Assembly (NCBI GenBank): GCA_032358255.1
Contig: JAULBX010015533.1
Location: forward strand, 124,001 to 188,000
Length of the DNA stretch: 64,000 bases
Direction of reading: 5' to 3'
From: Heterotrichella gracilis
Taxonomy: Eukaryota > Sar > Xanthophyceae > Tribonematales > Xanthonemataceae
Shown here: piece after piece, positions 1 to 64,000 of the stretch
Numbering within the stretch: the stretch's first letter is position 1
Layout of the letters: each line of letters starts with the position of its first letter
Translations under genes and position numbers: made by a program
The notes under the pieces: generated by a model
Told to the model about the DNA's origin: nothing
Database searches by the model: none
The model's input: the letters and a program-made list of their open reading frames with translations, nothing else

Positions 1-93
1 ATCCATGTAATTCCCACACAATTATTAGATTGAAATTTACGGTATTATCATTCATTACTCGTGGGGTCTGCAAACTGGTAGCTGTTGGCTCAC

Positions 94-560
94 CTGTTGC
101 AAGGTGATACCCTCCAGCGCCACCTTGTCAAGAGGCAAGCAGCAGTCCAGCATGTGCTCGTGGAACCAGCGCCAGGGCCCCTTCCAGGTGCGCCGCGGGT
201 CGATGGACAGCGTGTTGAGCACCATGGCCACACTGGCCAAACCACAAAAGGCAGGCTCATCCTGGGTGCGGAACTGCTCTATCAACTTGAAGAAGTTCTC
301 CATGGTGCCGTCAGCCAGGGCCTCGCTGAACAGCTGTTTTCCTGTGGAAGGACCCAATATTATGACACAAATCAGCAATAGGAGGTTTGGTTCATGCTTT
401 GGACTGGGCTGCTCCTATATCACTTGCTGAAGTGGAAGAGTAGCAGGAGAGTGCAGTGGGACTCACCCTCTTTTGAGCTGAAAGCAGTGGCTGGTGGGCA
501 GGGCAGCTCTCGCTTGTAAAAGGTGGTGGACGTGCCAGGCGTAGAGGCTGTCAGCTGCAT
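94..560 (-). CDS. PCS: phytochelatin synthase, 5' part (gene runs off the left edge)
   Basis: Phytochelatin synthase is a papain-like cysteine peptidase that joins gamma-Glu-Cys units of glutathione into metal-binding phytochelatins. Two exons are visible: 467-560 (start ATG at 560) and 94-341. The join is in phase (donor at 461-466, acceptor at 342-343). Exon 1 has the family N-terminus ([13 protein letters not shown], then SKEG). Exon 2 continues with KQLFSEAL and the catalytic-cysteine block [16 protein letters not shown], followed by WKGPWRWF. The nucleophile is about Cys64 in this model. A donor at 88-93 closes exon 2. Bases 1-93 are intron, and the catalytic His and Asp lie beyond the window. 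The frame is open upstream to about 758, so a longer N-terminus is possible, but the family normally starts close to the YKR block. The family is certain; the start is less so. Confidence 0.9.
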
Positions 561-1378
561 CCTTGTATCACTTGTGAAAGGTGAGACTGCAGGTTCAGGC
601 AGGTGACCGTGTGGGGCTCTATTGGAGCTGCATTCTTGCTTGCTGCCCAGCACGGCAGCGGCAGGAGCCACTGTGATAGCTGGAAAAGTCCTGATCCCGT
701 CAATGATATGGCTGGATCTCACGACGTTGAGCAGCTGGCGCCCAGAGCTGCTCCGCATTGTCTATTCTGTGACATATGCGCCAGTGATAGGGCCCCAACC
801 ACCTTGCAGTCCACTTCAGCTGGGGCAATGCCCAAGGGTTTGGGACTGCCTGGGTAGTAAGACTGGTTACCCGAGTAAGTTTGAAAACGTGTTAGCAGAT
901 GTGTTTGGAGCTGGGGGTTTTGCAGAACGTCGATGACCCCAAGCTTGTCCGCCGCTTGAAGGTGAATGCCCAAGAAGATGCATGCATGCAATACAAAACA
1001 TGCAGGCGATTGTTACGCGCAGCGTCAAGGTACTACAAACACTCAAACGCTCTTTGGGTACTTCTGTTGAGCTAGAATTGTAGAGCGTGGGTCTGACGGA
1101 GTTGCTGCTCTTGTGAGTTTGAACTCCGGCCCACCTCCCGCGCCCTCTTGATTGCATGCATATTGTATTGGTGCTGCTGACTCTGCTGCTGTGAAGGCCA
1201 CTTCAGGGTTTGAACTTGTAGAGGTTTACAAGTGATTTTCGGGGAACTTCATGCTCTGACAGCTGCTTACATTGTGAAGCCTTTGCTCCTGTGGAACCTG
1301 GTGATAGCGGCATGGCGGCAGTGTTTGTGGCGTTCCGTTGCAATCGTGGACTGTAAGCTTGCAGAACATGGTTTAGAT
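561..1378. other. divergent intergenic region
   Basis: This interval separates phytochelatin synthase (-) from the PfkB kinase (+) and should hold both promoters. I see no conserved coding frame. It contains a run of the TGCATGCA palindrome near 980. The kinase frame is open back to 1232, so part of this stretch could be coding or 5' UTR. Confidence 0.6.
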
Positions 1379-3557
1379 ATGGGTGGGGGTGGCATCCCTC
1401 GCAGCGTGAAGGCTCGTTGCGGCGGTATGGGGTTGCAGGGGTTCTTTCGCACCACAGTCCAATCAAACAGCACAGTTCAACATGGTCCTACATTTGCCCT
1501 TGCAAACAACTCAATTGCACGCCGTTTTTCCTGTCATTGTGTTTCAACCGGAAGTGACAGCATCAGTATCTCTTCAAATGGAAAGGCCGCCAACGAGGTA
1601 CAGACCAAGGCGTACGATGTCATTGCATTGGGCAACCTCTGTGTGGACATAGTGCAAGAGGTGGACAGCTTGCCATCCAGCAGCAAGCAGGAAAGGCGGG
1701 AGCTCTTGGCTAACCTGACAGCTGCCCCACCACCCACCAGCGCTTGGGAAGCAGGGGGCAATGCAAACTTCATGATCGCTGCAGCGAGATTGGGGATGCG
1801 GGTGGCCTCTGTGGGACACATTGGCGCGGACGTCTATGGCAACTTCCTGCGGTCAATCTTGAACGTAAGTAATTAAGGCATGAACTTACACCTCAAGAAT
1901 AGTTTGTAATGGGTCCCCGGCCTGCCTCCATAGCATCCGCCCTCAGTTACAGTGGCATAAACGGAACACCCACCTCACCCACAGGACGAGAAGATTACTG
2001 CATTGGAGCCCATCGCATCCAATTTCACCTCCGATGAGCTCAGCCAAACGCTGCTATGCTTCGTCCTGCTGGGAGAGTCAGGCCACGCCTTCTGCAGCAA
2101 GTACGATTTCGGCCCATGGCCATTACTAGGCGATATCACAACGCTACCGCCCAATGTGAAAGAGGTGGGTGCGCGTCGTCCTCATCCTGCATTTCAAAGA
2201 CACTTTTTTGGTTTTAATTGATCATCAGGTCACCACTGGACATGTCACCACGGGAAGTGATGGGCCACTGGCAGACTGGGCATTGAGTAGCGTGTGCCAA
2301 CGGTGCAGGTCATCCGGCAGTCAAAAGCCCTGTTCACCAATGGATGTGTGTTCGATGAGCTACCGGCCAGCCTGGTGATGCAGGCGGTGCAAACAGCGCA
2401 TCATCATGGTGCACCAGTCTTCTTTGATCCAGGTATGTACCATAATCTCTATTGCAAGCTCGCATGCCAGTTGCCTGAGACCACCTGGATGCCTATAAAG
2501 TGCAATTTGCTCAATGTCATCTCTCGCAGTATGCATTCAGCATGTGCCGACTGCGCTTATGCATATTATTGTGAAAATTGTGGTTTTGTAGGTCCAAGGA
2601 GCCGCAGCTTCACCCAGGGCGATCGAAAGCAGATAATTGAACAGCTGCTGGATGAAACCGATGTGCTGCTGATGACGCAGGTACGGCCAGCCGTACACGT
2701 TGCTCCCTGAAAATCATTACATGTTTATGCCTTATATTGGCGATCTGGTTTTTTTGTGCCAATATCGCTGATCAATGCATTTGCAATTCACAGGAAGAGG
2801 GCGAGATTCTGTCCGGGATATCCGACCCCGAGGCTATGGCTCGCTTCTTCTTGAATCGCCCGGGTGCATGCACAACCTGGGTGGTGGTCAAACTGGGGGC
2901 TGAGGGTGCAATCCTTGTGGACCGCACCGAGCAGCGTAGCTATTACGCAGATGCTCTAGAGGTGGGCCAATCGAATATTAGTTGTACACAAAATGGATTA
3001 TGTGTTCATAGAAATATGTTATCATGTACCCGACTAAGTTGTATGTGCACCTTTCCTTAGCCTAGAGAAGGGCATTGCTCTCCTGTGCACCCCTGCCATG
3101 TAAATGAATGCCTCATTGGTATGTGTGGGATGCCCATCAACCACTGGGATGAGCACAGGGATGATCATCTGCATTCCATAACAACCATACAAATGTGAAC
3201 AGCTGGCATGTGGTCTCCATGCTCGTAAACCCCTACAAGTCATCTGCTACCTGCCTGCAGGTCCCTGTGCGGGACACAGTGGGCTGCGGAGACAGCTTTG
3301 CTTCAGCCGTGGTCCTAGGCTACACCAACGGCCACAGCATCCTGCAGACGCTCAGCCTTGCCAATGCAGTTGGGGCAGCCACCGCCATGGGTCAAGGCGC
3401 GGGGCGAAACGTGGCCAGTGTGGACTCTGTTGCAGACCTGCTCATGTCCACCGACGATGAATACAGCGATGCAGCCCTGGAGCACTTGTGGAGCAATGGT
3501 GTGATTGATAAGGTTGGCATGGAGGGACAGGAATCGTCGGATGCTGTGTCGGTGTAG
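1379..3557 (+). CDS. PfkB-family carbohydrate/nucleoside kinase
   Basis: This is a ribokinase-like sugar or nucleoside kinase. Exons are 1379-1864, 1985-2164, 2309-2432, 2592-2680, 2794-2961 and 3261-3557 (TAG); all phases close, giving about 447 residues. After a Ser/Arg-rich leader of about 80 residues that looks like an organelle transit peptide comes the PfkB N-terminal block YDVIALGNLCVDIV. The substrate-side motif WEAGGNANFMIAAARLG follows. The C-terminal PfkB signature DTVGCGDSFASA holds the catalytic Asp and anion-hole glycines. An ERREL..PPP insert between the first two blocks recalls a plant PfkB subgroup of unsettled substrate. ATGs at 1379 and 1427 are both possible starts, and the frame is open back to 1232. 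The substrate cannot be read from sequence. Confidence 0.9.
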
Positions 3558-3906
3558 GGGATGCGCCTCTCGCAATGGACAGGCGTGCAGCGTGGACGTA
3601 TTGGTGCGGCTTAGTAAGCAATCATTGGGTCATTTATTACAGTGGTTGGGCATATTTGGGATGGGCACCATTTTTTCATGAAGGCAAATTGCATCTCTAG
3701 CTACTGCAAATTGCAATTCCTGGTCATTATCTACTATAGATTTCTATTGCATTTCTTGTACTCGTACGATGTCCAATTTGACCAACAGTGACCAGGTACG
3801 CTGCGTGACAAGTGTACATAATGTTTCGTTACTTATCAGCAGCCATTTTTATTGCCTCTGTTAGGTCAATGGCAGGCACATGTCTTCATGCTGATCAGCT
3901 AGAGCC
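3558..3906. other. convergent intergenic region
   Basis: AT-richer spacer between the 3' ends of the PfkB kinase and the PsbP-domain gene. I see nothing beyond presumed 3' UTRs. Confidence 0.6.
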
Positions 3907-6115
3907 CTACAGAGCCTGTGGGAAATCCCCGCCGGACCCGCTTGGAGTCAATTTGAAGCTGGCAGCTGCATGAATCAACCGAGCTGCATCCTTGTCCCAC
4001 CGATCTTGGGGGCACTGGCAGTTGAGGGTGTACAACAGGTCGTCCCTGCAACAGGCATTTCCAAAAAGGATTAGTTAGAGAACACCAAGCATTTCATTTA
4101 CATTGTTGGAAGCTTTGGGCTAGTAGCTGCCTCGCACCATATGATGCAGGTATTTTTACACACAGCTATGCCATCAAGCTGCTGCAGGAAATGCTCTATG
4201 TTGCAGCCCGGTCTGTAACAGCAAGCATGGGTCCCATGCCTTTGCAGTTGTCAACAAATTACAGATCCTGACAACTGCAATTTGTTGACACACTGCACAA
4301 CAGAACAGGAGAACTGCATGCATTTCGGCATGGCAACAACCTCGTCCCCCCATCTGCACCTGCAGCGCCGTACAATCTTGGCGGCCAATGAGTCCCCCTT
4401 TTGACTACCAGAGTCCCTAAGCGCTTCTATGGAATATATATATTACTCGACCAATCGCTCACCTTGCAGCATAGGCAGACACGTTGTGCCGGTTGAACTT
4501 TGCCCCCTTCACCGTGTACTCCATGGTGTAGTACAGCACCCCTGCCGCATCCACCCGGGAGCTGGCACTCACCAGCCGCGCCTCAAGGCCAGACTCCTGA
4601 GGTGCGATGGTGACATCCAGGAAGCGCTGGGCTGCGGCCTCTGGGGACCCAAGGCTTGCAAGCCTGCAAGCAAAGAAATGCACTGTGTTTATGACAAGAA
4701 TTTTAAACCATTGCTACAATACTAAAAACATGTTGTGACGAATACGAATGCTCCGCTTAAAGAAACATTGTTTGCCGCAAGGCCCTCACGTGGCCGACGG
4801 CATGATAAGGCCTGACCTGCAGGTCATTGAATGCAGAGGAAAGGCAACATCCTATGGTGACGCCTAAAAAGCACCCCACAATGCCATGATGGTCCGCCAC
4901 AAACACTGAGATCTGAGCACTGCGTCACCAGACGACCAAACTCTGAAATATTCAGTCATGTGCGCTACCTATCTTACCTGAATCCAGGCGTAATTGGCGC
5001 CACAATGACGCTCACGTTCTCCTCCCCGGTGCTGCCCGCAGGCCCGTAAGCCGCGGAGGGCTCGGGGACATTGCGCCGCCGCGGCTGCCTGCATCAGGGT
5101 CACACATGGCAATTGTGAGAATTTGCACACGAGAAGGGTCCATTGTTCCACAACTGCAGATGCTGCCTATATTGCAGTTGCCTGCAGCACGTATGGCATT
5201 CAGTATCCTGGCAGGCTGCAGTATGTGAAGGCGCAGCATGGGTTCATACTCCAACCACATTGACGTGGCTGGGGTCCATGCATGCACACCCCTCAGCCTG
5301 TGTTGCCACTTACCTCAGTGAGGGAGGGTCAAGAGATCGCTCTGCCTCCGCCCGCATTGCATACCGGTAGTACAGCGTCCGGTCAGCCAGCCACTCTGCA
5401 GGATATTCAAACTCTGCGACCACGTCAAACCATATTTAAAGTTGCAAATATTGTGATATGGAAAAGTCAATCAGACTGGGGCTGCCAGCCCACAGCAGCT
5501 GGAAGCATGCCATGATGCATGTTGTCTGATGCCGTTGAATGCATGTCGTCGGGAAAATTACTGCAAAATTAACATGCATTCAAACGCCCAAAATTTGCCA
5601 AGCTTGTGCATGGACGCACCATATCCGTTCTGTGGGTCGTAGCTCCTTTTGAACCCGTTCACTGGCACCAAGACATCCACACGCAAGGAGTGCGCCAGGT
5701 TGCCGCCATCCAAGCCCATCAAGAAGCTGGTGATGCCCCCAAGGTTGCCCCCAAGTGCTGCATAGAACATGCAGTGTCAGTGACAGGTTGCAACAGCCAA
5801 GCATCTCACTGATATTGATTCGGGGTGACAGCGTAATGGGCAAAACAGGAGCCTCTGGCATGGTGCATGGAAATAATCTTGACACGGTAGCACACAGGGG
5901 TACACAGTTGCACAAGTTATTGTGCAGGCGCACAGCACGAGCATACCAACGGCGGTGGCTGTGGCTAGGCCGGTGAGGAATCGCCGCCTGCTGGGTAGCC
6001 TGCCTCCCCATGCTATTGTTTGCACGGGGTCACTTGCGGAGAACTGCGGCCCTGTACTGCCCTTGGGCGCTCCTGTGCCAGATGCAGTTCGCGGGTCATG
6101 CAATTGCTGCTGCAT
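3907..6115 (-). CDS. PsbP-domain protein, predicted thylakoid lumen
   Basis: A member of the PsbP-like/PsbP-domain family of thylakoid lumenal proteins, related to the oxygen-evolving-complex subunit PsbP. Exons in transcript order are 5947-6115, 5620-5757, 5314-5413, 4978-5088, 4463-4663 and 3907-4045 (stop at 3907-3909). Phases close, giving about 285 residues. The N-terminus has SRRRFLTGLATATAV, a twin-arginine-like lumenal signal. Next come ALGGNLGGITSFL, GFKRSYDPQNGYEFEYPAEW (the PsbP opening block) and ENVSVIVAPI. The C-terminal half has YYTMEYTVKG..FNRHNVSAYAA and LYTLNCQCP. The start at 6115 gives an open first exon. A separate frame with plausible transit sequence (about 6480-6622) could be an upstream exon, but its donor phase does not fit. 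Which PPD paralogue this matches is undetermined. Confidence 0.87.
4242..4290. repeat. compound inverted repeat in a PsbP-domain gene intron
   Basis: TTGCAGTTGTCA at 4242-4253 is the reverse complement of TGACAACTGCAA at 4269-4280. An overlapping inner pair (TCAACAAATT with AATTTGTTGA) makes an alternative stem. It lies in the intron between 4046 and 4462. Confidence 0.75.
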
Positions 6116-7174
6116 GTGCCAACAATGGCTCGGCCCAATACTTCCAGTGCCCAGTGGTAGATGCAGGTGCCCAGTGCAGATGGGCAACCACAATTACAAA
6201 GGGCAGTGACATATGTGTTAATGAGTGGAGTTGCCTACGTACAATGGGTAGACGAATTTACCTGTGGATGCATGCATATGCGTTGTGCACATGCATGCAT
6301 GAGCTGAAATGCCACAACATGCCTAAGCCTAAATCTGACGGCAGGCGCTCGCGTTTATTAATCCGATATTACAGAAGGACGAGAAATATATTGCAACAAA
6401 TTATAGGTGAATTTGCAGGAAAATAACTGCGCGCAACGTGCACCACCCACCACCTAGGCCTATGCATGCATTGTTACCTGACGATGACGGGTCAGGGTCA
6501 TCTGGGAGCTGCGAGGACGCCCTTGCCGGACTTAATCGTAGCGACGCTGGTCTTACGCACTTTCCTGATCGAAAAGGCCTGGTGGTGTTGAATACGTAGG
6601 CATGCTGAATGCACTGCGCCATCTGTTGTCCACGACTGCTAAATGTGTGGCGGAAATACCAGGAAAGATTTGTCACGGGATAGGCCGTCCTCAACAAAGG
6701 CTGTCAAAAATTGCGCAGTAGTATCACCACAAGTCTGGTAAACTACTGTTTGGAGAACTTGGACGGTGAAGGGTTATCCAGTATCATGTATGGGTTGCGT
6801 GCCAGTCAGTGGGGCACTGGCACTGCCAGTGGCCGTGCAGAGATATAACTGTCGTGGCCAGTGCCAACTTTGCTAAGCAAACGGAGCAGCACTCAACTTC
6901 TGTCAAACCCCTTTGTTGTGTACCCCCTTTGCTGAGCAACTGTCATGCCTTGTGCATGTGCATCTGCTGGTTCCAACGTTAACCAATGCATGCATGAGTT
7001 GGCCTGAGCTCAATATCTAGCCAGGTTTTCAAAAGTTGGTGTCAAGCTGGCAACGCTACCAACTTTACAGTAGTATTGATGCACTAGTTGCTTTCCTGCC
7101 AACAGTAAGCAGACCTACCGGCAAACCCATGCCACAGCAATTCTTCACTGTGTGAGGACTGAGCAAAAATAGCG
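6116..7174. other. divergent intergenic region
   Basis: Lies between the PsbP-domain gene (-) and the hydroxy-acid oxidase (+). It includes the possible but unconfirmed upstream exon at about 6480-6622. TGCATGCA runs occur at about 6268 and 6291. At 6800-6840 there is a short set of TGGCACTGCC-like repeats. No other coding frame is convincing. Confidence 0.5.
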
Positions 7175-7269
7175 ATGGCTGACAAGCAGGTCAGTATCAT
7201 ACTCATACTCATTCTTTGAACTGTGGTGTTATTTGTTCATCAGAGATTCAAGGGAGGCCTCAGCGGCAG

Positions 7270-9771
7270 ATGACACAACTGCAGGCCAACGTCGTGCTTT
7301 TACACGACGCCAGCACACTCTTCACCAACCTGGCAGAGCTGGAAGGCATGGCGCGGCCTAGGCTGCCCAAGATGGTGTATGACTACTACAGCTCGGGATC
7401 TGAGACACAGGCCACACTCAAAGAGAACCTGGCAGCTTTCTCACGCTATAAGCTGCTCCCGCGCATGATGGTGGATGTCACCAGGCTAACGACTAAGACG
7501 GTACTCCTAGGTACTGCCGTTGATAAGGAATGGGTGGGACCCTAAGAAACAGTCACTTTTTGGGAAATTGAGTGCTGCTTGTGAAGCATCCTTTCAGCCT
7601 AGTGGGGTTGCCTCCTTATGCTGTCTATAAGAAACCGCTAATCACGGGATGCTATTTACAGGGCAGGAGCTGGCTTTTCCACTCCTTGTGGCGCCGATGG
7701 CCTACCAGCGGATGTGCCATCCAGATGGAGAACTGGCAGTGGCTCGTGCGGTGTCCGCCACTGGAGTGGGAATGGTCAGTTCTATGTGCAGTATGCACGG
7801 GCACTGCCTGCAATTCCTGCAGCGCCTGTGCTATGCATGCCCATGGACCTTCGCCATCAGATCATGATGCATGCCTGTTTGCCACAGCATGCACACCACC
7901 AAAGCATTCCCTAGACATTGCAGTTCATGGCTTTTGAACTGTCCCTCCATACGCCAACACCACTGTGCATCACCAGGTGTTGTCCACAATGGCTACCAGC
8001 AGCCAGGAAGAGGTCACGGCGACAGGCTGTGAGAATCTCTGGTTCCAGGTACGACATCAAAATGATACTCCTTCTCTGCTCTAGAATCTATTGCTCTCTT
8101 CGAAGTGGAACATTTAAATAGTAAGACATTATATTTCTTGTAGTTAAAAAATACTTCAAAGCTTTTCGTTGATTTTATGAAGTCATATCCTTCGTGTGTC
8201 TTGCATTTATGGCACCACAGTTGATTTACTCAGCAGTGTGCTCCATGTGGCAGCTTTACGTGATCAAAAGCCGGGACACGAGCAAGTTTTTGGTACAACA
8301 AGCGGAGGCCCTGGGTTACAAGGCGATTGTGGTCACTGTGGATGCGCCCAAACTGGGCAAGCGGGAAGCGGATGAAAAGAATGGGTAAGGTTTAATCACA
8401 CGTTGGTTTGATCATTCACGAGCATCATGGCACGCGTTGTGTCTCTTGATTTTGGAATAGTCATATGCACAATCTGCTGGTGGTCATGTGCTGGGAGTAA
8501 GGGTGTCACCTCACTGAGCAATACGGATTGCAGGTTCTTTTTGCCGCCCGGGATGCAAGTGAAGAACTTGGAGAAGGTCAAGGCCCTGCAGACAGACCTT
8601 GTGCATGTGAAGGGCCCAGGATCTGCCTTGTCCAATCACTTTTCCAAGCAGATTGACGACTCGCTCACATGGGAGTTTGTGTACTGGTTGCGCTCCATAA
8701 CCACGCTCCCAATTCTTGTGAAGGTAAGGCTGACAAGCTTATGTGTTAGAAGGCGTGACTGAAATGCATATTTTATATCAAAGCTAAATCGCTGTGATCA
8801 ACACCAAAATGACTGGGGTCCTTTGCTAAAGGCACCTTCGTATTGTCTTTGATCCAAAATCATCCCACTCATTCACCCCAAAATAAACAGATACACCTGC
8901 TGTCATGTTTATGCCTGGCACACAGGTGCCCATTTTTCTGTGCAGATATCCCCATACTGTACCCTATACACACCTTGCCAACGTTGCATTGGCCTGTAGG
9001 GAATCCTGTCACCAGACGATGCTCGGAAAGCCGTTGAGTATGGTGTCGATGGCATCATGGTTTCCAACCACGGTGGGCGCCAGGTTGACACTGCCCCTGC
9101 CACCATAGATGTACTGCCCTTCATCACCCAGGCTGTGCAGGGCAGGGTGCCGGTGCTGGTGGATGGCGGCATCAGGAGGGGGGCAGACGTCTTCAAGGTA
9201 GGCTGCATGAGCCATCTGCGCCAGGTGCATGAGCTCTAAACCCTAAACCCTAAATCCTGAATCCTCTGCGCCAGGTACATGAGCTCTAAGCCTTAAACCC
9301 TAAACCCTAAACCCTAAACCATCTGCACCAGGTGCATGAGCTCAAGAGCATATGAACAACATCTGCGCCAATGGTGCCCACAGGGGGAGCTTGCGGGTAT
9401 GCCATACTCTGGCTGCACCCATGCATGACCGCCCATGTCAGATTCGGTGCCCTGAGGGGCAGAGGATTTGATAATCTCTTTCCTGCTGATTGGTGACAGT
9501 AAAAGCACCTGCTGTGAACCTGCTTTGACCATACACCCCAATCCGTATGCAGTGCTTGGCGTATGGCGCCTCCGCTGTCCTTCTGGGCCGCCCCGTGCTG
9601 TGGGCGCTTACCCTCAGGGGCCAGGAGGGTGTGGAGGCCGCCATTACCCTACTGAGGGCTGAGCTGGAGCTGACCATGGCGCTCATGGGGTGCAACACAC
9701 TGGCAGACATCACCGCAGACCTGGTCATACCCCCGGCAGAGAGGCTGCAGATAGCGCTGTCGCGCCTGTAG
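7270..9771 (+). CDS. peroxisomal (S)-2-hydroxy-acid oxidase (glycolate/lactate oxidase)
   Basis: FMN-dependent alpha-hydroxy-acid oxidase, which oxidises glycolate or lactate to the keto acid and makes H2O2. Exons are 7270-7510, 7662-7774, 7977-8048, 8254-8384, 8534-8723, 9000-9197 and 9553-9771 (TAG). Phases close, about 387 residues. Seen in order: [12 protein letters not shown] (active-site Tyr), [45 protein letters not shown] (FMN-binding Lys), MVSNHGGRQ (catalytic His and substrate Arg), [15 protein letters not shown] and LLGRPV. The protein ends SRL, a type 1 peroxisomal signal. A short first exon at 7175-7189 (MADKQ, donor GTCAGT) could join acceptors at about 7260-7280, so the N-terminus is open. 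The last intron carries telomere-type repeats. Confidence 0.95.
9214..9370. repeat. 23-bp direct repeats interleaved with telomere-type CCCTAAA repeats, hydroxy-acid oxidase intron 6
   Basis: A 23-bp unit beginning ATCTGCGCCAGGTGCATGAG occurs at 9214-9236, 9262-9284 (variant) and 9321-9343, with a partial fourth copy from 9361. The gaps are filled by CCCTAAA units and variants (9237-9258 and 9290-9320). This lies just inside the donor of the exon ending at 9197. Confidence 0.92.
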
Positions 9772-10732
9772 CTGGTGATGGCGCATGCATTGAGATGGGT
9801 GGGAGGGGGGATGACCCATCCTCAGAGGCCTCCGGTGCACTACCTGTGGGGTGTTCTTTCAGCTACTGTAGTCCTGATTATACGTGGCGTAAATGTGCCA
9901 TCGCAATGCAGGATGCGTGGTGTGCTTGTGTGGTGTGGCTTCTGATGGCTCATTCTTGTGTGCATGCTCGAGAGTGGCCCATGAGAAAGAACCCCAGACA
10001 CGCAGACCACGCAGCATGCATGAGATGGCACATTCACTGGCACAATTGTTCAACGTCTGGCAGCCAGTCAATTGCATTGCGCTGGTATGTACATGCTAGT
10101 AAAATGCTGCTTCGCACATCACGTATGGATACTAAAGTTGAACTCAATTCAATTTGACACATTCAGAGGTATATCAGTGATATGATATCAGTCATCGAAG
10201 TGCAGCACATGCTGAGGCTCAGCGCAATGTCATGAATCCTGAAGTGTGCGCGTCTGAATGTTGCATATGCATGTTCCTTTCTGCTGGGTCGGTGGGAGCG
10301 TTACGATTTAAACGTGTTGTCTGTTTCTTTCTTTCACTATTGCAGTCACATTGTTCATGCAAATTGCTAGGAGCAATATGGGCAAACTTTAGGTCAAGTC
10401 AAACCAGAAATATTGCAGTAACTGCCTATCATTTAGTCAATGTGAATGCAGCCAAAGTGGGGGGCGCTGGGCAAGCAACCGCCCGTCCAAATTGCAAGAA
10501 CGTTGCTGACTAATAGGACCTAGTCTAGCCCATCGCATCATCATGGCGATTTCCCCGAGTCCAAGAAAGAAAGAAACTTTCCGAGAAAGAATGGGGACGC
10601 GCAAAGGCGGAGGTAGGGGCCACTGGCTCGCATCAGGGCACCAGAAAATGAAGTTCAATGAAAGCCCTTTCTCTCACTCAGTGCAGGGGACGCAGCTTGG
10701 CAATGCCAAACCCTGCTCAGCACGCCTCAAGT
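9772..10732. other. convergent intergenic region
   Basis: 3' flanks of the hydroxy-acid oxidase (+) and uridine kinase (-). TGCATGCA-type words recur at about 9784 and 10014. No coding frame is supported. Confidence 0.55.
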
Positions 10733-13091
10733 TCACCTGTTCTTGAGCTTGAGGCGCAGGTTCTCGATGATCAGATCAGTGGCAACGTCGTTCTCTGCAC
10801 CCCTGGGAATCTGCAAAACCGCACTGACATGTGTTAGCTATAACACATGTATACTTGCCAATGCTACAGCAAAACAACGGCAGGTGACCCATTGTCCACA
10901 AGTGAACAACACCAAGGTAGCACATCACGTCCTGCAGGCTGCGTGCACACTGTGTGTAACAATTGGTCGCAGAAAGTGGTTGAGGAATCCCTCAACAGTC
11001 ATCACTCAAAATGTGCCACTCCAATTGCAATCTGATGCATAGGCAAGTCAGCACCTCAGTCACTGGTGCACCTCTAATGCTAGCAGCCCCTTGCGCTCAC
11101 TTACTATGATATCTGCATACTTCTTAGTGGGAAGCGTGTAGTTCTCAAAGCTGGGCTTGACGGTGCGCTCATACTGGTCCAGCACCTGCAGCACATCCCT
11201 CCCCCGCTGGAAGATGTCCCGCCGCAACCTGCGTTCGTGCACACCACGTGAGCGCATTGTGCTGGGCCGGACCTAAGGATGTGCACAGCAAGGCACGGCG
11301 TGAGCAATGGCCGCCCGGATGCCCACAGCGTGAACAATTAAGGCACTGATTTATTCATAGCTTACGCCCACGTCAGCCCGATGCCAAATCCTACCCTCGG
11401 TTCCCCCCTATGCTTCGACCCTACAGACCTATAAAAGAGGGCCCCTGGGGAGCGCAAAAAACTTTGAGACCCATACAGTTGTAAATAATATGTCTGCATA
11501 TGTTGCAAAGAAAGTCCATATCCAAATAGGCCACCCCATGAGCCCACCACCCACCTGCGAGCCAGCCTGGTGTCTGCGTCGGTGTCCACAAAGATCTTCA
11601 GATCCAGCAGCTTCCGCAGCTCCTCGTCGTAGAAAGCCAGGATGCCATCTGCACAAAGGCAGCAGTTGATTGAGACCAACTGGGAGTCCCAGGCTGGGAA
11701 TGTAAAGTAATTCGAAAATTATTTCAACTACTGAATAATGAGAATACTTGCAGATTTAGATTTTTGTGACCAGCAGGCGGAGGCGGCGCACACGCATCAT
11801 GAACGGCTAATATCCAAATGCAGTCATTATTTTGTGGTGGTGTCAGAAAGCCGGGGGGGTTGCTGCCAGTCCTGATAAAGCTGTACCTGGTGCCAACTGC
11901 TCGACAGCTGCATTATTATAATGAACTTACCAAACAGAATCACGTCCACCCGGGCGATGGGTGTGCGCCGCCTGCGCCTGGAGCTGGTCACAAAATTGTA
12001 CTGCGGGATCTCCACCGGCTGGCCCTTTTTTAGCGCCTTGAGGGTCTCCACAGTCTCCCGCATGTTGAAGGCCGAGGGGTGGTCAAAGTTGAACATGGCG
12101 ATGTTCACGCGCTCCTTCTGGGAGAGGTTGCGGTAGAAGCAGTCGTGGGACAGCGACAGGACAGCTTGGTGCGCCTGGGAGGGTGGCCAGGGAGGTGGGT
12201 CAATTAAATGCAATATTGGGCAGCACAAGAATGTGTGGTGGCTCTGCCAGTGGCGGTCGCAGCATGTACCATAGCATGGAAATGCATGTCTGCGTGTGGC
12301 CTCAAAACCCTAAACCCTAAACCCTAAACCCTAAACAGTGTCTGCGTGTGGCCTCACCAGGATATCTTTTTTCAAACTCTGGATGATCTTCTTGCACACG
12401 CTTGTCTTCCCTGCACAGTGCAGTGGGCCACTGTCATGTCAACCGTGCCAAGTGGTCTCAATAGGCACAAAATGTGGAGTTGGTATTTACATAAACATGA
12501 CAACAGATCCCAGCGATGCTGACATCGATGCACGTATGCTGGCTGGGCATACCCACCTGAAGCCGTTCCCCCCGAAACACCAATGATGAACGGCTCCTGC
12601 CACTCCCCACTGGAGGTGCCGGGGTCAGACGTGCCGTCGCCCAAGTACAGAGCCGCCTGCGCCACCGACCCCTTGTGCTCGCTGCCTTCCTTGCTGGACC
12701 GCTTGTGCCTGGCGGTGTCTGTGCCGCCTGAAGCACCGTTGGATGCAGCGCCTGAGCCTGCACCGCCAGGGCGTGGCGCCTTCCCACCCCGCCTGTTGTT
12801 GTTGTTGTTGGGGTTGGGGTTGGGGTTGTACCGCCGCTGCTTGACCTGACGGGGGACAGTGTCAGCGCTGGCTGGCGGTGTGGTTCCTTCAGTGGGCGTG
12901 GAGGGCTCTGGGGTTGGCTGTGGGCTGGGTGGTGGCTCGCTGGGCGCGCTGCCGCTGCTGGTGGCTAGCCATGCGGCCGCTGGTTGTGGTCGTCTGGTCA
13001 GGTGGGGTCTGGTGGCCAAGGTGCCCAGCCATTGCGTGGCCCTTGAGGTATGTGACAAGGGAGCTCCGCACAGCCTGCTCGCCCACCCCAT
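10733..13091 (-). CDS. uridine kinase (uridine/cytidine kinase family)
   Basis: P-loop kinase that phosphorylates uridine (and usually cytidine) in pyrimidine salvage. Exons are 12557-13091, 12358-12410, 11931-12174, 11555-11648, 11105-11228 and 10733-10810 (TGA at 10733-10735). Phases close, about 375 residues. The first 150 or so residues are low-complexity: Pro/Ser/Thr-rich, then an Asn-Pro and poly-Asn run, probably a transit peptide plus linker. The kinase core has the Walker A loop [13 protein letters not shown], split by a phase-1 intron between Gly and Lys. It continues with [37 protein letters not shown], a [20 protein letters not shown] block and KKYADIIIPRG. No C-terminal uracil phosphoribosyltransferase domain is present. 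The frame is open upstream to 13319; I chose the ATG at 13091. Confidence 0.93.
12288..12356. repeat. telomere-type repeat bracketed by a 17-bp direct duplication at a splice donor
   Basis: The 17-bp word GTCTGCGTGTGGCCTCA occurs identically at 12288-12304 and 12340-12356. Between them lie about four and a half CCCTAAA units (12304-12336). On the gene strand the right-hand copy contains the donor (12352-12357) of the uridine kinase exon ending at 12358. The layout is that of a telomere-sequence insertion with flank duplication. Confidence 0.95.
12790..12835. repeat. in-frame GTT/GGGGTT low-complexity run
   Basis: GTT triplets followed by three GGGGTT units encode, on the minus strand, the Asn-Pro and poly-Asn stretch of the uridine kinase N-terminal region. 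Confidence 0.8.
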
Positions 13092-14064
13092 GCTCCTGCC
13101 ACTAGTGCTAGCCTGGTTTATGCATGCATGCCCAGAAGTTGCAGTGGTAGTGTGCAGCATGTGGTGGCTCCACCGTATTGACTGCAATGACTTGACTGAG
13201 TGACTTGCACAGATATGCAATATGTACCGCGCAGGTGGCAGTATTCCAGAGAGGTGAACTGGGGCTGCTTGCAGTGTGTGCCGACCACGCAACCACACAC
13301 GGTGCAGCAAGAGGTACACGCTGACAAAAAAGTCAGCGACAGAAAACTCAACGCCGATAAAAGTATATATCGACTTAAAAATTAAACACTAGCAGGTATG
13401 CGCAGTGGTATCACGGTGATAGTGGGCGTTCATATCAGCAACATACCCCAACCTCTGGGTGGCGTCTGGTCGTCTATTCGAGTCGTTCCGGGTTACAAGT
13501 ATCTTACTTGGAGGGCTAGTTTTATCCTTTACAGCAATGCCCAACACGTTGACACACTCGCACATATGTACAAAAGGGGCTTTTACCAGTGCGTTTGATT
13601 ACGAGTAACAACTCGTTGTTTGGGTAGCGATGCATGCATGCATTGTGTCAACTCTGGTCCTGGGACTGCTTGTCTGAGACGTCTGCGCTTCAACTAACAA
13701 GAGACAACGACAACCACTGAAGTCCTCGATTTTCAAGCAGCTTGCGTGGAAGTTGACAACTCAGCAGCAATGGCAATGTGTTACAGCAGTACTCCACTAG
13801 CTAGCGTATCATCGTGGTGTTAGCTGCCTTCGTACGACACTGTACCTTTGCACAGCCAACTGCCAACTGCTCGAGCATGCTCTGCCACAACCTCCACACC
13901 CACTGGTGAGCTGCCCAGCCGTCCCTATTCCTGTCTCAGCCACCAGCCACCCCCCGCCTAAATACACCCCCTAGCAACAACCCTCTGCCAAGCATCCCTA
14001 GCTCCACTACCAGCCATGATGCCAGCTTCCAAACCCCATCAGCCGTCCCGCGCTGCAGCCTAGC
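13092..14064. other. intergenic region between two minus-strand genes
   Basis: Upstream of uridine kinase and downstream of the LRR gene. The kinase frame stays open to 13319. A TGCATGCA run lies at 13631. Otherwise I see nothing supportable. Confidence 0.55.
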
Positions 14065-17000
14065 CTAGGTGGGTATCCGGTCACGTAGGTACTCCAGCAC
14101 CCCCGCAGTGCCCCGCTCCAGCACCTGGCGCCGGATGGTGCGCAGCCTGTTGCCCTCCAGCAGCAGCGCACGCAGCGTGGGCCCCATCAGCCCCACCCGC
14201 GGCGGCAGGGCGGACAGCTCGTTGTTGCGCAGGTCAAGCTCCTCAAGCCTGCGCAGCGTGGTGATGCCCTCGGGTACCTGCGGGTGGGGGTGGGGGGTGC
14301 TTAGGGGTGGGGATGACTGGGGAGTGGAGATAGTGAGGATGGAAGGGGAGGCGAGAGGGGTGGCGCGGGCGCACATGGCTGGAATAGGTATGAGGTATGC
14401 AAGGTTGTGGCTGGGCCGGAGGCAGTTGCTGAGTCTCCCTGCAAGCACACAAACTGTGGGCCAACAATGGGATGTTGTGGTGCGTGCATCCCACGGGCTC
14501 CAGGATTGCGGTGCAAGGCAGTCAAGCCGGACCCGCAGCGGCATGGCCAACACTGCTCAGCGACAGAACCGCTGCCTGTGCGCACCTCTGCGATCATGTT
14601 GTTGCTGATGTTGAGCACCTTGAGGTTGGTGAGGGCCAGTAGCTCCAGCGGGAATGCCGCCATGCGGCCCTGGGACAGGTCAAGGTGCTGCAGCTGGAGG
14701 GAGGCGGGCAGGCAGCCAGGGGCAAGCTGGGCCAACCCAGGCACTCCTGCGGTTGACAGTGCAGCACACTTTGGCTCTCTGCTCATGTGCTAATTGGAAA
14801 CAATGCACAGCCAGGTGTACACCGATACAAGTATTGGATGGGAGCGTGACAGCTGGCGGCATGCGTGCTGAATGGATAGGCCCATTGGTTCATGGTTTGG
14901 GTGCATCATGTTAAGCGTGTTGCGATTCCCAGCTAGTACTGTGTACACACCTGCAAGCGAAAGTGAGCGCAGCGTGGATTCACAGCACGCAAAGGCCTTG
15001 TGGGGGATGGTGGCCAGCGGGTTGCGGCTGAGGTCAAGCTCCTGAAGGGCTGGCAGCGAGTTGGGCTGGGAGGAAAGAGGCCAGGCACCCACCCTGCACA
15101 CAGGGTACAGTCAACCACACTGCAGTCAATTACTCCATGCATCTCAGCAGTACAGTTAGAGTGGCATTCGTCATTGCGCGGCAAGCGCCACCCAGATCAG
15201 TCTTGGCAGACTTAGTACCAGTCTCCCAAATTCTTAGTGATCAGGACACTCTTAGCAACATTGACAGCAGGTCAAGTATGCTGTCGGTGTTTGGCTCACC
15301 TATTGCCAGCCAGCACCAGAACCTGGAGGTTGCTAGCCGCCTCCAAGGCAGATATGGGGATGGCCTCCAGCAGGTTGTCCGACAGATCCAGGCGCTTCAA
15401 ATTGCCGCATGTGCTCCAGATCTCTTGAGGCATCTACATTGAGGTTATGGGCATGTGTTACCATGGTTGCGTGTGTCACCCATTGGACTGCTTGACACAC
15501 TGTCTACAGATTATGCCAATGGGTGCCGATAAATGATCATCCAACTACAATTACAATCACATCCATGAAGAAGATTGCAGCCCCAAGAAAGGCTTTTGAG
15601 ACAATCCCGAACTGTCGCCAAGTCGTGGGATGCATGGGTAGTGCAGTCTGCCATGTGCATGTATTCCACCTGTACCTTACCTCTTTCAAATTTGCCTTCT
15701 TGATCACCAGCTCGTGGCTCCCAGAGCTGATTGATACCCGCTGGGCAATTTCCTTGGCAAGCTCGGCCTCTTCCGACCCAAACAAGTTGCCTGAACGGGC
15801 CGCGCCCTGCTGCGCATTTGTCTGGTCCTGCAACGGCAGCTTGTTCTGGAGAGACTCAAGCAGCTCTCGCACAGGCGCTGCAAGGAAAGTCAGGTTACAT
15901 ATCAGTACATCGCACAGGATGGCAGTTTGCACTACATAAGATAACTGAACAAATCACGTGCAATTTTATGCGTGCATTTTGTATCATTAGTATTTGAAAT
16001 GTTAAGGGTACTGTGCACACGCCACTTCTTGGGAGTGAGATTTCAACCAGGGCTGCACCACCAAAATAATAACACCTCCTGGCAAGTACTCCGTAAGCGA
16101 AGTGTGAGGGGCCTCCATGGTTTCTGCCATGCACACTTACCAGTCAACAGGCTTGGTTTCAGCGACTTCAGTGGGTTGCCATTCAGCGGCAAGCTCCTGA
16201 GTGTCGTCATCAGGCCTGGATACAACACCACTGCTGTAAATAAATCACATAGGTGACTCACTTGCCTTTCTCATGCAAGGAAAAGAAGAGCATTCGGGGA
16301 GCCATGGGGCTAAGTAGGACACAGAGAACCATAGCGGTGACCAAGCATGAGACCACGCTTACCCAGCTCAGGGGGTAGCGCTGTGAGCCTGTTGTTCGAC
16401 AGGTCAAGGTGGTTGAGCTGCAGGTTGCACATCGCCTGCACAAAAAGCGGCACATTCCTGACAATACTATAAAAATGGGGTTAGCTTGCCATACTCCCAC
16501 CCACAAGTCAGTGCTGAAAGCACAGCATGCAGAAGACAGGAAAAATACTAGCCAGCCTGGCAGACACGCACCGGTGGGAAGCGATTGAGCAGGTTGTTGC
16601 GCAGATCAAGCAGCAGCAGGGCCCGCAACTGCCCCAGGTCGTCGGGCAGGAACCTGCACATCGCCAAGGCTGTGAGCGGTGGCTGTGCAAAACACTGGTG
16701 CTACCGCCACCAGGCAAACAGGCACAAGTATGCTGCTTTAGAAAGCTGGAGCTACCATTGCCATTAAAGCCTGCGTGCTCCTCGGCGGTTCTGAAGTGAC
16801 TCTACAATGAGGTGCAGCACTAAGGGGGATGCCCACCTGAGTGTGTTGAAACCCAAATGCAGCTCTATCAAGCTGCTGCACTGGCCCAGCTCGGGAGGGA
16901 CGTCCTTGAGCAGATTCTCCCGCAGGCGCAGGATCTGTAGCTTCACCAACGCGCCAATGGCGGGCGAGAGTGGCCCAGAGATCTGGTTGTGCGAGGCATC

Positions 17001-18187
17001 AAGCTCCTTGAGGCTTGTCAGACCCTGCGCCGCCCACAATTGCCGTTATTGGTTATCAACGACGCTCACCCTGTGATTGTATATAGTACCATGAGCGTGG
17101 TGGTCGTGTTAACAAGCGCACCTGTAAGACGCTGTCAGAGAGCTGCACTAGCTGGTTGTTGCTCACGTTCAGCTTCATCAGTTGGTGACAGTTGGCAAGC
17201 GTTTGAGGCAGCTCCCTGCACAACAAAACATAAAATAGCGTTGTTGAACTTGCGCGCCACCTCCTGCAGCATTTGCCCTAAAGCAGCTCACTGGTACGCG
17301 CGCCCCATAGGCTGTGGCTGCTCATTGCAAAGGCAGGACAATATTATTTCCGTGTTTATTGCTAACAAAATTCACCACTTTGCAAGCACGTACGCTAAGT
17401 GGTTGCTGGCCACATCGAGTTCCTGCAGGGGTTGGTGCCTCCCAATGCCATCCGGCAGGTACTGGAGCTGGTTGTTGCTGCAAGCGAGCTTGATTAGCCC
17501 AGAGAGCTTTGCTATGCCGTCTGGCAGTGTCCGCAGCTTGTTGTTTGACACGTCCAGCAGCTTCAGTGCAACCAGGTCACCGATGCTGTCTGGCAACTGG
17601 TTGAGGGCGTTGTTGCTGCAAACCCCACACACTGTCAGAAACACTGGGTGCAAATCAGAACTAACAAACACAGTAACTTTGCGTTGAACAGCCGTACCTG
17701 ACATCAAGCACAGCCAAGGTGGCCATTGACCCAATAGAGGGTGGCAAGGTCACCAGGAGGTTGTGAGATAAAACTAGCTTCGTCACGTCTTGCACCTGCA
17801 TGAGTCAGTAGAGCATTGCACAATTTGGATGCTGAGCTGTCTATCATATACAGTATTGGCAGTTGCACGAAGCGCACTGGTAGCCAGCTTGACTTCATGA
17901 GTTTGAGTGTGGCAGGTAAAGAGGCGTGTCCTCACCTCCCACCACTTGACCTCTCCCCCTTCAATCACTTCATTAGGATCTATTGCAGCAGAAGGAACCT
18001 ATGTAGTGCAGGCAAACAAATATTGAGGCCTGACATAAACACCACAACTGCAACAAGAAGCAGGAGACTGGAGAAGTGAACTGACCTGTTGCAAACCCTT
18101 CGTGCTCAGGTTGATAACCCCAGAGGTCCTCCCGGTGAGGATTGCCTTTGAAACCTTGGCTGGTGTGGGGTTCGAGGCATGTTCCAT
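14065..18187 (-). CDS. LRRC40-like leucine-rich-repeat protein
   Basis: A protein made almost wholly of leucine-rich repeats. The family is widespread and its molecular role is unclear (protein-protein interaction). Thirteen exons: 18086-18187, 17698-17795, 17394-17615, 17122-17215, 16837-17024, 16572-16653, 16363-16435, 16141-16215, 15681-15877, 15300-15433, 14951-15093, 14586-14746 and 14065-14277. Phases close, about 593 residues, close to animal LRRC40. The start (SKAILTGRTSGVINLSTKGL) and the end (GTAGVLEYLRDRIPT) both match LRRC40. Repeats such as LPDSIGDLVALKLLDVSNNKL run through most of the protein. The acidic, repeat-poor exon 15681-15877 corresponds to the family's central linker. 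ATG at 18214 is an alternative start. No signal peptide or membrane segment is seen, so it is probably cytosolic. Confidence 0.95.
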
Positions 18188-18740
18188 ATTGGAATATGCT
18201 GGTGGGCAGTGCACTCGAGTGGGTGGTTGTCAATGGCTCTGGGTCAAAGCACCCCCCCAGAAGAACACGACCGAATCAGTGAACGGCAACTGAACGAACG
18301 TGTGTCGAAGTCAGAATTGTTTCAGCGCCCACACTGTAACTTGTGTAGTACAGGAAAGACATCCCTTCGTCTGTAAACCGTTTTGCAAAAGTCAAACCAA
18401 AAATGCATGCCAAGGGGGGGTGTGATACAGTCATTGGGTGACTTTGCATGCATATAAGAATGATCCCTTTGCATGCACAAAAACTCTCGGTATTGCGCAC
18501 CCTCGCCTTATATTGCCAAGCAGTTACTTATGGTCCTTTGCTGATGACATACCAAGCACTTATGTCCACGCATGCATATATATTGGGTACTGCCAAGTAC
18601 CTATGATGCATGCATAATTGCTTGTCGCCTGCTGGCACCAGCGCTCTTGTACTCTGTGATAGCGATAGATTTCTTGCATGTGGGGATGCACTTGGCGGCA
18701 CCCACACGGCGCCTTACCTGTTAAAGTACTTGTGATTGGG
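18188..18740. other. divergent intergenic region
   Basis: Promoter interval between the LRRC40-like gene (-) and the DUF1499 gene (+). It holds several TGCATGCA/TGCATATA words (about 18400, 18447, 18472, 18570, 18608). No coding frame is seen. Confidence 0.55.
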
Positions 18741-20430
18741 ATGCGCCTGAACAGGCTGAAACCCAGCTTCAGACGGTCTTCGAAAGTAGCCACCCCCCCA
18801 GGTCTTCCAATGGTGCCAGAGAAAGAGCAGCTGTCGCTTTCCAGCAACTACTTCAAATGCACAGTTTGGTTTACAGCTTCGGCGCTGACACTTGCTGCGG
18901 GTAAGCCTGCAGCATTGGGACATTGTTGGAACTAGCTCTCATAGTGGAAACTAGGAGGAAAGTAATTAGTACCGCTGTGAACAACACGATGCACCGATAT
19001 CTTGATCAAGGCCCTTGCTTACTGCAGGCATACTCCAGACCAAGTTCGCCATAGCATGGCACAACCCATTTGGAACCTTCATAGGCGTGCTGGGCATGCT
19101 AGCAAGCCTCCTGGTGGCAGCTGTATTCTGGCAGCGCCTTCAAGGTGGGTGTTGAAAAAAACCAATAATATGGATAATCAAATTGCATTATTACATAATA
19201 AATTGCACTATACAGTTATTGTGCAATAAAGCCAAGGATAGATAGGAAGTAACGCTAGTGCTCATCCTTTGTGACCTCACGTGCCTGGCGTGGAGCCAGA
19301 CTGACAGTGCGCCATTCATGGCCGCAGGGAGGGAAGTGCTGAGCTATACCAGGCTGGGTGGGCACAGTGCAGTGGACCAGATACAGCAGGTCATCACATA
19401 TACCTCTGGTAGCCGGGCAGTGAAAGGGTTCTTGTGGGGTTTTGGCATCTACCTCGCGCTGCTGGTGTCGATACACCTAGCAAGCCCCGACCCGGTTCAG
19501 GATCACTTCCCAAAAGCTTGTCCGCACCTGTCTACCGACATGGGCTGTGCACGCGTGGCCCAGACTTTCAGCCACAACTGTGGGTAAGTGGAGTTGGGGC
19601 TTAACTTGGTTTCATCATCATAACACTCCCGGGGCCTTGGAGGGCAAGGAGGGCATTGAGCAGGGGTTTTCATATGATGACCCTGCATAGTACAGGATCA
19701 AAATGTACTGCAGACTGGCAGTGTGGTGATGACGGAACCAATGCGACGGGCGCATTCCCGCCATCATTGTAGTTTTTTTCTGGCAGAGGAGTGGGGCACC
19801 GGAGAGCATCATTTTTGATGAACAACCGTGGTTAATGTCTCTGCATTGTTAGACTCAGGCTATATGAGCACCGTCCATGGTCCACAGTTGGAGGAATGCA
19901 ATCGTGCCACGCTGCTCAGCTGGTCTAGAACGAATAAGACGCTGCAACATGTTTTTTACGTCGCCTGAGCGGCAAACACCCATGTACTCTGGCTGTGGAG
20001 GACCATGGTTCATCACAATGCCCTACCACATTTGTATAATGATGGGTGGTTCCTACATGTGATGATGAACATCTCCTTTCCGGCCCTCCTCTGCAGGGAT
20101 TTGAAGCCTCTTGAGCTGCACACGTCGATGTCAACCGCCCATGACCTAGTATCCGCATACATCAGGAAGCAGCCGCGGGCGCAGATCATCAAAAGCACTC
20201 CAAGCTACATCCACGCGCGCTTTGTCAGCGTGCTGTGGGGCTTTGCGGATGACTTGATGGTGCAGTTCTCTTGCATCCATGGTACAGAGAAGACTCGGTT
20301 GGAGTTGCAGGGACAGCTTAGGATCGGCAGATCAGACTTGGGCGTCAATTCTAGACGAATAGCGCAGCTGGTAGGGAGCTTTGCTGCAAAGGAGTCGCAA
20401 GGAGACCTTCCTATTGGCAGCTGTCAATAG
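18741..20430 (+). CDS. DUF1499-domain membrane protein
   Basis: Exons are 18741-18900, 19028-19144, 19328-19583 and 20097-20430 (TAG). Phases close, about 288 residues. The N-terminal half has hydrophobic stretches that look like membrane helices: FGTFIGVLGMLASLLVAAVF and FGIYLALLVSIHLA. The C-terminal half is a DUF1499 domain. It has the family's YIHARFVSVLWGFADDLMVQF strand region and the hallmark RIGRSDLGVNSRRIAQL near the end. DUF1499 proteins occur in bacteria, algae and plants and have no settled biochemical role; plastid location is common in algae. Residues 1-53 are Arg/Lys- and Ser-rich and could be a transit peptide. The last intron (19584-20096) is long for this window. The start could lie further upstream at 18678. 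Confidence 0.87.
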
Positions 20431-21562
20431 TATCAGCCAAAGCAAAATCGACTTTTGGCGTAGAATGGTGCAGCTCAAAGAAAGACATGTCAGAAAGTGG
20501 TAACTGAAAGTGGGAATCTGGTGCACCTCTTGACGCAATTTTGGTGGATATATGTGGCAAAGCTTAAAATTGTTTTTAGTGGTTGACATGCGATGGGCTC
20601 CTTCAGGGGAGGAAGGCTGGTTGTTATTCTGGGCGTAAGGAGGCAAAGGTACCTGTACAGGACTAACGATATCCTGGCGAGTTGGCTGTTGCACTAATAA
20701 CCATTGTTGCAGTATTTCATTATTATTCACGAGTGGTCCCTTTTGTTGTTCATCTACTTGTGGCTGTCAAAAAAATGCAGGATATGCAGGCCAAATTGCC
20801 TGGCCCAACAGCTTTGCTATCACGGTGCCGTCGATGCACGGCTTGCAAGCCTTTTCCTGTGGGCAGGAACTGCATTCTGTTGCGCACCTGCGCAGCCTTG
20901 CTGCCGCATTGAATGTTTGTAACAAGGCGGCTTATTACGCAACTCAGGCCCATGGCTATTAGCCTAGAATGCACTTGATTACAACTTCTTGCCATTTTAG
21001 CGGTCAACTGCCGGGTGTTGGCAAAGCGGGTTGCCTGTGCAGTGCACACAACTTGCACAACCCTTTTGCGTGCCCTGCATGCTGGCATTGGCTAACGCCT
21101 GTGCTTGACAGCCGTTCTGGCTGGTGTGGTGCGCTGAAGCGAGCCAGTGGCCCCCTAACTATGCCACTGTGCGTTCATTACTTTCTTTCTTTCTACAATA
21201 TGTGATGTGATTCCCGCATATACTAATATTTCCACCCTATACCCTTGCCAAGGGCCTTGAAAGGGAAGTGGAGAGAGCAACTGGCAGATACTGTGACGAA
21301 ATAGCAACAGCGACCAAAGTACCGTGTGTAGTAGGGCTTGAACGGCAGAAACTTGCACTCAACGCCAGCAGTGCCAGTGCCAGGATATCAAAACACCTGC
21401 TTGCAAGGGGTACTGCTCACTGTGTTGGTTGGACAGAGTGAGCTCATCACGTCGTACGACACGACCCAACAGGGATTTGTACCTTGGTAAACAAGCCCAG
21501 AAACGTCTAAGAAAGCAAGCAGCCTTTTTTTATCTCCAGGTGACAAGGAAGACATCACCGAC
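20431..21562. other. intergenic region with a dispersed-repeat relic
   Basis: Between DUF1499 and glutaredoxin. Bases about 21285-21362 resemble 52650-52715, sharing AGATACTGTG, GAAATAG and an 18-base ACGGCAGAAACTTGCACT core. No coding frame is supported. Confidence 0.55.
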
Positions 21563-22898
21563 ATGCTGTCCGTAGCCAGGCTACTCGCTCCCAAGGCCCT
21601 GAGGGCTGCGCCTGCAGGTCCGTGGACGTGTTGCAGCATCTTGCAACGCTCAAAATACTTGCACGCCGTTGGCTGCTTCGTGTACACTTCATAACGCGGT
21701 GCTATATTGGGTGATGCATGCATGCAACCTTTGTGGGCAATTTATGAAGTGTATGGAGGTCCAAGCCTGCTTCAGCATTTGTGAACAGCACACAAATACT
21801 TTTGAGCTTTTTCTATTACGTAACAACGCGTTATTGCGCTGTCTGGTGATTCATGTGCGAAGTGGGCATGTGCATGCATTAACCCAATACTTGTGAGCTT
21901 AAGCACAAGCCCTCAGGGTGCCAGCGAGGTGCCGTGCCAGTGAACGTAGGTGTATCACCGGCTAGACCTGCACACCTTCACCCACAATTCAATTAGCAGG
22001 TTTTGGATAGTAGGCCTCAACGCCGCTGCCCTCCACAGGTTTTGCGGGGCTGAGAGGCTTTGCAGACCATATACCTGCTGCAGACGCGGACACGCACGAT
22101 GATTTCAAGCCCAAGTACAAGACACCACCCTCTGAGCCTGATAGCGTGGATACGTTGATTGAGGGTGACATCAAGGGCAACAAAGTGTTTGTGTACATGA
22201 AGGTAATGCTACGCCCCATGCGCAGAGTGTGTGCTGCCACGCAGCTGGCAGTTTCCCACACATGATGCACCGTCACTTGTGCTCTGTGCAGGGAGACCCT
22301 TCTGCTCCAATGTGCGGCTTCAGCAACATGGTTTGCAGGGTCCTGGACGCATATGGTAAGCAACCATCGCTGTCATCCGCCAAATGCTTGTGATGAATTC
22401 CTTCATCCATTGTATGTATGATGGGATGACGCGGTGCGGTGTCGTTGCAGGTGTGGAGTATGGCAGCCGCAACGTTTTGGCAGACCCTGCAGTCCGTGTT
22501 GGAATCAAACAGTACACCAGCTGGCCAACTATCCCGCAGGTGCCCTACTGCACAGACATAATGTTGTATTGCGCTTCACTAGGGTTTAGGGTCTAGGATT
22601 GCAACTTTGGCACTGCTGTAATGTAATCGCAACTTGCTAGTTGCCATTCATGTTGTGATTATCCGTGCATGGCAACTGCGATCGCTCGCTGCTGCATTGC
22701 GTTGTCACCTGGTGGACTCGGCAGTGCACTCTGTGAGCATCAGCATGCCTGGCATTTTTAGTGTCTGCGGAAGCTGAGGTTTGTGGTGCCATGCTCTGGT
22801 TGCAGGTGTTTGTGGAGGGCGAGTTTGTGGGCGGGGCCGACATCCTCATGTCCATGCACCAAAGCGGCGAGCTGGAAAAAATTCTGAAGCCAAAATAG
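21563..22898 (+). CDS. GRXS15: mitochondrial monothiol (CGFS) glutaredoxin, GRXS15/Grx5 type
   Basis: Monothiol glutaredoxin that carries [2Fe-2S] clusters in mitochondrial iron-sulfur assembly. Exons are 21563-21617, 22039-22202, 22292-22355, 22451-22539 and 22806-22898 (TAG). Phases close, 154 residues. The N-terminus [19 protein letters not shown] is an Arg-bearing mitochondrial presequence. Then come [13 protein letters not shown] (a block shared with plant GRXS15), [20 protein letters not shown] with the CGFS active site, [19 protein letters not shown] with the cis-Pro loop and GG motif, and LEKILKPK at the end. The intron before the last exon has a short TTTAGGG run (about 22580-22598). 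Identification is firm. Confidence 0.96.
21700..21750. repeat. relic of a dispersed repeat in glutaredoxin intron 1
   Basis: Resembles 52605-52650: a TGCATGCATGCA run, then CCTTTGTGGGCAA, then GAAGTG. With 21285-21362 it matches the two ends of the repeat seen in inverted orientation at 52.3-52.7 kb. Confidence 0.55.
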
Positions 22899-24493
22899 CA
22901 TAAGCAATATAGTTGGTGCAGCTAGTAGCGCCATTCCAGTCGCGTGCGTGCCGCCACGCATGCATGGAGGGTGCATCTACTGACAGTGGTACACGCCATG
23001 CAGTCCTGTCCTGCATTAACCGCTGTCAGCTACCAGCTAGCAGCAGTTATATTGGTGTTCAGGTAGGTTTGCCTGGCAGTGTTCATGCAGCCTGCAGGCA
23101 AGCTGATCTCATTGACGCAAAACACCTCGGTGGGCTGTTGATGTTTAAAATCGATCTGGACGCCACCTACAATCTCTGTTGATGTTGTAGTGCTTTTTTT
23201 GCAACTTGGTGGCTGGTTTCACATTGAGTGCACTGCGTTGCGCGTTTTCTCTCACGGTTTTCTGCATCCGTGGCTTGCAAACTTCTTGAAGAGTTTGGAC
23301 TCTGCTCCCTGCCATGTCATGTCATGCCCTGCCATTCATCGAACAACATTGTGCACATGGGCATTGACCACGCCAGGGGGGGGTTCAAAGCCTGGCTATG
23401 GCCCTGAAATGTCTACAATCCCCAGCAGGTTGTATGACATAATGTTGTTACAAAGTTGCAACCTTTGTTCAACAGATTTTGGACCGCCTGGTCCCTTAGG
23501 CAAGCCTAAAAAACAGCAGTAAAACAACAGTTCCTCAAGCGTTGGACGCAATGCCATCTCAATCCAAATCATGATGCATACACCCATACACTTGGCCAAA
23601 CCAATATTGTGGTTCAGCCTGGCAATTGGCAATGGCAATTGCTGGCCAGGCCAACCCTTGTCCCCGCTATTATAGGACTACGCAGTCTCAAAATTCAACA
23701 GAAGCCAATGGAAACATAATATTATTGTTCTAAACCGTGCCCATCGGCATGAATATCAGCTGCCACAAATTAAAAAGGCTTGCTCAGAGCTAATGGCGAG
23801 CTGATTAGCGGACCTGGCGGCTGAGCCAAGGCCTAGCACGTTGTCGAAGCGCACAAAATTGTTCTTAAGTAGAATTTAAAATACACAACACCCCTGCAAC
23901 CCTCATTGTGTGTATGGAGCGCCCTAAGTACACACTGCGCAGCACACGCCTGCAAGGAAAGCCAAAATCTGGATTGAATCACCATCCCCACAGGATCCTC
24001 AAGGCTGATGGTCAAATAATGTATAATAAGAATGTGCACATGAACATGTTCGCCCATATCGATCCAATCGAATCACCGAGTCACATCCCACACTGCGTCC
24101 CAATCTAGACTGAACCCACGACCCCGGTCCTACATATTCCCAAAGTGCTACCTGCTTTGGGTGCCAGGCGGACGAACAAACACCATCTGCAATCAGCGTA
24201 CAAGGCGTCCTGCCAAGGTGTCTTCTGCTGTAACAAGACAGCACATTGCGACAACAACAAAAAAACACAGCCAACCACATTGTGGGGCGCCAAAAACAAA
24301 CTCGATCCCGCTTGAGCCCATGCAGCAGCCATCTACCTGCCGGCCGTTCACTGCATTGTCTGACAATGGACCGGCTAGGCTAACCCAAACAGCCTCTGGA
24401 TTTTGGGGGCAAAAAGTTGCCACAGAAATTTCAGTGGCGCTACAAAATGCCACCTGCCGCCCGTACACTGCCCTTGGAAACCCTGACCAGACC
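22899..24493. other. convergent intergenic region
   Basis: A 1.6-kb spacer between the 3' ends of glutaredoxin (+) and the bestrophin-like gene (-). It presumably holds long 3' UTRs. No frame has family support and no clear repeat was seen. Confidence 0.5.
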
Positions 24494-27400
24494 TCAGTTG
24501 TAGAAGACCTCATACAACGACCCCTTGGTGTAGCGCGACTGCTCCTTCTCCTTCTCAGCCACCTTGTCCAGGCCGCACTCCTCCCAGATGGCCTCAAAGC
24601 CCTCAACCTTGTCGTAGGTTTGCATGCCGTTGATGTTGCGCTCGATGGTGGCGGAGATGGTCTGCATCAATACACATGCGTCAGCAAGTTGAGGAAAAAA
24701 CCCTGAATCATTGAAGCTGTGCTTAAGAGCTAGCCTGCTGACAGCCACCACCAATTGGCCCAGCGGCTGCTTTGTCAGGGCATCCTGCCAGGCAAGTGAC
24801 ACCCTACATGGCGCCATGCCAACAAATGCACAGCCACTGGAAGATACCTATTTCAACGTAACTGGGATATATATGGCTGTACAGCTGGAACGCATTTTAC
24901 TAATTGCTAAGTAAACAATCAAAGTAATCCAATGATCTGCACCCTGCTTGCACCCACCTCCAGCGGCAGCACCGAGAAGGGCTCCTCGATGGACACCCCG
25001 ATCTCATCCACTCCCAGCAGCAGGAAGGTGGTGATGCCTGTGTAGAAGATGGTGGCCCAGCCGCAGGTGTCCCACAGCGTGAAGGGCACAAAGGTGAGCC
25101 AGATGATGAGGAAGCGGGAGGTGTGCCGGGTGTAGGACAGGGGGATGGGCGTGCGCAGAATGCGCTCGCAGCCGCCGATGCAATCCGAGAAGTTGGTGAG
25201 GTTGGCGTCCAGGTTGCGCTTCTCTGCCAGGCCCAGGCCAGCCTTGGCATGGATCTGGGTCAGGACCTGTAGGGGGGATGGGGGGTGGGGGTCAGCGCTG
25301 CAACGAGCTGTTGGATAGCGGAAGCACGTGCTTCACGTCAGAGGTGACATACTTGGACTGGCAATGCGCTGAGCTGCATCCTGCTCGCTGTGATGGGATG
25401 CAAACTTGCTGGTACATGTGCAGGCATGCTGACTGATTGGCACAGTGAGCTGGTCTCAAGGGTACCGCAGCGCTGTGGCAAGTAACATAATAGATTCACT
25501 TACGTTGAGCACAAAGTGCGGTCCATGGCCTGATTTGCACACCGTCTCAATCTCCTTGGGGGTCAGCACACCAGTCAGCATCTCCTCCATGTCACGGTCA
25601 ACCCTGAAGGAAGGAGCAGCGCAACGATTCAACATGCAGGGAAAGATTGGGCACAGGCACATTTCATGTGAGTCTCCAGCAGTAGCAGGTACACGAGCAC
25701 GTGCTTCCAATACACCAACCACATGCATTACAAATTGTTGCCTAATGACAGGAGTTATGAGGAAGCAAGCTAGCTGCAGCACATCGCAGAAACGCCCAAG
25801 TAGCCCAGGTCTGCAGCCTGCAATTAAACCCTAAACCCTAAACCAATGACAGTGAGCCTGACCTGAAGTGTGCAGTCATGCTCTTGCTGATGGCCTTGAC
25901 CCAGCGGGCGTGCGACTCCTGCAGGACTGGGTCCTTGATCCACACCAGACCCTGGCGCGCCATGTCACGGGAGCGGTTGACAACCAGCCCCCACATCTTG
26001 CGTGCGCCATCCCACCTGCACAAGCAAGGAAAGAACATTTGTACATGATAGTAATAACCTACTAGCCAACAGGCCTGCATCACAGTAAGACACAATTTCA
26101 CTGGTACAGGGCTGCAATGGCGGAATCAGTCACAGATACAGGCACAGGCATGCCCCCCGGATGCCTCCACCAATAGCGGCCACAAGCCAAGCATTCCTGT
26201 CCTTCACAGGGCCAGTCCCTGGTGTATACAACACTCGAGTTGGCAGGCGCATGCACGGGGGGGCGTACCGTTCGTATGCTGCGTTGGTGCGGAACACCAG
26301 GAGCAGGGACAGGGCGAAGGAGCTCAGGCCAAAGGGCGCCAGGGTCTTGATGGCAAGCTCTGGGCACAGGTCGGGAAGAACGCCGGTCTGCAGAACCACA
26401 GTCACCAGTTGGTCACAAGACGCCACGGTAAACCCTAAACCCTATGTTGCGAAGGGGTGTTCCCACCCGGGGGTGTAACATGGTAAAGCCCAACGGGTGA
26501 GGCACACAGTACAAATGTTTGGGTGGGTGTGTTCGTAGTGCCGGTTAGCTGGGCACGCAGAGGAGGCAGACCATATGTGTGAGAGGTTCAAAGGCGAAGG
26601 GACTTTAAGCCCAGTTGGGGAGCGGGCTACAGCACTCACCTGCAAGGCTGTCTCGTAGATGCACAGGGCGGTGGCGACAGTCATGGTGTACAGGATGGGG
26701 CCTGCCAGCGTGGAAACGACTCCAGAGCTGCAGTAGCACAAGCACAAGGTGTTACAAGGGCGTGGGGCATATACAAGGCGTAGACTGGCAGGAGCATCTC
26801 AGGGTCAAGCCACAAGTCAGCACTGGCACCCATACACTTGGAAGACAGTGGATTGAGGAGGGAGCTTAGCACAGATAACGGTGCCAGCTTGGTACTTACT
26901 TGATCATTCCCAGCATGTGGCGTGCAAACCTTCCATTGGTCCTGTGGTGAGCCCAGTCAGCGAAGTCGTACACCTGCAAGGTAACAAGATCCCACTGTCA
27001 TGGAAAGGTTGCAGGGGGGTGTGAACTACCCACTCCCAGCCTCTCGGCCTGTGTATGCTGTTCTGCTCGCCACTGGCAAGGGTTGTCGACTTAGATATTT
27101 TCGAGCTTACAAAGCTTAGTCACGCTGTCCCGGCATGCAAATAAGTGCTTCAGTCAAGTGGCGCACCGTCCGCTTGGAGACCCTGAACGTCTCCTTCTTC
27201 TCATCCCTGTCTTTCCTGGGTGGCATGGGTGGGCTGGGCATGGACTGCACCGGGGGCAGCTTGGTGGGGCCTGCCCCGTTGCCGTTGTGGGTCACGGGAG
27301 CCACCCCGTTGGTAGCAATGTTCGTGACGGTGAGCCGGCGCCCAAAGCACGCGGGGCAGGCACAGGGCCCGCTGTGCATTGCCTTGCGCATGCCACCATG

Positions 27401-27502
27401 GCGAGCTGGGAGCACCTGGGTCCCGGACCTGCGTGTCCTCAAAGGCGTGGCACCGAGGCCTGAGGGCAAGGCACGCTTGTACAGGGACACTGGCGCTGCC
27501 AT
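24494..27502 (-). CDS. bestrophin-like anion channel, predicted plastid
   Basis: Member of the bestrophin/RFP-TM (UPF0187) family. Plant and algal members act as thylakoid chloride or bicarbonate channels. Exons are 27167-27502, 26900-26973, 26640-26727, 26269-26387, 25863-26015, 25504-25603, 24958-25266 and 24494-24661. Phases close, about 448 residues. Residues 1-100 are Ala/Arg/Pro-rich like a chloroplast transit peptide. The core opens with VYDFADWAHHRTNGRFARHMLG. The family hallmark LLVFRTNAAYERWDGARKMW spans a splice junction. Later blocks are RFLIIWLTFVPFTLWD and FLLLGVDEIGVSIEEPFSVLPLE, the conserved acidic segment near the pore region. The C-terminus is short and polar. ATG at 27502 begins the transit-like sequence; the frame stays open to 27760. 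Ion selectivity cannot be read from sequence. Confidence 0.93.
25824..25844. repeat. interstitial telomere-type repeat, bestrophin intron
   Basis: About three CCCTAAA units within 20 bases of the donor of the exon ending at 25863. A shorter run lies at 26429-26444 in the preceding intron. Confidence 0.9.
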
Positions 27503-28079
27503 AGCGACTGGGAAGTGTGCTACTGCACAGGGAGCGCTGGTGCAAGGGTGGGGCTCGTGTCGGCAACGTACAGCGACGTTCCCAAGCAAGTTTGCCTGCA
27601 GATAAGGTGGCAGCCTGGTGGGAGATAAGCCTCGTGTATTGGGCAGCAGTCGTATCAGCTGCGGCACAGCTGGGATATGTTTGTAAGCGAAAGGTGCAGC
27701 GTGCCTAATAGGTTGCCGACCCGATGTGCTACCACGTATCTGTTGGCGATGTGTTTGCAAGCCAACTTCAACAACAGAGCTCTACTACGCCATCCCAGCG
27801 AAGGGAGCTGGCAGGAGAAGGTTTTGGAAACAGAATACCTACTATCGCTCAGCGCTCCCGCCATAATGCCCACAAACACCTACTATGTCACGTGCACGAT
27901 ACGCATGTTACTAATGGTAAAGCGGGGGGAACCCTGCATATGCATGCATATATGCAGTTCAGCTGACCCAACCGACTTGTAGAAGCTGGTTTACTCGTTT
28001 GGCACGACAATAGGTCTGTTGAAAAGGTTGCTATTCACCCTCGTCAATCCAGGGTCAGCTCTGACCTCCTTGTGAGGCA
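27503..28079. other. divergent intergenic region
   Basis: Promoter interval between the bestrophin-like gene and derlin. A TGCATGCATATATGCA word lies at about 27938. No coding frame is supported beyond a possible extension of the bestrophin N-terminus. Confidence 0.55.
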
Positions 28080-29584
28080 ATGGCACGGGGCCAGGTGCAG
28101 CAGCTTGGAGCAGGATCCCCTGCGGACTGGTACAGGGCGCTGCCTCCAGTCACAAAGCTGTTCATATCTGCTACGTTCGTCGTCAACATTGTCGTCAGGC
28201 TCAAGCTGCTCAACGCCTATTGGTTCGCCTTCTACTGGCCTTTTATCATAAAGGGGCAGGTGCGCATGCATGCATGCGTAACGCAGTCCAGTCGGTTTCA
28301 AGCACGTCGTTGTGCCCAGCAACTCGCTTTGCAACCACTGTATATGTATTTGCGGGTTCCACAGCTGCATTCTGCCATGGACACATGTTTCATATGTCCC
28401 TAACCAGTGGCGTATTGTGCAGGTATGGAGACTGCTGACCGGGCTGTTGCTTTATCAAGGAAGCACGATGGCCTGGGTGGTATCGTTGGTGTACTTGTAA
28501 GTCAAAATTATATTCCTTGGGCAGACTACTCTGTGTGCTCTTGTAATGGCATCCAGTTTGCAATACCGCCCCTAAGCATGGGCTTTGAGACCATTGGTGT
28601 GATGGTGCAGGGTCCAGTATGGCGTGGCTTTGGAGCGCAGCGCCTTTGCACACAACTCTGCTGACCTGGTTTGGATGTTCATGGTCGGGGGGATGTGTTG
28701 TTGGGTAAGTTGTTGCCCACTTGGTGGCGCACAGTTGCAAGCGAATGCTGTCGGTACCTGCGCCAACAAGCTCGTTCTTTGCAGGTCGCGCCGTTCATCC
28801 CTTTCAAATTGTTCTTCCGCACAGCATATGCCAATGCGCTTGTCATGATGCTGGTGTATATTTGGAGCAGAGAAAACTCAGCGCAATCTGTCAACATCTA
28901 CGGCCTGATGCAAGTCCAGGTAATTTTTACTTGCCAAATGCTTGCATTATGCCAGCGCTGGCAACAATTTCTGGCAGTTTTCTGGACAAATCTGTGTGTA
29001 ATGCAGGCATTTTATCTGCCCATGTTGCTTGTTGCGATTACGTGGCTTGTCAACGGCGATGTGTGGATCGAGATACTGGGCATCGTTCTGGGTCACATGT
29101 AAGCAGTGGTTTGGGACAGTTCTTGGACTTTGTTCACTCATGGCCATTATCTGCAGTTGCCCTTTCAGAGGAACCTTAAGGGTTTTATTTCCTAGCGTGT
29201 TGACTTTCTTTCTTCCGTTGATGGTTGCAGCTGGTACTTTTTCCGGGTGTTGCAACCGCAAGTTGGAGGCAGGGACCTTCTCAAGACACCCAACTTCGTG
29301 TGAGTCACCATTCATACCACCATCAGGCTGCCTCTCTGCACATTATGCACGATCCAAGTGGCACATTTTTGGTGCGGTTTGCAAACCAGTTGCTTTCTTG
29401 TTAGACTGGGTGTGTACAATGACCTTGCCTCACTCCGTTACATCTCTGCTTGTTCAGGAAGAAGTGGTGTTTCAAACTTGGAATTGGAGTTGTTCCGGTT
29501 CAAGACGTGGCGACAGGTTCAGCCAACCCGTCGAATGTGACCTTCTCAGCTTTCACTGGGCGGGGGAGGCGCCTAGGCGATTAG
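28080..29584 (+). CDS. derlin (ER-associated degradation rhomboid pseudoprotease)
   Basis: Derlins are ER membrane proteins that help retrotranslocate misfolded proteins for proteasomal degradation. Exons are 28080-28259, 28423-28496, 28611-28704, 28785-28919, 29007-29098, 29231-29299 and 29458-29584 (TAG). Phases close, 256 residues, typical of derlin. Seen in order: DWYRALPPVTKLF, AFYWPFIIKGQVWRLLT, LVQYGVALERSAF, ADLVWMFMVGG, a WSREN block in the Derlin-1-like position, FYLPMLLVAITWLV, LGIVLGHIWYFF and DLLKTPNFVKKW. Several hydrophobic segments fit the six-helix rhomboid fold. The catalytic Ser/His of active rhomboids are not expected in derlins. The polar tail may contact Cdc48/p97. Confidence 0.96.
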
Positions 29585-30634
29585 CTGCTGATCGCGAAGT
29601 AGCCAGCTTTGTTGGTACATCATAGGCAGCTGTCAGATTTTTGGAAAGGCATCGCACGAGTTGTGTTCCCTTGGTGTTCTGTTGACTAAAACAAGATTTT
29701 GTTACAGGCATCTTGGCCAGGCTCTGGAATAAGTTGTGCACCAACGTTATTTGGCATCTGGAGGGGTTATTGCTAGGGTCCATTTAGCTCAGAACTGTGC
29801 TGTCATCCAGAATCATTGTACTCTGGCATTGAGCAGGTGGTTGTCAGCTCAATATCGACCGGCTGTACTGTCCTGCTTGCAGGCTTTGTAACATGCCCCT
29901 TGTCTACAACTAGTTTATGTCAGGGTGCTGGGAATTCACTGTACCGCAGCTTGCGGCACCTCATCCTCCAGGATCCTGTCAGGACCTTGGCATAGAGATT
30001 CGTGGCATACCCGATTGGCTATCTATAGACATCATGGTGGTATGTTGCAATGGTCATCTAGGTGCTTACATGCCGTTAGGGCCCTCTAGCATCCAGCCAG
30101 ATAAGAGCGCCAAGCAGTTCAACATCGTTGGTCTTGCATAACCTGTTTGACTAGGGTTTTGCACTCACTGACAAGTTATAATGAATGTCAGGTTAAACAG
30201 GGCGTAAGGGCCTCCTCATTTCAAGCATTCCAGCACCCTAAAACCCATTATTCATGTTTTTTATTTTAAAGCATGGTTTCGCCTGGCCAGAGTCCTGCAC
30301 TTGGTCATTCTTGCAAGTCTCGAGTTCCCAATGCACATAAGTCATGTCTGCTTATGTTTGAACAGAGTGATCTGACACTCAGTAATGCACGTGTTCATAG
30401 TACGCCTCGCTGTGGTGTGCATATGTTGTGTCCTTATATACGTGTGGAGTTGTCTCGGGTTTGAATCCCGCCAATCAGATTTGCCAACCGTTGACAAGTT
30501 GCTCTGTCCCGATAAATAGAGCATGCTTTTCCTTGTCTATATCCTAAAGTGAGTTCAACTTAACCTACTCCTGTCTACTACTACGAGATATGCCGGGGTG
30601 CGTGTCCACGGGTTGTTATAGTTGTGGTCCCTAA
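29585..30634. other. intergenic region upstream of the chitin synthase
   Basis: Between derlin and the chitin synthase, both on +. It should hold the chitin synthase promoter. A tRNA T-arm-like stretch at about 30455-30475 does not fold into a tRNA. Nothing else was supported. Confidence 0.5.
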
Positions 30635-33600
30635 ATGGGCCAATCACCATCGCCGGGGCCACAGGGCGCCGTGCTATCTCCAAACTGGAAATACTCGCCA
30701 ACTTGGACTTCAAAACCAGATTTGAAGGAGGCAAATGCAGCAGAAGGTACGTTCTTGGCACGTTAGCACAATAGGGGTTGACTCATGGTGCAAGTGAGCA
30801 TATGTTAACTAAGGGGAAGCTGCCTGGTTTGTGAGCTTTATCTAGCTACAGCTGCCATATCACGCCTCTTCAGAGCAATACTGTCAGCTATGCAGTTAAC
30901 TATGTCCTATTTTTCGCAGAAGAGATTGTTGAAGAGCCCAAGGTCACCTCGCAAGACTCACCAGTGGATCTACCAGTGTCTGCCTGGTTTCGCAGAGTAG
31001 ATGGCAAGCTTGACGCCTTGAAAGCAGAGTTCACAAGGTGAGTTCTGACTGTGCTGCGCATACACAATGTTCTGCAACTTGTAAAATAGGCATGATGGCC
31101 TTTTTGCACCCATGCGGCCCCCACAACTTGATCACACTGTAGGGGTGAGGAACTTCTGCTCAGCAAAGCTCGAAAACTTGGTCACTCTGATGACGATGGT
31201 GTCAAGGTATCTGATGAGGTAGGGAAGCTCCTTACCGCACGGGAGTACTACGAGCAGCTGAAGCAACTGAGGCGTGAGACACAGGTGGGGTGGTTTAGGG
31301 TTTAGGGTTTAGGGCTTATCTCTCCAATGTTTCACTTACAAGGCACTGTAGAGCATATTAAGCAGTTATCTAGCACAAGTCTTTGCTGCACATTGTTTGA
31401 ATCCATTGGCAGGGTGCTGAACTGAACTAAGGCCTGAGTCATACACTGAAGTCGGATCAAGTGTTTGTCCATGTCTGCGCATCCGCGAGGGGTGCGCATG
31501 CCAACACACCCAGGGTATCAGCCTGCTCACTCACCGTGCAATACGCATTGCAAACTATGTAATACATTTTGTTTCATCTTTGATACGCGCTGCAGGTGTA
31601 CTATCCAGTGGCGCCAGAAGTGTACCGGGACCTGCTGTGGGGGGATGCGGACATATCCGAGGCCTTAGAACACACCCACTGTCGGTACACGCCGATCACC
31701 ACACAGGTGCGCACAGTGCTGCAGTTAACCCACCGCAAAGACTGCAGGTGCCAGACTGTCCTCATACAGAGTTCATGTAATTGATGAACAAAGGCTGAAG
31801 CAATAAAGAGGTTATTTTACATTTTCCCTGTTTACTGTGTACTGTTGTGTCAGCTAGCAGAGCGGCAGTAGCAAGCAGCAGCGCCACTGGAAACAGGACG
31901 CAAATGAACTGACAAGTTTGTGGTGTGGGTAGGACGCCAGGGATTTCAGTGTTGAAGGCTACCAGCTCAGGCCGCACGCAAAATATGGAAGGCAAATTGA
32001 AATCTTTATATGTGTCACACTGGTAAGACTCATTTTCCCTGCAAATCAATTTATGGCAGGATGTTCTTTTTGATGCACCATTCCAGTCCTTGACAACTCA
32101 CCCTCGCACCCCCGCCTAATTACTGCAGTACAATGAAGACCAAGAGGCATTGGAGAAAACCCTGCTTGGCATCAGTGAGGTGAATTTCCATTTGCTGCTG
32201 TGCTCGCAAGTCCTGTGATACAATTGTGACTAATTTTAATTTGCTTCTGTTTATGCAGAATTTGGAATCCATGTACAGACGTGATCAGAAGGGTGTGGAC
32301 TGGCGAAATGTTGCTGTCTGCATTATACAGGATGGCGTTGAGAAGATGGACGACAGCGTTCAGGTATTGAACATGTTACTGCGCCTGCTGCATGCTGAGG
32401 AAACACATGCATGGTCTTGTCTCACGTATCCCCAGCTCTTGGATTATTTACTGTAAACCCAATAAAGCTTATTCCCAACCTTCCAGGCGTCAAGCCAAGT
32501 CGCAGGGTTCTTCTCGCCTTCTGTGCTGCAAAACCAAGTCATGGGAATGCCGGTCACTGTTCACTTGTTTGAGTACACTGCAAGGTGTGTTAGAAGGTTT
32601 GCTGGTCTTTTCCACTTCTTCTCTGGAGCATGTGTTGGACCTTTTTCCGGTCTTGTGCTGAAGATACCACACGGTACAGCGGTAGTATTTAAACACAAGT
32701 GATGACATGATCTTGCAGGTTTCGCAAACATGCTGGCATGCAGTCCTACCCGCCAATACAAATCATGTTGGCTGCTAAAAGCAGCAACAAAGGGAAACTG
32801 GATTCACACTGCTGGTAGGTTCCAAACAGCTTGTACACCTGGCTCCATGTGCATCAGCAACCAAACCTTGGGTAGCTACATAGCACACGGATGTGGAGGC
32901 GACAAGACCTTTCTTTGCCATGGCAGCTTCGGTCAAGCTTCAGTCTATACCTTGTGATCCACGTGTTTTTTGGTGTCTGGCAAGTGGGCATGTTCCATAC
33001 ACACAAGATGGAACATGCCCTGTTGTGTATGCTGTGCCTGGCTCTCATCTGTGGGCATTTTGTTTCTTTCTTTTTCATCTTCCAATAACTGGTGCAAGCT
33101 TACAGTAGCTGATGCTCGTGGCCGCCCCTGTAAATGCAGCAGGGGTACAACTGGGGTGATGTCTGATGGTTTGTGCTAGGTTTGGCCACTGCAGTCATGA
33201 CCGCTGCCTTGCCTTTGCCTGCAGGTATTTTGATGCTTTTGCCCACATGCTTCAGCCAGAGATGTGTGTTTTGCTGGACACAGGTGATCAATAATTTTGT
33301 CACTTTTAGTAGCACAGCATGCTGTTTGAATATCCTATGCCAAGTTCCCCTGCTGCTGCTTCAATCTGAATGACACACTGTTTGAGCCGCTGTGCCACCC
33401 AGGTTGCACACCGCTGCCAATGGCACTAGGAAGTTGCTTCACGCATCTGAGGAATCATGATGACTGCGGAGCGGTCACTGGGGAGTTAAGGGTCGAGGGC
33501 CCGGTGGGTACACTGCACATGCTTCTGGCGTGAACCTCATCCTGAGAACTCTTGTTTAAAATGCTACTGCATTACATCAGCAGCATTTAATGCAGCACCC

Positions 33601-36600
33601 TGCTCACCATGTGGCTTTATGGACCAACATCTTCAGTTTTCTGTTGATCACCTGTTGAATGACGGATCTTTCACAATCTTTTGCATGAACAATACATGCC
33701 TTGTGTGCCTGCGATCTGTCAACATCAGTTTGGAGTACATTGGATCACAGGCACTCAAGGAATGCATTACAATGATACAAGATCATTGATTTGTTGATGG
33801 CACCAGCAGCCTTATGACTAATTTCAATTATTGTTGTGCTTCCAGCTGCGAACTTTCCTGACAACCGTCCAGTACATGGAATGGAAAGTGGCCCATTTGC
33901 TGAACAAACCAGTGGAATGTTTGTGTGGATACTTGACAGTGCTCCCTGGCGCATTCTCTGCATACAGATGGGCCGCAATAGAGGTGAGAACAAAACACAT
34001 GTACGGACCCTGAAAGGATGTTCATCATAAAAATAATCTCCTGTATGTACATTCATGGTGCATTACATGTAATGCACCATGAAGACACTGTGCCACTTGT
34101 TTCCGAAGGAATTGCAATGTGGTCAGTCACATATGTGATTAATTACAAGGCATGGTGAGCGCCAGTGGCAGGGTGGTCTATACTGGTTCCATGGCAAGCG
34201 CTGTTGCAACCACAGCAATGCAGTTCGAGGTGCATTGATCACCGGTGATTACGGCAACCGGATGGCAATTACGCCTGCCTGTGTGATATTTTGTGGCCAA
34301 GATGGCAGAGTCTCTGATGGCTGAGCATTTTAATCTGGTGTTTTTTTGTGTTGCAAGATGGGTGGACCTACCCTCCACCAGCCTCCACATGTTATATGAC
34401 CCCTGCCTACAGATATGGACCGATTATCCTGATCGTACCTTACCAAAAAACTTTAACCCTCGGATTCGCTAACTCGCCACCCCTTTTCTTTGCAGCCTCT
34501 CCTTAGTACCAGCATACATGCATTATGACAATCATTTGTAATTAGATTTGTGGATGGTTTTGCAGGGCGAGCCTTTGCGGCGATATTTTCATGGGTTGTA
34601 CTCTCAAGATCAATTAAGTGCTTTTGAGGCAAACATGTTTTTGGCTGAAGATCGCATCCTATGTTTGGAGATCGTTGTCAAAGCCGGCTGCAAGTACAGG
34701 TGCGGTAAATCTGCTTCAAGCGAATATCGGATCGGATCAATTAGGTGTGCAAGGGCATAGCTTCCATTGGCTGATTAATCAATGCAGCATTCAGTGTTAC
34801 TGAAAATCTATCTAACCATCATTAAGATAGATGTTTGCAATGCAGTATTGTATTGCAAGCAAGATTGAAAAGCAAGATTTTTAAGAGACAATGCATGGAC
34901 TATTTATTGTCACTCTACTGTGTGGTGTCATGGCCTCGTATTCAGCTAAACTCCGGGGGCTTTCATCATGTAATCGCTCCATATGTGCATATACCTAGGC
35001 GTAGGCGTTTTGCCTAGGCGTCCTCTAACCATGAATGTTCTTTGGCTGGGTGACAGGTTAGAGTACGTCAAGGAAGCCGTTGCTGAGGCAGATCCAGTGA
35101 TGACTCTGGCAGGTGGGCATTCATCAATGTTTTCAAATAAAAACAGCCATGCATGTAAATTGGCAGCTTCTGCATAATACGTGATGGCAAGTGCAGTTGC
35201 CACTGCATGCCATGGCCTGCTGACCTTCAGTGTTTAGCTGACCTGAAGTGTGACAATGATGCAACTCAATCTTATCGATATATATGCAGGGCTCATCAAG
35301 CAGCGGCGGCGATGGCTGAACGGCACATTCTTTGCCATGATCTACACGCTGTCAAACTGGACTCGAGTATGGTCAGAGAGCAATCACAACTTTGCCCGGA
35401 AGAGTGTGCTCACCCTCGAGTTTGCATACCACACCCTGTAAGTACAAGTTCCAATCTGCTGCACCGGAATTGTTTTCAATGGCACAAACCTATGCTTTAT
35501 CTCAGTTGCACACAGCAACTCAGTGGCACTTCAACTTTTGGTAGTGCTGCAGTGTCTTCAAAAGTTCTGAACGTCTGTTTTTTGCAGCTTGACAGTGACT
35601 GGTACCTGGTTTGGAATCTCTGTGTATTACAGTATCCTGGCCGGCCTGATTGAGGCCTCGTTCAGCGCAAGTCAATGGCTGAGCCAGGTGAGTTTTAGAC
35701 GCGGTTGAAATCTAGTGGTCTACATAGTGCATTGCACAGTATCTGGTATCACTGAGAATCTGAGAACACGTTGTGCTGCATGATGGCAAAGGTTGTACTT
35801 TTCCCGGCAGTGCTGACACTTGCATGCTTGAAACCCCACAACCTTCCACGTGCCTAAGATAACACCTTCCACACTTGCAACTTTTTGTGATCAGTCATGC
35901 AATGACAATATTGAAAGCAACAATTCCTTGCCACCCTGTGCAGTTAGGGGACCTGTTGACGCTGGTGTACGTCTTCCTCCTCATTGTCCAGGTGGTAGTG
36001 AACCTCAAGAACAAGCCAGAGACTGTCGCGCAAGTCCATCTGTTCTGTGCGATCTGCTTTGTCATGTACAACGTGCTATTTACAATCCTCACTGCCACGT
36101 ACGAGTAATTTGTAACTAGCTGATGGTTTTGTTGCTTTGTTTTGCCATATATGCTTTCAAATTGGATTTGTTGCTGGCAGCCTACTTCCCTTATCACCTG
36201 ATGCATTTTACTTTCTCCAGATATTCATATGACTGTGATCAATGCGGATGTAGCTGCTATATTACCCAAATTTGCTGGACTTCCAGTCTATGCTACTTTA
36301 CCCAAGTTTTTTTTGACGACTGATTCTTGGAAAAACGCAGCTATCTGGTCAATTCCAGTGGAGAATCAAATGCCATCACTTCACCAGCCAAGATAGGAGT
36401 CCTGCTGACAGCATCTGGACTCATTGTCACAGCTCTTCTCCATGGCGACTTCATATCGCTATGCCAAGCGGGCGTTCAATATTGGATGATGCAGCCAGTC
36501 TTCACAAATATACTCCAGATGAACGCCTTCTGCAATACAGATGACATTACCTGGGGTGAGTGATGCATATCCTCAGCAGTAGCACTTTGGAACCCCCAGG

Positions 36601-38725
36601 TTGGTCAGCCACTGGCTTCACTTCCAGGACCTGCATGCCTGTGCAATGCATGAGCGTGGCTGTGCATCAGCTTGGTGGCAGATGGCGTTTCCTGATTTTG
36701 TGATGTGCCCTGTTGAAAGCAGGGTGCTTGTATTGTAACCGCCTCAATCCTTAGCTGTTGGATTGGTGGATGCAGGCACGAAGAACCTTGATACCAAACG
36801 AGATGTGCCTGGGCTGGGCACGAATCTTGTCAAGCACTCGATGGTGTTCCCAGGTATGAATCCTTTTTGGCAATATATGCGCAATTGATCTGCAACAAGA
36901 ACTCTGCTTACTGCAGTACATTCTTCCCTTAGTCAGTGCAGTTGTCAAGTCTGCAGTGACAATTGTTTGCTCACTTCAGGATCGCATGCGCATGGCTTGG
37001 AAAGCCAAGCATTTTGGGACGCCATGATAAAAGTCCAGGGGCACCTTACAGACATCAACAAGGTCAAAGCCTACAATGCAAAGAAGGAGCACAAGCTGAG
37101 AACCTTTGCCACATACCTCTTGATTGCCTGGCTTACAAGTAACGTTGTACTCTCTAAAGTGGTGTCCATGGTGTCAGCTATCAGCTGGGAAGTGTGCACA
37201 AAGGCAGGGAAGAGCTCATATGCTGCTGATGTGCGATCAAAGATCCAGATGATGACGGCAAATGATGATTGGATGGCTTCTGTTGGTGATGTTGTGTACT
37301 CTGCATCCTAGCTTGTCCACACGGGAGGTAAGGCCACCATTTGATCCTGATTGGTAATGTCCAATGTGTGCATTGCACTCTGCCATCAGTGATTACATCC
37401 ATTGCAACCTGTGCACTGCAATCTTGTTCACATCCAAATGGTAATGACAGCCCATTGATTGCTTCTGCAGCTGCCCAGTACCCATTTGGAGGCTTGAAAG
37501 ACTTTCCTGGTGGCTACCAGCTCCTTTTAAGCGGCAGTGCGCAGTCAGACGCTGGCTCAGGCAAGCCTGTAACAGTGCTCGCTAGCTCAACTGAAGTTTT
37601 TGACAGCCTGCCCAACGCACTTCCAAAGTTTGATGAATGGGTGCGGTCTGCAACAGGCATCAATATCAACAATACCATTCAGGTGTGCACATGCTGTGCT
37701 GAAATGGAAAATTGATGTCTTGTCTGGTGCATCATTTGTGAGGCACAGGCTGACACGATCAGCATTGCGGTGCGCATGTGCGCACAATCATGTCTGATTG
37801 TATATTTATAAAATTAAATTTGTGTATCGCATGCCAGTGCCAAACGGTGTGATGCATGTGCTTGATGTACATTGACCTTCCACCCCTTGTTCATGCAGGA
37901 AGTTAGCTTGATAAACATGCCAGCGCCCAAGAATGGAACCCTAGAACACACCTCCAGAGTCTGTGTCACTCACTTTGCTAGAGACTACTACCTCAGCATT
38001 CAGTTCTCGCTGCTGGCTGCCATATTGGGATTCCAGGTAGGGAGATTTGGCAGGCCGCATGTGGTCATACTTGTCACGATGGTACAGTTTGGGTTGGTAC
38101 TTGCAATTGTACTTATATTTAAAATATTAATGTGCAGCAAGGTGCTCCTGTAATCACCGACAGCCAACCCGCCAGGGCTATTGTCAATTCCCCATCACTT
38201 ATTTCTTCTATGTGGTCTCATCAGGTGCTGGGCTCCATCATATTCATCCTTCAATATTACTACCGCAGATCAGGGCCAATCCGCTGGTTCACAAAGCCTG
38301 CAGCGGAAGGCGGTGTTGACAATACAGCGCAGGACAAACTAGGGAAGCTGGACAACTGCGCGATGTCTGCAAGCAGCTCACCATCTTCAGGCCAACTTGC
38401 AGCCGTGCCATCTGGTGAATTCTTCAGCGACAAACAAGATCTATCATCAAAACAGCTCTGGGATGTTAGCCAAGCAAATGATACCAGTTCAACCTGCACG
38501 ATCACGCCATCAGCCAGCGAGCAATTCAGCATCAGTGTCGAGGCTCAATCACCCATTCCTGTGTCGCTGCCTGGCCCTGCCACAAGTGAGGACAGAGCTA
38601 GTCCCGCCTTGCCAGCACCATTGCTAATACCCTCTCGAGCTGGCAGTACATCATCGTCCCCAGAACCAGGCAACAGGTCACCTCCTGGTTCTGATAAAGT
38701 TCAGACGCCGCTGCAGCGCTGCTGA
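30635..38725 (+). CDS. chitin synthase (fungal/protist-type GT2, multi-pass membrane)
   Basis: Processive GT2 enzyme that polymerises GlcNAc from UDP-GlcNAc and extrudes chitin. Twenty-two exons: 30635-30746, 30920-31037, 31143-31284, 31596-31706, 32129-32179, 32259-32363, 32487-32584, 32719-32814, 33225-33283, 33403-33503, 33846-33983, 34566-34699, 35057-35112, 35290-35437, 35588-35687, 35944-36098, 36341-36555, 36776-36853, 36980-37285, 37471-37682, 37899-38036 and 38225-38725. Every phase closes, about 1057 residues. Motifs: YNEDQEALEKTLLG, CIIQDG (about 195), AAKSSNKGKLDSHCWYFDAF, LLDTG (about 295), VTGELR, LPGAFSAYR, FLAEDRILC (about 405), KQRRRWLNG (about 445) and AFCNTDDITWGTKN (about 645). 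Hydrophobic helices follow, then a Ser/Pro-rich tail (about 905-1057). The usual GACGE cysteine is replaced (GAVTGEL). The donor at 37286 is chosen on phase; reading through gives a stop at 37311. Confidence 0.95.
31290..31314. repeat. interstitial telomere-type repeat at a chitin synthase splice donor
   Basis: Three TTTAGGG units start a few bases inside the intron that follows the exon ending at 31284 (donor GTGGGG). Confidence 0.93.
32986..33020. repeat. perfect 13-bp stem-loop in a chitin synthase intron
   Basis: GGGCATGTTCCAT at 32986-32998 is the exact reverse complement of ATGGAACATGCCC at 33008-33020, with a 9-base loop. It lies in the intron 32815-33224. Confidence 0.93.
34052..34083. 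repeat. perfect 32-bp palindrome in a chitin synthase intron
   Basis: The 16-base half TTCATGGTGCATTACA is followed directly by its exact reverse complement, with no loop. It lies in the intron 33984-34565. Confidence 0.95.
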
Positions 38726-40195
38726 CTTCATTTTTGCTAGTTGGTTGTGGCAGTGGAGATGGCAGCTAGTAGGCTGCATTCAGTGGGCCACCCAATATGC
38801 TGCCAGTCTGGACATTGGCACTCTGGGCCCAGCAAACTATTATTGGCCAGCCTCTGCCGAACATTGAATGTGGACCACGGCAGGTGTGGACCATGTCATG
38901 GCATGCACGTTGCAAGTAAAACGTTAGATTTTAGACCGTCAAGTCCCCAACATCAGGCATTTGGGCAATTCCAGTTGTGCTTACAGACACATACTGCCAC
39001 CATTGTTTTACCAAAATTATCTGCTGTCACATGGATTTATGTACTAGCGGTGACCGTTTTTCATGCGGCAAAACATCCGGTGTTCTGTCTTTTGCTTGTG
39101 TAGTGGTTGTGTAGGCCATGCCAATCCCCAGTAATTATGGGGGGGATTTTAGGCAAAATGGTGATTGGGTGGGCAAATTCTTGGCATTAAATTTGCACAG
39201 TCTGAATTTATGCGAAATGACAATAGCTGCTCTGCCTCAGCACCCAGCAGTGCAGATTTCTGAAGCAATTTGCGCAGTCCATCATGCAATTATTTTGGCG
39301 GTAGAGGGCATTAACACAGCATTTTCCTATGCACCAGGGCTGGAAAATACTCTTTTAAAAGCAGTTTATGTGAAAATGCGGTGGTGTTCATCCTAGCCCT
39401 GGTGCATTCTGCACTGGCAGGACAGCTTGCTGGCAACTCTTAAGCCTGTTGAACATGTGCTGTACTTTACGGTGGGCCACGCACATACATCAGTTGCAGC
39501 TTTTAAAAGACGATACCCATCATATCAAACACGAGCATAGCACAAATTGGAAGAATGTCGTTCTGTAAAAGAGACTTTGCAAGTTGGCACTCCTGCACTG
39601 CATAGCTTATAGCTATAAGCTGCAGCTTGTCTTGACCACTCAGCTGAGTTGTGCAGTGTGTGGCATTGGTTAGTCTCTTTCAATATCTGGCAGGATCCCT
39701 TTACCGAGCTTACCGTCTCTTAGGCTTTCAAGGGTCACGACTTCCCTTTTGAGCATCATCCACTAGCATTGAAACGTTGGCATGTACCAGGATGGCATGC
39801 CATGACAGCACTACCAAAAAATGGCACTGCAGCAGCATTGTTTGGAGGTAAACAGTAGACTGCCATTTATACCTAGGTATACCTTCTGCTGCTGGGGCTC
39901 TCAGGGTTGCCAAATTGAAAATAGGTTTTTGTTACAGGTTTGCCAGTCCCCGTGGTTGTGTGGTATTTCAAGCCCCCACGACACCCCAGGCAGTTGCCTG
40001 CCCTTGAGCAAACGCAGAGCATGTCCCAAAGCAGGTCAACTATAAATAGTTTCGACAGGACCACTTTCGGTACCAAGCCCCACAGCACGGTTCCGAAATC
40101 GCTACGCAAGCTGCTGAACTTCCGTCCAAGGCATCAACGAGTCAATTTGGAAACTTGCAACCTGCATCTTGCTTAGCACAACTTTCATTGCCACG
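38726..40195. other. intergenic region between chitin synthase and HIR gene
   Basis: About 1.5 kb with no supported frame. It holds an 18-bp perfect palindrome, AGCTTATAGCTATAAGCT, at 39604-39621. Confidence 0.55.
39604..39621. repeat. 18-bp perfect palindrome
   Basis: AGCTTATAG followed by its reverse complement CTATAAGCT, in the intergenic spacer upstream of the HIR gene. Confidence 0.9.
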
Positions 40196-42437
40196 ATGGT
40201 TCTCTGCTGGACGTGTGTGGAACAGAGCCAGGTTGAGGTGGTGGAGCAGTTTGGGAAGTTCAAGAGGATCGCATACCCAGGCTTCAACGCTATCTGGTGA
40301 GTTCAACGCAATTTGGTGAAGCACCTCTCAGCCATTACAACGATAATGTGCTGTGTGGGTTGCTTAGAACGCCGGTGCGTCTCGCAGGTGCTGTTTGGGG
40401 GAGGCGATCTCGGGAAAACTCAGTCTGGTACGTTCAATACTGTGTACCCGTCGTTCTCCTGCCTGTTCGCTTTGCATGTTGCACTCCTCATGCATGCATG
40501 CATTGTCTAACTGCTTTTGCATCTAACTGCCCTGCAGAGGATTCAGCAGCTGGACGTCAGGTGTGAGACAAAGACCAGGGACAACGTGTTCGTGAACGTC
40601 GTGGTTTCCGTCCAGTACCAGGTATGTTTGATGGTAAAGTGTGCTAGCTGGTGCTCCTCTCCTCTCTTGCTGCGGGGTGCTGCCTATGCTGGATGCTTGA
40701 ACACATGCTTGCTTGTCCTGACGACCGTTGGAACGAAGGTTCTGCTCGCGTTGTCTTGCCACTTGCAAATGGGCATACCCTTGTGTAGAAACCCGAGCCC
40801 TTCTGTGCTAAGCTGCCAAGCTTGTGTGCCAGGTTGTGAAGGAGAACATCTATGATGCTTTCTACAAGCTGACTGACAGCAGGTCACAGATCACCAGCTA
40901 CGTGTTTGACGTGGTGCGATCAACTGTGCCCCGCATGGAGCTGGACGCAGTTTTCATTGTAAGTTCCTGTGCGGGCTGTGGTGGCCTGTGTAATTCAACA
41001 ATATGCACGGCACTACATATAGGGCGCCTGACCACATTGTGCACAGCAAATTCTCAATGGTCCAAAGGACACAAGATGCACTTCCCTGGCTTGCCACTCG
41101 GCACCCTTGTCTAGTAATCTGAATCATGCTCGTTCCGTTTGGCACCCAGGCCAAGGAAGAAATTGCGCACAGCGTGAAGGAGGAGCTGACCAAGAGCATG
41201 ACTGCCTTTGGCTTCATCATCATTCAGACCCTCGTCACCGACATTGACCCGGCCCCCAAGGTCAAGAGCGCCATGAACGAGATCAATGCGGCGCAGCGCT
41301 TGAGGTAGGGTGTGGACGGGGGACAGGCCGAGGCAAGGGTAATGATGATGTCGTGTCGTCACAGAACACCTTGCTGAGAGTGCCTGATGCACTAGACACC
41401 TCATCCGACACAGGTCATGGTTTGATTTTTTTAAGCAGGTTTAAGTGCAGTGCGTCCCATGCAGCTTGCTGTGATGCTGGTGATGCATTACTCCTTGTAT
41501 ATCTCCTCATTCTACTGGCACCTCCCTTATCTGCATGAAGAGATTGCATGTTGTTTAGGACCCAGCAGAACCAACAACTGTGTGCGTGCCACAGGATGGC
41601 AACCATGGAGCAGGCGGAGGCCCAGAAGATCCAGGTGGTGAAGGCAGCCGAGGCGGACGCCGAGTCCAAGTACCTTGCCGGGCAGGGTATCGCCCGCCAG
41701 CGCCAGGCCATCATCAACGGCCTGCGTGACAGCGTGGCCAACTTCTCCAGGGGCGAGCTCTCGGACATTAGCTCGCGCGATGTGGTCGAAATGATGCTCA
41801 TGACACAGTACTTTGACACCCTCAAGGACATTGGTGAGTGGATATGCAGGGGCAGGGGCGGCAGGCGGTCATGGACCAGTGCTTAGACATGCATAAGGGC
41901 ATACTGGTATTGACGGTGTGGTGGTGGCGGTGTCCATGTGCATGGCGGTCAATGGGCAGTATTTGGTTGTGCGCCATCATGGAGGAGCTTTGGCCGTGGC
42001 GTTAGCAGCACCAGTGGTGGGGTTGGTAGGAGTAATGGTGTGCAGATTGCCATGCAAGGCGGGTCTTAGTGGGTGTGGGTTGGCTGGTACCTGCACACAG
42101 GTTTGTCTGCCATGATGTGTGCATGTCAGGCGGAGATGCAGTGGCAGACAGGTGCGGCGCGCCATAGCTACCTGCTAGAAACAAGCAAATGGTGCCAGCA
42201 TGGAATCAGACACATCGTTTTTCTTTAGTTACAGGGTTTGGGTGCTTGTTTGGGTTTATCTTTGGCAGTAGGTGGCCATGCTCTGACTGACATGCTCCTG
42301 CAGGTATGAACAACAAGAACAGCGCTGTCTTTGTGAACTCCGCGCCGGGCAGCGTGGGCGACTTTGGCAACCAGATCAGGAACAGCTTCATGCAGGCCAA
42401 CCAGATTGCTGGCCCGGGGGAGATGAAGCGCGAGTAA
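40196..42437 (+). CDS. HIR protein (hypersensitive-induced response; SPFH/band 7 family)
   Basis: SPFH-domain (stomatin/prohibitin/flotillin/HflK-C) membrane-microdomain scaffold of the plant HIR type. Exons are 40196-40296, 40388-40427, 40538-40621, 40833-40958, 41150-41304, 41595-41833 and 42304-42437 (TAA). Phases close, 292 residues, close to plant HIRs. Seen: [78 protein letters not shown], an Ala/Glu-rich coiled coil ending [20 protein letters not shown], and [13 protein letters not shown] Cys-rich N-terminus (MVLCWTCV) suggests lipid anchoring, as in plant HIRs. In land plants these proteins modulate cell-death signalling; the role in algae is not established. Confidence 0.96.
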
Positions 42438-44147
42438 GGGGTGGGCCATTGGCAATGCTGCACGGGGGGGCGCAGGATCTATGTGCTTGATCAAGGTTGA
42501 TCAGGGGGCGGCATTGTGTGATGTGGGTGGAGTCTTGCTTTGCTGTTTGGGGAGCATTCTTCCTTTTTTAAGTTTATTTTTGCGTCAAGTCGTTCAACGT
42601 GCTCCAGCCCTGTGTCCGGAGGCGGGCCCTGACAGTGTGCGAGAAGTGCATCGAAAAAAAAACAATAAATGCTCATTAAAGCTTCCAAGTTTACGACCTG
42701 CGACCTGCGCAAGGGGTCCTGGTCATTGGCAGCCGTTCGTAGCAATACTTGTGTTGGTCTAAGACCTGGAACGGACAGTGTGTGATGTACGTTATGTCAC
42801 CCAACATTTTAGCCTGCATGTTGCAGCACTGAGTCATCTATGTTTATTAGTAAGTGCTGTGATAGCCCAACATTGCCGCGTTGTCCAGACCTACTGGCAA
42901 CCCTTAAATTTTGAGAGTCCCAGTGCATGTATGTAATTGAAAATATTGGTAATACTGTTGGCATGAAATTCTGCAAGCCACGCCTGGACCACGTGGCCCA
43001 CTGGCAGGCCGGACCAGGCACAGCATTTGGCTCAACAGCCCGTTGTTCATGCTCAGCGCAGGAGGCTCCATGATGAACTTCGGCTCAGATCAGTGCCAAC
43101 AACGTGCAAGTGGTGATTACTTTGAAAACATGTTGCAATGTTGAGTTACTGCAAGCTGCAGACCTAGGCTGAAAGAAAGAAAGAAACAGAACGCCCCCAC
43201 ACACGGCGGCAAACCACAACCAGCAATGTTGAAAAACACAGACAAGCCAGGCAGCAACCAGTGGAACATGGCGTGGGTAACAAGGGCATAGCACCTAAGC
43301 ATAGCCCCGATTAATGTCTGTCAGTGTACGAGTCACGGGGAGCAAAGTACGAGCTGGCGTACTACAAACTGTGTTCCCAAAAGGTCGAGCCTCAATTTCT
43401 CGAAGCACTGGGTAGCCCAATCATTGCCAGATTCAGTGTGCTCTCATCGACGTTGTACATTCTTCTCAATAGCAATTAAACAACCCCAACAACTCATTGA
43501 CAATCAATAAATCACCATTGTTGCATGAAAATCACCATATCTTTCGGAAAACACAATGCACATATTGTCGCGTTTAAATTTTTAAGCTCGCTCTGCTCCG
43601 CAAACACATGATGCCATTCACCAAAATCTGCTGAAAGCTTTGTCCGCGCCGGCAGAAACTGCCCATCACCAATTGAAAACCTAGGAGCTCCACACCTTGG
43701 TGACTGACTCAGGTAACTGATGCCTGGTGATAAGACCTTTGGGCAACAGGCACATTTCACTTCAGCCCTTCAATGTAGTACACATTCCCCCAGCATGTGC
43801 AGGTTTCAACAAACCAGCATGCAACATGGCTGCATGCAAATGTCAAATTAATCGCCCATTGCAGCCCCATAGTCACAAACCCATACCCTCCTCCAAAGAT
43901 CCCTCTCAACAAATAATTCTCCTGGATAGAACAATGACGCCCTCATGTGGCAATAATCGTCAAGGCTGCAAAAAGTACTCAGACGTTCACCATAGGCCCA
44001 CACAAGTACTGGTTGTTCAAAACTGCCCTTCTGATATAACACATTGTGTAACCATTTTCGTCCAGTGCTGGGTTGCCCACTCAACCTTGCATCGACCATT
44101 CCTCAGTCGCTCCCCACCCAATCAGCTCCCGCCCCATGTGTCAGCTT
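42438..44147. other. convergent intergenic region
   Basis: A 1.7-kb spacer between the HIR (+) and ORANGE (-) 3' ends. A poly-A/AATAAA-like stretch lies near 42655-42670. No coding frame was supported. Confidence 0.5.
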
Positions 44148-47100
44148 TTAGTCGAAAGGGTCGATGCGCGGGTCGTGCTCCGTTGCCAGCGCCTTGCCGG
44201 TGCACAGGCAAGCAGTGCACATCACCTGCACATGATGCATACACAATGTGTGGGCCAATGACAGTCCCTCCCCTCCACCACCACCTCAGGGGGGCGCCGT
44301 GCCGTGCCGTGCACAGCACATGCATGGGATATTGAGTTTACAAGCAAGATACATGCATCCGGTATTGGCCAATGGTGTTGGCCGCAACCGCAAGGCACAT
44401 AGAGGGAGATGCACAATGCTCCCCACGTGCACTGCGCTGGGCGCCTGACCACCACACCATGCCCTAAGCACACATCAGACCCTTGCGCAAAACCCTCCCC
44501 ACCCAAACACTCAGTGTGATGCTCACCTTGCCGCTGCCTGAGCAGAACGCACATGCGTCCTGTCCCTCCACCACTCCTGTGCCCACGCAGTTGCCGCAGG
44601 TCAGGTAGCCAGTGCCCTGCAAGAGGGAGGAAGATGTGTGGGTGGTTGCGGTGTTGGGCACTGCTGTCAGAGCTGTGATGCAATGGGCAGGGCAAGGTGG
44701 GGCTGTACTGGTTGTGGTGTTTGGCAGTGCTGTGTGGTGCGCTGCATTGCGTTTCCTTGAATGCTGGTGCCGCAGGTGAGGTGGCCAATATTGGGGGTAG
44801 GGGTGGTGTTGCATACATGTAGATGGGGGCAGCGGTGGTGTTGCCGGCAAGTGCTGTGCCGGGCTGTGGTGCACTGTGCTTTGTTGTGGCGTGGTGCTTG
44901 GCGTGGTGCATGCACGAAATGCGTTGCAATTGTGCTACTCCCCCACACAGAAATTATACTGTGCGCGACACCAACAGTGCGACTTCAGGCTCTTTAGACT
45001 GCGCCATGCAGGTGCAATCTATGTGCATCCTGCAATTGTACCACCTCCCATTGGCCTGCTCCATCAGGATTTAGGGTTTACCATTGCACAGGTGTACGAC
45101 CCTCCTTGACCTCCTGCTGTAGGGTTTAATGGTTGTGTATGTAGGGCTTAGGGTTTCATACCTCGCAGTTGTACCACCTCCGCTTGTCCTGCTGCTTTAG
45201 GACTTAGGGTTTGATGTTAGGGTTTAAACTTTACAAATGTTCACCTCGCAATAGTACCGCCTCCTCTTGGTCTGCCGCTTTAGGGTTTAGTGTGTGAACT
45301 TTAGGGTGTGGCCTCTAGGGTTTCCTACCTCGCAATAGTACCGCCTCCTCTTGGCCTGCTGCTTTTAGGTCTTAGGGTTTCGTGTGGGAGTTTAGACTCT
45401 AAAAACCTCCCCCTCGCATTAGTACCGCCTCCTCATGACATTAGGGCTCAGGGTTTAGCCTGTAGGATTTCCTACCTCGCAGTAGTAGCACCTCCTCTTG
45501 GCCTGCTGCTTGGCGTTGTTTGCCTCCACTATGAGCAGCGCGGACAGCACGCCCACCGCACCCCCGCAGAAGGAGGCCACGATGGGGTCAACCTGCGCCA
45601 GCTGGGCAGGCAAATGCACAGTGCCGATGAAGTCCTTGTAGGAGGTGCCTGGGGGGTAGCGGCGGGAGCGGTTAGGTACGCCTGATTATATATGACGGTG
45701 ATTCATAGGTTGGATTTGGGGTTCATGGCCCCTGGCGGGGCAGGTGTATGGCGCCAGTAAAATTGAGGGATGCTTGGGAGGGGCGGTTGCGGGGGAGCGA
45801 TGAGGATTTGAATAAATTCGGTATTCCTTTCCTGGAAGATAGTGAATGAATAATTATTTATTGGGTTCCATGGCCCATGTCAGGAAGCGCAGAGTGGTCA
45901 TGGTTCAATTGATTTGAATATAATTTGATTTTGATATCAGGGTAAGTGATTTCCATGTACCTTGATACAAACCGACAAAATCCTCATTTGTTCCAGAACT
46001 CTATTATTTCAAATCCTCGAATTACTTTCTTATCCCATCCCACCCGTGATGCTATCATTCTAGCCAAGCGAACCCCCCACTCACCTCCCATCCCCAGCCT
46101 CACTTCCAATATTGGCGCCACCAGGCCTCCAAACAGGATGATGGACGACACCGCCAGGAAGTAAAAGTACTGGTACTGCTTGATGGTTTTGTCGGTGATT
46201 GGCGGGAAAAAGGGCAGGGCGGAGGGGTAGGGCTCGTTGCGCAGCAGGGCCTCCTTGCTGGGCTCAGCGTTCTGGTGGAAGGGGGGGAAATGCATGACGG
46301 GGAGGATGGGAACAGAGGTGTGTGCATGAATGAAAGGTTCGTCTCGCTGTTTATCGCTGTCAAGCAAGTGCAAGCAATGGGTACAAGGTCATTGTAATTC
46401 TTGTACAACACACCATGTTTCACGGCGTCTACAACACCGGCATCCATGGCATCTCCAAGCGACGCATGGCGTGTGCATGCATATAGAATGAGGGTAGGCG
46501 CCACTTGCTGCCACTGCCGTTTCCTCACCCTGCACACTGGAAGGGTTTATGGGTCATGGATGAGGGTTTGAGTGGTACCTTGAGGCGCTGCTGTATCCTC
46601 AGCCTGCGCACTTCCTCCATGAGCAGGAATATGCGGTTGCGCCTGGCCTGGATGGACAGCTCCACCTCGTCCAGTTGTAGCCGCGCAAAGTCCTGTGGGG
46701 CACGTATGCCACACTGTAAGTGCGCTGCCCTCATCACAAAAAACCCGAGTAGAATATACAGCCGAGTGGCAAATGCGTTGTGCAATGCTGACTGCTAGTC
46801 TGGCCGTACCACTGGACTGCTTGTAACTGAATGACTGAGTGTGTGAAGGCAGGAGGCGGCAGGGTGTATCATGTGGGCGATGGTGCGGGTGGCATGGCGC
46901 ACCTTGACAGACTCGCGGCTCTCGATGATGCAGAAGTTTTCCGGCAGCGCCACGCTGTCTGTGTCCTCAAGCGAGCTGCAGGAGATAAAATGAGTGTCAG
47001 TGCAAAGCATAGCCTTATATGGTCCTTGCCTCTAGGGTGCATGCTGCACAGCTGTACAGGGCAGCAGCAGGTGAGTCCTTGTACCCATGCCCATGTGGCA

Positions 47101-47435
47101 GAGGTGGAACCACACTTCTCCTTGCCAGTACAACCATGTGGCCATGCTGTATAGTGGTAGCTTCAATGGCAACTGAAGGAGTAGCAGTACCTCGCTGACA
47201 CCCGCATCTCATAGTTGTTGTCGGGCCCATTGTCATTGTTGGCTGGTAGCCCAGCCTCGGCACTGGCCCGAGTCACCACTCGGCAGTGCCCGTGCCTGAC
47301 AGCGCGCTTGATCAGGGAGTGAGTGTTGCTCGACCAGCAGGAGCAGGAGGGCCGATTGAACACGCTGTTGCGCCTCAGAGGGTCGAACACAAGGGGCCTG
47401 GATGGCCCTCTGAGGATGGCACTGTGCGCTTGCAT
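44148..47435 (-). CDS. OR: ORANGE protein (DnaJ-type zinc-finger plastid chaperone)
   Basis: ORANGE is a plastid membrane holdase that stabilises phytoene synthase and promotes carotenoid build-up. Exons are 47191-47435, 46903-46975, 46579-46692, 46085-46271, 45476-45648, 44527-44616 and 44148-44225 (TAA). Phases close, 319 residues. Residues 1-80 are a Ser/Arg-rich transit peptide. Then come LPENFCIIESRESVK, RRNRIFLLMEEVRRLRIQQRLK, two membrane segments (YQYFYFLAVSSIILFGGLVA and FCGGAVGVLSALLIVEANN), and the DnaJ-like Cys-rich domain. That domain has CYYCEGTGYLTCGNCVGTG, CAFCSGSGK and VMCTACLCTGKALATEHDPRIDPFD, the near-invariant OR C-terminus. The third-from-last and second-last exons flank an 860-bp intron filled with copies of the exon edge. 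Identification is certain. Confidence 0.97.
45020..45475. repeat. tandem degenerate copies of an ORANGE exon 3' end with its splice donor, mixed with TTTAGGG units
   Basis: The genuine exon tail plus donor lies at about 45470-45515. Downstream on the gene strand, inside the intron, are copies starting at about 45411 (short), 45324, 45243 and 45160, and a diverged one at about 45028, with a remnant near 45092. Spacing is roughly 65-85 bp. The copies at 45324, 45243 and 45160 still read approximately KQQAKRR.YYCE or KQQDKRRWYNCE followed by a GT donor. TTTAGGG-like words fill the gaps. Confidence 0.93.
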
Positions 47436-48368
47436 GGCCAGATGCTTTGGGGACCAAGTCCCTGACTGAAATGCTTGAGACGGGTCGAACCAGGAGCACG
47501 GATTTAGCCAACCCAGTTGGAAGCTGCAGTTGGGTAGTCCAGAGTGGTACTGGTAAGTGGGTATTGCTTCCGAAAGGTTAGCTCACAAAGGCTGAGCACA
47601 TATAACGCAGATGGTAACACCCAAGCCACAACCAATAACGAGAAAGAGTAATAAGCCCAAATGTTTCCACCGGGGCGTTAGGGGGAGTTTTGTGCCATCC
47701 ATTACTGGTTCAAGGCGCCACTCACCGCCACCCCTTATCTTTACAGTCCCTTCACCCTGATCTGCAATTGTCACCTTGGAAAATACACAGCGAAAAAGGA
47801 AAAGAATTTGGAAACCGTTTTGAGGCAACCGTTGTCGCCACAATAGGCTAAAGATGCAGCTTTCGTGGGTATCACAGTGATAGTTGAGTACCAACCATCT
47901 ATCTGGCTCTGTCAAGCTATTGAAGTCTCAGCGGATCGTTGTACATTGCGAACCAACAACCTTTTTCCCGCCACTTCACCTCGCTGATCTCACACCGACA
48001 CACCGACACTTGCTATCAACAATACCTGGGTCCATACGCAAACGTTTCAGCTGTGCTTGGCAGTTCTTGTTCTCACCCGTCCACAGAGCAACCTATCAGT
48101 AGCGACAGAAACCCCATTTGGGTAGTGGCACAGTGCAAGCTCTGGCTGTGAACAAAACTGTGGAACGTTATGCGGAGTTTCTCGTATAACTAGTACTGAG
48201 ATCAGTCAACAAGGCTGGTACAAGTGTGTTTGGGTATCCTACAGCGCCCTTGCTCTCCTATTGCATGCCTGGCTAAGCCCCAGTGCAGAGGCACACCTTG
48301 CCAAAGTTGCAGCGGTTGGAGACTCGCCCATAAGCTTTACCAACCCCGAGCTTCCAAGTCAGATTACC
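47436..48368. other. divergent intergenic region
   Basis: Promoter interval between ORANGE (-) and the coiled-coil gene (+). The coiled-coil frame is open back to 48261. No other coding frame is supported. Confidence 0.5.
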
Positions 48369-50628
48369 ATGGTGGACATAGCTCAGCCTAGTAACTATGG
48401 GATGGACGCCCACTGGTCAGCTGAAGACGAGGCAAATATCAACATGAGCGAAGAAGAGTACCAGGTACAGGCTTGGACTAAAGACCTAGGCACCCAGCAG
48501 TAGGCACCCAGCAGCAAGGCAGTCTCTTGCCAACCGTTAAAGTGATGTTTTTGGACCAATGTATCGTATTGGACCAACGCACAGGACTACTGCTCAGCTG
48601 CAAGTCACCAATACCAACACCTATTGTGTGCAGGCCTATGTGCAGGAGCAAAGCACATACCTGCACTCCAACGGCCACCCAGGCCCCAGCTACGACGCAC
48701 ACAACCAAGGGACACCCACTGCATTCTCCCCTTCAGTACTGGGCCAGCCATCCCACATCACACCCATCGCCCACACCACCGAAGTGGCAGCTGTGCTGGA
48801 CGACATGATCCACCACACGACGCACCTGGAGCAGCGATTTGAGGGGCTGGCTGAGGAGCTGGCGGCAGAGGTCAACAGAGAGCAACAGCACCTGCTGCTC
48901 ATGCAGGAACAGGTGGGCCTAAACCCTAAATTCTAAACCCTAGCTACACACCCTAAACCCTCATCCTGACCCTAATTACATGTGCACACGCACCCTAGCT
49001 ACAGCATGTTGAGCTTCAAAAGGCTGGCTGAGGAGTTGGCGCAGAGGTCAGCAGGGACCACCAGCACCTGCCGGAAAAGCGTGCACACATGCCCAAAACC
49101 CTGAATCTTAAACCCTAACCTTCAACCCCAACCCTTGACCCTAAACCACGTGTGCACACACCTAGCAACAGCACCTGCAGAGACAGGTAGGCACACACAC
49201 CCTAGCCTGAGGTAATAAGTTTGCATAGCAGCCTCTGCAGACCCCCTCTGCTTTTGACCAAATTGACACCCGCTGCACCGGTGCACCCCGTCCCACTTGA
49301 CAAGCAGGGTGCAAAGAGTATCCTGCTATAGGTGATATTGGACCTCAAGAGACAACGCAAGTGGAACTTGCCCAGCGCGCATCCATACAGCCATCCATAC
49401 ACCCCTGCATAGAACCATTCCCCCGCAGCACCTTCTCCATTCCCCAACACCCTCCCACTCCACCCTCCTCCCCGCTTCACCCCCAGGTAGACAAGCAGGG
49501 TGCGGTGCTGCTCAAGGAGATGGCTGACCTCAAGAAGCGAATGGATGGGGAGCGGGCCCAGCGCGCCTTCATGCAGCGCACGCTGGTGGAGTCGCGGGAG
49601 CGCATGGCGGAGCGCCTGGAGGCGCAAGACCAGGAGCTGATGGAGCTGCGGCGCAGGATGGAGGTCATGCAACTGCCGTGGCTGCAGCGGGTGATGGTGC
49701 AGGTGGGGGCGAGGGGAGGAGTGTGAGGTGGATTGGAGAGTGGAGGTGTGCAGCGGTGGTGCATATTGGTGGGGTGGGTTGCTTCCACAAACGGTGGTGG
49801 CTACATGATCAGGAGCTGATGGAGCTGCGGAGGAGGTTGGAGGTGATGCAGCTGCCGTGGCTGCAGCGGGTGATGGTGCAGGTGGGGGCGGAGGATTGCG
49901 TTTAGGACTTGTGAAATCATGGAGTAATGTTTGTAAACAACTGCAAATCCTTTTTTGATTAATCTTTTCTGATTCTTTTGTGACTTTTTTTAGAGTTTTG
50001 TGGTGGACGGGAGGGTGGGGGTGTCCAGCGGTGGTGGTGGTAGTATGTGTTGGTGGGGTGGGTTGCATCCACAAACGGTGATGGCTACTGGACCATGAGC
50101 TGATCGAGATGTGGTGGAGCATGGAGGTCATGCAGCTATCGTCGATGCAGCATATGGTGGTGCAGGGATGGGCGGGGTTGGGGTCCACCGGTGCTGGCGT
50201 TACATTTAATGTTGCATGCTGGTTCCAAGGTTGCATCCACCGGCAGTGGGCACGCGCCAGACAGTCCTGTCATTCACAATTACGATATGCAGATCAATAT
50301 AGCGTATCCGCAGGGAGTCAGTTTTAAAATTCCGCCTCGGGCAAATACATTCAATTGTAAAATTTTGCAGCATTATTTTGGGCCAACCTGTATCGCCAGT
50401 ACGGTATTGACTTGTTGTTTGGTTTTGCTGCAGGTGGGGATGCTGCTGACATCGTGTACAGTGTGGCCACAAGCGCGGGTGGCGGGGGTGGGCGGGAGGG
50501 GGGCATTGGAGTACCATGGGGTGGGGGGGGAGGGGGGGGATATGGAAGGGAGGGTGAGCGGGGAGGGGTCAGGGGCGCTACAGGTGGAGAGGGGGACGGA
50601 GGGGGAAGAGGTGATGAGCCGCAGCTAG
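48369..50628 (+). CDS. coiled-coil protein of unknown function
   Basis: I do not recognise this protein. Proposed exons are 48369-48464, 48634-48912, 49487-49702 and 50434-50628 (TAG). All junctions are phase 0, about 261 residues. The first exon is acidic (AEDEANINMSEEEYQ), the second is Ser/Thr/His/Pro-rich and then helical (VAAVLDDMIHHTTHLEQRFE). The third is a strong Arg/Glu-rich coiled coil (KEMADLKKRMDGERAQ, ERLEAQDQELMELRRRMEV). The last is Gly-rich and G-rich in DNA, so its frame is the weakest part. The introns after exons 2 and 3 contain decayed copies of the preceding exon's 3' end, so some copies could be used as alternative exons. ATG at 48261 is a possible earlier start. Confidence 0.6.
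48917..49190. repeat. copy of an exon 3' end embedded in telomere-type repeats
   Basis: Bases 49018-49072 repeat the tail of the coiled-coil gene's second exon (genuine copy about 48841-48901; shared words GGCTGGCTGAGGAG and CAGCACCTG). It is flanked on both sides by CCCTAAA-type runs (48917-48960 and 49095-49146) and by repeated GTGCACAC..CCTAGC words. Confidence 0.88.
49806..50170. repeat. two intronic copies of the coiled-coil exon 3' end
   Basis: The genuine exon end is 49629-49702. A first copy at 49806-49881 keeps the reading frame (DQELMELRRRLEVMQLPWLQ) and the GTGGGGGCG donor. A second, decayed copy lies at about 50091-50160. The intron-side sequence after the donor (GGTGGGGTGGGTTGC, then CCACAAACGGTG) is repeated too. 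Confidence 0.9.
50448..50610. repeat. G-rich low-complexity tract
   Basis: Multiple G-runs on the plus strand, including runs of seven or more, with quadruplex-forming spacing. It overlaps the proposed last exon of the coiled-coil gene. Confidence 0.85.
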
Positions 50629-50714
50629 GGAAGGCACGGGGATTGTACCTCAGCATAAATGGATGCGATTGTGTCGGCAGCTTGGGCAGGGTTGCATATT
50701 TTTTTGAAGCGTTT

Positions 50715-50935
50715 GGATGCACGATGGTTGAATATCATTGGTTGCGTTGCTTTCGCGCCCCCGCATAATGAATATTAACGGAACTAGTAAGAAATAAGAA
50801 CACAGACATGCAATATTATGCGACAGCGGCGTGTAGCTAGCCTGGATACTGCTTTGACCAGTTGGACGACACATTTTTATTTAAAGTTTAATAAATATGT
50901 GGCATGTTTGCAAGGTGGTGATGTGCTGTCCTAAG
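50715..50935. repeat. dispersed repeat, copy 1 (paired with 55118-55340)
   Basis: Shares ordered blocks with 55118-55340: GCTTT.GCGCCCC..GCAT..TGAAT, ATATTAT, TGTAGCTAG..TG, GACCAGTTGGA, TTTTATTT and GGCATGTT. Both copies lie shortly downstream of a plus-strand unknown gene. I estimate moderate (about three quarters) identity over the aligned blocks. Confidence 0.75.
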
Positions 50936-50984
50936 GTCAGCTTGGGTCAATCCGCACTTCTTAAGTATAGCATATGACAGCCTA

Positions 50985-52085
50985 TTAGGCTGACGGAGAA
51001 CTTTGGGAAGTTGACGATTGCAATCCCATGTCAACACTTTGACAACTCAGACGACGTTCCATGGCACTGCAACAATTATAGTGGTGACGTCGTGCAAGGG
51101 GAAGCAGCCACAGTAACAACACACAGACTCTGGGCAACAGCTGCGCACACCAGCAACCCCACCAGAAGCGACAGAGGGGCAGGTCCAGGGCAGGAAGGGC
51201 AGGCAAACCGCAGTGTGGGTACTTTTCAGAACTTCTGTTTGACACCGTGCAAGCCCTTTGCAAGTGGACCCAGGCCCATACGAGTGTGCACCACTTACAG
51301 TTCTTCAATGTATATGTCCAACCACAAAAACTTCTTTTTGAGCACCTCTGCGCGCACTTCGGGAGGCATCGTTGCACAGCGGTGGCGCATTTTGAAGCGA
51401 TACAGGGGGTCAGTGCTGGGCGTTGGAACAGCCGGTGGGGTGGAGGGAGTGGTGAACTCCGCAGCGATGAGCTCTGTGGTGGCCCTGGCGTAGTCTTTCA
51501 GGAACTCGTCGTAAATACGGTCCCTGTGCACCGAGGAAAGCATCCTTCAGAAGCAAGCCCTTCAGCAGCCAGAGCTGGCACCTTGCAAGGGAAGCAGCCA
51601 CAGTAACGCCACACAGACTCTGGGCAACAGCTGGGCACACCAACAATCCCCGACAGAAGCAACACACCCAGGTCCCTGCAGGTCCCTACAGGATACAGGG
51701 GCAGGCAAACGGCACTGGGTACCTTATCTGCCCCAAGGCAGGCGCTTTGCGTGTGGCACCATTGTGCACCCAGAGCGAGCACTTTTGATACACCATTGTG
51801 AACCCAGGCCCATATGCACCCACTTACATCTCTGCAATGTGTTCGTCGGAGTGCCCTTCCGCCTTGAGCACCTTTGCGCGCCTACTGGGAGGCATAGTTG
51901 CCCACATGTAGCGCTCTTCGAAGGTGTCAGGTTGGGGGTAGTCGTCGTAGTCCTCAAAACCGCTGGCCAGACTTGGAGGTGCGCGGCGGGAGGGGGGCTC
52001 AGCAGCCGGCTGGTTGGAGGAAGTGGTAGAGTGGTGTCGGTCTGGCGCGCACCGGGTCTTCGTGCTGAGCTTCCTTGCAGAGACC
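50985..52085 (-). CDS. unknown protein with tandemly duplicated exons (5' end not found)
   Basis: I do not recognise this protein. Three consecutive exons fit in phase: 51828-52085, 51299-51523 and 50985-51066 (TAA). The first ends with a module RYMWATMPPSRRAKVLKAEGHSDEHIAEM. The second ends with a diverged version, RHRCATMPPEVRAEVLKKKFLWLDIYIEEL. Each module is followed by the same donor (GTAAGT) and similar intron sequence. The first exon also has a Ser/Thr/Pro-rich region and an acidic DYDDYPQPDTFEERY patch. The true start is unresolved; MASLVLSPPICTRAVLR (about 52279-52331) looks like an N-terminus but its donor phase does not match. Confidence 0.55.
51080..51880. repeat. about 500-bp tandem duplication of exon plus intron
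   Basis: Bases 51093-51176 and 51584-51666 are close copies, sharing GGGAAGCAGCCACAGTAAC and ACACAGACTCTGGGCAACAG. Exon ends at 51299-51390 and 51828-51905 match in protein (ATMPP..R..VLK) and in donor. The offset is about 490-530 bp. Confidence 0.9.
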
Positions 52086-53403
52086 CTGCACCGTGAGAAA
52101 ACATGTACATGGGTAGCATGAGAAGGAAACTGAGAAAGTCCGCAAATGCACTGGGAGAAATAAACCCACGCAATAAACTTGCCGCAGCTACACTTCTCAA
52201 GCAAAGCACATACACACAAACACCAGTTTTGTGTTGCACAGGCTGCGTGAACACCACATGCCAGCACGGGGTCCCCACTCACCCCGAAGCACCGCCCTTG
52301 TACAAATGGGCGGTGAAAGCACGAGGCTCGCCATATCTCCACGATCAACACAAACGTCGATTTTCCTATCTTCACCACAGTATCTTCATGCCTGTTGTGT
52401 GTCTATTCTCCCCACAGTTTCTACCCACTTCAATAAGTTGCCAAAGGATGCATGCATGCATCCGGTGATTCACCAATACAGTCCTTTTGTGGAGAAGCCA
52501 GCCAAATGCGTGCAGTTAAATTTGACCGATGTAAGGTGATGCAACGGTTCTGATCCAGGAACCTGCAGGTCCAGCCCTAAGGGGCCATTCTGTATGTGTC
52601 ATGCATGCATGCATGCATCCTTTGTGGGCAACTAATTGAAGTGGGTAGATACTGTGGTGAAAATAGAAAAAACGACTTGTGTGTTGATTGTGGACGGCAG
52701 AAACTTGCACTCACGTGCGTGGTTTCAAGGCCGTGCTTCACGGTGAAGTCCTAGCCGTCGACAATTGGGTATGCATTAGACGGGACTGTGCGTGCACCAC
52801 TCACGCACCACTACTTACACTACTACTACTCGAAAGTTTGAAACATTGTGTTTGAAAAAGGTCCTCGGCACCAGTTCCTCCGCATGTTTGCTTGCATCGT
52901 GTGCTGTTTGGCGACATTTCCTGCAGGTAACCCACGAGCTGCTTGTGTGGGTGACTAGGTGCACGTGCACCTCACCAGGTGGCCAGGGCAACCTCTGGGG
53001 CCTGCTGCTGACACAGTGGTAACCTTACACCCCCAGGTATGCTGCTTTGTTTCCCGCCTTCGGCTGCCACCTCGCCTGTTGCCGCCGGGCATCCCCCGTC
53101 CCTATTTTGTTTCGTATGTTCAGGGTTGCCTCCTGCACGTGTGCTACTTGTCCTGTGACACAGTACTAGTACAGGTGCACTTAAGCGCATCGCCCATCAA
53201 GCAGTTTGCCTGGTTTGCCTCCTTCCTCGTGCTGGTTCATGTTTTCCTCCATTTGGGTTCTGGCTGTATCCCTGCGGCTGCCTTTGCAGTGTGGTGGCCT
53301 CCTTTGGTGTACTGTTCCACCCTCCCTGTTGCCAGTTCTGCAACCCTAGCCTTAATCCATATGCGCAACCCCAGAGGCCGTCTTCACTTGCTGTTGCAGA
53401 GCC
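52086..53403. other. unassigned region with an inverted repeat
   Basis: No gene model is secure here. A long hydrophobic plus-strand frame (about 52959-53555) has no family resemblance. The inverted repeat at 52.33-52.70 kb is listed separately. Confidence 0.45.
52327..52705. repeat. inverted repeat, arms about 85 bp or more
   Basis: The right arm, 52605-52700, is on the opposite strand nearly the same as the left arm, 52327-52465. Shared words are GATCAACAC, TTCACCACAGTATC, TACCCACTTCAAT, AGTTGCC and AAAGGATGCATGCATG. The left arm has an extra internal segment of about 35-40 bp. Relatives of the arm lie at 21285-21362 and 21700-21750, so this looks like a small mobile-element family. Confidence 0.85.
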
Positions 53404-54233
53404 ATGTCACTGTCCAAGTGTCAGCTGTCAACATTCCAGCATGCCGGAACGCTGCACACCGCCTCCTTGGGTGTCCGCATGGTCGCAAGGCCTCCCATGG
53501 CCAGCAGCAGCGGGCGGCCAACGCCGAGAAACAAGCCATCGATGTCGACGACTAGGCCATCAGCCAGCAGCAGCTCACAGATACTGGTGAGTGATATACC
53601 GTGGCTCCACCGGTCCTGCCAAGTGACATGGAAGTTGACACCATGGCGTGGTGTTGGTTGTATATGCACTGGGCTCCCTGCGCAGGACTGGTCCGGGGAA
53701 GGGACCTGAACCCTTAACCTTAAACCCTAAACAGTACTATGTTCCCTGCGCAGGAGGACTGGTCTGGGGAAGCACGTCTGCTAGAGGCTCTCTAGGCCGG
53801 TATCTACGCTGCCTCTGATGTGTCTGCAGCTTCTGTTCCAACTTGGAAGCAGGTGGCGACTTATTTTGCTACTGGCTTTTGAGCCCTTTTGCCCCTAATG
53901 TAGTAGGCTGGCCTTTGTGGCAGCAGGTACGTGACCCGCATATACACACCCACTTAAACCCTAAACCCTAAAACCTAATCCTGGCACACTTTAGCTGAAC
54001 GTCTTTTTTGCCTTGAGAGACACATGATACAATTGTGAGAAGCCATGGGACGTCTATGAGACCCTCTTTTCATAGTATTGTTACGAGCAGGCTGCAGTCT
54101 TTGGAGGAGGAGCAGCTGCCATGGGGGTGCTGCTGCTCACTGTTGAAGCCTGCACACCTTAGCTGAACGCCTCTTTTTGCCTTGTTATTATATACACTTA
54201 CAAGCCTTGTCACAAACCCTAAACCCTAAACAG
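53404..54233. other. region with possible exons and duplicated splice-site segments
   Basis: A plus-strand frame 53404-53592 (Ser/Arg/Pro-rich, ending at a GTGAGT donor) could be a first exon. Downstream, an acceptor segment CCTGCGCAG..GACTGGTC..GGGGAAG occurs twice (53671-53699 and 53748-53773), separated by CCCTAAA-type sequence. An exon-like segment at 54088-54143 recurs at 54234-54290. Telomere-type runs lie at 53705-53733, 53953-53972 and 54212-54230. No single gene model could be closed. Confidence 0.5.
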
Positions 54234-54840
54234 GCTGCAGCCTTTGGAGGAGGAGCAGCTGCTATGGGGGGCTGATGCTCACTGTTGAAGCCTGGATAGA
54301 ATGCTGGCAGGACGCACAGCTGGAGAAGGGCTTGGAGACAGTGTTCAGGGTTGCAGCAGGCATCCTAGCTGGCGAGCGGGCCATCTTGGTGAGCCCCGAG
54401 CAATTTATCTCACATTTATCTCATATCTCGTCATTTATCTCTCACCTTGTGTCATCATTGATCTTCCTGCGGCAGCTACTTCAACACTGCTAACACCAAC
54501 AAACCAAGACCGCCAATATCGGGTTTGTGATGGGGTGTGGGTGCTGTCTACAGGTGTTAATTTACGAGGACCTTTTTCTATTTTATTATAAAATTTGTCC
54601 ACGCCATCAATTTTCCTGCAGGTGTTCATATACGAGGATCAGGAGCTCACCACATGTATCACCAAGTCTGTGAGGGAGCTGGAGGAAGGCGCCGGCGGCA
54701 GCACCATGGCAGTGCCCGAGTGCGCGCTGGAGGGGCCGCCATCATACACCACCAGCTGCGTCCTGGTCTTTGTGGAGTTTGAGCTGATTTACGGGAACCG
54801 GTGCGAGATTGAGGGCTGGGGTGAGCAGACGACAGCCTGA
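54234..54840 (+). CDS. unknown protein, C-terminal exons only
   Basis: Two exons join in phase: 54234-54388 and 54622-54840 (TGA). The encoded part reads LMLTVEAWIECWQDAQLEKG, VFRVAAGILAGERAILVFIY, EDQELTTCITKSVRELEEG, then SCVLVFVEFELIYGN to the end. I do not recognise the family. The upstream exon was not found; the acceptor at 54231-54233 implies a phase-1 partner. The segment upstream at 54088-54143 is a copy of the first exon's head in a different frame (GGGAAAMGVLLLTVEA). The current exon has probably lost a base relative to that copy. Confidence 0.45.
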
Positions 54841-55011
54841 CGCAAGTGAAAGCCATCCACATGCACTTGGCCAGGAGGTAGGGCCAGGGTGCTGTTCCGT
54901 GAGTGAGTGTCGTTGATATCTTCCCTTTTGCTTCCATGGGCTGGGGTGTGCGCTACTGGCACACGTTCAGCTGGTGATGAGCGCTGTTGGTTCTCTTGTT
55001 TGGGGTCGCCA

Positions 55012-55184
55012 GCAATATGTGGGGCGCAAAAGCAAGGCAAGTAATGCCTACCCAATCAACCTGGCATCCAAATTTTAACAGAGGTTGATTCAAGATCTGT
55101 TCTTGACTTGAGATCTGTTGGATCTGGATGCGGGTTGATTGGGTAGGCGTTAATTGCTTTGCTTTTGCGCCCCGCATGTTGAAT
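55012..55184. mobile_element. MITE-like foldback element
   Basis: Two arms of about 60 bp are inverted copies: left 55018-55078 (GGGGCGCAAAAGCAAGGCAA, then CCTACCCAATCAACC), right 55118-55176. A spacer of about 40 bp with a smaller AGATCTGTT repeat separates them. There is no coding capacity. No clear target-site duplication was seen. The right arm continues into the dispersed repeat shared with 50.7 kb. Confidence 0.75.
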
Positions 55185-55340
55185 AGCGGAAGCACTACCA
55201 GTATCAATAAAGAAAACATTAACGCATATTATTATATTGTAATGGCATTTGCCATTATGTAGCTAGACTGAATCATGCTGCTTTGGACCAGTTGGATGAC
55301 ACGTCTTTTATTTTTATAGGCATGTTCAAGGGTGGCAATT
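55118..55340. repeat. dispersed repeat, copy 2
   Basis: Counterpart of 50715-50935. It includes the right arm of the foldback element and the TGTAGCTAGACTGAATCATG / GACCAGTTGGATGACAC block. Confidence 0.75.
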
Positions 55341-56076
55341 TGCCCTCCTCGCTACAGGTAACTGGCACACTTTATGCACCACATGTTGTGCATGCTGATG
55401 ATCTGGCACTGCCCTGATGCATGCGAAGAACACCTGTGTGGTTAAGCACACGGTGGAGCATCGTAGCGGCTATTTGAGAACAATGGTCCTCACCAAAATG
55501 CCCGGCATCTTGGTGAAGATCCTGGCTACAAGGTGGTGGTCCAACTTGTGCTTCACCACTCAAAATGCATGCACACCCTATGGTGGCATGCATGTTTTTG
55601 TTTCGCTCGCGGGGTAGCAACCTTGCAAAATATGTTGCAGTACGTCAACCAACCAAAACAATTGGTGCCTTACTGATGTAATACCAATAGAATAGCAAGC
55701 AGACTTCAGGTTTAATCCATCGTCTAGGTTTTGTTGAACAAAACCTGATTCGAATTCATAACAGGTCACTGCATGTGAATGATTGCAAATTTGATTCATG
55801 GTGCACCATGGAAGTCCATCATTCATCGTGATAATTATGTTAACACCTGGTGGTCCATCCATCCGAGGAGTTTGGGCAATTAACAATTCCATCATATGCG
55901 CCGTGAATGACAGGCATTGAAAGATGAACGGCTGCTCGGCACTATCAAGCATCGAGGCCACTTGCCGTGGTGCTGAAGCATTGTCATTTTGGACCAGTTT
56001 GAGACTATTCAGCATTTCCAGTTCCCATTGGGCCGCTTGATAAACCCAGGCATTTCCCCTCCAGGCTGCGCAGCCC

Positions 56077-59000
56077 TTAGCGCCTCTGCCAGTTGATGAA
56101 GCTCAGCCCTGACCAGGCAGCCGTCAGGAACACCCCGATGAAGATGGTCTCATACCCCAGCTGCGCCCACTCGCTCTTGCCCACCATGTCAAAGTACTGG
56201 AGGGCAGTCTGGTCCCCAGTGAGCAGCGGGTCCCCAGCCGCCTTGAACTGGTTAATGACCAGGGATCCAAATGCGTAGCGCAGGAAGTTGAGGTAGGTGA
56301 ACCAGTACCAATACCTGGGGGCGCACACCATGAATAGTCAGTTTAGTTGTTGGTATAAAACATCTATTCACATGATTCACATTGATGCATTTAACAATGA
56401 TGACACGTTGAACAACGTAATAAGCCATCAAAACCGGAGGGTTTTGACAGTGCCATGTACACCCTAAACCTTAGGGGGTATGGCCCTACGCGGTGCATGG
56501 CTCACCTTGGCATCTGGTTGAAGGTTTGGATGCACCCCGCAAAGAACAGGAGGATGGTGACGTAGGCTGGGCACAGGGCATTGGCCACGTGGAGGTTGGG
56601 GGAGATGGAGGCCACAAAGTAGGCAAGCACTGCGCAGAAAGGGACATGAGTCGGCTGATTATTGCGGTACATGCTCCTTAGCAGTGAAGCCATAGCAGCA
56701 GTCACAGTTGTAGTGCAGACGTCACCATTTCCTGAGTTTACGACCCTAAACTCTAAACCCTAAACTGTATACAATTCAAGGTTTGTGACCAGGGCTGGGT
56801 GAGATGATTGCGCCAACAAAATAGGCAAGCACAATGCAACAAGGGGCATGCAATTACAGCACCCTGCATGGCCCAAGTGAGATGCATCCAAAAACACTGG
56901 CAACATGCCATGCACACTTGTGCCAGAAGCTGTGGCATTCTGCACCACCTTCGATTCTGTTGAACACCCATGGGTTGAAATTACACCCGCATGTTTACGC
57001 CCCACGTTGCATGCATACATCCACTCACCCACTCCCACAAACATGGTGACGAAGTACACCAGCCAGAAGCTATGGGGTTCTGCAACACCTTCAATTCATA
57101 TTTAAACCCCACATTGCATGCGTGCGCCCACTCACCCACTCCCACAAACATGGTGACGAAGTACACCAGCCAGAACACGATGAACTGGCCCTGCAGGCTG
57201 GTCATGAACCACACAAAGGTGGCAAGCAACAGGCTGGTGAGGCCGTTGATCATCAGCTCCTCCACCATCTTCATCGCGAGGTAGGTCACGGGGCGGTACA
57301 GGCCGTCGTTGCGCTCCCTGGGATGATGGGCAGAGAGGGGGGGATGAGAGGGGGGGGATGTGGTGGCCCTTAAAATACAGTGGGAGGAGGGAGTGGTGGT
57401 AATGGGAGTTTGTGATGACAGGGCGGCAAAGGGTGTGTAGGGTTTTTGTGTCAGGAAGGTGTTTCGTCGGCTAGGGTGCAATAAACAGTGTATGGTCCCT
57501 TTTCCAGGCAACTAACACTGACGAAAAGGACAAAATGCGATGCGAGCCAGTACAATGGCGACATGCAGTGCCATCCCCCCCCCACCCACCCACACCTCAC
57601 CCACCACCACTCAGCATGATCTCCACCACATCCAAGAGCAACAGGCTACAACCCCAACGGGTAAACAGGACAGGGGAGGGAGCTCTCACCAAAATGCGAT
57701 GAAATCCAGCACGATGGCGACACACCGGTGTTATTCCCACCCAGCAACCCATCCACCCCACACACACCAACGCTCAGTCTGATCTCCATCACCACCAAGA
57801 GCACAGGCTGACCTCAATTGCTAGAACAGCAGGGAAGGGAGCTCTCACCTGGTGTACAGCGCCCTGTCCAACACAATGGACGGCACGTAGCTGACCGCGC
57901 CATAGCTGGGCAGCACGATGTACATGAACAGTAGGTTGGCTGTGTTGATCACGTCCTGTTTGGCGTAGTTGTTGCCGATGCTGAAGTACAGAGTGGCCTG
58001 GATGAAGCCAAAGATGATCTTGTCACCGATGCGGGCGCCCAGCCAGTTGGGGTCTTTGTAGTCGGTGGGGAGGCGGTACTGCGGGGTGTGTGGAGGGGGA
58101 GGGTTCAGCAGGTGATAGGGGGTTAGTGATAACGGATAGTGGATATGGAATCAGTATGAGGTAGGGGCGGGGCAGGCGGTGGTATGAGCGGAGGGGGGAG
58201 GAGGTCTGGATGGACCCAAAGAGATGATCTTGACCTTGATACTGCAAGCACCGTCTCGCTCGTCACACATGCAAAACTCCAGCCCTCAACCCTCCACCAC
58301 CCACCATGCCACCCTGAGCAGCGCCCACTGCGCCCACCAGGCCGGCGTCACAGTCTCGCTCCTCACGCACACACTTCAAAACCCTAAATCCTAAACCCTT
58401 AGGCCCCCTTCACCTCGAGCAGCACCCACAGCACCCACCAAACCCTAAACCCTGAACCCTAAACCCTAAACTACCTTAAACCCCCTTACCCTGAGCAGCA
58501 CCCACAGCGCCCACCATGACGGGGTGACCGTCTCGCTCTTCACCCCCAGCTGCTCCAGGGTGCGCTCGCTCACTCGACTGCCCTCCTGCAGGTACTGTGC
58601 CACGTGGCGCTGGTTGGCGGACTGCAGCTCGGAGGCCGCATAGGCATCCACAAACTTATTGCCCTCGCCCTGGCGATCGGCCTGCGCAGGGTTTGGATAA
58701 GGGTTGGAGTGAGGGTTTGGTTAGGGTTTGGGGGTTTCGATGAGGGTTTGGGGGGCGGGCATAGATGGCCGCCTGCATAAGGTTTGATAAGGGTTTTCAT
58801 GTGAGGTGCATGGTTTGTACTTGACCTAGGTGTAGGTTGTCAACCACGGTTGTGAGCACCGCTTGTGCCACCATCTACGTTCCCCACCTGAAAAACACCC
58901 AATAAACCCCTCACCCAGATCCTCACTCAGACTGTGCATTGAAAGATAATGGCCACCCCTACCTGTGTTGTGAGGTCCACGATCCAGTCAGCCATGTTCT

Positions 59001-61393
59001 CCTTCCCTGCCTCATTGAGGGGGTTGGTCCCTGGGAGCCCCTCAAAGTAGTGCTGGGCAGTCTTGCCTGCAGGAATTGAGGAGAGTTGTGGAATTAGTGA
59101 GCATTTTGACCGTTCACTTTATCCCCTGTGAGCCACCATTTCAGGCGCTCAGCATGACATACATGAGGGATGCGACGAGTCAACACAGCAATTTGTGCAC
59201 GCCAGCATGTGCCTTGATTCAGCCAAACATTCACCAAGCAGGACATTTTCTTTCAAAATGTAAACGATGCCCGACCTTACACAACTTGGGGGTGTGGTTA
59301 GTGGGTATGGGTGGTGCGGAACAGAGCCTCTTAATGCCATACCAACCCATTTTCCCATCCCGCCACCCACCGTTTTCTCCAAAGTAGATTGTCCTCCCCC
59401 TGAGCAGCATGAGCACGCGGTCGAACATGCGGAAGGTGTAGGGCGTGGGCGAGTGGATGGTGGCGCAAATGGTGATGCCGCTGGCAGTGAGGGTGCGCAC
59501 CACTGTCATGATCTGAAGGGGGGGCAAGGGGAGGTGGGGGTGAGTGAGGTGTACATGGGGCAAAACTGTGTTGACGATGGAGAGGGTTTAGGGTTCAGGG
59601 GAAGGCAGCAAGGGAGGCAATGCCACCAAAACATTTTCAGGTGCACATCATCTGCTCACCTTTCTGGCAGTGAAGCTCTCCAGCCTCGTGATTATTTTGG
59701 GCCATATGGATTTTGCATGGAAATCATTATGCCCGTGATTGCATTCAACAGCACCATTACAGTATATTTGGGGTGCCCAACACCAAGGGTAATAAAAAAA
59801 TGAAATAGGAATACAGTCCTGTTGGGGTGTTAATACCATCTCATTACCCTTGCCGCCACCCGCTCACCTCGTTGGCAGTGAAGCTGTCCAGCCCCGTGGT
59901 TGGCTCATCCAGGAACAGAACCCTAGGGTTTGTGACCAGGGCAATGCCCACGTTGGTGCGCTTGGCCTGGCCCCCCGAGATGCCCTTTGCCATATCGTTC
60001 CCGATGCGGATGTCTCTGCACTGCTCCAGACCCAGGCGGGCGATGGTGCTCTCCACCAGCTCCTTCTTCTTTTCCAGGGGCATTGACAGGGGGTTCTTGA
60101 GCTCGGCAGTGTACAGGAGCATCTCGTAGACGGTCAGCGTGGGGATGAGGGTATCTGCGCACAGGGGGAGGAAATCACTTGGCAATTAGCATGAAACAGG
60201 TTTGTGCAGAAAGGCGGCAGTTGGAGTGGTGCATAGCTGTCTCATGAAACCCAAGTCTGCTGGGAAGGAAGTATCAGAGCAGTGGGGTTGCATCAGGGTA
60301 CAACAACGCAGTCCAAATGCATATTGTACAAGGATATCTGGGAAGGGCTGTTTCTAGACATGATATGACCGCATGACACGACCGCTGCTTGTGACTGCGG
60401 TGCGTACTCAACTGCCAGCCCCGGGCTCAGGCCAACCTCATGCAGAGGCCTGTGCACAGGTGCTGGAAAGGGTAACATGGCTGTGCGCAACACACATCAA
60501 AAGCCCAATGGCCTTACCAAACTGCTCCACGTAGCCCGCATAGCGCCGCAGGAAGGTTTGGGTGGCCACCTGCCCCGAAAATCGGAGTGTGCCGTCCAGC
60601 TTGCCCACGGTCTTGCGTCCAGCCAACACGTCTGCAAGTGGGGGGAGGTAGTGAGGATATAGGGTTGTGGCTAGGGTAAAGTAGTCAGACGGACCTTGCA
60701 CATAAACGGCACAGGTGCGCTTGCGTGCAAGGGACAAGTGATGGCTTTGTGAGGTGGGTTATGGGCTAGGAGTAGGATTCAGACCAGGTGGGGACGGTTA
60801 ATAAGTATAGGAGGAATGACACGCCTGCGCCAACTAGGATTAGGGTGCCACTAGTGCTGCCTGTAAAACAGGCGCGTGCGCAGTAGAGCAGGATGGGTTT
60901 TGCTTGCAAATGTGATGGTAATACAGGCCTGTGGTGAGGTTCCACCGCAAAACACTTACCGAGGAGAGTGGTCTTTCCCGAACCGCTGGGCCCCATCTGC
61001 ACCACAGATGGCGGTAGGTTAGCAGCAGGGTTCGAAATAACAGTGCCTGCATTGCCGTGAGAGCCAGGAGACCTCACAAACGGCAGACGTACCAGAGCGG
61101 CCATCTGACCGGGGTTGAAGAAGCCCGTGACCTTGTTGAGCAGCTGGATCTTCTCCTTCTTGTTGTTGCTGTTAACCACTGTGTAGGTGAGGTCCTGTGG
61201 GCGGACAGGGTTCGAAGCAAGTTAGGTAACCCCCACAGGGCGGCACAAGCCCACACCATAGACGGGGAATTGATACACCGCAGCGCACCTGGAACGCAAT
61301 CCGCATCCCGTGCAGAGACTCAACCCCGTCATACGCTCCATCTTCGACGCTGAGCTCTATATCGGTACTGGCCACCTTGTTTGACTTCGTCAT
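56077..61393 (-). CDS. ABCG-type half ABC transporter
   Basis: Half-size ABC exporter with the reverse order (nucleotide-binding domain, then membrane domain) typical of ABCG/WBC proteins; these export lipids, sterols or xenobiotics. Twelve exons: 61289-61393, 61093-61194, 60960-60996, 60518-60631, 59868-60154, 59371-59512, 58963-59066, 58490-58681, 57849-58078, 57136-57317, 56506-56629 and 56077-56314. Phases close, about 618 residues. Walker A MGPSGSGKTTLL (about 70-81) sits alone on a 37-nt exon. Next are DVLAGRKT, GISGGQAKRTNVGIALV (signature, about 178), VLFLDEPTTGLDS (Walker B and D-loop) and TICATIHSPT (H-loop). The membrane domain runs from about residue 365, with FIQATLYFSIGNN, VWFMTSLQGQFIVFWLVYFV, ANALCPAYVTILLFFAGC and a WYWFTYLNFLRYAFGSLVIN block. 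The substrate is unknown. At least five introns carry copied exon edges. Confidence 0.96.
56744..56850. repeat. copy of an ABCG exon head, next to telomere-type repeats
   Basis: Bases 56781-56850 resemble 56593-56645, the acceptor end of the exon 56506-56629 (shared GAGATG, CAACAAA/CCACAAA, TAGGCAAGCAC and GGGACATG/GGGGCATG). CCCTAAA-type units lie at 56744-56766 beside it. Confidence 0.85.
56925..57180. repeat. tandem copies of an ABCG exon 3' end with donor
   Basis: The genuine exon end and donor are at 57128-57180. The same sequence, identical through the exon part (WLVYFVTMFVGVG), recurs at 57021-57067 with its donor. Intron sequence after it (CCAGAAGCT.TGG..TTCTGCA.CACCTTC.ATTC) recurs at 57063-57098 and 56930-56965. 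The unit is about 107 bp. Confidence 0.93.
57532..57848. repeat. two tandem units of about 159 bp in an ABCG intron, each ending in a donor copy
   Basis: Unit 57532-57690 and unit 57691-57848 share AAAATGCGATG, then GGCGACA, then a CAG.ATCTCCA..CAC segment, and end in GGGAGCTCTCACC. On the gene strand the second unit's end is the genuine donor of the exon ending at 57849. The first unit carries a copy of that donor. Confidence 0.9.
58249..58545. repeat. three to four copies of an ABCG exon 3' end separated by CCCTAAA runs
   Basis: The genuine exon end is 58490-58545. Copies lie at 58311-58366 (CCCTGAGCAGCGCCCACTGC, to CTCGCTCCTCAC) and 58411-58440, with a fragment at 58249-58266. Telomere-type CCCTAAA runs fill 58377-58400 and 58439-58471. 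A degenerate GGGTTT-rich stretch lies in the next intron at 58690-58760. Confidence 0.92.
59580..59690. repeat. copy of an ABCG exon 3' end and donor, with a telomere-type remnant
   Basis: Bases 59654-59690 copy the exon end and donor at 59862-59898 (GCTCACC, then TGGCAGTGAAGCT.TCCAGCC). On the gene strand it reads LESFTAR before a GTGAGC donor, against LDSFTANE in the real exon. A GTTTAGGGTTCAGG word lies at 59585-59598. Confidence 0.92.
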
Positions 61394-62432
61394 AGTGCAG
61401 GTTGTGCCGTTCTGCCTCCAGCAGTGAGACAGTGCCTTTCAAACGCAGCACACCCCTATCGCGCGATCTAGGGCGTGTGGGTTCAATATTGTGGGTAAAA
61501 GTCGTTGCTACTCACGGGTTGCGGGGTACTAGCGGGTCGTGTAATCAAGAGGATCACAAGCTTGATATGCATGCATGCATCTGCAGGTTACGTACATCCC
61601 AATTGGACCTAGCTGCAAGTATTCATACCAACGGCAAGCGACATCGCAGGGCGCTGTGAGGACATAAGGACCACCAAGAGGTCTTTTTGTGGTTGGAAAC
61701 CTGTTGTGTGCACCAGAAGTTGGCATGCAGCACTGGTGGGCTACACAGTTGCAACCTCGTGGGCAACCGGTTAGCTAACCTCAATTTTGGTGCGGGGATT
61801 GGGTTGCATCCCGGTTCATATCCCTTTACGTAAACCCTGATCAAGATACCCTTATGAGGGTTTCAAAAACCCTAAAGGGCTGAGCAATACTCCAATGCCC
61901 ACCCATATCGCCCCGTTATCCGGAACAGCCTATCTTTTTGCAACCTCTCCTCGAAACCCTTTCGGCGTTGTTACAAAGCAGCTTGCCAGATGCGATGCCA
62001 GCGACTATCCCAGTTTCAGTTGCCCATCGAGATCGCATACGCCACTTCTAACCAACGCCTCTGAAACGCAAGGTGAGCTACACAGAACGCCCATCACTCA
62101 GCAATGGCTCTTGTGTGACAGCATACATGCACCAAATAGGCCCACCTATGAAATGCGAAGTACATCAGAACGTTGCGTCCTGATAGAACGGTTCCCCGTG
62201 ACGATACTTTTCGGGGTAGCCGGTTGTGCAGTGTGGCGGTTCCGGACCACAGGCATACAATCGCCTGGGGTCAAACTTTGCACCAACCTGTTCTACACGG
62301 TGTTTCAACTCAGCCTGCGTTGCGACGCCCAACCCTACTGTGTATATAACATATTGCACGTTAAAAATAACACCTTTGTGCTGCATTTGCAGGTCTGAGT
62401 GTTTGTAACATCGTCTAGCACAGCTCGCCACC
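61394..62432. other. divergent intergenic region
   Basis: Promoter interval between the ABCG gene (-) and the plastid-type gene (+). An open plus-strand frame at 61895-62398 shows no protein-like features and is not called. A TGCATGCA run lies at about 61568 and an AAAACCCTAAA word at 61867. Confidence 0.5.
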
Positions 62433-63796
62433 ATGCAGGCATCGACCACCACCTCACCAGCTGCAGGAGGGCTGCGGTACGGGCAAACCCTGTGCATACG
62501 CTGCCAAACCTGCATATGAACCTGGCGCCTATGTCTGATGCTGCCCTGCAATACTTGCTTATGGCAGAGCAAGCATAGCAGTGGTGAGGTAGCTGCCAGG
62601 CAAATGGCACCTGGCATGCGGGCAGCACTCCCAATCTATGGGAGCGTAGACTAGCTGTTGTCTCATACCTGTGGTCAACATACACTAAAGTAGACACCAC
62701 CTAGTTTTTACTGGTACAAGGACGTCCCTGCTGCCCTTACTACTGCATCCACCAAAATACCCCCAGCACCACCCCTACCCCCACCCCTGTACCCACCACT
62801 CCCACCACTCCTGGCGCAGCGCTCTGCCCGCCCCCGCTCGCGCCGCCCCCTCCGCCGCCCCCCGCCGCCGCGTGGCCGCCCACGCCTTTGACGCCGCCAC
62901 CGTCCTCACCAACCTGGTGGCCTCGGGGGCCGCAGGCGCCGCCGCCACCGCAGTGACAGCTGTCACCAGCGAAAACACCATCGAGCAGGAGATTGAGCGC
63001 ATCAAAACCCTAGAAGGTGCCCTGCCCCTGGGTGCAGCCCTGGTTGCGAATGCGGTGTGCCAAAGCATACCGGGTGTAGACTTCATTGCGGGCACTGCCA
63101 GTGAGCTGGGGGGCGCAGCTGCGGGTGTGGCGTACATGTTCTCCCTGGTGCTCAGCTCACCCGCTGTGGACCCAAGCACACTGGCGCCAGCAGGTGCGCA
63201 TGGACCGGGGGTGGCGGTGCTGCATGGGTAGTGCTGTGCGCATGGTTGGCCGTTCTGCCACTGGCTGGTTGGTGAAAGGTGCTACAAGGTCAAGAGTGCA
63301 TATTGGCACTTCTTCCTGCTTTTGTTGAGGGACTGGTAAAATGGCCTGACCTGTGGATCGCCACCACCATGTGCCGTTTGTGGGTCCAATTCCTGGACCG
63401 CTTGGCTTTAGACCATTGAAGTGCTCCCGCGCCTGTATCGTCCTCTGCCCCGCTCACCCCACCCACCCACCCACGCCCTGCGCAGGCACCGTGCTGAACG
63501 CCGAGAAGGCCTCCGACGCGCGCGCCGCCGTGCGCGTGCCCTTCACCCGCATCGTGCCCACCGCCCTGGCCGTCATCGACACCACCAACGAGTTCAGCAG
63601 CGGCATGGGCTGGAAGCCGACCAAGGGCCAGCTGCCCAAGCTGCCCATCACGTCCGTGGCCATCGTGCTGGGGGTGGGGTGCCTCATTCTCGAGGCGGCC
63701 TCCCACGCGCCCGTGCTGTCGCTGGCCATGCCGCGCGTGCTGCAAATGGCGGGGTGGATCGCGCTCATGGGGGCCGTGCTGGACAAGCGGGAGTAG
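62433..63796 (+). CDS. Ala-rich predicted plastid membrane protein, function unknown
   Basis: Exons are 62433-62476, 62820-63193 and 63486-63796 (TAG). Phases close, 242 residues. The ATG at 62433 sits in a strong GCCACC context. Residues 1-40 (MQASTTTSPAAGG.., then Ala/Pro/Arg-rich) are a typical chloroplast transit peptide. The body has VLTNLVASGAAGAAATAVTA, TIEQEIERIKTLEGALPLGA and SELGGAAAGVAYMFSLVLSS. A conserved-looking C-terminus follows: EKASDARAAVRVPFTRIVPT, TNEFSSGMGWKPTKGQLPKL, and two hydrophobic helices (SVAIVLGVGCLILEAASH; LQMAGWIALMGAVLD). Codon use is much more GC-rich than in its neighbours. I do not recognise the family. The gene model is solid, the function unknown. Confidence 0.85.
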
Positions 63797-64000
63797 GCGA
63801 TTTGGGGGATGCGGTGGTGCCCAGCTGCTGTCAAATGTAGGCTGAAATGGACAGCGAGTGGGGGATTTCGTGTGGGTGGCCATGGTGGGTCATGCAGTGA
63901 AAGGCTTTGCAGCGGATTTTGGAGTTTGCCATGCAAGTTTTGTTGTTCTTTTTGTTCATTGGGCTGCTGGTGCGGCAATGTGCGCGGTGCATTTCCCAGC
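63797..64000. other. 3' flank to the right edge
   Basis: Presumed 3' UTR of the preceding gene. Nothing else was recognised. Confidence 0.5.

Follow-up and report, generated by a model that had tools for sequence, protein, structure and literature searches.

How introns lengthen, and why some lineages have long introns, is an open question that is often answered with transposons. A 64,000-nucleotide stretch of the alga Heterotrichella gracilis (contig JAULBX010015533.1, positions 124,001 to 188,000; G000:C156:124001-188000 in our numbering, hereafter the window), within a genome of 68.5 Mb in 903 contigs, poses this question at close range. Introns of three of its genes contain copies of their own exon edges, which an earlier note attributed to a recurring local process that copies splice-site-spanning DNA and leaves decoy donors. 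What kind of process would build such introns? The answer we favor, at a probability of roughly 0.6, is that introns lengthen by recurrent repair of staggered breaks, often with telomeric filler.

The sample comprised 264 kb of this one genome (the window plus C2:1-200000) and 28 small loci. Genes were modeled by a purpose-written gene finder for which the window and C2:1-200000 (L009-L028) served as training sequence; exons were predicted without RNA. The resulting splice consensus was CAG/GTRNG for donors and TGCAG/G for acceptors. Under stricter settings, the models closely matched the hand-read exons of the ORANGE-like, coiled-coil and ABCG genes of the window, with errors in that the ABCG gene was extended into its neighbors and a copy in the coiled-coil gene (49813-49881) was called an exon, placing the start of the intron 49703-50433 at 49882. 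The splicing of the ORANGE-like gene agrees with an alignment to six homologous proteins in the conserved part; the closest named sources of its protein are Micractinium, Myrmecia bisecta and Chlorella (69-74% identity over 71-77% of the protein), and one metagenome protein matches at 91%, similarities that mark the source as a trebouxiophyte-like green alga. The ABCG protein carries the Pfam families ABC_tran and ABC2_membrane, and no Pfam family was found for the coiled-coil protein. From 381 introns we used the 347 of 80-1500 bp (median 307), dropping 34 outside that range. The edge test took 60 bases from the end or start of each exon, aligned them within the intron adjoining that edge, and called a score of at least 18 a copy; exon pieces shorter than 15 bases scored 0, yet were counted among the 347 introns.

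The copies in the window are real, being direct repeats by self-BLAST that the gene models place at exon edges (Table 1). Among the 28 introns used beyond 44 kb, six hold a donor-edge copy and two an acceptor-edge copy at a score of at least 18; the earlier count of at least seven introns is thus borne out for six with a donor edge, and is reached only by adding two weaker ones. In the ORANGE-like intron 44617-45475, five copies score at least 17, with 83-92% identity and GT at the homologous place in three of the five; the copies form an array with 84/168-bp periods, and six CCCTAAA-sense runs lie in the same intron. The coiled-coil intron 48913-49486 also holds an acceptor-edge copy (49299-49350) and telomere runs from 48916, and no telomere motif was reported inside 49703-50433. 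In the ABCG gene, the intron 56630-57135 shows a second, decayed donor-edge copy by eye, an acceptor-edge copy (score 19.5) and a telomere run near 56753; in 58079-58489, telomere runs (58377-58401 and 58436-58473) are interspersed among the donor-edge copies; and in 57318-57848 an exon match was not found by edge alignment. The unknown region at 53.4-54.3 kb contains a direct repeat, as the earlier note had it. Scoring of candidates for a second copy of 57849-58681 revealed no allelic one; the other 53 matches are short and mostly over the telomere run. Beside the ABCG gene, on the minus strand, there is also a tandem duplication of ~500 bp of apparent whole exons (51264-51397 / 51798-51923 and 51080-51173 / 51571-51664).

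Table 1. Copy-bearing introns and related features of the window (positions counted from its first letter).
Feature	Position	Strand	Detail	Basis
ORANGE-like gene intron	44617..45475	-	repeated exon edge 45476-45511 with donor	self-BLAST, edge alignment, homologue-consistent splicing
Copies in the intron 44617-45475	45413-45437, 45329-45364, 45245-45280, 45162-45197, 45032-45060	-		edge alignment
Weaker copies in the intron 44617-45475	45089-45126, 44887-44915	-		77% and 69% identity
Source exon of ORANGE-like gene	45476..45648	-	donor at 45475	gene model and homologue alignment
ORANGE-like gene intron	46272..46578	-	borderline donor-edge copy 46504-46538 (score 17.5)	edge alignment
Coiled-coil gene intron	48913..49486	+	exon-edge copies 49030-49071 (score 29.5), 49164-49195 (16.5)	self-BLAST, edge alignment
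Coiled-coil gene intron	49703..50433	+	copies of exon edge and donor, 49822-49881 (92%), 50106-50165 (77%)	hand model
Unknown region	54088..54294	+	direct repeat 54088-54152 / 54231-54294; telomere run 54211-54233 preceding second copy	self-BLAST, flank test
ABCG intron	56630..57135	-	donor-edge copy 57029-57068 (40/40)	self-BLAST, edge alignment
ABCG intron	57318..57848	-	tandem copy 57531-57690 / 57690-57849 from donor on, purely intron sequence	self-BLAST
ABCG intron	58079..58489	-	donor-edge copies 58413-58440, 58313-58371, 17-bp fragment 58250-58266	self-BLAST, edge alignment
ABCG intron	59513..59867	-	one donor-edge copy 59665-59693 (90%)	self-BLAST, edge alignment
Intron outside the range first reported	9198..9552	+	50-bp unit (CAGGTACATGAGCT and telomere run) repeated twice	self-BLAST, reading of telomere runs
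Intron outside the range first reported	12175..12357	-	32-bp telomere run between 18-bp direct repeats	reading of telomere runs

Across the 264-kb sample, 29 of 347 introns contain a copy of their donor edge (upstream exon) and 22 of 347 a copy of their acceptor edge (downstream exon), versus 1/347 and 0/347 for the reverse-complement control. Other introns of like length matched at 1/2082 donor and 0/2082 acceptor edges, and the far exon ends at 0/203 and 0/215. The excess over chance is therefore genuine, and copying is repeated within some introns, as the earlier note had held; the comparison it named as able to refute the claim, namely exon-edge matches no commoner than controls, was made on the 264-kb sample rather than the whole genome and left the claim standing. 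The pattern also extends beyond the window, as 23/256 donor and 20/256 acceptor edges are copied in C2 alone. Two stricter gene-model sets gave 32/269 and 31/235 copied donor edges and 21/269 and 20/236 copied acceptor edges (reverse complement: donor 2 and 2, acceptor 0 and 0; swapped donor: 3/807 and 3/705). Some exon-edge copy is present in 44 of 347 introns, which are longer than the others (median 383 vs 299), and in 0/31 first introns. Intron starts are copied within the intron in 16/288 cases and intron ends in 12/288 (reverse complement 1 and 0), and intron middles, which were compared only with the intron half downstream of the middle, in 4/288.

Local direct pairs numbered 121 after filters (10 of 136 pairs were dropped as mostly telomeric or low-complexity; near-duplicates were also removed, as was any pair separated by over 900 bp), versus none after each sequence was Markov-shuffled once. 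By class, 65 pairs are exon-intron, 28 intron-intron, 27 exon-exon and 1 intergenic, where the 27.8 kb called intergenic takes in untranslated regions and the exon-exon class may conceal exon-intron pairs. The exon-intron share among exon-intron and intron-intron pairs is 0.70, versus 0.43 under uniform placement, and it is greater below 80% identity (40/51 pairs) than above (25/42), indicating that exon conservation accounts for part of the exon-edge excess. The exon-edge preference is thus partly ascertainment. In addition, the copying of donor edges only, which the window had suggested, was ruled out by the copied acceptor edges; since these are joined by 28/121 purely intronic pairs, splice sites are not the sole target. 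Recurring local copying of splice-site-spanning DNA accordingly stands as a process far above chance, and the part of the earlier claim that tied it to splice sites needs this restriction. The five inverted local pairs are an undercount because palindromes with arms reported as a single stretch were skipped, and we therefore did not use the direct-to-inverted ratio as evidence. The window shows four such palindromes of 32 to ~270 bp (9889-10037, 34052-34083, 52402-52667 and 55013-55181); 52426-52583 matches 21597-21751 inverted, and some palindromes may be small foldback elements.

The copies are 0-30% diverged, in keeping with the graded decay described before. GT is retained in 12 of the 22 donor copies reaching the edge (7/29 copies fall short of it); many copies do keep GT, but fewer than the 15.7 expected from their identity. 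For acceptor copies reaching the edge, AG is retained in 11/20 versus 13.3 expected, with 2/22 falling short. Retention is no greater than neutral decay predicts, and the preservation of decoy splice sites, including the decoy donors of the earlier note, was rejected.

The earlier note saw the copies and overlooked the telomere-repeat filler, which is the best clue to mechanism. CCCTAAA was taken as the telomere unit because contigs C70 and C140 begin with it. The genome holds 429 exact telomeric 24-mers (including overlapping matches and contig ends), versus 0 for the reversed pattern. In the sample, interstitial telomere repeats (ITS) are nearly restricted to introns: fuzzy telomeric 14-mers number 111 intronic, 1 exonic and 2 intergenic, in both orientations (56/55), whereas four control units gave 10-18 intronic matches each. 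A telomeric 14-mer is contained in 69 of 347 introns, with the motif present in 22/44 edge-copied introns versus 47/303 others (length-stratified odds ratio 4.5); a control unit is also somewhat enriched in edge-copied introns (4/44 vs 10/303, P 0.087), and among the shortest introns (80-250 bp) ITS occur in 0/5 of those with edge copies.

The repeats are in excess just after donors. In 32 of the 69 ITS introns the ITS starts within 40 nt of the donor, versus 11.0 expected (3-fold; maximum 23 in 2000 simulations), and of the 14 introns containing the control unit, 3 have it close to the donor. Twenty 1-kb loci (L029-L048) were also chosen in list order because each has a perfect (CCCTAAA)4, irrespective of any copies, with places at contig ends or already sampled passed over; the run lies in a predicted intron at 17/20, and 7/15 perfect runs with a known donor are within 40 nt of it. 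Near acceptors, ITS are found in 15 introns versus 10.9 expected (P 0.10). Because ITS detection is independent of exon conservation, the clustering argues for a real donor bias. Donor-proximal ITS are balanced in orientation (18 C, 16 G), whereas acceptor-proximal runs are mostly in the CCCTAAA sense (12/15); selection may disfavor TTTAGGG, which contains AG, near acceptors. The telomere motif is scarce in first introns (1/31 vs 68/316 of other introns); this scarcity, shared by edge copies, could be genuine or could stem from poorly predicted first exons.

Telomere runs also lie between the copies. At C2:189655-190082, the exon edge with its donor continues into CTAAACCCTAAACC, after which the final 49 bases of the exon recur at 92% identity. 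In a flank test, the flanks of each ITS, with telomere letters masked, were matched to each other, leaving out ITS less than 150 bp from a sequence end. Direct repeats flank 59 of 159 sites (L029-L048 21/39, L002-L008 5/12, C2 21/84, window 12/24), versus 0/159 with the right flank reverse-complemented, 0/694 with swapped flanks and 55/693 at random intron points. Within the ITS-bearing introns of the sample, flanking repeats occur at 23/98 ITS versus 14/266 places elsewhere, and in ITS-free introns at 16/471. The gap between copies holds telomere sequence in 26/79 local pairs versus 4.3 expected (control unit 2), and 25/67 duplication clusters have telomere sequence in their span versus 7.1 expected. 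The other 42/67 are without the motif, indicating that the filler is not obligatory or that it decays. Neither overlapping pairs nor several ITS in a single intron are independent, so the ratios are safer than tail values.

The duplicated stretch, X, is 25-100 bp long at 39/44 sites. Three exon-edge copies with ITS between them are found in L041, which we take from its peptide, recognized without a search, to be a DDB1-like gene; L040, presumably Sec61-beta-like on the same grounds, has acceptor-edge copies with an ITS after each, and the layout of L042, L043 and L033 is similar. In L029 (ITS ~490-524) and L047 (487-520), X copies with only 72-73% identity flank a perfect telomere run (33-34 bp), so that the run seems younger than the duplication or has been kept pure relative to it. 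At tight junctions, drawn from 44 per side, at least one base is shared in 5/10 on the would-be priming side and 6/7 on the other; with so few junctions, and with base sharing no more frequent on the priming side, they give telomerase priming in particular no support.

We propose that a staggered break in or beside an intron would be resealed after fill-in, duplicating the stretch X between the nicks, and that telomere repeats would often enter as filler, converting A-X-B into A-X-ITS-X'-B. If the duplicated stretch takes in an exon edge together with the splice site, its outer copy would still serve as exon, and the inner copy, with its splice site and the ITS, would become intron and then decay. 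Arrays of three to six copies could arise from repeated events or from later copying of the X-ITS unit, and the present data are compatible with either. Where the filler consists of telomere runs, telomerase or captured telomere ends are its suggested source. From these patterns we infer the staggered breaks, telomerase as a filler source, the order of events and transcription-linked breakage behind the donor bias. Against this reading stand the clusters lacking a telomere motif, the 0/5 among the shortest edge-copied introns, the mild enrichment of a control unit in edge-copied introns, the junctions, and copies that look older than the ITS beside them, as in L029.

Slippage or unequal exchange might instead yield X-X', with telomere repeats as later, independent insertions or expansions that are commoner in unstable introns. 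The clusters without a telomere motif, the regular periods of the ORANGE-like array and the ITS that are purer than their flanking X copies would all fit such a course, which we regard as possible though unlikely, given that ITS lie between copies and not elsewhere in the same introns. A related account holds that tandem duplications occur everywhere, without a special tie to splice sites, and that those overlapping exons stay recognizable through selection on one copy. The exon-intron shares in both identity classes against uniform placement, together with the purely intronic pairs, lend it some weight; it leaves the 3-fold enrichment of ITS beside donors, not matched by the control unit, and the single pair in the sequence called intergenic unaccounted for, and as the whole explanation we consider it improbable.

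The same donor-proximal excess would be expected if telomere motifs were functional elements, telo-box-like regulatory sites or splicing enhancers, under selection beside donors. The nearly equal orientations there, the depletion in first introns and the flanking duplications, which selection on a motif leaves unexplained, make this very unlikely. Introns might also have been born by tandem duplication of AGGT-containing exon segments, as papers by Rogers and Hellsten reportedly propose, here with telomere filler. In the Sec61-beta-like L040 (G000:C59:45100-46100), in-register comparison of exon end with intron end, and of intron start with exon start, gives matches at 17/26 positions outside the splice consensus, where at least 16 matches are expected 0.05 times in 406 introns; with its telomere-joined copies, this intron is our sole newborn-intron candidate. 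Across the 406 introns, however, the in-register mean is 6.50 of 26, versus 6.53 for swapped sequences, 0/659 comparisons reach an identity of at least 0.65, and many copies include a splice site plus intronic sequence from an intron already present. The in-register tests thus led us to reject edge-copied introns as newborn AGGT duplications except for L040, and as a general account we give this birth model very little credence. An assembly artefact from collapsed or chimeric reads, for which an assembly in 903 contigs might give an opening, is barely credible in view of the graded divergence, the units differing locus by locus and the recurrence in many contigs.

Repair of staggered breaks with telomeric filler thus remains our preferred reading. 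A more far-reaching version, which we put forward only tentatively and think unlikely, is that breaks concentrated just downstream of donors, perhaps through transcription, undergo telomerase-linked repair that continually drives intron growth and occasionally intron birth (L040), with telomere repeats as its regular raw material. In either form, each duplication would be a repair scar unique to its locus, with decay as a clock and often a telomere label, so that duplication, filler, decay and splice-site competition could be traced in one genome. The donor-side clustering makes a link of transcription or splicing to DNA breakage directly testable, and the copies are natural experiments on spliceosome choice among duplicated donors.

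Introner elements are repetitive sequence common to introns at different loci. In the alga, by contrast, X is private to each intron, as the matches to other introns and the swapped flanks indicate, and only the telomere filler is shared. In mammals, ITS are inserted during double-strand-break repair, as described in the available text of Nergadze et al. 2007 (PMC2246262) and of a study of human and horse (PMC7215372). Judged against empty orthologues, plain duplications are given there for 6/130 rodent, 4/25 primate and 3/66 horse sites (plus 2 horse sites in a complex class), and human ITS lie in introns about as often as chance (31%). Both systems have short telomere runs at internal sites with direct target duplications at some of them, for which the accessible part of the horse paper (PMC7215372) invokes staggered breaks; the algal ITS differ in being flanked at 59/159 sites, mostly by 25-100 bp and judged without empty orthologues, in their near-confinement to introns and in their clustering at donors. 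New introns of Daphnia contain internal direct repeats in 55/90 cases, read in the available text as repeated staggered breaks that lengthen introns, and have adjacent exon-end repeats of 4-12 bp, with no "telomer" in the main text (PMC4202315). Intron direct repeats and exon-end repeats are thus common to both, whereas the algal copies span tens of bases, often with splice sites, and are often telomere-joined.

Intron gain by tandem genomic duplication of AGGT segments, covered in a review (PMC3443670, in part), likewise duplicates a splice-site-bearing segment; that model predicts new introns whose two borders carry in-register copies, whereas the alga, L040 excepted, looks like existing introns lengthened. 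Direct repeats of 4-30 bp (mean 11.4) flanking whole introns were read by Rogers and Bendich 2025 (PMC11782384, in the portion available) as scars of mobile-intron insertion; both kinds of repeat lie at or near intron-exon borders, but the algal copies carry one edge into the same intron. We found no report of telomere-filled duplications in algal introns in the literature searched, most subscription papers being beyond its reach, and the available parts of PMC12633428, PMC8226300 and PMC6410037 hold nothing on telomere-filled intron duplications. Taken together, each ingredient is already known elsewhere and the combination and frequency look new; what distinguishes the alga is the frequency of the duplications, the length of X, the copying of exon edges, the near-confinement to introns and the donor bias.
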